A DNA stretch of 48,876 nt from Candidatus Paralachnospira caecorum (lineage in GTDB: Bacteria > Bacillota > Clostridia > Lachnospirales > Lachnospiraceae), in NCBI GenBank assembly GCA_904379015.1, contig CAJFHG010000019.1, positions 1 to 48,876 on the forward strand, written 5' to 3'. Shown in pieces: positions 1 through 48,876 of the stretch. A model generated the notes under the pieces. That model was not told the origin of the DNA and did no database searches. It saw only the letters and a list, made by a program, of their open reading frames with translations. Every line of letters starts with the position of its first letter. The stretch's first letter is position 1. The position numbers and the translations under genes were made by a program.

Positions 1-139
1 TTACTGGCATCTGTGGATGTCCTGGTTTTTTATACCCTTTTTTACCATTTATCTGAAAAAGCTTGTTATTTTTTTATGAATTTCAAAGGTAGTATCACAA
101 AACCATTGCGATGAGAACGAGTTAATTGATTGCGTACAT

Positions 140-586
140 TCATTCGTTTGGAATGAAGTATAAAGAATAGCCATCTATATTGATTGGCAGTGTCGGAATC
201 TCTGAGCCGTCATAGTATTCCGTAGGAGCTGCGGCAGCATAACCGGTTGCTCCGTCAATCATGATTTCATAATCCGTTCCCTTCGGCGTTTGCTGAATTA
301 CCTCATAGGTTCCGTTATATGTTTTGCCGTTTGTGGTATCCGTGATCGTGATTTCTCCGTCTTTAGCGGTTAAAGTCAAATCCACAATTTCCGCGTCAGG
401 ATATAGCTCGTTGGCTTCTCCTACGAAAATCACATGTGCATCCTGATATTGGGCAGCTTCCATATCATTGCTCATAACCGTTCTCATTTTCCATTCATAA
501 TCTTCAATCGCCACGACATCAGCATTACAGGCAGAGAGAGTAAATACGATGAGTAACACGAAAAGTACAGATAAAATCTTTTTCAT
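140..586 (-). CDS. Small lipoprotein of unknown function
   Basis: A 148-residue exported lipoprotein. The N-terminus has a Lys-Lys start, a hydrophobic stretch and a lipobox ending LSAC at Cys20, so it should be lipidated and held on the outer face of the membrane. The mature part is acidic, with a beta-rich look (repeated TITDTTNGKTYNGTYEV-like strands), and I do not recognise a named domain. The ATG at 584-586 follows a clear GGAGG. It is the last gene of a minus-strand group behind a PadR regulator and a HAAS-type membrane protein, with about 20 bases between it and the membrane gene, so the three are probably co-transcribed. Function is not known; a sensing or envelope role is only inferred from its neighbours. 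Confidence 0.8.
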   Translation of the reverse strand: MKKILSVLFVLLIVFTLSACNADVVAIEDYEWKMRTVMSNDMEAAQYQDAHVIFVGEANELYPDAEIVDLTLTAKDGEITITDTTNGKTYNGTYEVIQQTPKGTDYEIMIDGATGYAAAAPTEYYDGSEIPTLPINIDGYSLYFIPNE

Positions 587-606
587 TTCAAACAGCCTCC
601 ATTTAT

Positions 607-1707
607 TTACCCGTTTTTTATGGGAGCACCGTAACGGAGCGTCCTGTAGATCGTCACGCCTATCTCGAATACGGTAATTGCGGCAATAAAAATGAGAAGT
701 CCATTGGATACCATATCAGCGTTCCAGTAAGTGAGAAATCCTGATCCTGAATCTGCGTGATCGACCAACGCCCGTTCAATCTCAGGGGCAAAATTCGGAT
801 TCCAAATGGGTAAAACCTTCAGCACAACGATACTCAGCACAATTTGAAGCAGTCCGCATATTATATTACTGATCATTACCAGTCCGCAGTAGACTCCGAC
901 CACCAGGCGTAATATTTCGTCTGCGAGACCAATCAGCAGACTGATTATAAGGACGGGAAGAACGATGCTCCATTGTTCCAGATTGAAAATAGGTACAGTC
1001 ATTACGGTTTCGCCTTCTGTAAAGAACACAGCAAAGAAATGAGGAGCAAAAATCAGCAGCACACTAAAAATAACGATAAATATAATGCCTGCAATGCTGT
1101 CCCCCCGACTGATGATCGCTTTTTTATCTGGTACAGGCTCCAAAAATTTTGGCGTCCATCGGGATCGGGAAGCTGGAGTTTTGCTTTCTCCTGACAGACT
1201 TTCCAGGGACCATTTTTCTGCCTTTTTCAGCTCGAATTGAACCTTTTTCCGCTCCATGACGGCAAAAGTCAAAGTCACTGCACCGAATGCGGCCACACAG
1301 GACAGGACAGCATCCGTAATTCCGGCAGTTAAACCGTTTGCAATAGTCCGGATCATAACAGAAGCAGAGTGCTGTGAGGAAATCGCGGGCATTTCTCCTA
1401 TTGCATTGATCAGAGAAATAACCAAAATCGGTATGGCAGCACAGATTAAAACGACCTTGACAAACCACAGATAGGTGTCAAAATATTCCGGGCCAATCAG
1501 ATATCTTTGACTGCTCTGATATTGTTTCGCGAATTCAGCAGGATCGCCGAGTTCAGTCAGCACCTCTTCCATAGAACCTTTATCCGTATACATATCGCTG
1601 ATCAGCTCTTCCAGCTCCATACGCACCTCATCCCGCTGAGCTTTGGGAAGCCGTCGAATGATCTGATAAATATATCGATCCATATAGTCCTTTTCGTTTG
1701 GCGTCAT
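607..1707 (-). CDS. HAAS-domain membrane protein (PadR partner)
   Basis: A 366-residue membrane protein. Residues 1-75 form a helical, charged cytosolic domain (YQIIRRLPKAQRDEVRMEL, then LTELGDPAEFAKQY) that matches the HAAS/permease-prefix type found next to PadR regulators. About six hydrophobic segments follow (near 80-103, 127-150, 205-227, 245-263, 266-300 and 335-355). The ATG overlaps the PadR stop codon by four bases (ATGA), which points to translational coupling. In related clusters the HAAS domain is thought to talk to the PadR protein or to a partner membrane protein; that role here is inferred from gene order. The alternating G+C-poor composition of this gene matches its two neighbours and not the rest of the window. 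Confidence 0.75.
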   Translation of the reverse strand: MTPNEKDYMDRYIYQIIRRLPKAQRDEVRMELEELISDMYTDKGSMEEVLTELGDPAEFAKQYQSSQRYLIGPEYFDTYLWFVKVVLICAAIPILVISLINAIGEMPAISSQHSASVMIRTIANGLTAGITDAVLSCVAAFGAVTLTFAVMERKKVQFELKKAEKWSLESLSGESKTPASRSRWTPKFLEPVPDKKAIISRGDSIAGIIFIVIFSVLLIFAPHFFAVFFTEGETVMTVPIFNLEQWSIVLPVLIISLLIGLADEILRLVVGVYCGLVMISNIICGLLQIVLSIVVLKVLPIWNPNFAPEIERALVDHADSGSGFLTYWNADMVSNGLLIFIAAITVFEIGVTIYRTLRYGAPIKNG

Positions 1708-2051
1708 GATTCTTCCTCCCTTAATAACCGTTCCATTCCGGCGGATAAATTTTGCCAGTATGCTTTCAGCTTCTCATAAATTTCCGTTCCGCATTTTGTC
1801 CGCTGATAATATTTTCTCGGTTTTGCGCCGCCGGTTTCCCACCTGCTTTCCAAAAGCCCCTGATTTTCAAGCCGGCGAAGGAGAGGATACAAGGTGTTGG
1901 GATCAATGGCAATGCCTTTTTCTTCCAGGCTCTGTACCAAAGCATACCCATACTTCGGTTCTTTCATCTGGCTGAGTACGCTGATTGTCAGTGTGCCTCT
2001 GCGAAGTTCCAAAAGCAAAGAGGATAATAAATCTTTTTCTTCTCCCACCAT
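1704..2051 (-). CDS. PadR-family transcriptional regulator
   Basis: A 115-residue PadR-like winged-helix repressor. Recognisable parts are LRRGTLTISVLSQM near the start, YGYALVQSLEEKG in the helix-turn-helix, and the family signature TLYPLLRRLENQGLLESRW in the wing region, followed by a short C-terminal helix for dimer contact. I take the ATG at 2049-2051, five bases after GGAGG, over a GTG two codons upstream that would touch the ribosome binding site. Its promoter holds a perfect palindrome in the spacer between -35 and -10, so autoregulation is likely. It leads a three-gene minus-strand operon with a HAAS membrane protein and a lipoprotein. The signal it responds to cannot be read from sequence. 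Confidence 0.88.
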   Translation of the reverse strand: MVGEEKDLLSSLLLELRRGTLTISVLSQMKEPKYGYALVQSLEEKGIAIDPNTLYPLLRRLENQGLLESRWETGGAKPRKYYQRTKCGTEIYEKLKAYWQNLSAGMERLLREEES

Positions 2052-2068
2052 CGTCACCTCCTGCGGCC

Positions 2069-2098
2069 ATTATACTGTATGATATACAGTATTGTCAA
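2069..2098 (-). promoter_or_regulatory. Promoter of the PadR operon with palindromic operator
   Basis: On the minus strand a perfect -35 TTGACA (2093-2098) and a perfect -10 TATAAT (2069-2074) are separated by 18 bases. The spacer is a perfect inverted repeat: ATACTGTAT at 2072-2080, three bases, ATACAGTAT at 2084-2092, slightly overlapping the -10. A dimeric repressor on this site would block RNA polymerase. PadR proteins commonly bind such AT-rich dyads at their own promoters, so PadR at 1704-2051 is the obvious candidate. Confidence 0.85.
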
Positions 2099-2230
2099 TA
2101 TAAAAATAATATGTCACAGAAAATACACAGCCAATACGAATACTTTTTGTCAGCGTCAGTTGGTAGAAATCCGGAGAGAATACGGTATAATATGAGCAGG
2201 GCGCCGCAGGGCCCGCATCTGACGATGGGC

Positions 2231-2616
<386 letters not shown>

Positions 2617-2877
2617 GACGCCCGGTTTATCCGCATGGAAAAGGCACTGGGAAAACAGGATGCCGCAGAGCCGATGGACTTTATCGCCGCCCTTGCAAAG
2701 CTGCAGGAGCAGTGCGGCGTGGATGGCCTGAAAATGTCCGACTACGGTATCCGACCGGATGAATTTATGACGCTGGCGCGGAATGCCCGCGCGACCATGG
2801 GCGGACTGTTTGACTGCGACAGGGTTCCGCTTTCTGATGAGGAATGTGCTGCCATTTTTGAAAAATCCTATCGTTAG
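2617..2877 (+). pseudogene. Iron-containing alcohol dehydrogenase C-terminal remnant
   Basis: Only the last 80-odd residues of a group III (iron-dependent) alcohol dehydrogenase remain. Recognisable parts are RFIRMEKALG, then PMDFIAALAKLQEQCGV, MSDYGI, and the typical ending with MGGLFDCDRVPLSDEECAAIFEKSYR split over 2800-2874. The NAD and iron-binding portions are gone. The piece is in a different frame from the aldo/keto reductase fragment it abuts, so the join looks like a deletion that removed the end of one gene and the start of the next. It could be translated from an ATG at 2635 but would be a small dead fragment. Confidence 0.8.
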
Positions 2878-2910
2878 AACCCAGCGGAGACTGCTGCCGG
2901 TCAGTCGATG

Positions 2911-3276
2911 TCATACAGCCCGTTCTACATTTCTTGTGGCGATCACGTCACTGCCGAGTCCGAGAACGTCGGGCAGAAGGATATCTCCGATTCTGACCGG
3001 AGCGGTCACGCGGATCTTCCGGATTTCCGCCATCACGTCGAAAATCCGTCCCTTGGGGACCGGAGCGGAGAGGCGGACGCTGCACAGGGGCATGACGCCG
3101 TTCTCCACCAGTACGGAGGAAGCGATATTCCGGACAGGATTCTGGATTTCCTGTTTCACATAATCGGCGCCTTTGGGACACTTGTTTCCGGTGACGGACA
3201 GGACCTCCGTTTCCCGGAACGAGACGCTGACCTCACAGCCGTTGGGGCAGAGAATGCATGTAAATGTTTTATTCAA
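2911..3276 (-). CDS. DUF1667 cysteine-motif protein of a glycerol-3-phosphate dehydrogenase set
   Basis: A 121-residue DUF1667 protein. It has four N-terminal cysteines (Cys7, Cys10, Cys14, Cys33) in the pattern CILCPNGC and NKCPKG, which suit an iron-sulfur or zinc site. The start is a TTG at 3274-3276 preceded by AGGTGG; the gene overlaps the end of the upstream oxidoreductase by eight bases, which supports coupling and this start. DUF1667 genes regularly follow a pair of FAD oxidoreductases like those at 3269-5973, and it is reasonable to see it as the small electron-transfer subunit of that complex. Direct biochemical role is not established from sequence. The end at 2911 lies about 30 bases from the convergent dehydrogenase scar. 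Confidence 0.85.
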   Translation of the reverse strand: MNKTFTCILCPNGCEVSVSFRETEVLSVTGNKCPKGADYVKQEIQNPVRNIASSVLVENGVMPLCSVRLSAPVPKGRIFDVMAEIRKIRVTAPVRIGDILLPDVLGLGSDVIATRNVERAV

Positions 3277-4510
3277 GACTGGTCACCACCTTTATATGAG
3301 AGTCGGAAATCAGCTTTCCGGCCGGAAGGGAGATAGTTTCCATCTGGGCGGGGAGAAGCCGCGGGTATTTTTTCCGCAGAAGACAGGTTTCATCCTGCCG
3401 GATTTCCACATAACAGTCCCGCATGGGCTTTCTGGGACGGAAAAAGAGGACGGCGTCCTGTTTTCCCGTGATCTTCTGGGGAACTGTGTAGCCGATCAGG
3501 CCGCCTGTCTCCACCTGGATTCCGGCGGCCGGAAGCCCGTCCGTCAGGAAAGCAGCCACAGATTTCGCCAGGCGCTCCGCCTCCAGAGAAACGAAATCCA
3601 CCAGGTCATGGACATGCAGTACGTTTCCGGCGGCAAAAATGCCGGGAACCGTTGTCTGGTAAAATTCATCCACAACGGCGCCCTTTGTCCGGGGATCCAG
3701 CTGGACGCCTGCCATCAGCGACAGCTCGTTTTCCGGGATCAGGCCGACGGAGAGGATCAGGGTGTCGCAGGGGTATTCCTGCTCCGTTCCGGGAATGGGC
3801 TTCAGATGTTCGTCCACCCGGCTTACCTCCACAGCCTCCAGCCGTCCGGCCCCTTTTATTCTGGTGACGGTATGGCTTAAGTACAGCGGGATTCCGTAAT
3901 CGTTGAGGCACTGCTCGATGTTTCGCGGAAGGCCGCTGGCATAGGGCTGTATTTCAAAAACCGCTTCTACCTTTGCGCCCTCCAGGGTCAGCCGCCTCGC
4001 CATGATCATGCCGATATCGCCGGAACCAAGGATCACCGCGCGGCGGCCGATCATTTTGTTTTTCAGATTCATATAGGCCTGGGCCACGCCGGCTGTGAAT
4101 ACGCCGGAAGGACGTTCGCCGGGGATGGACAGGGCTCCGCGGGTCCGTTCCCGGCAGCCCATGGTGAGGATGACGGCATCTGCCTGGTACCGGACCAGGC
4201 CGTTTTTGGAAACAGCGGTCACGATCCTGTCCTGACTGAGGCTGATGACAGTGGTATCGGTCGCCGCTTCGATCCCCAGCGCTTCCGCCTGATCGATAAA
4301 CCGCTGGGCGTATTCCGGACCGGAGAGGGTCTCGCCGAACCGGGTGAGGCCGAAACCGTCGTGGATGCACTGGCGGAGAATGCCGCCAAGCCAGTGCTCC
4401 CGCTCCAGGATCAGAATGCCGTCGATTCCGCTTTTCTTCAATTCTGCGGCGGCGGCCAGTCCGCCGGGACCTCCGCCGATGATGATCACCTGTTTGTGTA
4501 TGGTCTTCAT
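3269..4510 (-). CDS. FAD/NAD(P)-dependent oxidoreductase (GlpB-position subunit)
   Basis: A 413-residue pyridine nucleotide-disulfide type flavoprotein. It begins with an ADP-binding fold, VIIIGGGPGGLAAAAEL, followed by the acidic end of strand two (LILERE). A second nucleotide motif, AVILGSGDIGMIMARRL, sits near residue 165, and the FAD-closing motif GIFAAGNVLHVHDLVDFV near residue 300. There is no CxxC redox disulfide of the thioredoxin reductase kind. The start overlaps the upstream GlpA-like gene by four bases and the end overlaps the DUF1667 gene by eight, so the three are one transcript. Known sets of this order oxidise glycerol 3-phosphate, or related hydroxy acids, without oxygen; exact substrate is inferred. 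Confidence 0.88.
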   Translation of the reverse strand: MKTIHKQVIIIGGGPGGLAAAAELKKSGIDGILILEREHWLGGILRQCIHDGFGLTRFGETLSGPEYAQRFIDQAEALGIEAATDTTVISLSQDRIVTAVSKNGLVRYQADAVILTMGCRERTRGALSIPGERPSGVFTAGVAQAYMNLKNKMIGRRAVILGSGDIGMIMARRLTLEGAKVEAVFEIQPYASGLPRNIEQCLNDYGIPLYLSHTVTRIKGAGRLEAVEVSRVDEHLKPIPGTEQEYPCDTLILSVGLIPENELSLMAGVQLDPRTKGAVVDEFYQTTVPGIFAAGNVLHVHDLVDFVSLEAERLAKSVAAFLTDGLPAAGIQVETGGLIGYTVPQKITGKQDAVLFFRPRKPMRDCYVEIRQDETCLLRKKYPRLLPAQMETISLPAGKLISDSHIKVVTSLE

Positions 4511-5973
4511 TTTTTCCGTACCTCCCCTGTGAAGATGTAGGAACCCTGCCGTTCATAGATCAGGTCCTCCGGACGGATCCCTTTTTCCTGCATCAGAAGC
4601 TCTGTGATCCTGGTCTGGCAGTAGCCGCCCTGGCAGCGCCCCATCATGGCGCGGCACCGGTATTTGACGCCGGTGACGGTGCGGGCGCCGAGAGGGCCGC
4701 GGATCGCCTGCAGGACCTCTGCCCTGGTGATGGTCTCGCAGCGGCAGATGATTTCTCCGTAGTCAGGATTTTCCCGGATCAGCCGGGCCTGTTCCTCGGG
4801 GGATTTGTCCCGGAAGGAGGGAAAACGGCGTCTGATCGGATTGAAGCCGGGATTCTCTTCCAGATCCTCCGCTTCTTTTATGAGCCGGATGACTTCATGG
4901 GCGATGGGAACGGCGCTGGTCAGTCCGGGCGATTCGATCCCCACCAGATTGACCGCGCGGGGCGCGGTATCGTCCCGCCGTTCAATGACGAAATCGTGGT
5001 AGCCGCCCACTCCTCTGGGGGACAGCTTGGGACGGATGCCCGCGAAGCTGCGGATAAAATATTCCTGCTTCAGATACGGGAAGATGCGGCTGCCGTCCTC
5101 GATCAGCAGATCCAGGATCCTCCGGGTTGTGGAGTAGTCTCCCCGTTCGTCAATGTATTCTGTGCTGGGGCCCACCATAATGTTGCCGTCCAGAGTGGGT
5201 GTCAGATGAATGCCCAGGCCGCCTGTCCGGTAATTGGGGACAGGATAGGCCGGAAGGGGAAGCATTTCCTTCAGCTTTTTGTCTAAAATATAGTATTCGC
5301 CGCGGCAGGGATACAGCGTATAGTCATGGATCCCAAGCATCGATGAGATCACATCGGAGCCAAGTCCCGCGCAGTTGATGATCCACCGGCTTCTGAACGT
5401 GCCGCTTTTGGTGACGACGGTATAGATCCCGTCCGGTTCCAGGAAAATGCCGGTCACTTCGCTGCCGCAGAAAAACTGAACGCCGTTCTCCGCCGCGTTT
5501 TCCGCCATTCCGTAGGTGAACTGGAAGGGACTCAATATGGCCGTCGTGGGAGACCACATGGCGAAATTTCCTTTGATGAGAGGCGCTTTCCGGTCAATGA
5601 AATCCCGGCCGACAATTTCAAGGCCCTCAATGCCGTTTTTCTCTCCCTGCTCTTTCAGTCCGCGGAGGGCTTCCATATCCTCCGGCGTAAATCCAACCAC
5701 CAGCTTCCCGGTCCGTTTGAAGGGAATATCCAGTTCTGCCGCCACCTGATCAAACGTCCGGTTTCCTTCTGCACAAAATTTTGCCATCAGAGAGCCGGGC
5801 CGGTTATTGAAGCCCGCGTGGAGGACGGCAGAATTCCGATTGCTGGTCTCCATGCAGATATCGGGCCCCTTTTCTGCCACGCAGATGGAAAGCCGGTACC
5901 GGGACAGCTCCCGTGCCACCGTGCATCCGATCACGCCGGCGCCCACAATCAGAACATCATAAGCTTGTGTCAT
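4507..5973 (-). CDS. GlpA-like FAD-dependent dehydrogenase with BFD [2Fe-2S] domain
   Basis: A 488-residue DAO-family flavoprotein. The Rossmann motif DVLIVGAGVIGCTVAREL is at residues 5-22 and family motifs such as NSAVLHAGFN and NCAGLGSD follow. The C-terminal 90 residues hold a BFD-like ferredoxin domain with cysteine clusters IICRCETITRAEV and KYRCRAMMGRCQGGYC, as in anaerobic glycerol-3-phosphate dehydrogenase GlpA. I chose the ATG at 5971-5973, which follows AAGGAGAG at good spacing; a longer reading frame upstream (to 6045) lacks a site and adds 24 charged residues before the flavin fold. It heads the operon with the flavoprotein at 3269 and DUF1667 at 2911. No glycerol kinase or facilitator is nearby. 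L-2-hydroxyglutarate or another hydroxy acid cannot be excluded as substrate. Confidence 0.88.
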   Translation of the reverse strand: MTQAYDVLIVGAGVIGCTVARELSRYRLSICVAEKGPDICMETSNRNSAVLHAGFNNRPGSLMAKFCAEGNRTFDQVAAELDIPFKRTGKLVVGFTPEDMEALRGLKEQGEKNGIEGLEIVGRDFIDRKAPLIKGNFAMWSPTTAILSPFQFTYGMAENAAENGVQFFCGSEVTGIFLEPDGIYTVVTKSGTFRSRWIINCAGLGSDVISSMLGIHDYTLYPCRGEYYILDKKLKEMLPLPAYPVPNYRTGGLGIHLTPTLDGNIMVGPSTEYIDERGDYSTTRRILDLLIEDGSRIFPYLKQEYFIRSFAGIRPKLSPRGVGGYHDFVIERRDDTAPRAVNLVGIESPGLTSAVPIAHEVIRLIKEAEDLEENPGFNPIRRRFPSFRDKSPEEQARLIRENPDYGEIICRCETITRAEVLQAIRGPLGARTVTGVKYRCRAMMGRCQGGYCQTRITELLMQEKGIRPEDLIYERQGSYIFTGEVRKK

Positions 5974-6065
5974 CGTTTCTCTCTCCTTTTCTTCCTTCGC
6001 TCTTTCGTGTTCCGCGAAAGAGCCTGACGATTTTCCGTGAGTCATTGTTCTGAACTGTTACCCAC

Positions 6066-6094
6066 ATTATATACTGGTGCGTTACAACAGTAAA
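6066..6094 (-). promoter_or_regulatory. Probable promoter of the GlpA-like operon
   Basis: On the minus strand a perfect TATAAT (6066-6071) has a weak -35 TTTACT (6089-6094) 17 bases upstream. It sits about 95 bases before the GlpA-like start. The -35 is only half matched, so an activator may be needed; no clear operator was found. Confidence 0.5.
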
Positions 6095-6134
6095 GTGATT
6101 TGTCGCGGACGGAACAGGTCCGCCGGTATTTTTG

Positions 6135-6163
6135 TTGTACTTCTCCTGCAAATAGGGTATACT
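6135..6163 (+). promoter_or_regulatory. Promoter of the acyltransferase cassette
   Basis: A -35 TTGTAC (6135-6140) and -10 TATACT (6158-6163) are 17 bases apart, some 90 bases before the lipoprotein start at 6255. It diverges from the GlpA-like promoter. Confidence 0.6.
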
Positions 6164-6254
6164 ATTCTCCTGAGAATGGCCGGAGGACAGTCCGGAACGC
6201 TCAGATACCTGCCGGCGGGCTGGCGGGAATGAAACGAAAAAGGAGATTTGCAGT

Positions 6255-6869
6255 ATGAAAAGCAGTATGAAAAAGAAGTTTCTGAGAGCGGCAGCAGCCT
6301 GCGCCGCTGTGCTGATGATCGGTTCTCTGGCCGGGTGCGGGCAGAGGGGAGCAGGAGAGACAGAGGCGCCGGAGACGAGCGCGGCTTCCAATGAAATCGC
6401 GGACGCTCTGGAGCTTCTCACCGCGGTGTGGGAAAGCTACCCTGAGGATGCGGTATTTCCGGCGGCAGGCGGGGATTCTGAGGAGATGACCATGGACGGG
6501 CCGGGAGCCTGCTCTGTGGAGAACGCGGAGGCCCTGGACGCCTCCCTTGCCTTCCCGGCGGATGAGGCCGGAAAAATCGACGACGCGGCGTCTCTGGTGC
6601 ACATGATGAATGCCAATACCTTTACGGCAGGCGCCTTCCGCCTGAAAGAAGCAGGGGACAGTCAGGCTGTGGCGCAGGCCCTTGAGGAGAATCTGGACGG
6701 ACGCCAGTGGATCTGCGGGTTCCCGGAAGAGATGATGATCGCGTCGGTTGACCAGTATCTGGTCTGCGCCTTCGGAACAGCGGATCTTGTGGAAACCTTT
6801 CAGAACCAGCTTTCCTCTGTTTATGAAACTGTTTCTGTGATATCCGAGGGGCCTGTTTCGGCAGGCTGA
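6255..6869 (+). CDS. DUF4358-like lipoprotein of an acylation cassette
   Basis: A 204-residue lipoprotein. A Lys-rich start and hydrophobic core (AACAAVLMIGSLAGC) end in a lipobox with Cys at about residue 28. An Ala/Glu-rich linker follows, then a globular part with an internal run of Met-rich acidic sequence and the stretch FRLKEAGDSQAVAQALEEN, then QWICGFPEEMMIASVDQYLVCAFG, which resembles the DUF4358 type of small extracellular protein. Start ATG at 6255 is preceded by AAGGAG. It lies 30 bases before an MBOAT acyltransferase and upstream of a DHHW protein; DUF4358 proteins often keep this company in Clostridia. A role in surface polymer O-acylation is inferred from that context and not from a motif. 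Confidence 0.75.
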   Translation: MKSSMKKKFLRAAAACAAVLMIGSLAGCGQRGAGETEAPETSAASNEIADALELLTAVWESYPEDAVFPAAGGDSEEMTMDGPGACSVENAEALDASLAFPADEAGKIDDAASLVHMMNANTFTAGAFRLKEAGDSQAVAQALEENLDGRQWICGFPEEMMIASVDQYLVCAFGTADLVETFQNQLSSVYETVSVISEGPVSAG

Positions 6870-6899
6870 ACAGACAGACCGTCATAAAGGAGAAGCATT

Positions 6900-8303
6900 A
6901 TGCTGTTTTCCAGTATTACGTTTCTTTATTACTTTCTGCCCTGCACAGGAATTCTGTATTTCGCGGTCCCGAAACGGGGCCGCAATATGGTTCTGCTGGC
7001 GGCCAGCCTGGTGTTTTACGGCTGGGGAGAGCCGCGGTTCCTGATTTTTATGATTCTTGCCATTCTGGGCGGATATCTGTCCGGCCGCCTGATCGGAGCC
7101 TGCGGGCAGAACCGGAAAGCCGCCCGGGCGGTTCTGGCAGTGTTTTCGGTCCTGTGTCTGGGCATGCTGGCCGTCTGCAAATATGCCGGTTTTCTGATTG
7201 AAAATTTCAATCGGATCACCGGTCTTTCCGTACCCCTTCTCCGCATTGCCCTTCCCATCGGCATCAGCTTTTACACGTTTCAGATCCTGAGCTATGTGAT
7301 CGATGTATACAGAAATACGGTGCCGGTCCAGAACAGCCTGATCTCCCTGGGAACCTATATTTCCATGTTCCCGCAGCTGATCGCGGGGCCCATCGTCCGC
7401 TACGCGGATCTGGCGCAGGAGCTGGAGAAGCGGACCTGCTCGTTTGAGGAGGCGGCAGCGGGGATCCGGCATTTTGCCGCCGGCCTTTCCAAGAAGGTGC
7501 TTCTGGCCAATACCCTGGGAGAACTGGCGGAGTTCTGCCGGGGATCCGCCGGGCCGACGGTGCTGTCCGCGTGGATATACGCGGCTGCCTTTACCCTTCA
7601 GATTTATTTCGATTTTTCCGGATACAGCGACATGGCCATCGGTCTGGGACGGATCTTCGGATTCCATTTCCGGGAAAATTTCCGGTACCCCTACACCGCC
7701 TCCAGCATGACGGACTTCTGGCGGCGCTGGCATATTTCGCTGGGAACCTGGTTCCGGGATTATCTGTATATTCCGCTGGGGGGAAGCCGGGTGCCGAAGG
7801 CCAGATGGATCTTCAATCTTCTGGTTGTCTGGGCGGCGACCGGGCTCTGGCATGGCGCCGCCTGGAATTTTGTTTTATGGGGACTGTTTTACGCGGCGCT
7901 GCTGGCGGCGGAGAAGCTGTGGCTCGGAAAAATTCTGGAAAAACGGAAGATTGCCGCCCATATTTATGTCATCCTGGCAGCAGTCCTGGGGTTTGTGCTT
8001 TTTAACGCGGTCAGCCTGGCGGAGGCGGCGGACACCTTCCGGGCCATGTTCGGCCTCGCGGGACTGCCCGGGGCCGGGGCGGACAGTCTCTATGCGCTGC
8101 GGAGCTACGGACCTCTGCTTTTAACGGCGGCGCTGGGGGCAACGCCCCTGCCGGCCCGGCTCTGGGCGCGGCTGTCCGTCGGAAGAACCGGAAAAATGGT
8201 CTGCGCGGCTGCGGAGCCTGCCGCGGCAGCGCTGCTGCTTCTGGTCTGCACCGCATTTCTGGTGGACGGTTCCTTCAATCCGTTCCTCTATTTCCGCTTC
8301 TGA
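6900..8303 (+). CDS. MBOAT-family membrane O-acyltransferase
   Basis: A 467-residue polytopic acyltransferase of the AlgI/DltB type. Family landmarks are FFSYSSIT-like opening SITFLYYFLPC, the conserved stretch YFDFSGYSDMAIGLGRIFGF, then MTDFWRRWHISLGTW and DYLYIPLGGSR, and the catalytic histidine motif TGLWHGAAWNF with His318. About ten hydrophobic segments can be drawn. MBOAT proteins of this group pass acyl groups, usually acetyl, across the membrane to an extracellular polymer through a partner SGNH-like protein, which here is the DHHW protein at 8426. Start ATG at 6900 follows AAAGGAG. The acceptor polymer is not shown by the sequence; no polymerase or D-alanine genes (DltA/C/D) are present, so teichoic acid D-alanylation is unlikely. 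Confidence 0.93.
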   Translation: MLFSSITFLYYFLPCTGILYFAVPKRGRNMVLLAASLVFYGWGEPRFLIFMILAILGGYLSGRLIGACGQNRKAARAVLAVFSVLCLGMLAVCKYAGFLIENFNRITGLSVPLLRIALPIGISFYTFQILSYVIDVYRNTVPVQNSLISLGTYISMFPQLIAGPIVRYADLAQELEKRTCSFEEAAAGIRHFAAGLSKKVLLANTLGELAEFCRGSAGPTVLSAWIYAAAFTLQIYFDFSGYSDMAIGLGRIFGFHFRENFRYPYTASSMTDFWRRWHISLGTWFRDYLYIPLGGSRVPKARWIFNLLVVWAATGLWHGAAWNFVLWGLFYAALLAAEKLWLGKILEKRKIAAHIYVILAAVLGFVLFNAVSLAEAADTFRAMFGLAGLPGAGADSLYALRSYGPLLLTAALGATPLPARLWARLSVGRTGKMVCAAAEPAAAALLLLVCTAFLVDGSFNPFLYFRF

Positions 8304-8325
8304 CGGCGGGAACCAGAGGGGCGGC

Positions 8326-8381
8326 AGATCCCGGAGAACGGATCCCGGGGAATGGATCAGGGAGAGCGGATCGCGGAGATG
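8326..8381 (+). repeat. Four-unit 14-bp tandem repeat
   Basis: Four back-to-back 14-base units lie at 8326, 8340, 8354 and 8368: AGATCCCGGAGAAC, GGATCCCGGGGAAT, GGATCAGGGAGAGC, GGATCGCGGAGATG. They fill the middle of the 122-base gap between the MBOAT and DHHW genes. The unit is not a multiple of three, so it is unlikely to have been coding. Confidence 0.85.
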
Positions 8382-8425
8382 AAACGAGACTGCCGGGACC
8401 GGAGTGAGAACAGGGCGGGAGGAGA

Positions 8426-9571
8426 ATGAACAGATTGAGACGGGAAACATGTAAGGAAACAGAAAAGCGGGAAAGAGGAAAGGCGGTTCTGACAATCATA
8501 CTGTCGGCAGGCCTGATCCTGGGACTGGCGGTCTATGGCCTGCTGCTTCCGGATCAGGAGGTCTCCCGGTGGGAGAGAAGGCGGCTTGCCTCTGCGCCGG
8601 AGCTGAATGGGGACACGCTTCTGTCCGGCAGCTTTATGTCGGGCATGGAGATGTATCTGCAGGACCAGTTCCCTTTCCGGGACGGGCTGCGCAGCCTGAA
8701 GGCCCTGGTGTCCTGCGGTCTGTTCCGGCAGAAGGACAGTCACGGCGTCTATACTGCCGGGGGCTATGCCGCAAAGCTCGATTATCCTCTGGATACGGAT
8801 TCTGTGGATTATGCGGCGGAGCGGTTTGCCTGTGTGTACGGACAGTATCTGGAGGAGTCCGGATCTGAGATTTATGTTTCGGTCATTCCGGACAAGAATC
8901 AGTTCCTGGCAGAGAAGAACGGATATCCCTGTCTGGATTTCGGCGCGCTCACTGAACGCCTGACGGAACAGATGCCCTACGCTTCCTATATTGAGATCGC
9001 GCCGCTGCTGGAGCTGGAAGATTATTACAGGACCGATATTCACTGGAGACAGGAGAAGATCACCGGAGTGGCCGCAGCCATGAACCGGGCCATGGGATTT
9101 GGAGACGGCCCGGAGGAGGGCTGGCAGGAGCGCCGGCTTCCGGCGCCGTTTTACGGGGTGTACCGGGGACAGTCGGCCCTGCCGATGCCTGCGGAATCGA
9201 TGGTCTGGCTGGAGACGGAGGGCATGGAAAACTGGACGGTATATGATTATGAGACCGATTCAGAAATCCCGGTCTATGATCTGGAGGCGGCGGAAGGGAT
9301 GGACCCCTATGCCCTGTTTCTCTCCGGGAGCAAATCCCTTCTGAGGATCGAAAATCCGGCGGCGCCGGAGGAAAACCGGCTGATCCTGTTCCGGGATTCC
9401 TTCGGCAGCAGCATCGCGCCGCTGCTGGCGGAGCATGTGAGGGAGCTGATCCTGGCGGATATCCGGTATATCAGTCCGGCGCTTCTGGGAGAGCTGATTT
9501 CCTTTGAAGGACGGGATGTCCTGTTTCTGTACAGCGAAAGCGTGCTGAACAACAGTGAGACGCTGAAATGA
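8426..9571 (+). CDS. DHHW-family (AlgX/AlgJ-like) acyltransfer protein
   Basis: A 381-residue membrane-anchored extracytoplasmic protein. An N-terminal positively charged stretch leads into one hydrophobic segment (residues 18-37, LTIILSAGLILGLAVYGLLL). The SGNH-like catalytic parts are visible: TDIHW with Asp204 and His206 (the variant of the DHHW signature) and FRDSFGSS with Ser325. A region ISVIPDKN-like, VSVIPDKNQFLAEKNGYP, matches the family too. Such proteins work with MBOAT acyltransferases to place acyl groups on exported polymers, so it should act with the gene at 6900. Start ATG at 8426 overlaps closely with GGAGGAGA. The third signature residue is Ile instead of His (DIHW), which is within family variation. 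Confidence 0.88.
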   Translation: MNRLRRETCKETEKRERGKAVLTIILSAGLILGLAVYGLLLPDQEVSRWERRRLASAPELNGDTLLSGSFMSGMEMYLQDQFPFRDGLRSLKALVSCGLFRQKDSHGVYTAGGYAAKLDYPLDTDSVDYAAERFACVYGQYLEESGSEIYVSVIPDKNQFLAEKNGYPCLDFGALTERLTEQMPYASYIEIAPLLELEDYYRTDIHWRQEKITGVAAAMNRAMGFGDGPEEGWQERRLPAPFYGVYRGQSALPMPAESMVWLETEGMENWTVYDYETDSEIPVYDLEAAEGMDPYALFLSGSKSLLRIENPAAPEENRLILFRDSFGSSIAPLLAEHVRELILADIRYISPALLGELISFEGRDVLFLYSESVLNNSETLK

Positions 9572-9903
9572 GACAGGGAAAAAGACCGCGGCACGGGCAT
9601 TACCCTCAGCGAGGAGCAGTACAAGGAATTCCGGCGCAGGATCGAGGCGGAGCATCTGGAGGATCTGCTTACAGTGGAGCTGATGGACTACAGAGACCTT
9701 CCGAAATATGGAAAAACCTTTGACCGGGTGGTCAGCGTAGGCATGGTGGAGCATGTGGGCAGGGACAATTACAGACTGTTCATGGACTGCGTAAAGGAAA
9801 TGCTGCCTGCGCGGCGACGTTCCACAACGGCATCATCGACCTTCATCAGATTCTGTTCACCAAAGGGATCAACAACGAGCTGCCCATGGTGAGATGGTAC
9901 TAA
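9572..9903 (+). pseudogene. Cyclopropane-fatty-acyl-phospholipid synthase remnant
   Basis: A broken SAM-dependent CFA synthase. Frame 2 carries GTGITLSEEQYKEF from about 9590, then LLTVELMDYRDLPKYG and FDRVVSVGMVEHVGRDNY, the usual middle part with the Glu-His substrate motif. Near 9805 it is joined, with a frame change, to CAATFHNGIIDLHQILFTKG and NNELPMVRWY in frame 1, which is the normal end of the family, closed by TAA at 9901-9903. The N-terminal SAM-binding half and about 150 residues between the two pieces are missing. It sits directly after the DHHW gene and meets the LysR stop codon head-on. Not expected to be functional. Confidence 0.82.
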
Positions 9904-10808
9904 AGGGAATCCGGAACATTCTCCAGGATCATCCGCTCCAGCTCCCGGGCAGCGATGCTCAGAAGCTGGTCCGTCCGTTTGGCGAAACAGACGGACCGGA
10001 GCGGGATCGGTTCCGTGAGCTGAAGGGGGATGACAGAAGCTTCATCCTCTCCGGCCAGAAATTCTTCCGGGACAAACCCGATCCCCAGATTGTTTTTGAC
10101 CATGGGAAGAATCTGGTCTGCGGTCGCCGCCTCGATATCGGGCGAGAACAGCAGGCCGTGCTTCAGAAACCATTCTGAGTAAAATTCATACGTCATTGTC
10201 TGGATTCCAAGGGAGATCAGAGGATATCCGGCGATGGTCTGCAGGGAAACTGCTTCTCTGGCCAGGTCTGAAAAGGCGGGGCCGCAGACGGCGGTTTCCT
10301 GTATTTTTTTGACCCTTTTTACGGTGAGGGACCTGCGGCTGCTGACGGAGGGCGTCAGCGTTGTGACCAGCGCGATGTCGGCCTGGTTATTTTCCAGCGC
10401 GGAGAGGGCCTGGGGCGTGGAATGATTGGAGATCCGCAGGCGCACACCCGGCCAGCGGCTGTGAAAGCTCTGGAGGACCGGCAGGAGAAAGCAGCGGAGG
10501 GCGACCTCGCTGGCGGCGATGGAGATGGTCCCGTTCTGCAGATTTTTTTCCATGGACAGCTCCTCTTCGCCGGCATGGATCTGTTCCACCGCGATGCGGA
10601 TATGGGAATACAGCCGCTCTCCCTCCGGCGTCAGACGGACGCCGCGGTTGGAACGCACAAAAAGGGTGCAGCCCAGCTGGCTTTCCAGGTTCTGGATGGT
10701 GCGGGTGACATTGGGCTGGTTGCTCATCAGGAGCGAGGCGGCCTGGGTGAAGTTCCGGCATTTGGCGACATAATAGAAGACACGGTAATAATCGTAGCTG
10801 ATGAACAT
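9900..10808 (-). CDS. LysR-family transcriptional regulator
   Basis: A 302-residue LysR-type regulator of usual length. The N-terminal winged helix-turn-helix spans about residues 1-60: FYYVAKCRNFTQAASLL, then NQPNVTRTIQNLESQLG and LFVRSNRGVRLTPEGERL. A linker helix and a periplasmic-binding-protein fold for the effector follow, with strands such as GTISIAASEVALRCFLLPVL and ADIALVTTLTP. Start ATG at 10806-10808 follows AAAGGAAAC. It diverges from the MATE transporter at 10956, and the 150-base gap contains a small dyad (ATGTT, A, AACAT at 10851-10861) upstream of the MATE promoter, so control of the transporter is likely. The effector is unknown. Confidence 0.9.
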   Translation of the reverse strand: MFISYDYYRVFYYVAKCRNFTQAASLLMSNQPNVTRTIQNLESQLGCTLFVRSNRGVRLTPEGERLYSHIRIAVEQIHAGEEELSMEKNLQNGTISIAASEVALRCFLLPVLQSFHSRWPGVRLRISNHSTPQALSALENNQADIALVTTLTPSVSSRRSLTVKRVKKIQETAVCGPAFSDLAREAVSLQTIAGYPLISLGIQTMTYEFYSEWFLKHGLLFSPDIEAATADQILPMVKNNLGIGFVPEEFLAGEDEASVIPLQLTEPIPLRSVCFAKRTDQLLSIAARELERMILENVPDSL

Positions 10809-10864
10809 GGTCAGTTTCCTTTCTGTTATATCAAATTAGCATGACAGCGATGTTAAACATGTAT

Positions 10865-10893
10865 TTTACATATTTTTATGGCTGTATTATAAT
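10865..10893 (+). promoter_or_regulatory. Promoter of the MATE transporter gene
   Basis: A -35 TTTACA (10865-10870) and perfect -10 TATAAT (10888-10893) are 17 bases apart. Just upstream is the short dyad ATGTT-A-AACAT (10851-10861), at a place where a LysR protein could bind. Confidence 0.75.
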
Positions 10894-10955
10894 GGAAAAA
10901 CCGGCGCGGGTCAACCAACGCAGATTCAGCCCGGCCAGTGAGGAGGAAAACGTGT

Positions 10956-12287
10956 ATGAACAGAGATTTGACAGTGGGAAAACCGTCGTCGGTGCTGTGG
11001 AAATTCTGCCTGCCGCTTTTCGGCAGCATCATATTTCAGCAGCTGTACAATATTGCCGACAGCTTTGTGGCGGGAAAGTTCGTCAGTGAAGAAGCCCTGG
11101 CGGCCGTGGGAAACGGATATGAGATCACCCTGATTTTTATCGCCTTTGCCTTCGGGTGCAACATAGGCTGCTCCGTGATCGTTTCGCAGCTGTTCGGAGC
11201 AAAGCGGTATAAAGAACTGAAAACCGCCGTTTACACTACGCTGATCGCCAGCGGTGTTCTGTGCGCGGTGCTCATGGCGGCAGGCACGGCGTTCTGTACG
11301 GACCTTCTTCATCTGATCCGCACGCCGGACAATGTACTGGCGGATTCCAGGCTGTATCTGGATATCTACATCCTGAGCCTGCCCTTTGTATTTTATTATA
11401 ATGTGGCCAGCGGGATCTTTTCGGCGCTGGGAGATTCCAGGACTCCCTTCATTTTCCTGGCGGCGTCATCAACCGCCAATATCGGCATGGACATTTATTT
11501 TGTGACCGTGTTCAAAATGGGAGTCGCGGGTGTCGCCTGGGCCACGCTGATCTGTCAGGGGATCAGCTGCGTGCTGGCGATCGTGGTGGTATTTTTCCGG
11601 TTCAGACAGATTCCCACGGAGGGAAAGGTGAAGCTGTTCTCCTGGGAATTGTTCAGAAAAATAACGGCTGTGGCGGTGCCCAGCATTCTGCAGCAGAGTT
11701 TTATTTCCGTAGGAAATATCGTGATCCAGAGTGTGATCAATTCCTTCGGATCCAGCGTCATGGCGGGGTATTCCGCGGCGGTCAAGCTGAATAACCTGGT
11801 GATCACCTCCTTTACGACGCTGGGGAACGGCATATCCAATTTTACAGGCCAGAATCTGGGGGCCGGGAAACTGGATCGGATCCGGGCCGGGTTCCGGGCG
11901 GGGCTCAGGCTGGTGTGGATCCTCTGTGTGCCGCTTGTGCTGCTCTATCTCTTCGGCGGAAGCTGGCTTGTCCGTCTGTTCCTCAACGACGCGGGCGGCA
12001 CGGCAGCGGAGACAGGAGTGGCCTTCCTGCGGATCGTCGCGCCCTTTTACTTCGTGGTATCGGCCAAGCTGGTATCGGACGGCGTACTGCGCGGCGCCGG
12101 AATGATGGGAAAATTCATGGCGGCCACCTTCAGCGATCTGATCCTGCGGGTGGTGCTGGCCTTTGTCTTTTCCATTCCCTTCGGGAGCACGGGGATCTGG
12201 TTCGCGTGGCCTGTCGGTTGGACGGTGGCCACCGCGCTGTCGATCTTCTTTTACAGAACAGGCCAGTGGAACAGACAGAATTCTTAG
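10956..12287 (+). CDS. MATE-family efflux transporter
   Basis: A 443-residue multidrug and toxin extrusion type transporter with 12 predicted membrane helices in two halves. Family-like parts include KFCLPLFGSIIFQQLYNIADSF near the start, GNGYEITLIFIAFAFGCN, and in the second half LQQSFISVGNIVIQSVINSFG and FTGQNLGAGKLDRIRAGF. Such proteins export drugs or metabolites using Na+ or H+ gradients. I take the ATG at 10956, seven to nine bases after GAGGAGG; the GTG at 10938 overlaps that ribosome binding site. It is divergent from a LysR regulator that probably controls it. The substrate is not indicated by sequence. Confidence 0.92.
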   Translation: MNRDLTVGKPSSVLWKFCLPLFGSIIFQQLYNIADSFVAGKFVSEEALAAVGNGYEITLIFIAFAFGCNIGCSVIVSQLFGAKRYKELKTAVYTTLIASGVLCAVLMAAGTAFCTDLLHLIRTPDNVLADSRLYLDIYILSLPFVFYYNVASGIFSALGDSRTPFIFLAASSTANIGMDIYFVTVFKMGVAGVAWATLICQGISCVLAIVVVFFRFRQIPTEGKVKLFSWELFRKITAVAVPSILQQSFISVGNIVIQSVINSFGSSVMAGYSAAVKLNNLVITSFTTLGNGISNFTGQNLGAGKLDRIRAGFRAGLRLVWILCVPLVLLYLFGGSWLVRLFLNDAGGTAAETGVAFLRIVAPFYFVVSAKLVSDGVLRGAGMMGKFMAATFSDLILRVVLAFVFSIPFGSTGIWFAWPVGWTVATALSIFFYRTGQWNRQNS

Positions 12288-12299
12288 CATGATATTAAT

Positions 12300-12328
12300 T
12301 TGACATTTGCAGGCTGCTTCTCTATAAT
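12300..12328 (+). promoter_or_regulatory. Consensus promoter of the 599-residue membrane protein gene
   Basis: A perfect -35 TTGACA (12300-12305) and perfect -10 TATAAT (12323-12328) with a 17-base spacer, 35 bases before the start codon. This is about as strong a vegetative promoter as can be written. No operator-like dyad is visible. Confidence 0.88.
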
Positions 12329-12362
12329 GAAATAACCAATCAAAGAAAGGAATCACAGGACC

Positions 12363-14162
12363 ATGGATCTTTTTACATTTTTTGATTTCGGACAGGGAGG
12401 CGCCTGGGGCGGACAGAGGGAGAAAAGGGAAAGGCAGGCCAGACAGCCGAAGCCTCCGAAATGCGGGCCGGTGGCCAGGGTGCTGATCAGTCTGCTGATC
12501 ACGATTGTTTTCGGGGCTGTTTACTTTTACTTTCAGCTGCCGGCGCTGAATTTCCGGGATGAGGGATTTTATCTGTTTCTGATCCTGCTGTGCATTGTAT
12601 TTGCGGTCTGCATGGTGATCCTGCAGGGATTCCGCTCGAACTCGGTCAGGGAATATGTTTCCTATACAAAGAAGAACCTGATGATTCCTTTTGGGATCAC
12701 AGTGGTGCTGCTGGCTGTGCTGGCGGTGGGATCGGTGACCGGGTGGATCGTGTTCCGGGCGAAGGCTTATTCTGAGCTGATGCCCATGGAAGAGGGGGAT
12801 TTCTCGGCGGAAGTGGCGGAGATCGACTGGGACCAGATCCCGATGCTGGACGCGGATTCCGCCAATAATCTGGCCAACAGAAAGCTGGGCGAGCTGAGCG
12901 ATCTGGTCAGCCAGTTTACCGTGGACGACGCGTCGGCCCAGATCAATTACAACGGCCGGCCCGTCCGGGTGAATTATCTGAATTACAGCGGATTTTTCAA
13001 ATGGTGGAACAACCAGAGCGAAGGAATTCCCGCCTATATCATGATCGATATGCGGACGCAGGAGGTGGAAGTGGTCCGGCTGGAGGAACGGATCCGGTAT
13101 TCGCCCTCCGAGTATCTCAACCGGGATCTGAACCGTCATCTTCGCTTCCAGTATCCGACCTTCATGTTTGACGATGTCAATTTTGAAGTGGATGACAACG
13201 GCACGCCTTACTGGGTGGCGTCTGTGGTGGAAAAGCGGATCGGCCTCTTCGGCGGAAAGGATATCAAGGGAGCGGTGCTTCTCAATGCCGTCACCGGTGA
13301 ATCGGAATATTATGAGATCGCTGACGTGCCCACCTGGGTGGACCGGGTATATCAGGCGGACCTGATCATGGAGCAGTATGATTATTACGGCCAGTATCAC
13401 AACGGCTTCTGGAATTCCATCTTTGGCCAGAATGACTGTACGATTGCCACGGACGGATACAATTATATCGCTCAGGACGATGATGTGTGGGTTTACACAG
13501 GCGTCACTTCTGTAACGGACGACCGGGGCAATATCGGTTTTATCCTGGTCAATCAGCGGACAAAGGAGGCCCATTATTATTCCTGCGCCGGCGCGGAGGA
13601 GTATTCAGCCATGTCTTCGGCGGAGGGCGCGCTGCAGCAGTATCAATATACGGCCACATTCCCGCTTCTGCTCAATATTTCCGACCAGCCGACGTATTTT
13701 ATGGCCATGAAGGACGCGGCGGGGCTGGTGAAAATGTATGCCATGGTCAATGTGCAGCAGTACCAGATCGTGGCCACAGGCACCACAGTGGAGAACTGTC
13801 AGCAGAATTATCACGATCTGATGGTGGAAAACGGGATTCTGGAGGAAGAGGAAGCTGTGCCGGAGGGAACGGACGAAAATGGAAACGGACAGAGCGGAAC
13901 GGGACAGGACGGAACAGACCAGGAGCCGGAGCAGAGTGCGCCGGACGGAACGGTGACGGGCCGGATCGCGGAAATCCGCTCGGCGGTCATCGACGGCAAT
14001 ACCTGTTATTACCTGCGCCTGGAAAACTCGGAGGATTATTATACGGTGAACGCGGGAGAATATCCGGCCGCCGTGATCCTGAATGTGGGAGACCAGATCA
14101 CGATCTCCTATTACGGGGAAACCGGGCCGATCCGGGAAGGAACGGACCTGCGGACGGAATAA
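12363..14162 (+). CDS. Membrane protein of unknown function with C-terminal OB-like domain
   Basis: A 599-residue protein I cannot assign to a named family. It opens with a basic cytosolic segment (residues 1-35, rich in Arg, Lys, Gln), then three hydrophobic helices near 36-57, 68-90 and 105-130. The remaining 460 residues should be extracellular: a large acidic, Tyr- and Asp-rich domain with DQIPMLDADSANNLANRKLG and many aromatic strands, a Gly/Thr/Gln-rich linker around 495-520, and a last 70-residue segment (GRIAEIRSAVIDGNTCYYLR to ITISYYGETGPI) that reads like a small beta-barrel. It is a single-gene unit behind a consensus promoter, so it is probably well expressed. No catalytic motif is apparent. 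Confidence 0.8.
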   Translation: MDLFTFFDFGQGGAWGGQREKRERQARQPKPPKCGPVARVLISLLITIVFGAVYFYFQLPALNFRDEGFYLFLILLCIVFAVCMVILQGFRSNSVREYVSYTKKNLMIPFGITVVLLAVLAVGSVTGWIVFRAKAYSELMPMEEGDFSAEVAEIDWDQIPMLDADSANNLANRKLGELSDLVSQFTVDDASAQINYNGRPVRVNYLNYSGFFKWWNNQSEGIPAYIMIDMRTQEVEVVRLEERIRYSPSEYLNRDLNRHLRFQYPTFMFDDVNFEVDDNGTPYWVASVVEKRIGLFGGKDIKGAVLLNAVTGESEYYEIADVPTWVDRVYQADLIMEQYDYYGQYHNGFWNSIFGQNDCTIATDGYNYIAQDDDVWVYTGVTSVTDDRGNIGFILVNQRTKEAHYYSCAGAEEYSAMSSAEGALQQYQYTATFPLLLNISDQPTYFMAMKDAAGLVKMYAMVNVQQYQIVATGTTVENCQQNYHDLMVENGILEEEEAVPEGTDENGNGQSGTGQDGTDQEPEQSAPDGTVTGRIAEIRSAVIDGNTCYYLRLENSEDYYTVNAGEYPAAVILNVGDQITISYYGETGPIREGTDLRTE

Positions 14163-14242
14163 AAGCGCTTTCTGCGGAAAACTGAAAAACGGATCTTCCT
14201 GCCGGGAAAAGAAGAAAATCCTTTCTGCGGCAGGGTGTAAGC

Positions 14243-14265
14243 AGCCCCGGCGATCTGCCGGGGCT
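14243..14265 (+). terminator. Hairpin after the unknown membrane protein gene
   Basis: A perfect nine-pair GC-rich hairpin: AGCCCCGGC (14243-14251), loop GATCT, GCCGGGGCT (14257-14265). The tail GTCTTG is short in T, and the next promoter begins inside it at 14269, so termination may be partial. Confidence 0.6.
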
Positions 14266-14268
14266 GTC

Positions 14269-14297
14269 TTGACAAACAACGGTCTCTGTCATACACT
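14269..14297 (+). promoter_or_regulatory. Promoter of feoB
   Basis: A perfect -35 TTGACA (14269-14274), 17-base spacer and -10 TACACT (14292-14297). Transcription should start near 14304, just before the Fur-like box. Confidence 0.75.
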
Positions 14298-14310
14298 GGT
14301 GGTGGTTTGG

Positions 14311-14334
14311 TGATAATTGAGAATCGATATCAAT
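14311..14334 (+). promoter_or_regulatory. Fur-like box before feoB
   Basis: The sequence from 14312 reads GATAAT, T, GAGAAT, C, GATATC, which fits the array of three GATAAT-type hexamers recognised by ferric uptake regulators with one extra base in the middle. It lies just downstream of the likely transcription start, so a bound repressor would block feoB when iron is plentiful. Binding is inferred. Confidence 0.6.
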
Positions 14335-14406
14335 AACAGAATCCGTGCCGGCGGCGCTGTTTCGCGGGACATGGCGCGGATACCGATCATGACGGGGAGA
14401 TAAGAG

Positions 14407-16776
14407 ATGACAGAGACAAAAAAAATAACATTAAAGGAGCTGCCGGTGGGAAAAACTGCCACGATCCGCTCAGTGGGCGGGGAAGGGGCCCTGCGGCAGC
14501 ATTTTCTTGATATGGGTGTGATCCCCACGGCCGATATTACCATGGTCAAGCTGGCGCCCATGGGGGATCCGGCGGAGTTCCGCATTCACAGCTACGAGCT
14601 GACCCTGCGGCTGGCGGACGCGGAAAAGATCGAGATCGAGAACATCAGGGACGTGCAGGGGCAGGAGGCGCCCCGGGAGCGGAAACCCTACATATCCCAT
14701 CCGGGTCTGGGTGAGGGCGGAAAATACCATGTGAAGGCGGACGAACACCCGCTTCCGGAAGGGGAAACTCTGACTTTCGCGCTGGCCGGCAATCAGAACT
14801 GCGGGAAAACAACGCTGTTCAACCAGCTGACCGGCTCCAACCAGCATGTGGGGAATTTCCCCGGCGTAACGGTGGACAGGAAGGACGGGCCGATCAAGGG
14901 CCATCCGGATACGCTGGTGACAGACCTGCCGGGCATCTATTCCATGTCGCCCTATTCCAGTGAGGAGATCGTGACCAGACAATATGTGCTGGATGAGCAT
15001 CCCAGGGGGATCATCAATATCGTGGACGCGACCAACATAGAGCGGAACCTGTGCCTGACCATGCAGCTGATGGAGCTGGACATTCCCATGGTGCTGGCTC
15101 TTAATATGATGGATGAGGTGAAGGAGAACGGCGGTTCCATCCGGGTCAACGAGCTGGAGGAAATGCTGGGGATTCCGGTGGTTCCCATATCCGCGGCGAA
15201 AAATGAAGGAATCCAGGAGCTGGTGGATCATGCCATTCATGTGGCAAAATATCAGGAGCGGCCGGGCCGGCAGGACTTCTGCGACGCCAATGATCACGGC
15301 GGCGCCGTCCACCGGTGTCTCCACGGGATCATGCATCTGATTGAGGATCACGCGAAAAAGGCGGGAATCCCGCTGCGGTTCGCGGCCAGCAAGCTGGCGG
15401 AAGGGGATCCGCTGGTGATGGATAAACTGGATCTGGATAAAAATGAAAAAGAAATGCTGGAGCATATTATCAGACAGATGGAGGAGGAACGGGGACTCGA
15501 CCGGGCGGCCGCCATCGCGGATATGCGCTACAGCTTCATCGAAAAAATCTGCCGGGAAACGGTGGTGAAGCCCAGAGAGAGCAAAGAGCATTCCAGAAGC
15601 GTGAAGATGGATAAGATCCTGACGGGAAAATACACGGCGATCCCGGCCTTCATCGCCATTATGGGCCTGGTGTTCTGGCTGACCTTCAATGTGATCGGAG
15701 CCTGGCTTTCCGGTCTTCTGGAGATGCTGATCGGCTGGCTGACGGACCTGACCGCCTCGGCGCTGGCGGCCGCCAATGTGAATGAAGTGCTCCGCTCCCT
15801 TGTGATCGACGGAATTTTCAACGGCGTGGGAAGCGTCCTGAGCTTTCTTCCCACGATCGTGACCCTGTTTTTCTTCCTGTCCATTCTCGAGGACAGCGGA
15901 TACATGGCCAGGGTGGCCTTTGTGATGGATAAGCTGCTGAGAAAGATCGGCCTGTCCGGCCGGAGTATCGTTCCCATGCTCATCGGTTTCGGATGCACGG
16001 TGCCGGGGGTCATGGCCAGCAGGACGCTGCCCTCAGAGCGGGACCGGAAAATGACGATCCTGCTGACGCCCTTTATGAGCTGCTCGGCCAAGATCCCGAT
16101 CTACGCGTTTTTTGCGGCGGCCTTCTTCCCCGGAAGGGGCGCTCTGGTGATGATCGAGCTTTATGTGATCGGCATTGCGGCGGGAATCCTCATGGCGCTT
16201 CTGTTCCGGAAAACTCTGTTTAAGGGGGAAGCGGTTCCCTTTGTGATGGAGCTTCCCAACTACCGGATGCCGGGAGCGAAAAACGTGGTCCGGCTTTTGT
16301 GGGATAAGGCGAAGGATTTCCTTCAGAGGGCCTTCACCATCATTTTTGTGGCAACGATCGTGATCTGGTTTTTGCAGACCTTTGATCCCCATCTGAATCT
16401 GGTGACAGATTCCAGATACAGCATTCTGGCAGTGGTCGCCAGTGTGATCGCGCCGGTATTCGCGCCGCTGGGATTTGGGGACTGGAGAATCTCCACGGCT
16501 CTGATCACCGGCGTGATGGCGAAGGAAAGCGTGGTCGCGACGCTTTCCATGCTGTTTGGCTCCACCGCCAATCTGGTGGCGGCCATCACGCCTCTGGCCG
16601 CGGCCAGCCTTCTGGTCTTCTGCCTGCTTTACACACCCTGCGTGGCCGCGGTGTCCGCGGTCAAACGGGAACTGGGCGGAAAATGGGCGCTGGGAGTCGT
16701 GGCGGGACAGTGCGTGATTGCCTGGATCGCCGCCCTGCTGGTGAGACTGATCGGAATGGCCTTCGGCCTCGGATAA
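14407..16776 (+). CDS. feoB: Ferrous iron transporter, FeoA-FeoB fusion
   Basis: A 789-residue fusion. Residues 1-78 are a FeoA/SH3-like domain (LKELPVGKTATIRSVGG, LRQHFLDMGVIPTADITM). A linker leads to the FeoB G-domain with G1 at 128-135 (GNQNCGKT), the switch NFPGVTVDRK, G3 DLPGIYSMSPYSSEE near 174 and G4 NMMDE. The membrane part has the two Gate segments GFGCTVPGVMASRTLPSERD and TPFMSCSAKIPIYAFFAAAF with their cysteines. It imports Fe(II), with GTP hydrolysis needed for activity. FeoA is normally a separate small gene; fusion is known in Clostridia. A Fur-like box overlaps the transcript start. The usual FeoB-associated Cys-rich membrane protein is not next to it but at 27523. Confidence 0.96.
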   Translation: MTETKKITLKELPVGKTATIRSVGGEGALRQHFLDMGVIPTADITMVKLAPMGDPAEFRIHSYELTLRLADAEKIEIENIRDVQGQEAPRERKPYISHPGLGEGGKYHVKADEHPLPEGETLTFALAGNQNCGKTTLFNQLTGSNQHVGNFPGVTVDRKDGPIKGHPDTLVTDLPGIYSMSPYSSEEIVTRQYVLDEHPRGIINIVDATNIERNLCLTMQLMELDIPMVLALNMMDEVKENGGSIRVNELEEMLGIPVVPISAAKNEGIQELVDHAIHVAKYQERPGRQDFCDANDHGGAVHRCLHGIMHLIEDHAKKAGIPLRFAASKLAEGDPLVMDKLDLDKNEKEMLEHIIRQMEEERGLDRAAAIADMRYSFIEKICRETVVKPRESKEHSRSVKMDKILTGKYTAIPAFIAIMGLVFWLTFNVIGAWLSGLLEMLIGWLTDLTASALAAANVNEVLRSLVIDGIFNGVGSVLSFLPTIVTLFFFLSILEDSGYMARVAFVMDKLLRKIGLSGRSIVPMLIGFGCTVPGVMASRTLPSERDRKMTILLTPFMSCSAKIPIYAFFAAAFFPGRGALVMIELYVIGIAAGILMALLFRKTLFKGEAVPFVMELPNYRMPGAKNVVRLLWDKAKDFLQRAFTIIFVATIVIWFLQTFDPHLNLVTDSRYSILAVVASVIAPVFAPLGFGDWRISTALITGVMAKESVVATLSMLFGSTANLVAAITPLAAASLLVFCLLYTPCVAAVSAVKRELGGKWALGVVAGQCVIAWIAALLVRLIGMAFGLG

Positions 16777-16801
16777 AAAATCAGATTCCGGGAACTGAGT
16801 C

Positions 16802-16831
16802 TTGTGCGGAGCGTATGGTCTGTGGTAGAAT
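16802..16831 (+). promoter_or_regulatory. Probable promoter of the accessory catabolic block
   Basis: A -35 TTGTGC (16802-16807) and -10 TAGAAT (16826-16831) with an 18-base spacer, in the gap after feoB and about 90 bases before the aminotransferase ATG at 16924. Confidence 0.5.
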
Positions 16832-16923
16832 AGAAGCAGGACGTGAACAGCGATTCACAAGATGAAAGCCGGAATCCAGATTCCGGCGCGGCAGGCATAC
16901 AGGCAGGAACAGGAGGGAATCTT

Positions 16924-18408
16924 ATGGCATATCATGGATTTGCGATTGACAGATATCTGGACGCGGACGCGGTGACAAAGCAGCTGGACGAGCTGATCAA
17001 AAAACCGGTTTATTCGATCCGTCCGGATAAACTGGAAGATTATGTGGAGCATTATTTCAACAAGAAATGCGCCCGGTCAAAGGAAATGATCGAGAAGGCG
17101 AAGGAGGTCATTCCCGGCGGCGTGCAGCATAATCTGGCGTTTAATTATCCCTTTCCGATCGTGATCGAAAAGGCGGAGGGAGCGAAGCTGTATGACATCG
17201 ACGGGAACTGGTATTATGACCTGCTTCAGGCCGGCGGCCCTACGATCCTGGGCAGCAACGTGCCGGAGGTGCGGGAGCGGGTGATCGATCTGCTGAACAC
17301 CTGCGGGCCTTCCACCGGCCTGTTCCACGAGTATGAATACAAGCTGGCGAAGAAGATTTCGGAAATGGTGCCTTCGGTGCAGAAGTTCCGTATGCTGGGA
17401 TCCGGCACAGAGGCCTGCATGGTCGCTGCCAGGATCGCCAGACTCAAGACCGGGAAGAAGAATATCCTGAAAATGGGCGGCGCCTATCATGGATGGTCTG
17501 ATCAGCTGGCCTACGGCATCCGGGTGCCCGGAACCAAAAGCCTGCTTTCCAAGGGCGTTCCCGGCTTCGTATTCAAGCACACGGATGAATTCTTCCCCAA
17601 TGATCTGGAGGATCTGGAACGGAAGCTGCAGAGAAACCGTCTGAATGGCGGGACCGCGGCCGTTTACATTGAGCCGGTGGGACCGGAAAGCGGAACCAGG
17701 CCCGTATCGAAAAAATTCATCAAGGGCGCGGAGTGGCTGGCTCATAAATACGGAGCCCTTCTTGTCTTCGACGAGGTGGTCACAGGATTCCGCATCGGGC
17801 CCGGAGGCGCCCAGAGCTATTTCGGAGTGGATCCGGATCTGACCATTTTCGGAAAGATCATCGCCGGCGGCTATCCGGGCGCGGGCGGAGTCGGCGGCCA
17901 TGACGACTGTATGGCGTATCTGGGAGCCGGCCTGGATTCTTCCGGCAAAAAGGTATCCAAGGCCATGTGCGGCGGGACCATGGCGGCGACGCCCATTTCC
18001 TGCGTGGCCGGCTATTATACTCTGTGCGAGATCGAGCGCACCAACGCCTGCGAAAAGGCCGGACGGATGGGCGACAGGCTGACGAAGGGACTGCAGAAGC
18101 TGATCAGAAAACACGATCTGCCCTTTGTCGCCTTCAACCAGGGATCCATCTGCCATCTGGACAGCGTGGGGACCATGCATTTTTCCGTTAACTGGAAGAA
18201 GCCCTGGACCATTCCGGAGGTGCTGAAGCAGACCGGCATCCGCCAGAAGGAGATGGAGCACATGGGAGCCGCCTATATGGCGGAGGGCATTGTGACGCTG
18301 GCCGGATCCAGACTGTACACCAGCGCGGCTTATACAGAGGAGATGATCGACGACGTACTCGACAGGTTTGACAGAGTGTTTGAAAACTGCGGCCTGATCG
18401 AAGTGTAA
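16924..18408 (+). CDS. Class III PLP aminotransferase (glutamate-1-semialdehyde aminomutase-like)
   Basis: A 494-residue fold-type I PLP enzyme. Landmarks are MLGSGTEACMVAARIARLKT (phosphate-binding loop region), GGAYHGWSDQ, the PLP-nitrogen aspartate in LLVFDEVVTGFRIGPGGAQ, and the Schiff-base lysine Lys311 in FGKIIAGGYPGAGG. It is closest in feel to glutamate-1-semialdehyde 2,1-aminomutases, but has an N-terminal extension of about 60 residues and no heme-biosynthesis genes around, so it is probably an aminotransferase for a different substrate. I chose the ATG at 16924 after AGGAGGGAA; an upstream frame to 16843 lacks a site. It heads the block with an aldolase, FGGY kinase and deacetylase, consistent with removing or exchanging an amino group during catabolism. 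Confidence 0.88.
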   Translation: MAYHGFAIDRYLDADAVTKQLDELIKKPVYSIRPDKLEDYVEHYFNKKCARSKEMIEKAKEVIPGGVQHNLAFNYPFPIVIEKAEGAKLYDIDGNWYYDLLQAGGPTILGSNVPEVRERVIDLLNTCGPSTGLFHEYEYKLAKKISEMVPSVQKFRMLGSGTEACMVAARIARLKTGKKNILKMGGAYHGWSDQLAYGIRVPGTKSLLSKGVPGFVFKHTDEFFPNDLEDLERKLQRNRLNGGTAAVYIEPVGPESGTRPVSKKFIKGAEWLAHKYGALLVFDEVVTGFRIGPGGAQSYFGVDPDLTIFGKIIAGGYPGAGGVGGHDDCMAYLGAGLDSSGKKVSKAMCGGTMAATPISCVAGYYTLCEIERTNACEKAGRMGDRLTKGLQKLIRKHDLPFVAFNQGSICHLDSVGTMHFSVNWKKPWTIPEVLKQTGIRQKEMEHMGAAYMAEGIVTLAGSRLYTSAAYTEEMIDDVLDRFDRVFENCGLIEV

Positions 18409-18512
18409 ATCCGCGGATCAGCCGGGACCCTGCCGCGCGCGGCGGGCGCTTTCCGGCAGGTGGGAACGGGAGCGGGATCTGCCCGCCGGAGACGGGACAG
18501 GAGGAAGCAAGC

Positions 18513-19652
18513 ATGGCATATTCGGAAACAGAGGCCAGAAGACTGGTGGCAGAATCGGCGAAGCGTCTGCTGAATGCCGGCCTGGTGGCCAGAACATGGG
18601 GAAATATCAGTGCCAGGATCCCGGACGGCCAGTTCATCATCACGCCCAGCGGTATGGGATATGAACATATGGGGCCGGAGGATCTGGTGAAGGTCAGGAT
18701 CGAGGACTGCTCCTGGGAGGGAGACAGAAAGCCTTCCAGTGAGAAGGGCATTCATGCCGACGCCTACAGGCTGCGGCCGGAGGTGAATTTCGTCATCCAT
18801 ACCCATCAGGAGGCCGCTTCCATTTACGGCGTGACCGGCCGGACGCTGACGGGGCTGGAGTCAGAGTGCCTGGGCGCGGCGGTGCCCTGCGCGGAATACG
18901 GAATGCCCTCTACCGGAAAGCTGCGCCGGGCGGTGGCCCGGGCGCTGGAGGACTATCCGGATTCCAGGGCTGTCTTCATGCGTTTTCACGGAGCCCTCTG
19001 TGTGGGAGAGGACAGTGAGACCGCGTTTCAGGCAGCCAGGGAGCTGGAACAGGCCTGCGAAAGACAGATCGCGCTTTTGTCAGAGAAAAAAGACCGGGAA
19101 GAGCCGGAAGCTCCGGCCGATTATGGAAAGAGCCTGCGGAAGGGAAACCGGTTCTGCATTCTCTGCGGCGGCGAAAAGAAGGTTTATCACCTGAAGCGGT
19201 TGCCGAAGACCCTTGCCGGGGCGGCTGCTATTCATGCCCGGATCTATCAGAAAACAGATGCCGGCTGCATCATATGGAACCGGCAGGAGCCGGTCCGGGA
19301 AGTGAGCCGGACAGGAACAACAATCCGACCTTATCTGGAGGATCTGATCCAGATCGCGGGGACGGACATCCGGTGCGCGGACAGGATGTCGCCCGCCGGG
19401 ATCGTGAGAAGGCTGAAGGGACGCAGCGCCGTACTGGTGAAGGGACAGGGCGCCTTCTGCACCGGCAGGACGAGGGACGACGCGGAGGCGGCGGCCATTC
19501 TGCTGGAAAAGGGCTGCAGAGCGGCACTGTTCGCGGAGCACTTTCCGGACTGCAGTCCCGTGGGCAGGCTTGACGGCCTGATCCAGAGAATGGTTTATGT
19601 CCGGAAATACGCCCGCAAAAAGGAGGAGCAGCCAGGATGCACGAAAAGCTGA
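18513..19652 (+). CDS. Two-domain class II aldolase/adducin protein with degenerate second domain
   Basis: A 379-residue protein made of two copies of the class II aldolase fold. The first (about 1-195) is intact: TWGNISARIPDG, IITPSGMGYEHM, EKGIHADAY, the zinc histidines in VIHTHQEA, and the third in RFHGALCVG. The second (about 205-365) keeps the order IHARIYQKTDAGCIIWNRQE, YLEDLIQIAGTDIRC, VLVKGQGAFCTGRTRDDAEAAA but has no zinc ligands: HTH is replaced by WNR and the HG of the third site by QG. Members cleave or epimerise phosphorylated sugars, as L-fuculose or L-ribulose phosphate enzymes do. The downstream FGGY kinase fits as supplier of the phosphosugar. It overlaps the TetR gene by 16 bases. 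Confidence 0.88.
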   Translation: MAYSETEARRLVAESAKRLLNAGLVARTWGNISARIPDGQFIITPSGMGYEHMGPEDLVKVRIEDCSWEGDRKPSSEKGIHADAYRLRPEVNFVIHTHQEAASIYGVTGRTLTGLESECLGAAVPCAEYGMPSTGKLRRAVARALEDYPDSRAVFMRFHGALCVGEDSETAFQAARELEQACERQIALLSEKKDREEPEAPADYGKSLRKGNRFCILCGGEKKVYHLKRLPKTLAGAAAIHARIYQKTDAGCIIWNRQEPVREVSRTGTTIRPYLEDLIQIAGTDIRCADRMSPAGIVRRLKGRSAVLVKGQGAFCTGRTRDDAEAAAILLEKGCRAALFAEHFPDCSPVGRLDGLIQRMVYVRKYARKKEEQPGCTKS

Positions 19653-20299
19653 CGGAGGGAAAGCTGGCGCAGATCCTGGAGGCGGGGATCTGTGAATTTG
19701 CCTCCAAAGGTATGGAAAAGGCCAGTATGAGGGCCATTGCGAAGCGGGCCGGCATCAGCGTGGGTGTGCTGTATAAATATTATTCCGATAAGGAAGCGTT
19801 TTTTCTGGCCTGTGTCAGGCGAAGCACGGAACGGCTGGAACAGGCTCTGAAGGAGGTGCTGGAGGATCCGGATGACAGGCTTCTGTCCTGCGCGGACCGG
19901 GTGATCCGGGTGCTTCAGCGTCATGCGGCGGTGCATGGAAATGACATCCGCATGTACCATGAGATTACTTCCGGGAGAGACAGCAGCCGCGCTGCGGCCC
20001 TGGCGGGAGAAATTGAAACGGTAACGGCTGAGTTATATACTGCTATCATAAAGAAGGCGCAGAAGGAAGGACATGTCAGAGAGGACATGGATCCCGGAAT
20101 GTTTGCCTTCTTTTTTGACAATCTGCTGATGATGCTTCAGTTCAGCTACTGCTGCGATTATTACAGAGAACGCTGGAAACTGTACGGAGCCGGGAGCCGG
20201 AAGCCGGATGATGAGCAGGTGCGGCGGGAGCTTTTGAAATTTATGGAATCGGCCTTTACATTTGAACAGTCAGAGATCCGGCATCATGAGGATCTGTGA
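19637..20299 (+). CDS. TetR/AcrR-family transcriptional regulator
   Basis: A 220-residue TetR-type regulator. The DNA-binding domain is at residues 1-55: KLAQILEAGICEFASKG, then MRAIAKRAGISVGVLYKYYS and DKEAFFLACVRRS. The C-terminal ligand and dimer domain is helical (ALKEVLEDPDDRLLSCADRV to MFAFFFDNLLMMLQFSYCCD). Start ATG at 19637 lies inside the end of the aldolase gene and is preceded by AAGGAGGAG, so it is co-translated with that gene. It is placed between the aldolase and kinase genes and is the likely local regulator of the block, with its ligand probably a pathway intermediate; this is inferred from position only. Confidence 0.9.
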   Translation: MHEKLTEGKLAQILEAGICEFASKGMEKASMRAIAKRAGISVGVLYKYYSDKEAFFLACVRRSTERLEQALKEVLEDPDDRLLSCADRVIRVLQRHAAVHGNDIRMYHEITSGRDSSRAAALAGEIETVTAELYTAIIKKAQKEGHVREDMDPGMFAFFFDNLLMMLQFSYCCDYYRERWKLYGAGSRKPDDEQVRRELLKFMESAFTFEQSEIRHHEDL

Positions 20300-20341
20300 A
20301 TCCATGAATGCCGGATGAAGGAAAGAGGAGGGGATGAACAG

Positions 20342-21937
20342 ATGATCTATGTTCTGGCTTATGATATCGGGACGACGGGCGTTAAAACCTGTCTGTTCAG
20401 AATTGATGAGACGATCACCCTGCTGGCAGGCGTGAGCAGGGGATATGGCCTCTATATCCTGGAAAACGGCGGAGCGGAGCAGGATGAGGAGGAATGGTGG
20501 CAGGCTGTCTGCGGCACCACAAAGGAATTGTTCGATCAGACCGCGGTCAGGCCGGAGGAGGTGGCCGGCATTTCCTTCTGTTCCCAGATGCAGGGACTCA
20601 TCCTGGTAGACCGGGAGGGAAAGCCGGTCCGGCGTCCCATGAGCTACATGGACCAGCGGGCGCGGGAGGAGATCAGAAAGGGACTGGCCTACGGCCCTCA
20701 GATCGCCGGGGCCAATATTTTCCGCCTGATCCGGTGCCTGCGGCTCACAGGGGCCGTTTCCACCAGTGTCAAGGATCCCATGTGGAAATACAAGTGGATC
20801 GAAGCCCATGAACCGGATCAGTTCAGACGGGCGGACAAGTGGCTGGACGTGAAGGAATATCTGATCCGGCGGCTGACGGGCAATTGTGTCATGACGGAGG
20901 ATTCTGCCTTTGCCACTCTGCTCTATGATACCAGAAAGGGAAAGGAAGGATGGAGTGAGGCGCTCTGCCGCATGTTCGGGGTGAAGATGGAGCATCTCCC
21001 GAAGATCATCCGGTCTTCTGACCAGGCGGGAACCCTGACAGAGCAGGCAGCGGCGGAGCTGGGACTTCCCGCGGGGATCCCCGTGTTCGGCGGCGGGGGC
21101 GACGCCTCCCTGATCGGTGTGGGGTCCGGCTGTGTTCAGGTGGGAGAGACCCATATTTACTGCGGCACTTCCGGATGGGTCGGGACGGTCACAGACCGGC
21201 AGCTGGTGGATGTCTCCGCCATGATCGCGGCCATCGTGGGAGCCCAGAGGGGCCGCTATAATTATTTCGCGGAGATGGAGACGGCCGGAAAATGTCTGGA
21301 ATGGGTAAAGGATCATCTGGCGCTGGATGAGATCGGAATTTATCTGGAAAAAGTCCATGTGGCAGAAAGCCACGAGGCAGTTTACAGGAGTCTGTATGAT
21401 TATATGACGCAGGTGGTGGAGCAGGCGCCGGCAGGTGCGGGCGGTGTGATCTTTACGCCCTGGCTGCACGGAAACCGGTGTCCCTTCGAGGATCCGGCAG
21501 CGGCGGGCATGTTTTTCGGCATCCGCCTGGAAACGGGAAAGACAGAGCTGATCCGGGCCGTGCTGGAGGGAATCTGTTATCATCTGCGCTGGATGCTGGA
21601 GTGTGAGGAACGGAAGGTGAAAACCTCGCCGGTGATCCGGTTTGTGGGGGGCGGTGCTCTGTCCCCGGTGACCTCCCAGATCCTGTCCGATGTCACGGGA
21701 CGGGTCATTGAAGTGGTGGAAAGTCCTCAGAATGTAGGAGCTGTGGGAGCAGCCGCAGTGGCTGCTGTTGGTCTGGGTGTCATCGAGAGTCTGGATCAGG
21801 TGAAAGATTTTATTCCGGTATCCCGCCGCTTTGAGCCGGATATGGAGAAAAAAGCGGTATACGACAAATATTTTGAAGTATTTAAAAAACTCTATCAGTC
21901 CAATAAAAAGATTTTCAGGAGGCTTCAGTATGAATAA
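20342..21937 (+). CDS. FGGY-family carbohydrate kinase (xylulokinase-like)
   Basis: A 531-residue sugar kinase. The N-terminal phosphate loop is YDIGTTGVKTCLF, the substrate side has ISFCSQMQGLILVD and RRPMSYMDQRA, and the catalytic aspartate lies in GGGGDASLIGVGSG. The C-terminal signature is FVGGGALSPVTSQILSDVTG. It phosphorylates a pentulose, hexulose or related polyol; the exact sugar cannot be told from sequence. I take ATG at 20342, which follows AGGAGGGG, over an ATG at 20315. The stop overlaps the GtrA start by eight bases. With the class II aldolase upstream the pair makes a kinase-then-aldolase route, the standard plan for fucose, rhamnose or ribulose-type sugars, but the isomerase expected in such routes is not present in the block. 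Confidence 0.92.
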   Translation: MIYVLAYDIGTTGVKTCLFRIDETITLLAGVSRGYGLYILENGGAEQDEEEWWQAVCGTTKELFDQTAVRPEEVAGISFCSQMQGLILVDREGKPVRRPMSYMDQRAREEIRKGLAYGPQIAGANIFRLIRCLRLTGAVSTSVKDPMWKYKWIEAHEPDQFRRADKWLDVKEYLIRRLTGNCVMTEDSAFATLLYDTRKGKEGWSEALCRMFGVKMEHLPKIIRSSDQAGTLTEQAAAELGLPAGIPVFGGGGDASLIGVGSGCVQVGETHIYCGTSGWVGTVTDRQLVDVSAMIAAIVGAQRGRYNYFAEMETAGKCLEWVKDHLALDEIGIYLEKVHVAESHEAVYRSLYDYMTQVVEQAPAGAGGVIFTPWLHGNRCPFEDPAAAGMFFGIRLETGKTELIRAVLEGICYHLRWMLECEERKVKTSPVIRFVGGGALSPVTSQILSDVTGRVIEVVESPQNVGAVGAAAVAAVGLGVIESLDQVKDFIPVSRRFEPDMEKKAVYDKYFEVFKKLYQSNKKIFRRLQYE

Positions 21938-22382
21938 GAACCGTGCCCGGAACAAAGAACTGCTCAGATCTCTTAAATTCCTGCTCTTTTCCATATCGGC
22001 GGGAATCATTGAAATCGCAGTCTTCACCATTCTCAATGAACTGACCGGATGGAGCTACTGGCCCTGTTATCTGATCGGCCTGGTGCTCTCGGTGCTCTGG
22101 AATTTTACCCTGAACAGGCGGTATACCTTCCAGTCCGCCAGCAATGTGCCTGTGGCCATGGTGAAGGTGTTTGTGTTTTACTGTGTATTTACGCCTCTGT
22201 CCACAGTCCTGGGCAATTTCCTGGCAGAGGAGCTGCTCTGGAATGAATATCTGGTGACGGTGCTCAATATGGCGGCCAATTTTATTCTGGAATTTCTGTA
22301 TGACCGGTTTTTTGTGTTCCGGGACAGCATCGACACCAATGATCTGGCCCGGAAGAAGGCAGAGGGAATGCCGGGAAAATAA
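21930..22382 (+). CDS. GtrA-family membrane protein
   Basis: A 150-residue GtrA-like protein with four hydrophobic helices (near 14-34, 41-60, 78-97 and 104-124). The family look is clear in LLFSISAGIIEIAVFTILNE, LSVLWNFTLNRRYTF and FILEFLYDRFFVF. GtrA proteins are thought to help flip polyprenyl-linked sugars for surface glycosylation. The ATG at 21930 overlaps the kinase stop by eight bases and is preceded by AGGAGG, so its translation is coupled to that kinase. That is an odd partner: glycan flipping and sugar catabolism do not usually share a transcript. The protein may have another transport role here. Confidence 0.85.
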   Translation: MNKNRARNKELLRSLKFLLFSISAGIIEIAVFTILNELTGWSYWPCYLIGLVLSVLWNFTLNRRYTFQSASNVPVAMVKVFVFYCVFTPLSTVLGNFLAEELLWNEYLVTVLNMAANFILEFLYDRFFVFRDSIDTNDLARKKAEGMPGK

Positions 22383-22400
22383 GAAGAATGGAGGAGGATC

Positions 22401-22868
22401 ATGTTATATACGGTTGGGGAAATGGCGAAGAAACTGAACGTGGCGCCTTCGACGCTTCGTTATTATGACAAAGAAGGCCTGCTGCCCTGCGTGGAGCGTT
22501 CCGGAACAGGAACGAGAATGTTCAGCGACCGGGACTATGAATGGCTGAGAATGATCGGCTGTCTCAAGCGGTCGGGCATGTCCATCAAGAATATCAAACG
22601 CTTTACAGACTGGTATATGGAAGGCGATTCCACCATCGGATGCAGGCTGGAGCTGATCAGGCAGCTGGAGGAGGAAACGGTCGGAAGGCTGCGGCAGCTG
22701 GAGGACACGCTCAGTATCCTGGCCTACAAGCGCTGGTATTATGAGACTGCCGAGGAGGCAGGGACCTGCGATGTCCATCATGAAACGGCGGAGGAAGAGA
22801 TTCCGGAGCCGTTCCGGGAGGGATGGAGAAAGGTCAAAGGACTGGAAGAGAAAGCCGGGAGGAGGTGA
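22401..22868 (+). CDS. MerR-family transcriptional regulator
   Basis: A 155-residue MerR-type regulator. Residues 1-70 hold the winged helix domain: YTVGEMAKKLNVAPSTLRYY, DKEGLLPCVERSGTGTRMFS and LRMIGCLKRSGMSIKNIKRF. A coiled-coil helix follows (RLELIRQLEEETVGRLRQLE) and a short tail with a few Cys and His residues (TCDVHHETAEEE). It resembles the aldehyde-responsive AdhR-like branch more than metal-binding MerR proteins, although the tail contains one Cys and two His. Start ATG at 22401 follows GGAGGA. It lies between the GtrA gene and a PIG-L deacetylase, five bases from the latter. It is the second regulator in the block. Confidence 0.88.
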   Translation: MLYTVGEMAKKLNVAPSTLRYYDKEGLLPCVERSGTGTRMFSDRDYEWLRMIGCLKRSGMSIKNIKRFTDWYMEGDSTIGCRLELIRQLEEETVGRLRQLEDTLSILAYKRWYYETAEEAGTCDVHHETAEEEIPEPFREGWRKVKGLEEKAGRR

Positions 22869-22872
22869 CGCG

Positions 22873-23718
22873 ATGCCTGGCATACGGAAGACGGATATTT
22901 TTATTCCATCAGGGGAAGAGGCAGAGACAGCCTTTGCCCGTACTACGGATCTGGCCGTAGGCGCGCATCCGGACGATGTGGAACTGATGGCGGTTCACGG
23001 GATTCTTGCCTGCTACGGCAGAGAGGACAGAGCCTTTTCTGCCGTTGTGCTGAGCAATGGAGCGGGATCTCCCAGAAACGGGAAATTTCAGGATTTCAGC
23101 GACCGGCAGATGGCCGAGGCGAGGATGAAGGAACAGAAAAAGGCGGCCATCATCGGAGAATATGCCGCTGTGGTTCAGATGGGCTTTTCCAGCCGGGCGG
23201 TGACGGATCCGGATCATTCCGGACTGACGGAGGAGCTGGCGGAGCTGATCCGGAAAATGCGGCCGAGGACCATGTATATCCATAATCCGGCGGACCGCCA
23301 TCTGACCCATGTGGCGGCCTGCATGCGGGCCATTGAGGCGCTTCTCAGCCTGGATCCGGCGGACCGGCCGGAACGCCTGTACGGCTGTGAGATATGGCGT
23401 TCCCTGGACTGGATGGAGGAGAAAGATCGGACAATCCTCGATACCTCCGGCTATGAACAGCTCAAGGCGGAGCTGATCCGGGCGCACCGTTCCCAGGTGG
23501 AGGGAGGAAAGCGCTACGACCGGGCCTCAGAGGGCAGACAGCGGGCCAATGCCACCTTTCTCGCGTCCCACAGGACAGACAGGATGAGCGCTGCCGCCTG
23601 TGCCGTCGATCTGACGCCGGTCCTTTCCGGAGCAGACGTGGAGGATTACATAACGGGCGCCATAGACCGGTTCCGGGAGGACGTGGTCCGGAAAATTCGG
23701 TCAGTTCGCCGTGGATAA
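22873..23718 (+). CDS. PIG-L family (LmbE-like) zinc deacetylase
   Basis: A 281-residue PIG-L/LmbE-type N-deacetylase. The zinc motif AHPDD is at His32, Asp34 and Asp35 in AVGAHPDDVELMAVHG, and the second half of the site is in IHNPADRHLTHVAACMRAIE, where the usual HPDH is replaced by NPADRHLTH. The rest follows family order with ILDTSGYEQLKAELIRAHRS. Members remove acyl groups from N-acetylglucosamine-type sugars or their conjugates, or hydrolyse similar amides. Start ATG at 22873 comes eight bases after GGAGG, which also forms the MerR stop region. Its place in the block with an aminotransferase and kinase suggests an N-acylated amino sugar or conjugate as substrate, which is an inference. 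Confidence 0.88.
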   Translation: MPGIRKTDIFIPSGEEAETAFARTTDLAVGAHPDDVELMAVHGILACYGREDRAFSAVVLSNGAGSPRNGKFQDFSDRQMAEARMKEQKKAAIIGEYAAVVQMGFSSRAVTDPDHSGLTEELAELIRKMRPRTMYIHNPADRHLTHVAACMRAIEALLSLDPADRPERLYGCEIWRSLDWMEEKDRTILDTSGYEQLKAELIRAHRSQVEGGKRYDRASEGRQRANATFLASHRTDRMSAAACAVDLTPVLSGADVEDYITGAIDRFREDVVRKIRSVRRG

Positions 23719-23740
23719 AACGCGTTTCCTGTGATATAAT
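23712..23740 (+). promoter_or_regulatory. Possible extended -10 promoter before the SDR-like gene
   Basis: A TG-A-TATAAT extended -10 (TATAAT at 23735-23740) with a weak -35 TGGATA at 23712-23717. It would drive the SDR-like and FMN-dependent genes apart from the upstream block. Confidence 0.55.
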
Positions 23741-23802
23741 TGTCAGATAGAAAAGAGGAAGCGCCGCGGATCTGAGACTGCGGCGGAGAACTGGAGGGTG
23801 CT

Positions 23803-24486
23803 ATGCTGAAAGGGAAGATTGCGGTCATAACCGGCCAGGCGGGAACGATCGGCTGCGCGGCGGCGGGGATATTCCTGGAAAAGGGCGCTTCTGTGATCCT
23901 GTGCGGTTCCGGACCGGAGACGGAAGCGGCGGCCCGGGCGCTGGCAGAGCAGTTCCCGGAGGGAAAGGTTTCAGGCGTGAGGACAGATCTGTCCCATTAC
24001 GCGGAAGTGGAAGAGTGTATGGATCAGATCCGGGAGGAGTTCGGAGGGATCGATATCCTGGTCAATTACGCGGGGCTTTCTCCGGAGGAGGGGCCGGACG
24101 GAGACAAGGCGAAGGATTTCAAGCGGCTGATGGAATATAATGTGGAGGCTGTATTCAACTGTTCCAGAGCCGCCGCCGTCCATATGCGTCGCCAGAAGAG
24201 CGGCGTGATCGTCAACGCGGGGTGGCTGGCTCAGGACGCCGGGGAAGAATGCTGGTACGGATACGCGGCGTCGGGAGCCGCGGTCGGATCTCTTACGGTA
24301 TCCATGGCGAAAGAGCTGAAGCAGGATGGGATCCGGGTCAACGCGGTGGCCGTGGGAAAGGGAGCCTGCGGCGACGCGCAGGGGATCGCCCGGCTGTTTC
24401 TGTTTCTGGCCAGCAGCCAGTCCTCCTGCGTGACCGGCGCAGTCGTGCCGGCGGTGGGATGGAACGATGTCTCTCCGCGCGGCTGA
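23803..24486 (+). CDS. SDR-fold protein lacking catalytic Ser and Lys
   Basis: A 227-residue Rossmann protein of the classical short-chain dehydrogenase type. The nucleotide motif is VITGQAGTIGCAAAGIF, the structural NYAG follows (NNAG in most), and NVEAVFNCSRAAA keeps the helix-4 Asn. The active site is broken: the catalytic Ser position is Trp141 in VIVNAGWLAQ, and the YxxxK motif reads Tyr154-Ala-Ala-Ser-Gly158, so the lysine is glycine. With only the tyrosine left it is unlikely to be an ordinary dehydrogenase. It might bind a nucleotide and serve as a regulator or partner, or use other residues. It is 43 bases upstream of the FMN enzyme. Start ATG at 23803 follows a weak GGAGGGTG. Confidence 0.82.
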   Translation: MLKGKIAVITGQAGTIGCAAAGIFLEKGASVILCGSGPETEAAARALAEQFPEGKVSGVRTDLSHYAEVEECMDQIREEFGGIDILVNYAGLSPEEGPDGDKAKDFKRLMEYNVEAVFNCSRAAAVHMRRQKSGVIVNAGWLAQDAGEECWYGYAASGAAVGSLTVSMAKELKQDGIRVNAVAVGKGACGDAQGIARLFLFLASSQSSCVTGAVVPAVGWNDVSPRG

Positions 24487-24528
24487 AACATATACGCAGT
24501 ATAAATGATCAATAAGGAGGAAGGTATT

Positions 24529-25545
24529 ATGACGTATCAGGAAGTATTGGAACAGGCAAAGGATTGTATCGGGAAGTACTGCAGGGCATGTCCTGTCTGC
24601 AATGGGAGGGCCTGCCGGAACCAGATCCCGGGACCGGGCGCCAAGGGCGTCGGGGACACGGCAATCCGAAATTATGACAAATGGCAGGAAATCCGCGTCA
24701 ATATGGATACGCTCTGCGAAAACGAGCCGGTGGATACAGGACTTTCCCTGTTCGGGAAACAGTTCCGCTATCCCTTCTTCGCGGGGCCGGTGGGCGCGGT
24801 CAATCTTCATTACGGGAACAAATACAGTGATGAAGCCTACAATGATATTCTGGTTTCTTCCTGCGCGAAGGCGGGAATTGCCGCTTTTACGGGGGACGGG
24901 ACAGACCCGGCGGTGGTGAAGGCGGCGGCAGCGGCCATCGGAAAGGCCGGGGGACTGGGGATTCCCACGATCAAGCCCTGGAACCTGGAAACCGTGCAGG
25001 AAAAGCTTCAGCTGGTGAAGGACGCGGGGGCTTTCGCGGTGGCGATGGACGTAGACGCGGCGGGCCTTCCGTTCCTGAAGAATATGACGCCCCCGGCGGG
25101 ACGCAAATCTGTTGCCCAGCTGCGCGAAATCGTGGATTCCTGTGAAGGACTTCCGTTTATCGTGAAAGGGATCATGACCGTGAAGGGGGCCATGAAGGCA
25201 AAGGAGGCCGGCGCGTCGGCGATCGTGGTCTCCAATCACGGCGGACGTGTGCTGGATCAGTGCCCTTCCACGGCGGAGGTGCTGGAAGAAATCGCGTCGG
25301 CGGTGGAAGGTTCCATGAAGATCTTCGTGGACGGCGGGATCCGGTCCGGCACCGATGTGTTCAAGGCTCTGGCGCTGGGGGCGGACGCGGTGATCATCGC
25401 GAGACCCTTTGTGACGGCAGTGTACGGGGGCGGCGCGGAAGGCGTGGCGGCCTATGTGGAAAAGATCGGCGGAGAGCTGGCCGATGCCATGTCCATGTGC
25501 GGCGCGTCTTCTCTGAAGGATATCTCCAGAGATATGGTAAGATAA
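24529..25545 (+). CDS. FMN-dependent alpha-hydroxy acid dehydrogenase/oxidase-like protein
   Basis: A 338-residue TIM-barrel flavoprotein of the lactate oxidase and glycolate oxidase superfamily. The substrate and flavin motif SNHGGRVLDQCPSTAEVL is present, as is the phosphate-binding stretch IFVDGGIRSGTDVFKALALG and ARPFVTAVYGGGAEGV. The N-terminus carries five cysteines (CIGKYCRACPVCNGRAC, about residues 10-26), a feature I know from clostridial members, which may hold a metal or cluster. Start ATG at 24529 follows AAGGAGGAA; an in-frame ATG at 24505 lacks a site. In an anaerobe it more likely works as a dehydrogenase than as an oxidase. It closes the accessory block after the SDR-like gene. 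Confidence 0.88.
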   Translation: MTYQEVLEQAKDCIGKYCRACPVCNGRACRNQIPGPGAKGVGDTAIRNYDKWQEIRVNMDTLCENEPVDTGLSLFGKQFRYPFFAGPVGAVNLHYGNKYSDEAYNDILVSSCAKAGIAAFTGDGTDPAVVKAAAAAIGKAGGLGIPTIKPWNLETVQEKLQLVKDAGAFAVAMDVDAAGLPFLKNMTPPAGRKSVAQLREIVDSCEGLPFIVKGIMTVKGAMKAKEAGASAIVVSNHGGRVLDQCPSTAEVLEEIASAVEGSMKIFVDGGIRSGTDVFKALALGADAVIIARPFVTAVYGGGAEGVAAYVEKIGGELADAMSMCGASSLKDISRDMVR

Positions 25546-25624
25546 CAGGCACGAAGGATTCCGGAACACCATGCAGAGCTCCGGGAGCGCGTGCCGCGAA
25601 TATATGCGGAAGGCGGTTTTGAAC

Positions 25625-26128
25625 GTGCGCAATCAATTGACAGAAAAAGATGTAAAGCGGATCGAGGAAGAGATTGAGTACCGGAAGCTGGTGGTCCGGA
25701 AGCAGGCCATCGAGGCGGTCAAGGAGGCCAGAGCGCAGGGAGATCTCAGCGAAAACTTTGAATATTACGCGGCGAAAAAAGATAAGAATCAGAATGAAAG
25801 CCGGATCCGCTATCTGGAACGGATGCTGAAGAATTCAGATGTGGTATCTGAGGATTCCAGAGAAGATGAAGTGGGCCTCAACAATACGGTGACCCTTTAT
25901 TTTGAGGACGACGACGAGGAAGAAACCTATAAGCTGGTCACTTCTGTCAGGGGCAATTCCCTGAAGAACTACATCAGCACTGAATCTCCCATCGGCAGCG
26001 CCATTCTGGGGCATAAAGTGGGGGATACGGTACATATTAAGGTAAATGACAATTTCGGCTACGATGTGGTCATCCGCTCCATTGAAAATACGCAGGATGA
26101 CGGGAGCGACAAGCTGAGAAGTTTTTGA
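25625..26128 (+). CDS. greA: Transcription elongation factor GreA
   Basis: A 167-residue Gre factor. The N-terminal coiled coil is IEEEIEYRKLVVRKQAIEAV with the acidic tip region EARAQGDLSENFEYYAAKKD, and the C-terminal FKBP-like domain holds YKLVTSVRGNSLKNYISTES, then SPIGSAILGHKVGDTVHIKV. Gre factors stimulate transcript cleavage in stalled RNA polymerase. The start is set at GTG 25625 because the family usually opens a few residues before LTEKDVKRIEEE; an ATG at 25604 and one at 25571 are possible but extend the protein with unrelated sequence. It lies in a housekeeping stretch beside a ZIP transporter. Confidence 0.93.
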   Translation: MRNQLTEKDVKRIEEEIEYRKLVVRKQAIEAVKEARAQGDLSENFEYYAAKKDKNQNESRIRYLERMLKNSDVVSEDSREDEVGLNNTVTLYFEDDDEEETYKLVTSVRGNSLKNYISTESPIGSAILGHKVGDTVHIKVNDNFGYDVVIRSIENTQDDGSDKLRSF

Positions 26129-26173
26129 GGCCGGCCGGGAGGCGTGACGCCGGCGCGGCGGAAGGAGGAAATG

Positions 26174-26959
26174 ATGACTGCGAGGATCATACTGGGAATT
26201 CTGCTGCCCTTCGCCGGCACCGCGCTGGGATCGGCCTGTGTGTTTTTTCTGAAGGACGGGATCCGGCCGGGGATCCAGAAGACGCTTCTGGGCTTTGCGT
26301 CGGGGGTCATGGTGGCGGCTTCTGTCTGGTCGCTGCTGATCCCTGCTATCGAGCTGTCGGAGGGATGGGGAAAGCTGTCCTTCATCCCTGCGGCGGCCGG
26401 ATTCCTCATAGGCATCGGCTTCCTGCTGCTTCTGGACAGGCGGGTGCCCCATCAGCATCTGGAATGCAGCGAGCCGGAGGGACCGGCCAGCAGCTGCAGA
26501 AAAAGCACCATGATGCTGCTGGCGGTGACGATCCACAATCTGCCCGAGGGAATGGCAGTGGGGGTGGTGTTCGCGGGTCTTCTTTCAGGAGAGAGCGGCA
26601 TTACGTCGGCCGGCGCGCTGGCCCTGGCCCTTGGCATGGCCATCCAGAATTTTCCGGAGGGAGCCATCATATCCATGCCCCTGCGCAGCGAGAACGGGAT
26701 CAGCAGAAAGAGGGCGTTTCTGATGGGAGCGCTGTCCGGGGCGGTGGAGCCGGTGGGAGCCGTGCTCATGATCCTGCTGGCACAGTATTTTCTGCCTCTC
26801 CTGCCTTATCTTCTGGCCTTCGCGGCCGGCGCTATGCTCTATGTGGTGGTGGAGGAGCTGATTCCGGAGACGGCCCAGGGATCCCATTCTGATCTGGGAA
26901 CCGTGGGATTCGCGGCCGGATTTGTGATCATGATGATCCTGGATGTGGCGCTGGGATAA
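26174..26959 (+). CDS. ZIP-family divalent metal transporter
   Basis: A 261-residue ZIP transporter with eight helices. The metal-coordinating motifs on helices 4 and 5 are both visible: HNLPEGMAVGVVFAG and QNFPEGAIISMPL, the second with Gln in place of the usual His or Asn. A loop between helices 3 and 4 has HQHLECSEPEG, likely a metal-sensing or binding loop. It moves zinc, or iron and related ions, into the cytosol. I choose the ATG at 26174 (MTARIILG), five bases after AAGGAGG; an ATG one codon earlier is too close. GreA is just upstream and the metal-response cluster starts 170 bases later. Confidence 0.92.
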   Translation: MTARIILGILLPFAGTALGSACVFFLKDGIRPGIQKTLLGFASGVMVAASVWSLLIPAIELSEGWGKLSFIPAAAGFLIGIGFLLLLDRRVPHQHLECSEPEGPASSCRKSTMMLLAVTIHNLPEGMAVGVVFAGLLSGESGITSAGALALALGMAIQNFPEGAIISMPLRSENGISRKRAFLMGALSGAVEPVGAVLMILLAQYFLPLLPYLLAFAAGAMLYVVVEELIPETAQGSHSDLGTVGFAAGFVIMMILDVALG

Positions 26960-26996
26960 AATCTCTGCTCCGGAGGCGCGGAAGCCGTCCGCAGTA

Positions 26997-27016
26997 TTCC
27001 GGGACCCCGGAGTCTT
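26997..27016 (+). terminator. Weak terminator-like hairpin after the ZIP gene
   Basis: TCCGG and CCGGA pair across a four-base loop, followed by GTCTTATTG. The stem is short and the T-run is broken, so this is a tentative call for the end of the greA-ZIP unit. Confidence 0.35.
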
Positions 27017-27018
27017 AT

Positions 27019-27033
27019 TGATAAAAATTATCA
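27019..27033. promoter_or_regulatory. Inverted repeat TGATAA-AAA-TTATCA
   Basis: A perfect dyad with six-base arms (27019-27024 and 27028-27033) around AAA. It lies 11 bases upstream of the -35 of the DUF2325 promoter. GATAA/TTATC halves are Fur-like, so this may be an additional regulator site. Confidence 0.6.
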
Positions 27034-27043
27034 GAAAACCCCC

Positions 27044-27072
27044 TGTACAAAATCCTATTATTCCTGTATGAT
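27044..27072 (+). promoter_or_regulatory. Promoter of the DUF2325 gene
   Basis: A -35 TGTACA (27044-27049) and -10 TATGAT (27067-27072) with a 17-base spacer. The operator at 27082 begins nine bases after the -10. Confidence 0.6.
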
Positions 27073-27081
27073 ATTTATAAG

Positions 27082-27099
27082 TTAGTTATACCTAACTAA
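27082..27099. promoter_or_regulatory. Operator-like palindrome 1 of the metal-response cluster
   Basis: A perfect inverted repeat: TTAGTTA (27082-27088), TACC, TAACTAA (27093-27099), just downstream of the likely transcript start of the DUF2325 gene. It resembles DtxR/IdeR-type boxes (TTAGGTTAG-CTAACCTAA) and a near copy stands before the next promoter at 27482. A DtxR-type protein is coded at 38566-38982 and a Fur-type one at 27680-28108; which one binds is unknown. Confidence 0.78.
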
Positions 27100-27129
27100 A
27101 AACAGAGGCAAAAAGGAGGAAAAACGGGG

Positions 27130-27411
27130 ATGAGCGTAGTAATAATCGGGGGGCATGACAGGATGGTGTGCCAGTATAAGAAAATCTGCAAAAAGTACAA
27201 CTGCAAGGCAAAAGTATTTACCCAGATGGCGGCGGGACTGAGCAAGCAGATCGGATGTCCGGATCTTCTGGTGCTGTTTACCAATACCGTTTCCCATAAA
27301 ATGATCAAATGCGCCGTGGATGAGGCAAAGCGGGCGGATATTGAAGTGGTGCGGTGTCATACCAGCAGCGGGTCGGCCCTGAGCGAGATCCTGGAAAGCA
27401 GATGTATGTGA
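27130..27411 (+). CDS. DUF2325 small protein
   Basis: A 93-residue DUF2325 protein. It starts with a compact beta-alpha motif, MSVVIIGGHDRM, has several cysteines (VCQYKKICKKYNC, GCPDLLVL, then Cys near both ends) and the stretch FTNTVSHKMIKCAVDEAKR, which is typical of the family. Function is not settled; the IGGHD and cysteine pattern hints at metal or nucleotide binding. The ATG at 27130 is preceded by AAAAGGAGG. It is transcribed from a promoter with an operator-like palindrome matching the one before the next gene pair, so it belongs to the same regulon as the Cys-rich membrane protein and Fur-type regulator downstream. Confidence 0.87.
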   Translation: MSVVIIGGHDRMVCQYKKICKKYNCKAKVFTQMAAGLSKQIGCPDLLVLFTNTVSHKMIKCAVDEAKRADIEVVRCHTSSGSALSEILESRCM

Positions 27412-27441
27412 AAGGCGGCTGCCCGCCGGGCAAAAAACAGG

Positions 27442-27470
27442 TTGACAAACGGACTGCGCGGTGTTACTCT
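27442..27470 (+). promoter_or_regulatory. Promoter of the Cys-rich membrane protein/Fur operon
   Basis: A perfect -35 TTGACA (27442-27447), 17-base spacer and -10 TACTCT (27465-27470). A small dyad GTTAC-TCT-GTAAC (27463-27475) overlaps the -10. Confidence 0.7.
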
Positions 27471-27481
27471 GTAACAAAGGG

Positions 27482-27499
27482 TTAGGTTTTGCTAACTAA
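27482..27499. promoter_or_regulatory. Operator-like site 2 of the metal-response cluster
   Basis: TTAGGTTTTGCTAACTAA shares its length, its TTAG start and the whole right half CTAACTAA with operator 1 at 27082-27099, and sits at nearly the same distance from its -10 (11 bases against nine). The left arm is imperfect. The match between two independent promoters is the main reason for calling it a regulator site. Confidence 0.75.
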
Positions 27500-27522
27500 T
27501 AAAGATAAAGAGGTGTTTTGCC

Positions 27523-27711
27523 ATGCTGGCATTTTTATACGGAAATCTGGGAACCATTGTTGTTGCCCTGGCAGTCATCGGTCTGGCGGCTCTGGCGGTC
27601 AGGAGTATGCGCAGGGACAGGAAACAGGGAAAAACCTGCGGCGGGTGCAGCGGATGCGGCGGCTGCGGAGGATCCTGCCATGAGCATGGAGCGTGTCACA
27701 GTGAGAAGTGA
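27523..27711 (+). CDS. FeoB-associated Cys-rich membrane protein
   Basis: A 62-residue protein with one N-terminal membrane helix (LYGNLGTIVVALAVIGLAAL), a basic stop-transfer stretch (RSMRRDRKQGK) and a cytosolic tail packed with cysteine and glycine, CGGCSGCGGCGGSC, followed by HEHGACH. This is the standard plan of the small partner of FeoB, believed to handle Fe(II) at the membrane. Normally it lies directly after feoB; here feoB is about 11 kb away at 14407. Start ATG at 27523 follows GAGGTG. The last 32 bases overlap the start of the Fur-type gene in another frame, so translation is linked. Confidence 0.92.
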   Translation: MLAFLYGNLGTIVVALAVIGLAALAVRSMRRDRKQGKTCGGCSGCGGCGGSCHEHGACHSEK

Positions 27712-28108
27712 TCAGAACAGAGATGAAGTTCTCAGAGAAATGAGAAGGCGCGGATATCGTATTACGGAGCAGAGAAAGATTCTGGTGGACGTGATCCTGA
27801 AGGATCAGTGCCGCTGCTGCAAGGAAATTTATTATGAAGCGGCCAAAAAGGATCCTTCCATGGGGATTGCCACGGTGTACCGCACTGTGGGAGCCCTGCA
27901 GGATATGGGGATCCTGAGACGGGATTACAGCCGGCCGGTGCTGTCCGGAGCCTGGGAGTGCGAAAAGAAGTGCAAAGTCTGTCTCAGCGGAGAAAAGCAG
28001 ACGCGGGCGGAGGATGAGGAAGAGCTTTACGAGACAGTCAGAGGCTTCCTTCAGCGAAAGGGATATCTGGCGGGAGAGGATTTCAAAGTGACGGTAGTGG
28101 TAGACTGA
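27680..28108 (+). CDS. Fur-family regulator without the usual His-rich sensor site
   Basis: A 142-residue Fur-like protein. The winged-helix part is clear: MRRRGYRITEQRKILVDVIL, then YYEAAKKDPSMGIATVYRTV and GALQDMGILRRDY. The C-terminal half is short and lacks the HHHDH-type metal ligands seen in Fur, Zur and PerR; it keeps only a cysteine group, CEKKCKVC. So it may sense by cysteine chemistry or an iron-sulfur site, or not sense metal at all. I choose the ATG at 27680, seven bases after GGAGGA and inside the end of the Cys-rich membrane gene; an alternative in-frame start at 27518 would lie upstream of that gene and lacks support. A candidate for binding the two operator-like sites. Confidence 0.86.
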   Translation: MSMERVTVRSDQNRDEVLREMRRRGYRITEQRKILVDVILKDQCRCCKEIYYEAAKKDPSMGIATVYRTVGALQDMGILRRDYSRPVLSGAWECEKKCKVCLSGEKQTRAEDEEELYETVRGFLQRKGYLAGEDFKVTVVVD

Positions 28109-28133
28109 CGAAAGAAAAAGGGGATGAATAAGT

Positions 28134-28262
28134 ATGACGGCAGGAATTATTTTTCTGGTACTGGTTCTCCTCTGTATCTTTGGCGTAAAAAGTATGATCC
28201 GGCGGATTTTACTGCGTCCGGGAAAACACGGAAAGAATCAGGGACGCGGAAGAAAGCGGTGA
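28134..28262 (+). CDS. 42-residue membrane microprotein
   Basis: A short reading frame: ATG at 28134, TGA at 28260-28262. It encodes MTAGIIFLVLVLLCIFGVK, then a basic tail with many Arg, Lys and Gly (ending GRGRKR). That is one membrane helix with a strong positive-inside anchor, the same plan as the Cys-rich FeoB partner but with only one cysteine. A plausible site (AAAGGGG) lies ten bases upstream, and it is 25 bases after the Fur-type stop, on the same strand with no promoter between. I therefore take it as the last gene of the operon. No homologue is known to me; translation is inferred from structure and context. Confidence 0.6.
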   Translation: MTAGIIFLVLVLLCIFGVKSMIRRILLRPGKHGKNQGRGRKR

Positions 28263-28281
28263 CGGCGCGGAGGAAGAAAAC

Positions 28282-28309
28282 TTGCAATTCTGCTCTTTTT
28301 TGTTATGAT
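28282..28309 (+). promoter_or_regulatory. Promoter of the clostripain-like protease gene
   Basis: A -35 TTGCAA (28282-28287) and -10 TATGAT (28304-28309) with a 16-base spacer, just after the microprotein stop codon. Confidence 0.6.
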
Positions 28310-28341
28310 GGAATCAGACAATGGACAAAGGAGCGGCTGTG

Positions 28342-30516
28342 ATGAAGAAACGAGAGTCACAACAAAAGAAAAAACGAAACATGAAAAGCATCGTCCTGTG
28401 TCTCGCGGGGATGCTTTTTTTGCTTGGCTGGACCGGATGCGGAGGCAGAGAAGGGTCCGGGACCGGTGCGGAAAGCAGCGCGGAAGAGACGGAGACCGGC
28501 GCGGAGAAGACAGAGGCCGGGGACGGAGGAGCAGGCTCCGCCGTCCGGAGAGGAACAGAGCTGTCTCTTGACAGCGCGGGAGGGCTTGAGATCGAGCGGA
28601 AGCTGGCGGGGAAGGATGTGCCCATGGGAGAGGGGGATACATGGACCATCTTTGTTTACATGTGCGGGTCTGATCTGGAGTCGGACGCGGGCGCGGCCAC
28701 TTCCGATCTTCTGGAAATGAACTGTTCTCGGACAGGGGAGAACTGCCGCTTTGTGGTGCAGACAGGAGGCGCGGAGGAATGGTCGGATCTGGGCGTCAGT
28801 GAAAAACAGATCCAGCGTCATGTGTTTCAGGACGGGAAAAGAAAACTGGTCTACAGCGGAGCTCAGGCAAACATGGGCGCGGAGGAGACACTGCGGGAGT
28901 TTCTGCTCTGGGGACTGGAGCAGTATCCGGCGGAGCATATGGGACTGGTCTTCTGGGATCACGGCGGCGGAAGCATTGACGGCGTCTGCTATGATGAGCT
29001 GTACGGGGATGACACGCTGCTCCTGGAGGAGATCGACCGGGCCCTTTCAGCCGCGGCGGATATCATGACGGACCGTTTTGTGTTCATCGGCTTTGACGCC
29101 TGCCTGATGGCGACGGCGGAAACCGCCAACATTGCCGCGTCCTACGCGGATTATATGTACGCCTCGGAAGATGTGACGCCGGAATACGGCTGGGATTACA
29201 AAGCCGTAGGGGAATACCTGGCTTCCTGTCCGGAGAGCGGCGGAGAGGAGCTGGGGCAGATCATCTGCGACGATTATTATGAGCGCTGCGTGGAGCTCGG
29301 AGAAGAAGAAACGGCTGTGATTTCCTGTGTGGATCTGTCAGAGGTGGACCGTCTGCTGAAAGCCTTTCATCAGACCGCCAGGTTCATCTATGAAAATTTT
29401 GAGAAGGAGGAGATCCGCGGGGCGGTCAGCATGGGAATGGAAGAAGCTGCCGCTTTCGGCTGGGACAGCCGTTGGGACGGATATTCCAATATGATCGATA
29501 TGGGAGACGCCATGAGGAGGATTGAATCCGCTGTGCCCCAGGCAGGAGAGGTGCGAAGATGCCTGGACCGGTGCGTGGTCTATCAGCGCAAGGGAAGCGG
29601 CATGGAGCAGACGACGGGACTGGCGCTGTATTATCCCCGTCAGATCCAGGGAAGCGGCGAGGCGGAAATCCTGAAAAATATCTGCATTGATCCATATTAT
29701 ATGGCGTTTCTGGACCGGATGGTCTATGAAGAAAATGCGGACCGGGCGGAAGAGGGATATGACGACAGCCTCTGGCTGGGGGAAGATGCCTGTTTCTGGT
29801 CAGAGAAAACCTGTGATCTGTACTATTGGGGAACGGAACTGGAATATGAGGAATGGTGCCAGGTGGAGTATGAACGGGAACCCTGGGTGGACGACTGGGG
29901 CATCTACGGCTTTGTGATCTCTGAGGATACGATTTCCAGCCTGGATACGGTCTGGTGCAGTCTGATGCTGGACCAGGGAGACAGCATGCGGGAGCTGGGC
30001 ACTGACAACAATGTGGATGTGGACCGGGAGACAGGGAAAGTGGAGGACTGCTTTGACGGCACCTGGTACTGTCTGGCGGACGGCCAGCCTCTTGCGCTGT
30101 ACGTGGAAGAGGAGACGGAGGAGTCTGTGCGGTACAGCTGTCCTGTCCTTCTGAACGGGGAGGAGACAGAACTGCTGGTCCAAAAAGACAGCGGATCAGG
30201 CCGCTGTGTGATAGAAGGCGTCCGGGAGGAATCTGATCCGGAGAGCGGAGAAGCCCCCGCGGCCGGGCAGGCGCTGAAGGCCGGAGATGAGATCACGCCC
30301 GGATATTATGTGTATGCCGCCCGGGAAGAGGACGACGGGTATGAGTACGGAGAAGCCTATCCTTATACGGGAGACGGGGATATTCAGGTCATGGGGCTGC
30401 CGGCGGGAGATTATTATTACGGGTTTGAAATTTATGATATTTACGGATGGGCCCGTTATACAGATTATGCGGCCTTTGGCGTGGAGGAGGACGGCAGCGT
30501 TTTTTTCTATGAATGA
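28342..30516 (+). CDS. Clostripain-related (C11) cysteine protease, lipoprotein
   Basis: A 724-residue exported protein. A basic start and hydrophobic core lead to Cys33 (FLLGWTGC), an imperfect lipobox, followed by a Glu/Thr/Ala/Gly-rich linker to about residue 90. The C11 catalytic domain opens with TWTIFVYMCGSDLESDAGAA; the histidine is His207 in VFWDHGGGSIDG and the nucleophile Cys254 in IGFDACLMATAETANIA. The last 250 residues are a beta-rich extracellular part rich in Tyr and acidic residues. C11 enzymes cut after Arg or Lys. It may release peptides from surface or host proteins; substrate unknown. Start at ATG 28342 (after AAAGGAG) is favoured over 28321. The phosphopentomutase gene follows by 17 bases. 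Confidence 0.9.
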   Translation: MKKRESQQKKKRNMKSIVLCLAGMLFLLGWTGCGGREGSGTGAESSAEETETGAEKTEAGDGGAGSAVRRGTELSLDSAGGLEIERKLAGKDVPMGEGDTWTIFVYMCGSDLESDAGAATSDLLEMNCSRTGENCRFVVQTGGAEEWSDLGVSEKQIQRHVFQDGKRKLVYSGAQANMGAEETLREFLLWGLEQYPAEHMGLVFWDHGGGSIDGVCYDELYGDDTLLLEEIDRALSAAADIMTDRFVFIGFDACLMATAETANIAASYADYMYASEDVTPEYGWDYKAVGEYLASCPESGGEELGQIICDDYYERCVELGEEETAVISCVDLSEVDRLLKAFHQTARFIYENFEKEEIRGAVSMGMEEAAAFGWDSRWDGYSNMIDMGDAMRRIESAVPQAGEVRRCLDRCVVYQRKGSGMEQTTGLALYYPRQIQGSGEAEILKNICIDPYYMAFLDRMVYEENADRAEEGYDDSLWLGEDACFWSEKTCDLYYWGTELEYEEWCQVEYEREPWVDDWGIYGFVISEDTISSLDTVWCSLMLDQGDSMRELGTDNNVDVDRETGKVEDCFDGTWYCLADGQPLALYVEEETEESVRYSCPVLLNGEETELLVQKDSGSGRCVIEGVREESDPESGEAPAAGQALKAGDEITPGYYVYAAREEDDGYEYGEAYPYTGDGDIQVMGLPAGDYYYGFEIYDIYGWARYTDYAAFGVEEDGSVFFYE

Positions 30517-30533
30517 AAGGAAGGAAAGCGGAA

Positions 30534-31715
30534 GTGAAACGGATTTTTTTGATCGTGCTTGACAGTGTGGGAATCGGAGCGCTGCCCGACGCGGCCCGGT
30601 TCGGGGACGAGGGAAGCAATACACTCAGGGCGGCGGCGGACAGCCCGCGTTTTTCCATGCCGGTCATGGAGCGGCTGGGACTGTTCCATACAGACGGGGT
30701 CAGAGACTGGTCGGGAAAGACCGGGAACGGCTATGAAGGCGCCGTGGGCCGCCTGGCGGAGGCGTCCATGGGAAAGGACACGACCACCGGGCACTGGGAG
30801 ATCGCGGGCCTGATCTCGAGGGAACCCATGCCCACCTTTCCGGAGGGATTTCCCGATGAGCTGATGGATGAGTTCCGGAAACGGACAGGACGGGGCATAC
30901 TGCTGAACCGTCCTTATTCCGGCACAGACGCCATCCGGGATTACGGGGAAGCGCATATGAAAACAGGGAATCTGATCGTCTATACCTCGGCGGACAGTGT
31001 CTTTCAGGTGGCTGCCCATGAGGACGTGATCCCCATCGGGGAACTGTACCGGATCTGTGAGATCGCCCGGGAACTGTGCGTGGGAAAATACGGCGTGGGC
31101 CGGGTGATCGCCAGACCGTTTGAGGGGAAACCGGGCAGCTTCAGGCGGACGGAGCGGCGGCATGACTTTTCCCTGCTTCCGCCGGAGGATACCATGCTGG
31201 ATGTTCTGAAGCGCAGCGGAAAAGAGGTGCTGGCAGTGGGAAAGATCAACGATATTTTTGCCGGAAAGGGGATTACGGAGTTTGTCCGCACATCCTGCAA
31301 CGCGGAGGGGATCGACCGGACCCTGGATTTCATGAAGCGGGATTTCGAGGGACTCTGCTTTGCCAATCTGGTCGATTACGATATGCTTTACGGCCACAGG
31401 AATGATGTGGACGGCTATGCGGAGGCGCTGACCTATTTTGACAGCCGCCTGCCGGAACTGCTCGCGCTTCTCAGAGAGGAGGACATTCTCATGGTCACGG
31501 CTGATCACGGCTGTGATCCCTCCACGCCCTCCACCGACCATTCCAGGGAATACATTCCCTTTGTGGCGGCCGGGAGACCGGTGAAGGCGGGGAGCAGCAT
31601 CGGGACCAGAAATACCTTCGCAGATATCGGCATGACAGTCCTGGATTATTTCGGCCTGGCGTCGGGAATCGATGGTCAAAGCTTTCTCAGTAAAATTTTG
31701 TCCGCAGAAAAATAA
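30534..31715 (+). CDS. deoB: Phosphopentomutase
   Basis: A 393-residue alkaline phosphatase superfamily enzyme that interconverts ribose or deoxyribose 1- and 5-phosphates in nucleoside salvage. The metal aspartate is Asp10 in LIVLDSVGIGALPDA, the phosphorylated threonine is Thr85 in the DTTTGHWE motif, and the second metal cluster is in MVTADHGCDPSTPSTDHSRE. Length is normal for the family. GTG at 30534 is taken as start: it stands a few codons before the first strand and after GGAAGG, while the ATG at 30513 lies within the preceding gene and lacks a site. No nucleoside phosphorylase or aldolase (deoA, deoC, deoD) is near. Confidence 0.95.
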   Translation: MKRIFLIVLDSVGIGALPDAARFGDEGSNTLRAAADSPRFSMPVMERLGLFHTDGVRDWSGKTGNGYEGAVGRLAEASMGKDTTTGHWEIAGLISREPMPTFPEGFPDELMDEFRKRTGRGILLNRPYSGTDAIRDYGEAHMKTGNLIVYTSADSVFQVAAHEDVIPIGELYRICEIARELCVGKYGVGRVIARPFEGKPGSFRRTERRHDFSLLPPEDTMLDVLKRSGKEVLAVGKINDIFAGKGITEFVRTSCNAEGIDRTLDFMKRDFEGLCFANLVDYDMLYGHRNDVDGYAEALTYFDSRLPELLALLREEDILMVTADHGCDPSTPSTDHSREYIPFVAAGRPVKAGSSIGTRNTFADIGMTVLDYFGLASGIDGQSFLSKILSAEK

Positions 31716-31829
31716 CAGAAAATTTACAGGATCCTGCAGGAAAACCATACGAAACTTTTATATGCCGCTGTTAGAATGTAGACGATATTCTTTTTCATAT
31801 TCAATCAGTAACTGAAAGGAGAGGAGAAA

Positions 31830-34800
31830 ATGAGAAGGAAATGGCTTCATTCGGCAGCGGCAATTGCGCTTGCGGCCGCGATGGGAGTCTCTTCCCTCAG
31901 CGGGGCCTTTACGGTCTACGCCGCAGGATCTGAAAATCCGGTCCTGTCATCGGAAGAGCTGACTTCCGCCGAAGAAAGTACTTCCGCACAGGAGGCAGAG
32001 GAGACTTCCTCGGCAGCTTCCACGGAAGAGACACAAAATGAAGAGACAACAGCTGTACAGGAGGAAACAACACAGCAGACATCAGATGAGACGCAAGAAT
32101 CGTCCTCTGAAGAACAGCAGAGCACGGAAGCGCTCTCAGAATCAGTTCCTGCGGAGACAGAGACATCCGCGGAAAATGAGATCATATCTGCCCAGGCGGC
32201 CACACAGCCCGGCGCGTCGCCCCTGATCGTTACAGAAATTGTGCCTGTGGCAGGCCCCAGCGGATCCAGACTGACGTATACAGAGGTGTACAACAATTCT
32301 GACGCCACCATCAATATGGGCGAGTATACCTTTTATTATCAGTATCCCAACGGTGGCGGACAGGTATGGAATACGGGAGATTTTAATATTGAGCCCGGTG
32401 AGTGCATTGTTCTCTGGCAGAGCAATTCTTCCAGCTGGACCGTAGAAGATTTCAATGCTTACTATGGAACAGATCTGGTAGAGGGGGAAGACATTTACCG
32501 GATCAACTACGGCGGCATTCACAGCACCGATAGAAGAGGATTCGCCTTCGGCCGTGACGAGGACAGCATCATCGCCTATGCGGAGTGCAACGTGGACGGC
32601 GCGGATATCGCAAGTGCGGACCGTCAGAACGGATGGGCTGTTCAGTACGAATATCCGGGCATTGGAACCACCTCCTATAAGAGCGAGGTATCTGACGCGA
32701 CTCCCGGCACAGTAGCGGATTGGCAGGTTCCCGCTGAAAAGGTACACTATGAGAGCCCGGCGGCGGTGAGCATTTCCGAGGTAAATGGCCCTGAAACGGC
32801 GCAGAACGATGCGGTGACTGTGACGGCAAAGATCACGGGAAATCAGGGCGGCGCCGCAGTGAAGCTGCATTTTGTCCAGGGACCGGGAAATGAGGAGACC
32901 GTCGATATGACCTATGTGGACGGCACAGATACTGTGACAGCCACGATTCCCTCCGAGCTTCTCTGGGACGATCAGATCAGCTGGTATATCACAGCTTCCT
33001 ATGGGGAAGAGACAGCCTTTGCCCAGAGCGACAGTTATACAACAAATGTACAGTATCCGGAGCTTTCTGATGAGGAGAAGGCCCCTCTGGTCGTGACGGA
33101 GGTCGTGACGCCTCCCACTTCTACCGGAGAGTACGCGGGCAACACTCAGTTTTCCTATGTGGAACTTTACAACCGCACCAGCAGCCCGGTCAACTACGGA
33201 TATTTTTATCTGTTCTATGAGTACACCAACACGACCACTGCCGATAAACAGTGGAGCTGCAGCGAACCGGTCATGATGATCGAGCCCGGAGAGACACTGG
33301 TGGTGTGGCTGACCAGCAACGGCAATACGGTGGAGGATTTCAACACGTTCTACGGAGTGGATCTGGTAGAGGGCGAGGATATTGTGACCATTAATTATGC
33401 CGGCTTCCACAATACTCAGTGGCGTACCCTGAAATTCGGCCGTTCCGCGGATACTATTTTCGCGAGGGCCCAGTTCAATATCAATGGAGTCGCTTCCATC
33501 GACAGCGACGGCCAGCACTCCATCCAGTATACGTATCCCAGAACAGCCGACGGAGAGAGCCTGATTGTATCCACCGATATGGCGCCAAGCCCCGGCACTG
33601 TGGAGGACTGGCAGGTGCCGGATGAGCTTTCCAATTTTACCGGATACGCAGGTTATCCCGAGGATGACGGAACGGCGCCCAGCCTGAGCCTTCATGACAC
33701 CTGCCCTACTACCATCATGGAAGGCGATCAGATCAAGGTGATCTTTGACATCTCCGACAATATGGGGCTGGTGGGAGAACGGGTCCATTACCGTCTGGAT
33801 GGCGGAGAATGGCAGTACACGACTGAGAGCAACACAAGAGTTCCCTATTATTATGTGGCTCAGATTTCGGCGGATGTGCTGTTCGGCCACGACAATGTGG
33901 AATTTTACGTGGAGGCTTTCAACAACTTCAGAAGCACAACGACGCCCATTTACAGCGTGGATATCCAGCGGCTGAATGATGTGAACGGCGTCCGTCTCAA
34001 CGTGGCTGACGACACCATTTTAAGCGGCGTGACCACGATCACGGCAAACGACGGCGGCAGCAATGCGGACACTAAGATCCAGATTGACGGGCAGGAAGTG
34101 GAGACCATCCCCATGCTGGAGGACGGCGCTTACTTCGCCTTCACTGCCACGGACAGAAACTCTTATTTCAAGAACGCGGTGACTGCGCCCTACGGAGACA
34201 ATGAGAGAGAGATCATTTCCTATGTGGTAAGCTGGGGCAATGACACAGATTCCAAGGCAGTCCATATTGACAACAAATACTTTACCTACAATGAGGAAAA
34301 AGACTGCTACGAAGTGACGCTGACCATGTGGGCCGGCGATTCCGGAACTCCCTTTGAGGATATTTATCTTCCCTCTGAGAACCATGAGGATTATAAGGTG
34401 AGCCAGGTCAGACTGATGCTGGCCAACGGAAAGACCTATCTGCCTACCGAGATCGGTCCCGATGATCCGGAAACCAGTGCGAAAACAAACCTGAGCACAG
34501 CTCTGTCAGCAGTGCACAGCATCGGCGACAGCTCCGGCTGGTGCCCGAGAATGGATGTAACCTTTGAGATTCCCGCGTCTGATGTGACAGCGGTGGGATA
34601 TGAGCTGGATACCACGGCGCTGTCTGACGGCGTTCATACCATTACAGCCACGGCAGGCAGCAGAACAGACACAGCCGAGGTGATCGTAGACAATACCATT
34701 CCTGTGATCAATATGGGGATTGAAGAGGGCGCCCAGATGACAGGAACTCTGACCATTGATCCTCAGGTGACAGACGCGAACGGCCTTGCCGCCATGAGTG

Positions 34801-37190
34801 TGATCCTGAACGGCGAGGAGATCACAGTGCCCTACAGCCAGGCCGTGAGAGACATGGCGGAAGGAACCTATGAGCTGACTGTTCTGGCGGAGGATCTGGC
34901 CGGAAATCTGGCACAGGAGACGGTCACTTTCCAGATCGGCGATGTGAACCCTGTGATCGCTTCCGTGAGCACGGACAATGTGACAGCGGATTCCGCGGAT
35001 CTGTCCGTAGCGCTTGAAGACGTGAACACAGAGGGTGCAGAGGTGTCTTTCTATAAAGGAAAGAACCTGACTGTGGAGAATGGCGATATTACCGTAAAAA
35101 CAGGCGAGGGCGACGAGCCTCTGGCTGTGGATCTTGGCAGCCGTTCCATTGAAGTGACGTCTCCTACAGGTGACCTGCCTTATCAGATGTTTACCATCAA
35201 CACAGGAGATCTGACTGACGGCGACAGCGTATTTGTAAACTGGAGCGGCAGCTCCAATTATGCGGACGCTTCCCACGCGATCAAAATGTATGTGCTGAAT
35301 ACGGCGCAGAATGACTGGGAAGTGATCGGAACGCCGGACGCGGACGGAAATATCGAGGTATCCTTCGGCGCGAAGGATCATGTGTCCGACGGAAAAGCCA
35401 TCGTACTGGTACAATGCCGCGCCGAGGCCAGCAATCCGGTCGTGACCGCTTCTGATGAAACGGTAAAGGCGGCTGCCGACGAGGGCGATGTGACAAGCAG
35501 CTGGGATGGAACCGGCGTACCGGAGGATTATGACTTCTCCTTTGCCTGGATCACAGATACCCAGTATTATACAGAAAGTTATCCGGAGCATTTCTACAAT
35601 CAGAATCAGTGGATCGTGGACAATGCCGACGAGCTGAAGATCAAATATGTCATTCACACCGGCGACATTGTGGACGAGTACGACATGATCGGACAGTGGG
35701 AAGTGGCTGACAAGGCCATGGGCATCTTTGACGAAGCCGGAATGCCTTACGGCGTGCTGGGCGGAAATCATGATGTGGCTGCCGGCGGAATGCTTTATCA
35801 GAACTACTGGAATTATTTCGGAGAAGACCGTTTTGCGGACAAATCCTATTACGGCGGATCCTACAACAACAACGCGGGCCATTATGACCTGATTTCCCAG
35901 AACGGACAGGATTTCATCCTTCTTTATATGAGCTGGGATATTTATACAGAAGAGCTGGAATGGATGAACCAGGTACTGCAGCAGTATTCAGACAGGACAG
36001 CGATCCTTCTGTTCCACCGTTACACCAATGTTTCACAGAACAGCGGAACCTATCTGGATTATGCCGGAAAGGTGGTCCAGGAGCAGGTTGTGGCAAAGAA
36101 TCCCAACGTGGTGGCAGTGCTCAACGGCCATTACCATGGCGCGTCCTTTGAAACAACAGCCTTTGACGATGACGGAGACGGCGTCAAAGAGAGAACCGTA
36201 TACCAGATCTGCACCGACTATCAGTCTGGTTTTGAAGGCGGCGCGGAATACATCAAGATGCTGTACTTTGATCTGGATGCGGGCAAGATCTACATGAATT
36301 CCTACTCACCGCTCTTAAACGACTTCAACTACTATGACACGCCCAAGTATGAGAGCTACGAGGAAGGAAACAGCGGAAACAACATTGACATTTATGAGCT
36401 GAACGTGGATTTTGACACCTCTGAGAAAACACTGGAGTGCAGCCAGTTCAGCGCGGGCATCCGGACAGACGAGGAAATCGGCACGGCCGAAGTGAATGAT
36501 CTGACAGCCGGCGTGTCCTACAGCGGACTGGATGAGCGGACCGGATACAGCTGGTACGCCAAGGTGACCAACGACAAGGGCGGCCTTGTCTACAGTGACC
36601 TGCAGAGCTTTACAACAAAGAAAGCAAACAACTTTACAGATGTGGCGGATGACGCCTGGTACAAGGATGCTGTGGATTATGTATACCAGAAGGACATCAT
36701 GACCGGAATGGGTACAGATGAAACCACCTTTGCGCCGAATGATACGCTGGTACGCGCCATGTTCGCGCAGGCGCTCCATCGTGTGGAGGGAGAGCCTGAG
36801 ACTGCGTATACAGCACAGTTCCCGGATGTGGCCCAGAATGACTGGTTTGCGGAATGCGTAACCTGGGCGGCCGACACCGGTATTGTGGGCGGCTACTCCA
36901 ACGGCTACTTCGGCCCTGCGGACAACATCGTCCGCGGCCAGATCGCGATCATGATGTATCGCTACGCTCAGTACAAGGGCTATGACATGGGCGGCGCTGT
37001 CGACATCAGCGGATATACGGATGCGGCTCTCGTGGACGACTACATGAAGGACGCCATGGAATGGGCGGTCGGAAACGGCATTATTACCGGAAAATATGAC
37101 CAGACAGTCCTGGATCCTTACGGATATGCCACCCGTGCCGAGTGCGCTACGATCATCATGCGGTTTATGGAAACATACATGGCCCAGTAA
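31830..37190 (+). CDS. Large secreted SLH-anchored metallophosphoesterase with two lamin-tail domains
   Basis: A 1786-residue surface protein. Residues 1-32 are a signal peptide ending near TVYAA. A Ser/Thr/Glu-rich low-complexity stretch to about 130 follows. Two lamin-tail domains lie at roughly 130-285 (VTEIVPVAGPSGSR, TEVYNNSD, EPGECIVLW) and 420-590 (VTEVVTPPTSTGEY, VELYNRTS, EPGETLVVW). Several Ig-like modules fill 590-1200. A calcineurin-like phosphoesterase spans about 1230-1500 with Asp1243 (WITDTQ), Asp1279 (HTGDIVDEYD), GNHD at Asn1313-Asp1315 and NGHYH (His1434, His1436), all metal ligands in place. Three SLH repeats at 1602-1660, 1664-1722 and 1725-1786 should hold it on the cell wall. 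It likely cleaves phosphate esters outside the cell. Confidence 0.93.
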   Translation: MRRKWLHSAAAIALAAAMGVSSLSGAFTVYAAGSENPVLSSEELTSAEESTSAQEAEETSSAASTEETQNEETTAVQEETTQQTSDETQESSSEEQQSTEALSESVPAETETSAENEIISAQAATQPGASPLIVTEIVPVAGPSGSRLTYTEVYNNSDATINMGEYTFYYQYPNGGGQVWNTGDFNIEPGECIVLWQSNSSSWTVEDFNAYYGTDLVEGEDIYRINYGGIHSTDRRGFAFGRDEDSIIAYAECNVDGADIASADRQNGWAVQYEYPGIGTTSYKSEVSDATPGTVADWQVPAEKVHYESPAAVSISEVNGPETAQNDAVTVTAKITGNQGGAAVKLHFVQGPGNEETVDMTYVDGTDTVTATIPSELLWDDQISWYITASYGEETAFAQSDSYTTNVQYPELSDEEKAPLVVTEVVTPPTSTGEYAGNTQFSYVELYNRTSSPVNYGYFYLFYEYTNTTTADKQWSCSEPVMMIEPGETLVVWLTSNGNTVEDFNTFYGVDLVEGEDIVTINYAGFHNTQWRTLKFGRSADTIFARAQFNINGVASIDSDGQHSIQYTYPRTADGESLIVSTDMAPSPGTVEDWQVPDELSNFTGYAGYPEDDGTAPSLSLHDTCPTTIMEGDQIKVIFDISDNMGLVGERVHYRLDGGEWQYTTESNTRVPYYYVAQISADVLFGHDNVEFYVEAFNNFRSTTTPIYSVDIQRLNDVNGVRLNVADDTILSGVTTITANDGGSNADTKIQIDGQEVETIPMLEDGAYFAFTATDRNSYFKNAVTAPYGDNEREIISYVVSWGNDTDSKAVHIDNKYFTYNEEKDCYEVTLTMWAGDSGTPFEDIYLPSENHEDYKVSQVRLMLANGKTYLPTEIGPDDPETSAKTNLSTALSAVHSIGDSSGWCPRMDVTFEIPASDVTAVGYELDTTALSDGVHTITATAGSRTDTAEVIVDNTIPVINMGIEEGAQMTGTLTIDPQVTDANGLAAMSVILNGEEITVPYSQAVRDMAEGTYELTVLAEDLAGNLAQETVTFQIGDVNPVIASVSTDNVTADSADLSVALEDVNTEGAEVSFYKGKNLTVENGDITVKTGEGDEPLAVDLGSRSIEVTSPTGDLPYQMFTINTGDLTDGDSVFVNWSGSSNYADASHAIKMYVLNTAQNDWEVIGTPDADGNIEVSFGAKDHVSDGKAIVLVQCRAEASNPVVTASDETVKAAADEGDVTSSWDGTGVPEDYDFSFAWITDTQYYTESYPEHFYNQNQWIVDNADELKIKYVIHTGDIVDEYDMIGQWEVADKAMGIFDEAGMPYGVLGGNHDVAAGGMLYQNYWNYFGEDRFADKSYYGGSYNNNAGHYDLISQNGQDFILLYMSWDIYTEELEWMNQVLQQYSDRTAILLFHRYTNVSQNSGTYLDYAGKVVQEQVVAKNPNVVAVLNGHYHGASFETTAFDDDGDGVKERTVYQICTDYQSGFEGGAEYIKMLYFDLDAGKIYMNSYSPLLNDFNYYDTPKYESYEEGNSGNNIDIYELNVDFDTSEKTLECSQFSAGIRTDEEIGTAEVNDLTAGVSYSGLDERTGYSWYAKVTNDKGGLVYSDLQSFTTKKANNFTDVADDAWYKDAVDYVYQKDIMTGMGTDETTFAPNDTLVRAMFAQALHRVEGEPETAYTAQFPDVAQNDWFAECVTWAADTGIVGGYSNGYFGPADNIVRGQIAIMMYRYAQYKGYDMGGAVDISGYTDAALVDDYMKDAMEWAVGNGIITGKYDQTVLDPYGYATRAECATIIMRFMETYMAQ

Positions 37191-37250
37191 CATCCTGCCG
37201 GAAGCATTCAAAGGCGTTCGGACAGAAAACGGCTTGATATGAAAAAAGAG

Positions 37251-37297
37251 AGTGTTCCAGAAGTCAGTCCCTGGCTTCCGGGACACTTTCATTTTTA
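37251..37297 (+). terminator. Rho-independent terminator after the SLH protein gene
   Basis: A 13-base stem (37251-37263 AGTGTTCCAGAAG with 37275-37287 CTTCCGGGACACT, one G-U pair and one mismatch), an 11-base loop and the tail TTCATTTTTA. Confidence 0.85.
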
Positions 37298-37402
37298 CAA
37301 TAATTATACAAAAAAGCGAAAAGGTTTTTTACATGGATTTGATACAATGGCTGATGCAGTAAAGAGAAGACTGAAGGAGACAGAAAGAGAGGAAGAGAGA
37401 AA

Positions 37403-38587
37403 TTGGTCAGAATATCAAAAATTACGACAGTCATGTTTTCCGGAAAGAAACGGAGGCTGTTTTTCGGGATCGCCGCGCTGGTGATCATGGCGGGCCTGAT
37501 GATCCTTTACAGCAGAAGCGTGGAGCGGACGCCCATTGCCCCGTCCAGCAACAATGAGTACGCGAAGGCGACGGTGACAGCAATCCTGGAGGACTATACC
37601 GGCGCGGAGGAAGGCGGCGGAGCCTACACCGGAAACCAGCTGGTTGAGGTGGAGATCACATCCGGAACCTATAAAGGAAGAACCTGTGAGGCGAGTAATT
37701 CCAACAGTTATCTGACGGGAGCTTACTGTGAAGAGGGGTCAAAGGTTGTTGTCCTGGTGGGAGAAAACAACGGAGAGCTGGCGGCTTCTGTCTATAATTA
37801 TGACAGAGGCGCCGGTATCTGGGCCCTGGTGGGCGTCTTTTTCCTGGCCCTCTGCCTGATCGGAGGCAAGAAGGGAATTTCGGCGTCCGCGGCGCTGATC
37901 TTTACCTTTATCTGCATTGTGTTTCTCTATGTGCCGATGATGTACGCGGGCGTGTCGCCCTTCTGGGCAGCGGTGATCGTGTCCATGCTGATCCTGGTGG
38001 TGTCCATCCTTCTGCTGGACGGCTGGAGCGCCCAGGCGTTCTGCGCCATTCTCGGCACGGCCATCGGCGTGCTCATCGCCGGCGCCACGGCGGCCCTGTT
38101 CGGGACTCTGTGCCATATCACCGGGTTCAATATGTCCGACGCGGAGACGATGATCCATATCGGGGACAACAGCGGCCTCCAGGTGGGCGGGATCCTGTTT
38201 TCCGGAATCCTGATCGCGTCTCTGGGCGCCGTCATGGATCAGAGTGTGTCGGTGGCCGCGGCGATTCAGGAGATCAAGCGCAATAACCCGGAATTCGGCT
38301 GGAAACGTCTTTACCAGTCCGGCATCCGGGTCGGTCATGATATGATGGGGACCATGTCCAATACACTGATCCTTGCCTTTGTGGGAAGCTCCGTCAATAC
38401 GCTGATCATTGTATACGCGTACGAGATGCCCTATCTGCAGATCATGAGCCAGTATGCCATTGCGATCGAAATCCTCCGGGGACTTTCGGGAACGCTGGGC
38501 GTCATCCTCACCGTACCGGTGGAATCAGCCATCGCGGCATTCTGGCTGACCAGGAAGAAAAAGGCTCAGGGCGTCTCTGTTTCCTGA
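37403..38587 (+). CDS. YibE/F-family membrane protein
   Basis: A 394-residue YibE/F-type protein. After a signal-anchor helix (20-40, FFGIAALVIMAGLMILYS) comes an extracellular beta-barrel-like domain (ATVTAILEDY, LVEVEITSGTYKGRTCEASN, GSKVVVLVGENNGEL) and then about eight membrane helices with the conserved SGILIASLGAVMDQSVSVAA and GRVGHDMMGTMSNTLILAFVG-like stretches. Function of the family is not known; a transport role is often supposed. The start is TTG at 37403 following GAGGAAGAGAG; the next ATG at 37433 has no site. Its 3' end overlaps the DtxR gene on the other strand by 22 bases. Confidence 0.9.
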   Translation: MVRISKITTVMFSGKKRRLFFGIAALVIMAGLMILYSRSVERTPIAPSSNNEYAKATVTAILEDYTGAEEGGGAYTGNQLVEVEITSGTYKGRTCEASNSNSYLTGAYCEEGSKVVVLVGENNGELAASVYNYDRGAGIWALVGVFFLALCLIGGKKGISASAALIFTFICIVFLYVPMMYAGVSPFWAAVIVSMLILVVSILLLDGWSAQAFCAILGTAIGVLIAGATAALFGTLCHITGFNMSDAETMIHIGDNSGLQVGGILFSGILIASLGAVMDQSVSVAAAIQEIKRNNPEFGWKRLYQSGIRVGHDMMGTMSNTLILAFVGSSVNTLIIVYAYEMPYLQIMSQYAIAIEILRGLSGTLGVILTVPVESAIAAFWLTRKKKAQGVSVS

Positions 38588-38982
38588 GACGTGCCCTGCG
38601 GGGCCCCTTTCGCCGCGTTTGTTCCTGTGGTGTGCCGTTTGATGGCCGCGAAGCTTTCGGCGCTGATCACATGCTCGATGCGGCAGGCGTCCTCCACCGC
38701 GGTTTTTTCGGAAACGCCCAGGCGGATCAGCCATTCTGAGATCAGGGTATGCCGTTCATAAATGGTTTCCGCGATCTCCAGGCCGGAGGGCGTAAGATGG
38801 ATGTGATTTTCCGCGTCAATGGTGATATATCCTTTCTGACGGAGGTTTTTCATGGCCACACTGACGCTGGGCTTGGAAAAATCCAGCTCATTGGCGATAT
38901 CTATGGAATGGACCTCCGGCTTGCGATGGCTTAAGATCAGGATTGTTTCAAGATAGTTTTCAGCGGACTCATGGGTTTTCAT
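38566..38982 (-). CDS. DtxR/MntR-family metal-dependent regulator
   Basis: A 138-residue DtxR-type regulator. The N-terminal part has the winged helix (ENYLETILILS, SIDIANELDFSKPSVSVAMK, LRQKGYITID) and the metal site is visible as Glu8, Glu12, the His in YERHTLISEWL and the cluster EDACRIEHVIS, in the MntR-like arrangement without the SH3 domain of DtxR. It should repress or activate genes in response to Mn or Fe. Start ATG at 38980-38982 follows GTGAGGA. It overlaps the end of the convergent YibE/F gene. The dyad-like TTAC-N6-GTAA upstream may be its own operator; the sites near 27082 and 27482 are possible targets. Confidence 0.9.
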   Translation of the reverse strand: MKTHESAENYLETILILSHRKPEVHSIDIANELDFSKPSVSVAMKNLRQKGYITIDAENHIHLTPSGLEIAETIYERHTLISEWLIRLGVSEKTAVEDACRIEHVISAESFAAIKRHTTGTNAAKGAPQGTSQETETP

Positions 38983-38996
38983 GATGATTTCCTCAC

Positions 38997-39015
38997 TTTA
39001 CTAAAAGGTAATTTT
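38997..39015. promoter_or_regulatory. Possible autoregulatory dyad before the DtxR-type gene
   Basis: On the minus strand TTAC-CTTTTA-GTAA lies between a TATAAT-like -10 (around 39019-39025) and the ribosome binding site of the gene. The arms are short, so the call is tentative. Confidence 0.45.
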
Positions 39016-39059
39016 TGTTATTATAACATGTAAAAGGGACAAAAGCAATAATCAGACAA

Positions 39060-39080
39060 TTTGCAGAAAATTTCTGCAAA
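39060..39080. promoter_or_regulatory. Perfect 21-base palindrome upstream of ldh
   Basis: TTTGCAGAAA (39060-39069), one A, TTTCTGCAAA (39071-39080). It lies seven bases upstream of the -35 of the ldh promoter, a typical activator position. I do not recognise a family that binds it. Confidence 0.7.
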
Positions 39081-39087
39081 ATATGTA

Positions 39088-39116
39088 TTGAAAAAAATAC
39101 AATTATAGGGTAAGAT
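39088..39116 (+). promoter_or_regulatory. Promoter of ldh
   Basis: A -35 TTGAAA (39088-39093), 17-base spacer and -10 TAAGAT (39111-39116). Transcription should start near 39123, just before the Rex-like site. Confidence 0.7.
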
Positions 39117-39129
39117 ATTGTGGGGATAT

Positions 39130-39147
39130 TCGTTAAAGCATTAACGC
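39130..39147. promoter_or_regulatory. Rex-like operator before ldh
   Basis: CGTTAA-AGCA-TTAACG (39131-39146) is a perfect dyad that fits the clostridial Rex pattern TTGTTAA-N4-TTAACAA with few mismatches. It lies right after the transcript start of lactate dehydrogenase, a well-known Rex target, so repression when NADH is low is likely. Confidence 0.72.
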
Positions 39148-39224
39148 AATATTTTACACAATCTTAACACAATTTTACTGTGAGCTGCAGCCGGCAGCGG
39201 AAACAGAGAAAAGGAGACAGAAAA

Positions 39225-40196
39225 ATGGCAGTTTTGAAGAGAAGCAAAATGGTAGTGATCGGCGCGGGAAATGTAGGCGAGGCGATCGCCTATACGCTGA
39301 TGCTGCGCCGTCAGGCCAGTGAGATCGTGCTGGTTGATTTAAATGAGGACAGAGCAATGGGAAGCGCTCTGGATATTGCCCACGGAACGGCATTCTTCCG
39401 TCAGGCAAGGATCCGCAAGGGCGGCTATGAGGAATGCGCTGACGCGGAGATCATCATCATCACCGCCGGCATCGCGAGAAAGCCCGGACAGACAAGACTG
39501 GATCTGGCGAAGACCAACGTATCCATCATTAAGAGTATCACCAGAAGCATCATGCAGTATGCGGCGGATCCCATGATCGTTGTGGTTTCCAACCCGGTGG
39601 ATATTATGACGTATGTGGTACAGAAGGAGTCCGGCCTTCCTTCTGAGCAGGTGATCGGTACAGGTACAGGTCTTGATACCGCGAGACTCCGTTATCTGAT
39701 CAGTGAGAAATGCAAGGTAGACGTATGCGACGTCAACGCCTTTGTTCTCGGTGAGCACGGCGACAGCCAGGTGCCGATCTGGAGCCGCGCGACCATTGGC
39801 GGAAGCTCAGTGGAAGGATTCCTGGCAGACAAAGGCGAGACGCTGGATACGGATGAACTGGCACAGAAGGCCCGCGATTCAGGAGCGGAAGTGATCGCGC
39901 TGAAGGGCGCTACCTTCTACGGCATTGCCATGACTGTTTCCCGTATTGTAGAAGCCATCACGGAGAATGAGAACGCGGTTCTTCCCGTATCCCATGTGCT
40001 CGGCGATGATTTTGAGGACTGGAAGGATGTTGCCATCAGCATGCCCTGCGTGCTGAACCGTCACGGAATTGCCAAGACCATCCATATTCCCATGAGCATC
40101 CGTGAGAAAGAAGCGATGGATGTTTCCACAAGGACGCTGAAGGAGTTCCTTGCAAAGGTTCTGGAGGAAGAAGAAGAGAAGAAGGAAGAGGCGTAA
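39225..40196 (+). CDS. ldh: L-lactate dehydrogenase
   Basis: A 323-residue NAD-dependent lactate dehydrogenase that turns pyruvate into lactate and regenerates NAD+. The Rossmann motif is VVIGAGNVGEAIAYTLM with the acidic NAD-selective end IVLVDLNEDRAMG. The substrate loop has GIARKPGQTRLDL with its arginines and VVVSNPVDIMTYV. The catalytic histidine is His178 in GEHGDSQVPIWS. The C-terminal tail ends in a run of Glu and Lys. Start ATG at 39225 follows AAAGGAGACAG; an upstream in-frame start to 39180 is unlikely. Malate dehydrogenase is the main alternative, but the loop with Gln in GQTRLD favours lactate. Promoter, Rex-like site and terminator mark it as a single-gene unit. Confidence 0.94.
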   Translation: MAVLKRSKMVVIGAGNVGEAIAYTLMLRRQASEIVLVDLNEDRAMGSALDIAHGTAFFRQARIRKGGYEECADAEIIIITAGIARKPGQTRLDLAKTNVSIIKSITRSIMQYAADPMIVVVSNPVDIMTYVVQKESGLPSEQVIGTGTGLDTARLRYLISEKCKVDVCDVNAFVLGEHGDSQVPIWSRATIGGSSVEGFLADKGETLDTDELAQKARDSGAEVIALKGATFYGIAMTVSRIVEAITENENAVLPVSHVLGDDFEDWKDVAISMPCVLNRHGIAKTIHIPMSIREKEAMDVSTRTLKEFLAKVLEEEEEKKEEA

Positions 40197-40241
40197 GTCC
40201 TCTTCTGCCCCGCGGACCAGACAGGATTTCTGATGATGACG

Positions 40242-40272
40242 CCCCTGCTGTGATGTACAGCCGGGGAGTTTT
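40242..40272 (+). terminator. Rho-independent terminator after ldh
   Basis: CCCC-T-GCTGT (40242-40251), loop GATGT, ACAGC-C-GGGG (40257-40266), one mismatch, followed by AGTTTTAT. Confidence 0.8.
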
Positions 40273-40282
40273 ATGTTACAAT
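40254..40282 (+). promoter_or_regulatory. Possible extended -10 promoter of the DUF975-CmpB gene
   Basis: TG-T-TACAAT (-10 at 40277-40282) with a partial -35 TGTACA (40254-40259) that lies inside the ldh terminator stem. Confidence 0.45.
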
Positions 40283-40347
40283 AAGACAGACGCGGACTGC
40301 GGGAAAACAGACACGACAGAAGACAGCCTTCGGGGAAGGAACCTGAG

Positions 40348-42093
40348 ATGTGGAGCAGAAAAGAACTGAAGAAAAAAAGCCGGAATATCATGAAAAAGCA
40401 TTACTGGCGGGTCATTGCCGTCTGCTTTGTGGCCGCGCTGGCGGCGGGCAGCTACAATGGTACCTTTTCGGCGGTCTTTTCCTATGATTCGTCCAGAGAA
40501 ATACGGAATGTGATCCAGGAAAATACAGTATTCGATTTCAACGATATCAGAATGGAAAAGCCTCTGGATACAGTGATCCGGCATTTTGAGCAGAAGCATG
40601 TGCAGGAAGAGGAAATGGTGAAAAAGAGCCCGTATACAAAGGGGGTCCTGTCCGGCATTGTCAATTACAGCCTGGCGACCGGATCCGTTTTTTCGGGTAT
40701 CATCGCCATTCTGCTGAGACCTGTGTTCCGGGGCGCGTGGCTTTCTCTGATCGCCGCCGCGGCCGGAGCCGCGCTTCTGTTTTTCTGGTGGCTGTTTGTG
40801 CGGAATATCATTGAAGTGGGAACCTGCCGTTTTTTTATGGAGGCGGATGCTTATCAGAATACGGGCGGAAACCGGATCTTTTATCTGTATAAGATCCGGC
40901 GGGTGTGGAGGACTGCCCGGGTGATGCTGCGGAAATCTCTGTATCAGGGCCTCTGGTATCTGACGCTGGCAGGCGGATGGATCAAGGGTTATTCTTATAT
41001 GATGGTACCCTATCTGGCGGCGGAAAATCCGGATATCAAAGGACGGGAGGCCATTGCCGTTTCCAGGAAAATGATGCGGGGAAATAAATGGAACGCGTTT
41101 CTCATGGACTGTTCGTTTCTGGGGTGGAATCTTCTCAGTCTGTTTACCCTGGGACTGATCAATATCTTTTATGCCAATCCGTATAAGCAGGGGGCCCGGG
41201 CAGAGCTGTATCTCGCGCTCAGGGAAAAAGCGCTGGAAGAAGGGGCCGATTACTGCCATGTGTTTACGGACCGGTATCTGGTGTCCGTGCCGTCCGAGGA
41301 GGTGGTGCGGGCCGCTCTGGAGCGGGAAGCAAGGCTGGCTGACACACCGGACTGGAAGGAGCGGGCGGAGGCGGCCAGAACCATGCCGGTTTTTCCGGAA
41401 CAGGAATATACGCCGGCGCTGTTTACGATCGAAGGGGCGGACAGGCGATTCCGTCTGGGGATCGATTATCAGTGCAGCTATGGCATGACCGGGATCATCC
41501 TTCTGTTTTTTATTTTCTCTGTGGTGGGATGGTGCTGGGAGGTCGGCCTGCATCTGGTGCAGAGCGGCCATCTGGTCAACCGGGGCGTGCTCCACGGTCC
41601 CTGGCTGCCCATTTACGGGTCAGGGGGCGTTCTGGTGCTGATCCTGCTGAAAAAAGTGAGAGAGCGGCCGGTGGTTACGTTTTTCCTGACGATGCTGATC
41701 TGCGGATGTGTGGAGTATGCTACAAGCTGGGTCCTGGAAATGATCCATCACGGCGTGAGATGGTGGGATTACAGCGGATATTTCCTGAACCTGAACGGAC
41801 GGGTCTGCGCGGAAGGACTGCTGATTTTCGGACTCGGCGGATGCGGCTTCATTTATATTCTGGCGCCGCTGGTGATGAACGGCTGCATCAGACGGATACC
41901 GGTGAAGCGCAGGGTGCTTCTCTGCGTTCTCCTGATCCTGCTCTTTGTGGGCGACTTTCTGTATTCCGGCGCCCATCCCAACACAGGTCAGGGGATTACC
42001 CGGCACCGGCAGGAATACCGGAGGGAAGAGGTGCGCTGCGTTCCGGAACAGGATCCGGCAAAAGGCGCCGGCATCACCGCTGTGTTTCTTTGA
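40348..42093 (+). CDS. DUF975 / CmpB-type membrane protein fusion
   Basis: A 581-residue membrane protein built from two parts. Residues 1-300 look like DUF975: a basic start (WSRKELKKKSRNIMKKHYWR), a first helix, a long loop of charged residues, then GIIAILLRPVFRGAWLSLIA and other helices, ending with ENPDIKGREAIAVSRKMMRG and a C-terminal helix pair. Residues about 375-530 match the putative ABC permease family CmpB: GIILLFFIFSVVGWCWEVGL, LVNRGVLHGPWLPIYGSGGV and EYATSWVLEMIHHGVRWWDY. Neither family has a firm function. Start ATG at 40348 comes after GGAACCTGAG, a weak site. The DUF362 gene follows after 40 bases. Confidence 0.85.
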   Translation: MWSRKELKKKSRNIMKKHYWRVIAVCFVAALAAGSYNGTFSAVFSYDSSREIRNVIQENTVFDFNDIRMEKPLDTVIRHFEQKHVQEEEMVKKSPYTKGVLSGIVNYSLATGSVFSGIIAILLRPVFRGAWLSLIAAAAGAALLFFWWLFVRNIIEVGTCRFFMEADAYQNTGGNRIFYLYKIRRVWRTARVMLRKSLYQGLWYLTLAGGWIKGYSYMMVPYLAAENPDIKGREAIAVSRKMMRGNKWNAFLMDCSFLGWNLLSLFTLGLINIFYANPYKQGARAELYLALREKALEEGADYCHVFTDRYLVSVPSEEVVRAALEREARLADTPDWKERAEAARTMPVFPEQEYTPALFTIEGADRRFRLGIDYQCSYGMTGIILLFFIFSVVGWCWEVGLHLVQSGHLVNRGVLHGPWLPIYGSGGVLVLILLKKVRERPVVTFFLTMLICGCVEYATSWVLEMIHHGVRWWDYSGYFLNLNGRVCAEGLLIFGLGGCGFIYILAPLVMNGCIRRIPVKRRVLLCVLLILLFVGDFLYSGAHPNTGQGITRHRQEYRREEVRCVPEQDPAKGAGITAVFL

Positions 42094-42133
42094 GCGATAC
42101 ACCCGGAGGGACATGACAGAGAGGAGGACCAAC

Positions 42134-43306
42134 ATGCAGAATGAAAACCGGAAGACGGAGAAGAGCAGGGTGATCCTGATCCCCTGCGGAACCTACGAGG
42201 AGGAGACGGTCTATGAAAAGCTGAAGGCGGGGCTTTCTCTGCTCGGCGGCATGGAAAGCCTGGTCGGGCCAAAGGAGCAGGTACTGATCAAACCGAATCT
42301 GGTCAGGAAGGCGGATCTCGAACGAGCGGTCGTCACGCATCCGTCGGTGGTGGGCGCGGTGGCCAGACTTTTGAAGGAGGCCGGGGTCCGGGATGTGAGG
42401 GCAGGGGATTCCTGCGGGATCGGATCTGCGCAGGCCACGGCGGCGGCTGTAGGAATGGATCAGGTTCTTGCCCGGTACGGAGTGCCGCTGACAGAATTTA
42501 CCGGGGAGGGAACAGTTCCTTATGAGGATGGAATCCAGGCAAAACGTTTTTTTCTGTCGAAGGAAGTCCTGGAAGCGGACGCTGTGATCAGCGTCTGCAA
42601 GATGAAGACCCATGCCCTGGAGCGGATCACCGGCGCGGTGAAAAATCAGTACGGCTGCATTTATGGCTTCCATAAGGCCAAAGGACATACCCAGTATCCC
42701 AGCGCGGACAGTTTTGCCAGAATGCTGGTGGATCTGAATCAGATGATCAGTCCCCGGCTCTTTGTTATGGACGGTATTGTGGCCATGGAGGGAAACGGCC
42801 CGACTTCGGGAGATCCCGTTTCCATGGGAGTTCTGCTGCTCTCCCTGGACCCGGTTGCCCTCGACAGCGTATTCTGCTGTCTGATCGGTCTGGATCCGGA
42901 GCTTGTGCCGACCAACTACCATGGGGAGAAAATGGGACTGGGGGTCTGGCAGAAAGAACAAATAGAACTGACAGTACTGGCGGAGGACGGAGAAGTCTGC
43001 GGTATGACCATGGAAGAGACCTTTGCCCGTTACGGAAACGGAAACTTCCGGGTAGACCGGAAGCGGGAGAAACATGATTTCTGGGTGCGGATGGGGCGGC
43101 TTTTCAATATTTTTCAGAAAAAACCGTATATTGATCCGGAAAAATGCGTCAGGTGCGGCATCTGTGTGGAGAGCTGTCCTGTGGAGGGCAAGGCTGTGAC
43201 CTTCGCGGAGGGCAGAAAAAAGCCGCCTGTGTACAATTACAGAAAGTGCATTCGCTGTTTCTGCTGCCAGGAAATGTGCCCCCATAAAGCCATACAGGTA
43301 AAATGA
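42134..43306 (+). CDS. DUF362 protein with C-terminal 2[4Fe-4S] ferredoxin domain
   Basis: A 390-residue DUF362 protein. The main part has VLIKPNLVRKADLERAVVTH, VGAVARLLKEAGVRDVRAGD and CKMKTHALERITGAVKNQYG, as usual. The last 60 residues carry two ferredoxin motifs, CVRCGICVESCPV and CIRCFCCQEMCPH, each able to bind a [4Fe-4S] cluster. It is probably a cytosolic iron-sulfur oxidoreductase or maturation factor; the family's reaction is not known. I take ATG at 42134, seven bases after GAGGAGG; a frame opening at 41945 would lie inside the upstream gene. A strong terminator follows at 43328. Confidence 0.9.
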   Translation: MQNENRKTEKSRVILIPCGTYEEETVYEKLKAGLSLLGGMESLVGPKEQVLIKPNLVRKADLERAVVTHPSVVGAVARLLKEAGVRDVRAGDSCGIGSAQATAAAVGMDQVLARYGVPLTEFTGEGTVPYEDGIQAKRFFLSKEVLEADAVISVCKMKTHALERITGAVKNQYGCIYGFHKAKGHTQYPSADSFARMLVDLNQMISPRLFVMDGIVAMEGNGPTSGDPVSMGVLLLSLDPVALDSVFCCLIGLDPELVPTNYHGEKMGLGVWQKEQIELTVLAEDGEVCGMTMEETFARYGNGNFRVDRKREKHDFWVRMGRLFNIFQKKPYIDPEKCVRCGICVESCPVEGKAVTFAEGRKKPPVYNYRKCIRCFCCQEMCPHKAIQVK

Positions 43307-43327
43307 GAATCGGTCGGCCACAGAGAG

Positions 43328-43364
43328 CGGTCCGGAAGTGAAGGCTTCCGGACCGTTGGTTTTA
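43328..43364 (+). terminator. Rho-independent terminator after the DUF362 gene
   Basis: A perfect 11-pair stem, CGGTCCGGAAG (43328-43338) with CTTCCGGACCG (43345-43355), loop TGAAGG, then TTGGTTTTAT. On the other strand there is no T-run, so it is mainly for the plus-strand genes. Confidence 0.88.
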
Positions 43365-43369
43365 TCCCG

Positions 43370-44428
43370 TTACAGATTCCCAAGCCGGGACAGGGTATCG
43401 AGCAGTTCAGCGGAGCCCGCGCCGGCAGAAGCAGTCTGCGGGGTCTGCGTTGTTTCTTCGGCCTGGTCCGCTCCGGATCCCGTGTCAGAGGAAGCCGTGT
43501 CCGCGGCAGGAGCCGGGGAGGCAGTCTCCGAGGAGGCTCTGGAGCAGCAGGAAGAGGAGCCGGCGCAGTCATGTTTGAGGGTTTCCTCATAGGACGGCGG
43601 GCCCAGTTCCAGCGGCTTGATCTCTCTGTCGAGAAGGCTTCCGGATACGAACTCCATGCATACGCTGTCCTCAGGAGGGATCAGGCTCCCCTTCGGCGCC
43701 ACGGCACGGCCGTTGTGTGGAATCAGGTACTGGGAATAATAAATGCTTTTCAGATAGACGGTGATTCCCATAGACACATCGCCTGTGTCGGGATCAAAGC
43801 TTAAAATTTTCGGGATCGTGATCATATTCAGTCCCTGGGCGGGAGATGAATTGGTCGTGGAGAACCCGATGTCGTTGATTACCGGCGCGGAGACATTGCC
43901 GTCCGCGTAGGTGACGCCGTAGGGAGCGTAAAGCTCCAGCTCTACTGAGGAAGGATTGGTGTCTTCATCATAATGCACATAATCCGGAGAACCGGGCGAG
44001 GGCAGGTACACGGCCGGAACCGTAAGGATGGTCAGCAGTCTTCCGGCACAGTCAAAAAGCTTGACGGCGAAGGTCACGGTCATGTTCTGAAGTGTCACGG
44101 AATAACAGCTGGGCCTGCCGTTGATGGGGGCAACAGCGGGCTGTTCTCCCTCTGACGGAGCGGGAAGGGCCGTGGAGATGACTTCAGCGGAAGCAGAGAC
44201 GGCGGAAGGATAAGCCGTGTTGAAATTGGGGGCCAGGGTGATCTGGCGGCACAGATTGATGCCGATCTCATCATACACGACAGGGGCCAGCAGAGTCAGA
44301 TACTGGGGCGTACCGCAGACCGGAGTGGTGCAGACATCGCGGCAGGGGCCCGGAGCCTGGCATCCCTCCGTCTGTCCGGAGGCGCCCGGCCGTCCGAAAT
44401 TACAGCCGATGGGCTTGTATTTAGACAT
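43370..44428 (-). CDS. Cys/Pro-rich protein of unknown function
   Basis: A 352-residue protein with no signal peptide and no membrane helix. The first 40 residues are rich in Cys, Pro and Gly (GCNFGRPGASGQTEGCQAPG, CRDVCTTPVCGTPQYL). A beta-rich middle follows: LLAPVVYDEIGINLCRQITL, SVTLQNMTVTFAVKLFDCAG, then ELELYAPYGVTYADGNVSAP and ITVYLKSIYYSQYLIP. A Ser/Ala/Thr/Glu-rich tail with a double Cys (SSSCCSRAS) ends the protein. I have seen proteins like this in Lachnospiraceae but know no function; a spore or surface coat role is possible from its composition and is not shown. Start is ATG 44426-44428 after GAAGGGAC; a TTG at 44446 is less likely. Confidence 0.78.
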   Translation of the reverse strand: MSKYKPIGCNFGRPGASGQTEGCQAPGPCRDVCTTPVCGTPQYLTLLAPVVYDEIGINLCRQITLAPNFNTAYPSAVSASAEVISTALPAPSEGEQPAVAPINGRPSCYSVTLQNMTVTFAVKLFDCAGRLLTILTVPAVYLPSPGSPDYVHYDEDTNPSSVELELYAPYGVTYADGNVSAPVINDIGFSTTNSSPAQGLNMITIPKILSFDPDTGDVSMGITVYLKSIYYSQYLIPHNGRAVAPKGSLIPPEDSVCMEFVSGSLLDREIKPLELGPPSYEETLKHDCAGSSSCCSRASSETASPAPAADTASSDTGSGADQAEETTQTPQTASAGAGSAELLDTLSRLGNL

Positions 44429-44459
44429 AGGATTTTGTCCCTTCAATAAAGTTGTTCAC

Positions 44460-44508
44460 CCTATTATATGCGTTCGGTCATAAGACCGTGCACAGGGTCA
44501 TATATTAG
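44460..44508. promoter_or_regulatory. Divergent promoter region with CGGTC dyad
   Basis: A minus-strand TATAAT-like -10 (44463-44468) faces the Cys/Pro-rich gene. A perfect small dyad, CGGTC-ATAA-GACCG (44475-44488), lies next to it. CATATATTA at 44499 is a possible -10 for the plus-strand gene. No good -35 was seen on either side, and the -10 shapes would also suit a sporulation sigma factor; this is only a suggestion. Confidence 0.45.
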
Positions 44509-44539
44509 ACAAGACATAAAACGGAAAGAGGCAGTGTTG

Positions 44540-45268
44540 ATGGGAGAAATCCACAGTTTTTCGGACGGGAGCAAGCTGGCAGTCTGGGAAGAGCGCAATC
44601 AGATCCGGGCCTTTTCCTTTCCCGTCAGACGGGGAACGGGACCGTCTGTCCTCAGGCAGGATCTGCTGCGCGATCTGACCTCTGCCGTTTACAGGGGAAG
44701 GATTTATTACGCTTATCACAGCCTGGAACACAGGGTGCTGGTCTGTTCTGTGGGCGTGCAGGAGGCCGCGGCCGTTCTCTCGGATCCGACGGACAGCTGT
44801 CAGTACTGCGGGCTGAGACTGCTGGTGTGGAAGGATGAGCTGAGACTGCTGTTCTGCGCGCGCAGCCAGACAGAAAAAAGCTGGTCCGTGAGGGTGATGA
44901 GTCCGCTGAAGAATCCGGAACAGGCTGTTTTATGGGAGGGGATCCGGGAAAAGCCGGAGCCTGTGTTTGCGCCCGGCAAGGCGCTTCTCATCCTGATCGG
45001 AAGGGAGGCACGGATCTGGAACGGGGAAGGGGCGGCGGACAAAGGAGAAATTCTGAGCGCCCGGGTGGGAGCAGAAGCCAGACGGACCATTCTCGCACTC
45101 CGGGATGAGGTCAGGGCCTGCCGGAAGGAGGCGGACGCACAGAAACAATGGTATGAGGAACGGCTGGGACAGGCGGAGCGCCAGTACAGAGAACTGGCGG
45201 AGTTTGCCGAGGAGCTGCGGACAGAAGGAAAGAAATGGCGGGAGAAATATTATCGGAAACAGAGATAG
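44540..45268 (+). CDS. Hypothetical protein with C-terminal coiled coil
   Basis: A 242-residue soluble protein I do not recognise. Residues 1-165 are beta-rich, with repeated short strands that look like propeller blades (GSKLAVWEERNQIRAFSF, GRIYYAYHSLEHRVLVCSV, KDELRLLFCARSQTEKSWSV, GKALLILIGREARIWNG). From about 175 to the end it is a charged coiled coil, REVRACRKEADAQKQWY-like, rich in Glu, Arg and Gln. Start ATG at 44540 follows AAAGAGG; an upstream frame to 44468 lacks a site. It diverges from the Cys/Pro-rich gene at 44428, and the pair may be regulated together. A rod-and-head shape suggests a structural or adaptor role, by inference only. Confidence 0.72.
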   Translation: MGEIHSFSDGSKLAVWEERNQIRAFSFPVRRGTGPSVLRQDLLRDLTSAVYRGRIYYAYHSLEHRVLVCSVGVQEAAAVLSDPTDSCQYCGLRLLVWKDELRLLFCARSQTEKSWSVRVMSPLKNPEQAVLWEGIREKPEPVFAPGKALLILIGREARIWNGEGAADKGEILSARVGAEARRTILALRDEVRACRKEADAQKQWYEERLGQAERQYRELAEFAEELRTEGKKWREKYYRKQR

Positions 45269-45295
45269 TATTCCCGGCCGCCCTGTGGTAAAATA

Positions 45296-45318
45296 AATTT
45301 AAAATACAAAATTTAAAT
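45296..45318. promoter_or_regulatory. AT-rich inverted repeat upstream of rbsD
   Basis: ATTTAAA and TTTAAAT form seven-base arms around an eight-base centre, about 60 bases before the D-ribose pyranase start. A TAAAAT -10-like hexamer stands just upstream at about 45288. Tentative operator. Confidence 0.4.
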
Positions 45319-45376
45319 GCGGAAGACGGCGGTGCCTCCGGGCGCTGTTCTGTTTTCCGGCAGGAGGAGGAAGCAG

Positions 45377-45778
45377 ATGAAAAAAGGAATGTGTCTGAAC
45401 AGTGAGCTTTCTTATGTGATTTCCAAAATGGGTCATTTCGACTGTATGGCCATCGGAGACGCAGGGCTTCCCATACCCGACGGGGTAAAGAGGATCGACC
45501 TGGCGGTCAGCCCCGGGGTTCCGGCCTTTCTTCAGGTATTTGAGGCGGCTGTCAGTGAGCTGCAGGTGCAGAAGATGACGGTGGCGTCGGAGATGAAGGA
45601 GAAAAACGGCGGCCTTTACACGTACCTGACAGAATTTGCGCAGAAAAACGGGATCGCGGTGGAGGAGGTTCTCCATGAGGAGTTCAAAAGAAGAACGGCC
45701 TCCTGCAAGGCTGTGGTCCGTACAGGAGAATGCAGTCCCTTTGCCAATGTGATCCTGGAGTCCGGCGTGGTATTTTAA
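45377..45778 (+). CDS. rbsD: D-ribose pyranase
   Basis: A 133-residue RbsD/FucU-family mutarotase that converts beta-pyranose to beta-furanose forms of ribose before phosphorylation. The catalytic histidine is His20 in VISKMGHFDCMAIGDAGLPI, and PIPDGVKRIDLAVSPGVPAF follows as usual. The C-terminal motif RTASCKAVVRTGECSPFANV matches the substrate-binding end. Start ATG at 45377 follows CAGGAGGAGG; an in-frame start at 45317 is much weaker. It stands alone: no ribokinase, transporter or regulator of an rbs operon is nearby. It meets the minus-strand ATPase gene tail to tail after about 45 bases. Confidence 0.94.
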   Translation: MKKGMCLNSELSYVISKMGHFDCMAIGDAGLPIPDGVKRIDLAVSPGVPAFLQVFEAAVSELQVQKMTVASEMKEKNGGLYTYLTEFAQKNGIAVEEVLHEEFKRRTASCKAVVRTGECSPFANVILESGVVF

Positions 45779-45824
45779 CGGCGCTTCCGGGGCACCGGCG
45801 CTGAGCCGGGCAGGAAGGCGGGGC

Positions 45825-47315
45825 TCAGTCCCGGGCCGTCATCTGCAGGATGCGGTCCTTCAGATCCCCCATGCGGACAGACAGGAAACGGCTGGTGTCC
45901 TCCTGCTCTGTCAGCTCTGTGAAGAAGAGAAAGGCTTCGGGACTGTCCCCGAACCGGGTATCGATGAACTCAGAGGTTCCGCGCAGGACGCGCTCCAGAC
46001 GGAGCGCGTCCTGTTCCAGCTCATCCATATCTGCCCGGATCAGGCTTGTCATTGCGGAAACGGCGCTGTCCGGAGCCGGTTCGTTCCGGGTGTCTGAAAA
46101 ATGGGAAAGGCGGACTCTGGAGGCGTATTGTCTGACCGTATCGGCCAGGAGCCGTTCCCGTTCTTCTTCCCTTCTGTCCAGAAGACCGAATTCTTTCCGC
46201 TTCTGGAGAGAAGCCTTCCGTTTGGCCAGCAGGCCGGCGCAGACCTGTTCCAGCCCGGAAAAGTCCGGATGCTGCGCTGCCAGTCCTTCCGCGAAATAGG
46301 AGAGGCTCTGAATCAGCTGCCGCCTGTTTTCGTATGAGCGTACCTGCCGGCGGATGCTGTGGAGCAGGTGTTCTGTCACGCAGAGGCGTTCGTCGAAGGA
46401 CAGCCCCGACCATTCAGAAGAAGAGGGCGCGTCTTCCGGAAGGGTTCCGTCCCGGGTCAGGGTTTCCAGAACGGGAGAGGCCAGGAGGCGCCGGCTCAGA
46501 CGGTAATAGGAGAAAAAATCAAGAGCGGTTTCCCGGCACTGCAGATACTGGGAAAACAGAGCGTCCTCCACCGGAAGTCCGAGGTCCTCATATGTTTCCA
46601 GGATCTGGGAGAGGTCCTCCCAGCCTCTGGGCGTCACGAATTCCTTTCCTGTTTCCGTGCGGCGGAATACATAGAGCTGTTCCGGCTTCATGGTCAGGTA
46701 GGAGAGAATGGCGCTGTGCAGATTCCTTGACAGGGCGTATTCCTTCCAGGAGTCGAAGGAAGCCTCCAGCTCCATATATTTGACCCGGTCCAGGGTCACC
46801 ACGTCGAATTCTCTCGCGGACCGGTTGTAGCGGGGCGGGTTGCCCGCGGCCACGATGATCCATCCTTCCGGCAGCCGGTGGCAGCCGAAGGTTTTGAACT
46901 GGAGGAACTGGAGCATGGCGGGCATCAGTGTTTCGGAAACGCAGTTGATCTCGTCCAGGAACAGGATGCCTTCTTCCTGTCCGCCTTCTTCCATGAGTTC
47001 CATGACCCGGCCGATGATCTCGCTCATGGTATATTCCGTGACGGTGCAGGCTTTGCCCTGAAACGTTTTTTCCTTCAGCAGGGGAAGGCCGACAGCGCTC
47101 TGCCTGGTATGGTGCGTCATGGTATAGGAAAGGAAGCCGATGCCGCATTCCGCGGCGGCCTGTTCCACGATGGCGGTCTTTCCGATGCCGGGAGCCCCGA
47201 TGAGCAGGATGGGCCTCTTTTTTTCTGAAGGGATCCGGTAGAGTCCGGCTTCTGTTCTGGCCTGGTAGGCCGTCACAGTCCGGCAGATTTCTTCTTTTGC
47301 TTCTTTTATATTCAT
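45825..47315 (-). CDS. MoxR-type AAA+ ATPase
   Basis: A 496-residue AAA+ protein. Walker A is GAPGIGKT at residues 40-47, Walker B is ILFLDEIN near 115-122, followed by sensor-1 IIVAAGNPPRYNRSAREFDV. The last half is helical and lacks a known extra domain. MoxR ATPases act with VWA partners to assemble or activate metal enzymes or complexes; the VWA gene at 47317 is directly upstream, one base away, so the pair is a single unit. Start is ATG 47313-47315 after AAAGGAAC; a longer frame to 47690 lies inside the VWA gene and is rejected. The target of this pair is unknown. Confidence 0.9.
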   Translation of the reverse strand: MNIKEAKEEICRTVTAYQARTEAGLYRIPSEKKRPILLIGAPGIGKTAIVEQAAAECGIGFLSYTMTHHTRQSAVGLPLLKEKTFQGKACTVTEYTMSEIIGRVMELMEEGGQEEGILFLDEINCVSETLMPAMLQFLQFKTFGCHRLPEGWIIVAAGNPPRYNRSAREFDVVTLDRVKYMELEASFDSWKEYALSRNLHSAILSYLTMKPEQLYVFRRTETGKEFVTPRGWEDLSQILETYEDLGLPVEDALFSQYLQCRETALDFFSYYRLSRRLLASPVLETLTRDGTLPEDAPSSSEWSGLSFDERLCVTEHLLHSIRRQVRSYENRRQLIQSLSYFAEGLAAQHPDFSGLEQVCAGLLAKRKASLQKRKEFGLLDRREEERERLLADTVRQYASRVRLSHFSDTRNEPAPDSAVSAMTSLIRADMDELEQDALRLERVLRGTSEFIDTRFGDSPEAFLFFTELTEQEDTSRFLSVRMGDLKDRILQMTARD

Positions 47316-47316
47316 T

Positions 47317-48690
47317 TCAGTATTCGTTCCTTTCTGTCGCTGTCCCGCCAAGGACCAGAATTTCGGCCCAGCGGGGAAGATTGGCGGGATCATACTGGCG
47401 GTCGAGGAAGACCAGGATACATCTTGCGTCCGGCTTCCGGTCAGGGTAGATCCCGGCGCCGTCCGTAAAGACGAGAATGCCCGAAAGATCGGTGAATTCA
47501 CGGCTTTTCTGGAGGGCTTCAACGCGGGAAAAAGCAGGACGGAAGTCCGTTCCGCCCATGCCGCGGATTTCCAGATGTTTGATATAATCCTGCAGATCCG
47601 CCGGAGAGGTGATGAGGTCATCCCGCTGTACCTGAACATCGCACTGGATGATGTGGAGACAGAAGGGATGGAAAAAGAGGGATTCCTCACAGACCAGGTT
47701 CCTGGTCTCTTCCAGAAAAGCGCGGGTCAGCGTGCCGGAGCAGGAGGCCGAAGTGTCGATGATGATGGCCAGCTCCCGTATTTTTCTGGCTTCCCGGTAT
47801 TCCAGCGGCTCGATCAGCGGCAGGCCGCCGTAATGCTCAAGACCGTACAGATAAGGGGCATAGGGAAATTCCTCTTCATTGACGCGGATTTCTTCTCCCC
47901 AGCGGGCCAGGCTTTTCAGGAGCGCCCGGTAATCATGGCGGCGGGCAGGGGTGAGCGTCACCGCCTGACGCAGGCTCCGGGTCCCGGTTCCGATGGAGCG
48001 GCCGTTTTTTTCTCTTTTGGGAGAAAAGAGACTGTCACTGCCGGACAGCTCTTTCTGCAGCCGTTTCCAGACGGCTTCCCGGGAGGCCGGATTTTCGTCC
48101 TCGCTGCCCTCGGATCCTGCCCCGCCGCCGGAAGCGCGGCCGCCGGGGGGCTTTGTGAAACAGGTTTTCCAGACAGGCCAGCGTTCATGGCTGTCCAGGG
48201 AGAAGATCGCGGCCAGTGCCCGGAAATCCCGGGCGGCCGGGCTGTTTTCCGGCTCCTTTCGCAGGAACGGAAGAATCTCCTCCGGCCGGTAAAGAGCGGC
48301 GTCGCCCGTCTGAGGGCGAAACTCCTCCAGTCCTGCCCGGATCCCGGAAGGAATCAGTTCCGGCGTCATCTGCAGGGCCGTGTGCCAGGCGCTGATGTCG
48401 CAGGCCAGGCTCCATTCTTCCGGAGGACAGCCCCGGGGCATCCGGAACAGATGCCCGGTCAGACAGTGGAGCAGCTCATGGAGCAGGAGCGGCTGGGCCA
48501 GCGCCGCGGCGCCGCCGTCATCCGGCGGCAGGAAGCTCCGATTCCAGTAAATCCGTGTCCCGTCGCAGGCGCAGGGGGCTTTCAGTGTTTCATCGATGCA
48601 GTCAGTTAAATGGCCGAGGGGAACGACCAGGGCACGAAGCCTTTTATACAGCCGTTTCCGGACAGCGGCCAGGCTGAATGATTCCGTCAT
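47317..48690 (-). CDS. VWA-like protein with HExxH metallopeptidase-like site (DUF2201 type)
   Basis: A 457-residue partner of the MoxR ATPase. The N-terminal half has a zinc-like motif HELLH (His71, Glu72, His75) with a further His80 in LLLHELLHCLTGHLFR, as in the VWA-like metallopeptidase family. The centre is a poorly conserved linker with Gly/Ser/Glu-rich sequence. The C-terminal half is a von Willebrand A domain with MIDAS residues Asp312-Thr-Ser-Ala-Ser316 in ELAIIIDTSASCSGTL, and MGGTDFRPAFSRV and LVFTDGAGIYPD further on. Start ATG is at 48690-48688. It is the first gene of the minus-strand pair and its promoter lies at 48771-48800. Confidence 0.9.
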   Translation of the reverse strand: MTESFSLAAVRKRLYKRLRALVVPLGHLTDCIDETLKAPCACDGTRIYWNRSFLPPDDGGAAALAQPLLLHELLHCLTGHLFRMPRGCPPEEWSLACDISAWHTALQMTPELIPSGIRAGLEEFRPQTGDAALYRPEEILPFLRKEPENSPAARDFRALAAIFSLDSHERWPVWKTCFTKPPGGRASGGGAGSEGSEDENPASREAVWKRLQKELSGSDSLFSPKREKNGRSIGTGTRSLRQAVTLTPARRHDYRALLKSLARWGEEIRVNEEEFPYAPYLYGLEHYGGLPLIEPLEYREARKIRELAIIIDTSASCSGTLTRAFLEETRNLVCEESLFFHPFCLHIIQCDVQVQRDDLITSPADLQDYIKHLEIRGMGGTDFRPAFSRVEALQKSREFTDLSGILVFTDGAGIYPDRKPDARCILVFLDRQYDPANLPRWAEILVLGGTATERNEY

Positions 48691-48770
48691 ATTTAAAAAC
48701 TTCCTTTCCAGGGTCTGGTTTCCGGGGGACCCGGGCAGAACGCGGGCGGCCGGGTCTGCGGCCTGCTGTC

Positions 48771-48800
48771 AGTATAACATACCGCAGACTACGTCCGCAA
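48771..48800 (-). promoter_or_regulatory. Promoter of the VWA-ATPase pair
   Basis: On the minus strand a -35 TTGCGG (48795-48800) and -10 TATACT (48771-48776) are 18 bases apart, about 80 bases before the VWA start codon. Confidence 0.6.
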
Positions 48801-48876
48801 CCCAACAAAAAAATCAAAACCACCCTTATTTGAAAAAAGTAGTATTATAACTACAGATAATAATCGGTGACTACTG
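48801..48876. other. AT-rich window edge with small dyad
   Basis: No gene is visible. A short dyad, GTAGT-ATTATA-ACTAC (48839-48854), and an A/T-rich stretch suggest a promoter region for a gene beyond the window edge. Confidence 0.4.

Follow-up and report, generated by a model that had tools for sequence, protein, structure and literature searches.

A candidate amino-alcohol breakdown module with an aminotransferase, an FGGY kinase and a class II aldolase in scattered gut bacteria

The window analyzed here, 48,876 nucleotides of contig CAJFHG010000019.1 of Candidatus Paralachnospira caecorum, contains a block of nine co-oriented genes, all on the plus strand, that are separated by short gaps or overlap. 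The block starts with a class III aminotransferase (AT3; 16924-18408, 494 amino acids; Pfam Aminotran_3, 2e-49), followed by a class II aldolase (18513-19652, 379 amino acids; Aldolase_II, 3.2e-57, in two stretches), a TetR-family regulator (19637-20299; TetR_N, 1.4e-14), an FGGY-family carbohydrate kinase (20342-21937, with an alternative start at 20315; FGGY_N, 6e-46, and FGGY_C, 2.8e-30) and a GtrA-type small membrane protein (21930-22382; GtrA_DPMS_TM, 1.7e-14). Downstream lie a MerR-family regulator (22401-22868; MerR_1, 6.6e-21), a PIG-L-family deacetylase (22873-23718; PIG-L, 3.3e-16), a short-chain dehydrogenase (SDR; 23803-24486; adh_short, 2.9e-41) and an FMN-dependent dehydrogenase family protein (24529-25545; FMN_dh, 1.3e-66). 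Searches with Pfam and other models bear out the gene families and their order as given in the initial annotation; its statement that neither an isomerase nor a known sugar transporter is present holds as well within the nine-gene block, where family and model searches detected no aldose-ketose isomerase. The GtrA and SDR genes, which are part of the block, had not been named. Neither promoter-like matches (4 versus 3.9 in shuffled sequences) nor terminator-like matches (8 versus 7.6) are in excess.

To compare gene neighborhoods, we used a set of 31 loci from 28 genomes and two plasmids, all anchored on AT3, and called homologs of the window proteins in the 30 other loci at E<=1e-10. The FGGY kinase is kept in 29 of the 31 loci (28 of the 30 others at this threshold) and the class II aldolase in 28 (27 of the 30 others); the AT3 loci without one or the other are contig ends or carriers of a RuBisCO-like protein. 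By clustering, TetR is found in 23 loci and GtrA in 14, and homologs of the window TetR and GtrA proteins are present in 19 and 13 of the other 30, respectively. MerR, PIG-L and SDR have no homologs in any of the 30 other loci at the same threshold, and the FMN enzyme has one in only two (L008 and L010), where it is paired with GreA upstream of the module. The module, then, is AT3, aldolase, TetR, FGGY kinase and GtrA (16924-22382); the remaining four genes are neighbors that are not conserved with it, the FMN enzyme traveling with GreA. Of the nine genes that had been taken as a unit, five are kept together in relatives and four are not, and on these counts the nine as one unit were rejected. 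A single pathway that includes PIG-L, SDR, MerR and the FMN enzyme, as the common strand and the short gaps or overlaps might suggest, is thus very unlikely. The nitrogen-removing, phosphorylate-and-cleave pathway envisaged in the initial annotation is supported for the five-gene core but not for the other four genes; the deacetylation and the processing of a lactate-type product, which had been ascribed to PIG-L and the FMN enzyme, find no support, since neither gene recurs with the module as its conserved partner.

Genes as rare as those for AT3, the kinase and the aldolase occur together far more often than chance would allow. The distribution of the module is rare and scattered among gut bacteria, with two copies on plasmids (when AT3 of the Burkholderia copy was used as the query against plasmids, the same two were retrieved and no others), and such a pattern would also fit neighbors without a common pathway that were transferred jointly by chance. 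Butyrivibrio fibrisolvens D1 carries the module on plasmid pNP243. However, the three-gene set survives shuffled gene order among the 31 loci, and in L058, L059, L065 and L078, kinases that are merely 32-37% identical adjoin the same AT3. An association that outlasts reordering and kinase-type replacement, in 29 of the 31 loci, makes chance transfer hardly credible. In four loci with a class II aldolase but no AT3 at the threshold (L037-L040), the stretches fetched contain no relative of FGGY or AT3.

AT3 has a HemL-like fold, and the solved structures nearest to it are those of GSA aminomutase (HemL) and D-phenylglycine aminotransferase. Despite this resemblance, AT3 falls below every HemL cut-off (272.5 versus 398 bits; 252.8 versus 527.3) and, in the alignment, lacks an arginine at the position that we take to be that of the HemL substrate arginine; on these two grounds, a HemL function was rejected. 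Instead, the arginine within the GSRLYTS motif, present in all 31 AT3 sequences, is proposed to be a transaminase-type arginine, the position of which presumably matches.

The aldolase consists of a FucA-like N-terminal domain with an intact metal site and a degenerate second aldolase domain (99.2% by profile comparison). Asn31, Ser46, Ser75, Glu77, His96, His98 and His159 are kept in 27 of the 27 aligned aldolases, an alignment that leaves out the fusion protein of L059; by position matching to FucA, we assume these to be three phosphate-site residues, the catalytic glutamate and three metal histidines. The kinase, in which the catalytic aspartate of the GGGD motif is present in 29 of 29 sequences, is closest to xylulokinase-type FGGY enzymes. 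Hence the module has both a kinase with FGGY_N and FGGY_C domains and a class II aldolase with the catalytic glutamate and three metal histidines, as an L-fucose-type pathway requires. The fucose or rhamnose pathway itself was rejected, with the kinase scoring 101.7 against the cut-off of 470.9 of the L-fuculokinase model and the aldolase 73.5 against the cut-off of 400.25 of the fucA model.

Taken at the level of sequence, the module looks like an undescribed pathway of amino-alcohol breakdown, and its logic is probably one of transamination, phosphorylation and cleavage. AT3 would hand the 2-amino group of a 2-amino-1,3,4-triol to a keto acid, leaving a 2-keto-1,3,4-triol, that is, a ketose with an alkyl tail; because AT3 would yield the ketose directly, no isomerase would be needed, and this aminotransferase-first logic would account for the absent isomerase even with another amino triol as the substrate. 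The FGGY kinase would phosphorylate the C1 hydroxyl of the keto product, the FucA-like aldolase would split the C3-C4 bond to produce DHAP together with a fatty aldehyde, which would be pentadecanal for a C18 base, and a class-3-type aldehyde dehydrogenase (ALDH) would oxidize the resulting aldehyde. The order of the steps, the substrate, the products and the roles of TetR and GtrA are those that we infer; involvement of GtrA in lipid translocation is a guess. In the catabolism of L-fucose and L-rhamnose, as outlined in PMC6079011, an isomerase, an FGGY kinase and a class II aldolase produce DHAP and an aldehyde; the proposed module shares the FGGY kinase and the FucA-like aldolase with this scheme but, where the latter has an isomerase, employs an aminotransferase as the proposed source of the ketose. 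The 5-deoxyribose salvage system DrdK-DrdI-DrdA, covered by the same source, also produces DHAP and an aldehyde with a kinase and a FucA-like class II aldolase, but its kinase and isomerase are methionine-salvage paralogs, whereas the module has an FGGY kinase and, additionally, an aminotransferase. The initial annotation matched the set to no described pathway known to it, and among the papers listed in the literature searches, none describes the core module.

As for the substrate, we tentatively favor a 2-amino-1,3,4-triol that the module, a mobile one, would serve to catabolize; the best candidate is phytosphingosine (4-hydroxysphinganine) or a closely related sphingoid base. The N-acylated or amino-sugar substrate suggested initially may still apply, although the genes that recur with the module suggest a hydrophobic amino alcohol instead. 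Phytosphingosine is our best guess from the fatty-aldehyde class of the ALDH, the Mpo1-like neighbor and the distribution of ceramidases. An ALDH is encoded near the module in 10 of the 31 loci, and the one compared to structures, that of L032, matches fatty aldehyde dehydrogenase 4qgk (class 3; 1.4e-111). The block in the window has none, with one ALDH encoded on contig 29 of the same genome, and it speaks against the reading that, in the family, ALDH does not track AT3 (4 of 6 AT3-positive versus 80 of 194 AT3-negative genomes). Among the NCBIfam models, the ALDH scores best, though below the cut-off, with that of benzaldehyde dehydrogenase MdlD, so that an aromatic aldehyde is possible; substrates of the chloramphenicol-base type were dropped, as they would lack the beta-hydroxyl for aldol cleavage. 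The Mpo1-like gene adjoins the Burkholderia copy of the module, though on the opposite strand and with an IS5 transposase as its neighbor. According to PMC10140171, the small and large intestine of the mouse are rich in phytosphingosine ceramides. Strong neutral ceramidases are encoded in 4 of the 28 AT3-positive genomes, from four families, and in none of the 25 AT3-negative control genomes; among 226 genomes of the class, the only one with such an enzyme is AT3-positive. On the other side, the window's genome has no strong ceramidase, nor do 24 of the 28 AT3-positive genomes overall, and the stretches fetched around the four ceramidases contain no module gene. One AT3-negative genome, G198, shows a weak ceramidase match (32.5 bits versus a cut-off of 32.1).

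Sphingoid bases are degraded by sphingosine kinase and then S1P lyase, yielding phosphoethanolamine and a fatty aldehyde. S1P lyases of bacteria are the subject of PMC5234717. The proposed module would likewise combine a PLP enzyme, a kinase and C-C cleavage to release a fatty aldehyde, but through transamination, phosphorylation by a sugar-type kinase and cleavage by a metal aldolase, and with DHAP in place of phosphoethanolamine; the block encodes no PLP enzyme of the S1P-lyase type, its sole PLP enzyme being, by Pfam, Aminotran_3. The yeast and mammalian phytosphingosine route, with the same substrate and C15 product as proposed here, passes through 2-hydroxypalmitate and Mpo1, and the known Mpo1 reaction requires oxygen, whereas the module route would have no oxygen-dependent step: the C15 acid would be reached without S1P lyase or Mpo1 chemistry, via a lipid ketose, its C1-phosphate and pentadecanal. 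With yet more reservation, we suggest that Clostridia of the gut and rumen might have in common with a plasmid of a rhizosphere Burkholderia a mobile pathway, independent of oxygen, in which phytosphingosine is handled like a sugar; in a sister branch, a RuBisCO-like enolase may serve bases without the 4-hydroxyl. Phytosphingosine is a lipid base of the gut lining, plants and fungi; if the proposal is correct, gut anaerobes would use sugar-type chemistry to take this major lipid base apart into an odd-chain fatty aldehyde and carbon for glycolysis. The module would then be a possible source of C15:0, and its genes would mark microbes that break down sphingolipids.

Some of the partner genes would fit, instead, a soluble substrate, either an amino polyol or an amino sugar with or without an N-acyl group, that is deacylated, deaminated by AT3 to a ketose, phosphorylated and split by aldol cleavage, with the ALDH acting on a short or aromatic aldehyde. 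The xylulokinase-type affinity of the kinase and the restriction of strong ceramidases to 4 of the 28 AT3-positive genomes are compatible with such a substrate, as are a GPH-type symporter in L072 and a D-aminoacylase-type amidohydrolase that adjoins the module at loci L032 and L065, a solved relative of this enzyme being named carbohydrate de-N-acetylated protein (in the window's genome, the L032 amidohydrolase has merely a 36% match over residues 3-88, E 1.2e-4). However, the block lacks a sugar isomerase, the ALDH compared is of class 3, the transporters of other copies are of the FLVCR, SNF and branched-chain-amino-acid ABC types, and ordinary amino-sugar alcohols would presumably yield fructose or tagatose on deamination, without the need for a special aldolase; we consider a soluble substrate unlikely, albeit a serious contender. 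Improbable, in our assessment, is a methionine-salvage-like series in which the kinase step precedes dehydration or enolization of a 1-phospho-ketose or 2,3-diketone, and AT3 acts last. RuBisCO-like proteins take the place of the aldolase in L065 and L072 (391.4 and 365.7 bits, with a cut-off of 409, for a model of the 2,3-diketo-5-methylthiopentyl-1-phosphate enolase type), and in L065, AT3 is followed by a HAD phosphatase; but these are just 2 of the 31 loci, both with the most divergent AT3 rows, and the aldolase scores 76.5 bits against the MtnB cut-off of 137.05 and keeps the FucA-type glutamate.

The transporter families near the module vary by locus, the single GPH-type (sugar-type) symporter, with a model score below the cut-off, belonging to the RuBisCO-like branch. 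The MFS protein encoded beside the aldolase in L034 has its best matches to FLVCR2 and FLVCR1, which are named choline/ethanolamine or heme transporters, and in L059, a relative of this protein is fused to the aldolase.

The window, which constitutes contig 19 of a 2.59-Mb genome in 55 contigs, encodes a class III aminotransferase (AT3; 16924–18408, forward strand) with its nearest named relatives in Lachnospiraceae. The gene is rare: counting the window's genome, it was detected in 6 of 200 genomes sampled from the family (E ≤ 1e-150), 7 of 344 sampled from the order and 9 of 341 from the class (both E ≤ 1e-130), and 6 of 398 from the phylum (E ≤ 1e-120). We compared 31 loci centred on AT3, namely, the window, three named contigs reached via aldolase similarity, 25 loci from 24 genomes, and two plasmids. 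Because these were chosen by similarity to AT3 (or the aldolase), the counts describe the companions of AT3, not the frequency of the set. An FGGY kinase is present in 29 loci, a class II aldolase in 28 (27 identified by clustering and one fused to an MFS transporter in locus L059), a TetR regulator in 23, GtrA in 14, and an aldehyde dehydrogenase (ALDH) in 10; L081 starts at AT3 and L068 stops 79 bases past it, so that an absent neighbour is uninformative there. The initial annotation had treated nine genes (16924–25545) as one possible new catabolic pathway. Its family names are borne out by Pfam and NCBIfam, which additionally identify the GtrA membrane protein and a short-chain dehydrogenase (SDR). 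As a conserved set, however, only part of the block holds: AT3, aldolase, TetR, kinase, and GtrA (16924–22382) recur, whereas the MerR regulator, PIG-L deacetylase, and SDR have no homologues in the 30 other loci (E ≤ 1e-10). A full-text literature search found no description of such a cluster among the matches listed.

None of the core proteins reaches the cut-off of the NCBIfam models shown: AT3 scores 272.5 against HemL (cut-off 398), the kinase 299.4 against XylB (380.25), the aldolase 134.1 against its best model (251) and 73.5 against fucA (400.25), TetR 46.8 (201.3), and GtrA 19.4 (50). In the alignment, AT3 has a gap at the HemL substrate-motif arginine, with HNL at the motif position in all 30 rows with letters; the arginine of GSRLYTS, conserved in 31 of 31, presumably lies near the class III transaminase site for the co-substrate carboxylate, the alignment there being uncertain by 1–2 residues. 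Given the absence of the former arginine and the conservation of the latter, AT3 looks like a true transaminase. It would take a 2-amino group next to CH2OH and yield a ketose directly, which would explain the absence of an isomerase. Overall, a transaminate-phosphorylate-cleave logic of the module appears probable.

Asn31, Ser46, Ser75, Glu77, His96, His98, and His159 are conserved in all 27 aligned aldolases, and Ser76 in 22; we take these residues to correspond to FucA positions. At least 370 amino acids long in 15 of the 27 module members, the aldolase has a second half that resembles the first by profile comparison (99.2% probability). In the window's aldolase (18513–19652), the HTH and HGA motifs of the first half are replaced by WNR and QGA in the second, which is a degenerate aldolase domain devoid of metal ligands. 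The existence of two single-domain members (217 and 223 amino acids) implies that the second half is dispensable. The fusion in L059 (4876–6783) is one open frame of 635 amino acids.

The order of the module genes varies from clade to clade. In the AT3 tree, which places the long rows L072, L078, L069, and L065 with uncertainty, a Butyrivibrio plasmid and members of other families are interspersed with Lachnospiraceae, which suggests transfer. Pairwise identities of AT3 covary with those of the aldolase (Spearman 0.783, 351 pairs) and the kinase (0.535, 406 pairs), the pairs being non-independent in both cases. The kinases of L058, L059, L065, and L078 share just 32–37% identity with that of the window, against 52–59% for AT3, as expected if kinases were recruited independently, with AT3 supplying the substrate to any kinase recruited. 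In L065 (6531–7844) and L072 (2886–4346), a RuBisCO-like protein stands beside AT3 in place of the aldolase, scoring 391.4 and 365.7 bits, respectively, against the 2,3-diketo-5-methylthiopentyl-1-phosphate enolase model (cut-off 409); both loci are near contig ends, so an aldolase may lie farther out. By analogy, a possible substrate of this protein is a 2,3-diketoalkyl 1-phosphate derived from a base that lacks the 4-hydroxyl.

FucA-type cleavage requires a C1-phosphate, a C2-keto group, and hydroxyls at C3 and C4. The common natural long-tailed 2-amino-1,3,4-triol is phytosphingosine, which has the D-ribo configuration. Such a base would leave a C3–C4 pair of the D-erythro type, matching the D-erythro (3R,4R) pair that, according to a passage in PMC6079011, FucA-type aldolases make. 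Phytosphingosine ceramides are described as abundant in mouse stomach and small and large intestine in a passage of PMC10140171, so that the base would be available to gut bacteria. As the predicted substrate (the products likewise being predictions), phytosphingosine or a near relative falls slightly short of an even chance.

This idea was set out beforehand, together with the expectations that the ALDH would belong to the fatty-aldehyde class and the DUF962 gene would be Mpo1-like. The ALDH of L032, the one of ten compared with solved structures, matches class-3 enzymes, best 6k0z (named only aldehyde dehydrogenase; 1.9e-145); its match to human fatty aldehyde dehydrogenase has an E-value of 1.4e-111. 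The other nine are 35–52% identical to the L032 enzyme. Against the fatty-aldehyde reading, the top-scoring NCBIfam model for the ALDH, although its cut-off is not reached, is that of benzaldehyde dehydrogenase MdlD. Against phytosphingosine, the occurrence of ALDH across the family does not follow that of AT3 (4 of 6 AT3-positive genomes versus 80 of 194 others); the window's genome encodes an ALDH of the module kind on contig 29. The DUF962 gene, found beside the Burkholderia copy of the module, is Mpo1-like in Pfam (2-hydroxy-palmitic acid dioxygenase) and lies on the opposite strand, 80 bases beyond the ALDH of that copy, adjoining an IS5 transposase. The transporters are diverse: the MFS protein next to the aldolase in L034, a relative of which is the fusion partner in L059, best matches FLVCR2/FLVCR1, annotated as choline/ethanolamine or heme transporter; for the symporter of L066, the nearest structure is the sodium-dependent transporter 4us3, which we take to be MhsT; and a branched-chain-amino-acid-type ABC transporter follows the ALDH in L082. 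The GPH-type symporter of L072 (210.2 bits, cut-off 231.35) is a point against a sphingoid-base substrate.

A ceramidase test, conceived later than the ALDH and Mpo1 predictions, consisted of a PF04734 search in 25 genomes with AT3 and 25 without. Strong matches were found in four AT3-positive genomes from four families (G213, G369, G534, and G997), the G534 protein containing both ceramidase domains; the sole match among the AT3-negative genomes was weak (G198, 32.5 bits, cut-off 32.1). Comparing 4 of 25 with 0 of 25 gives a hypergeometric probability of 0.055, and comparing it with 0 of 190 or 0 of 217 gives about 1e-4, these two denominators being estimates and relatedness being uncorrected throughout. 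Among 226 genomes of the class, with AT3 status established for a minority, G534 alone matches at E ≤ 1e-20. The same search gave no matches in three further AT3-positive genomes and the two plasmids. The window's genome yielded no ceramidase, which counts against the phytosphingosine reading. No module genes were found in the flanking stretches examined around the four ceramidases. Three of these four genomes (G213, G369, and G534) carry a divergent kinase, and G534 also has a main-type copy.

Of the 30 other loci, two (L008 and L010) contain the FMN-dependent dehydrogenase found at the end of the block; in both it is accompanied by GreA and precedes the module. The pair (24529–26128 in the window) is 84–88% identical there and differently placed relative to the module; directly upstream of it in these loci are relatives of a 599-amino-acid window protein with no Pfam match (12363–14162). 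The same loci encode a 256-amino-acid protein and a PfkB-type kinase upstream of AT3 (L008:6488–8348, L010:3771–5631), and a relative of this kinase (72%) is encoded on another contig of the window's genome (G000:C8:17033–18001). Directly upstream of the block, 14407–16776 encodes a single protein with FeoA and FeoB domains, and 31830–37190 encodes a 1786-amino-acid protein combining lamin-tail, calcineurin-like phosphoesterase, and S-layer homology domains.
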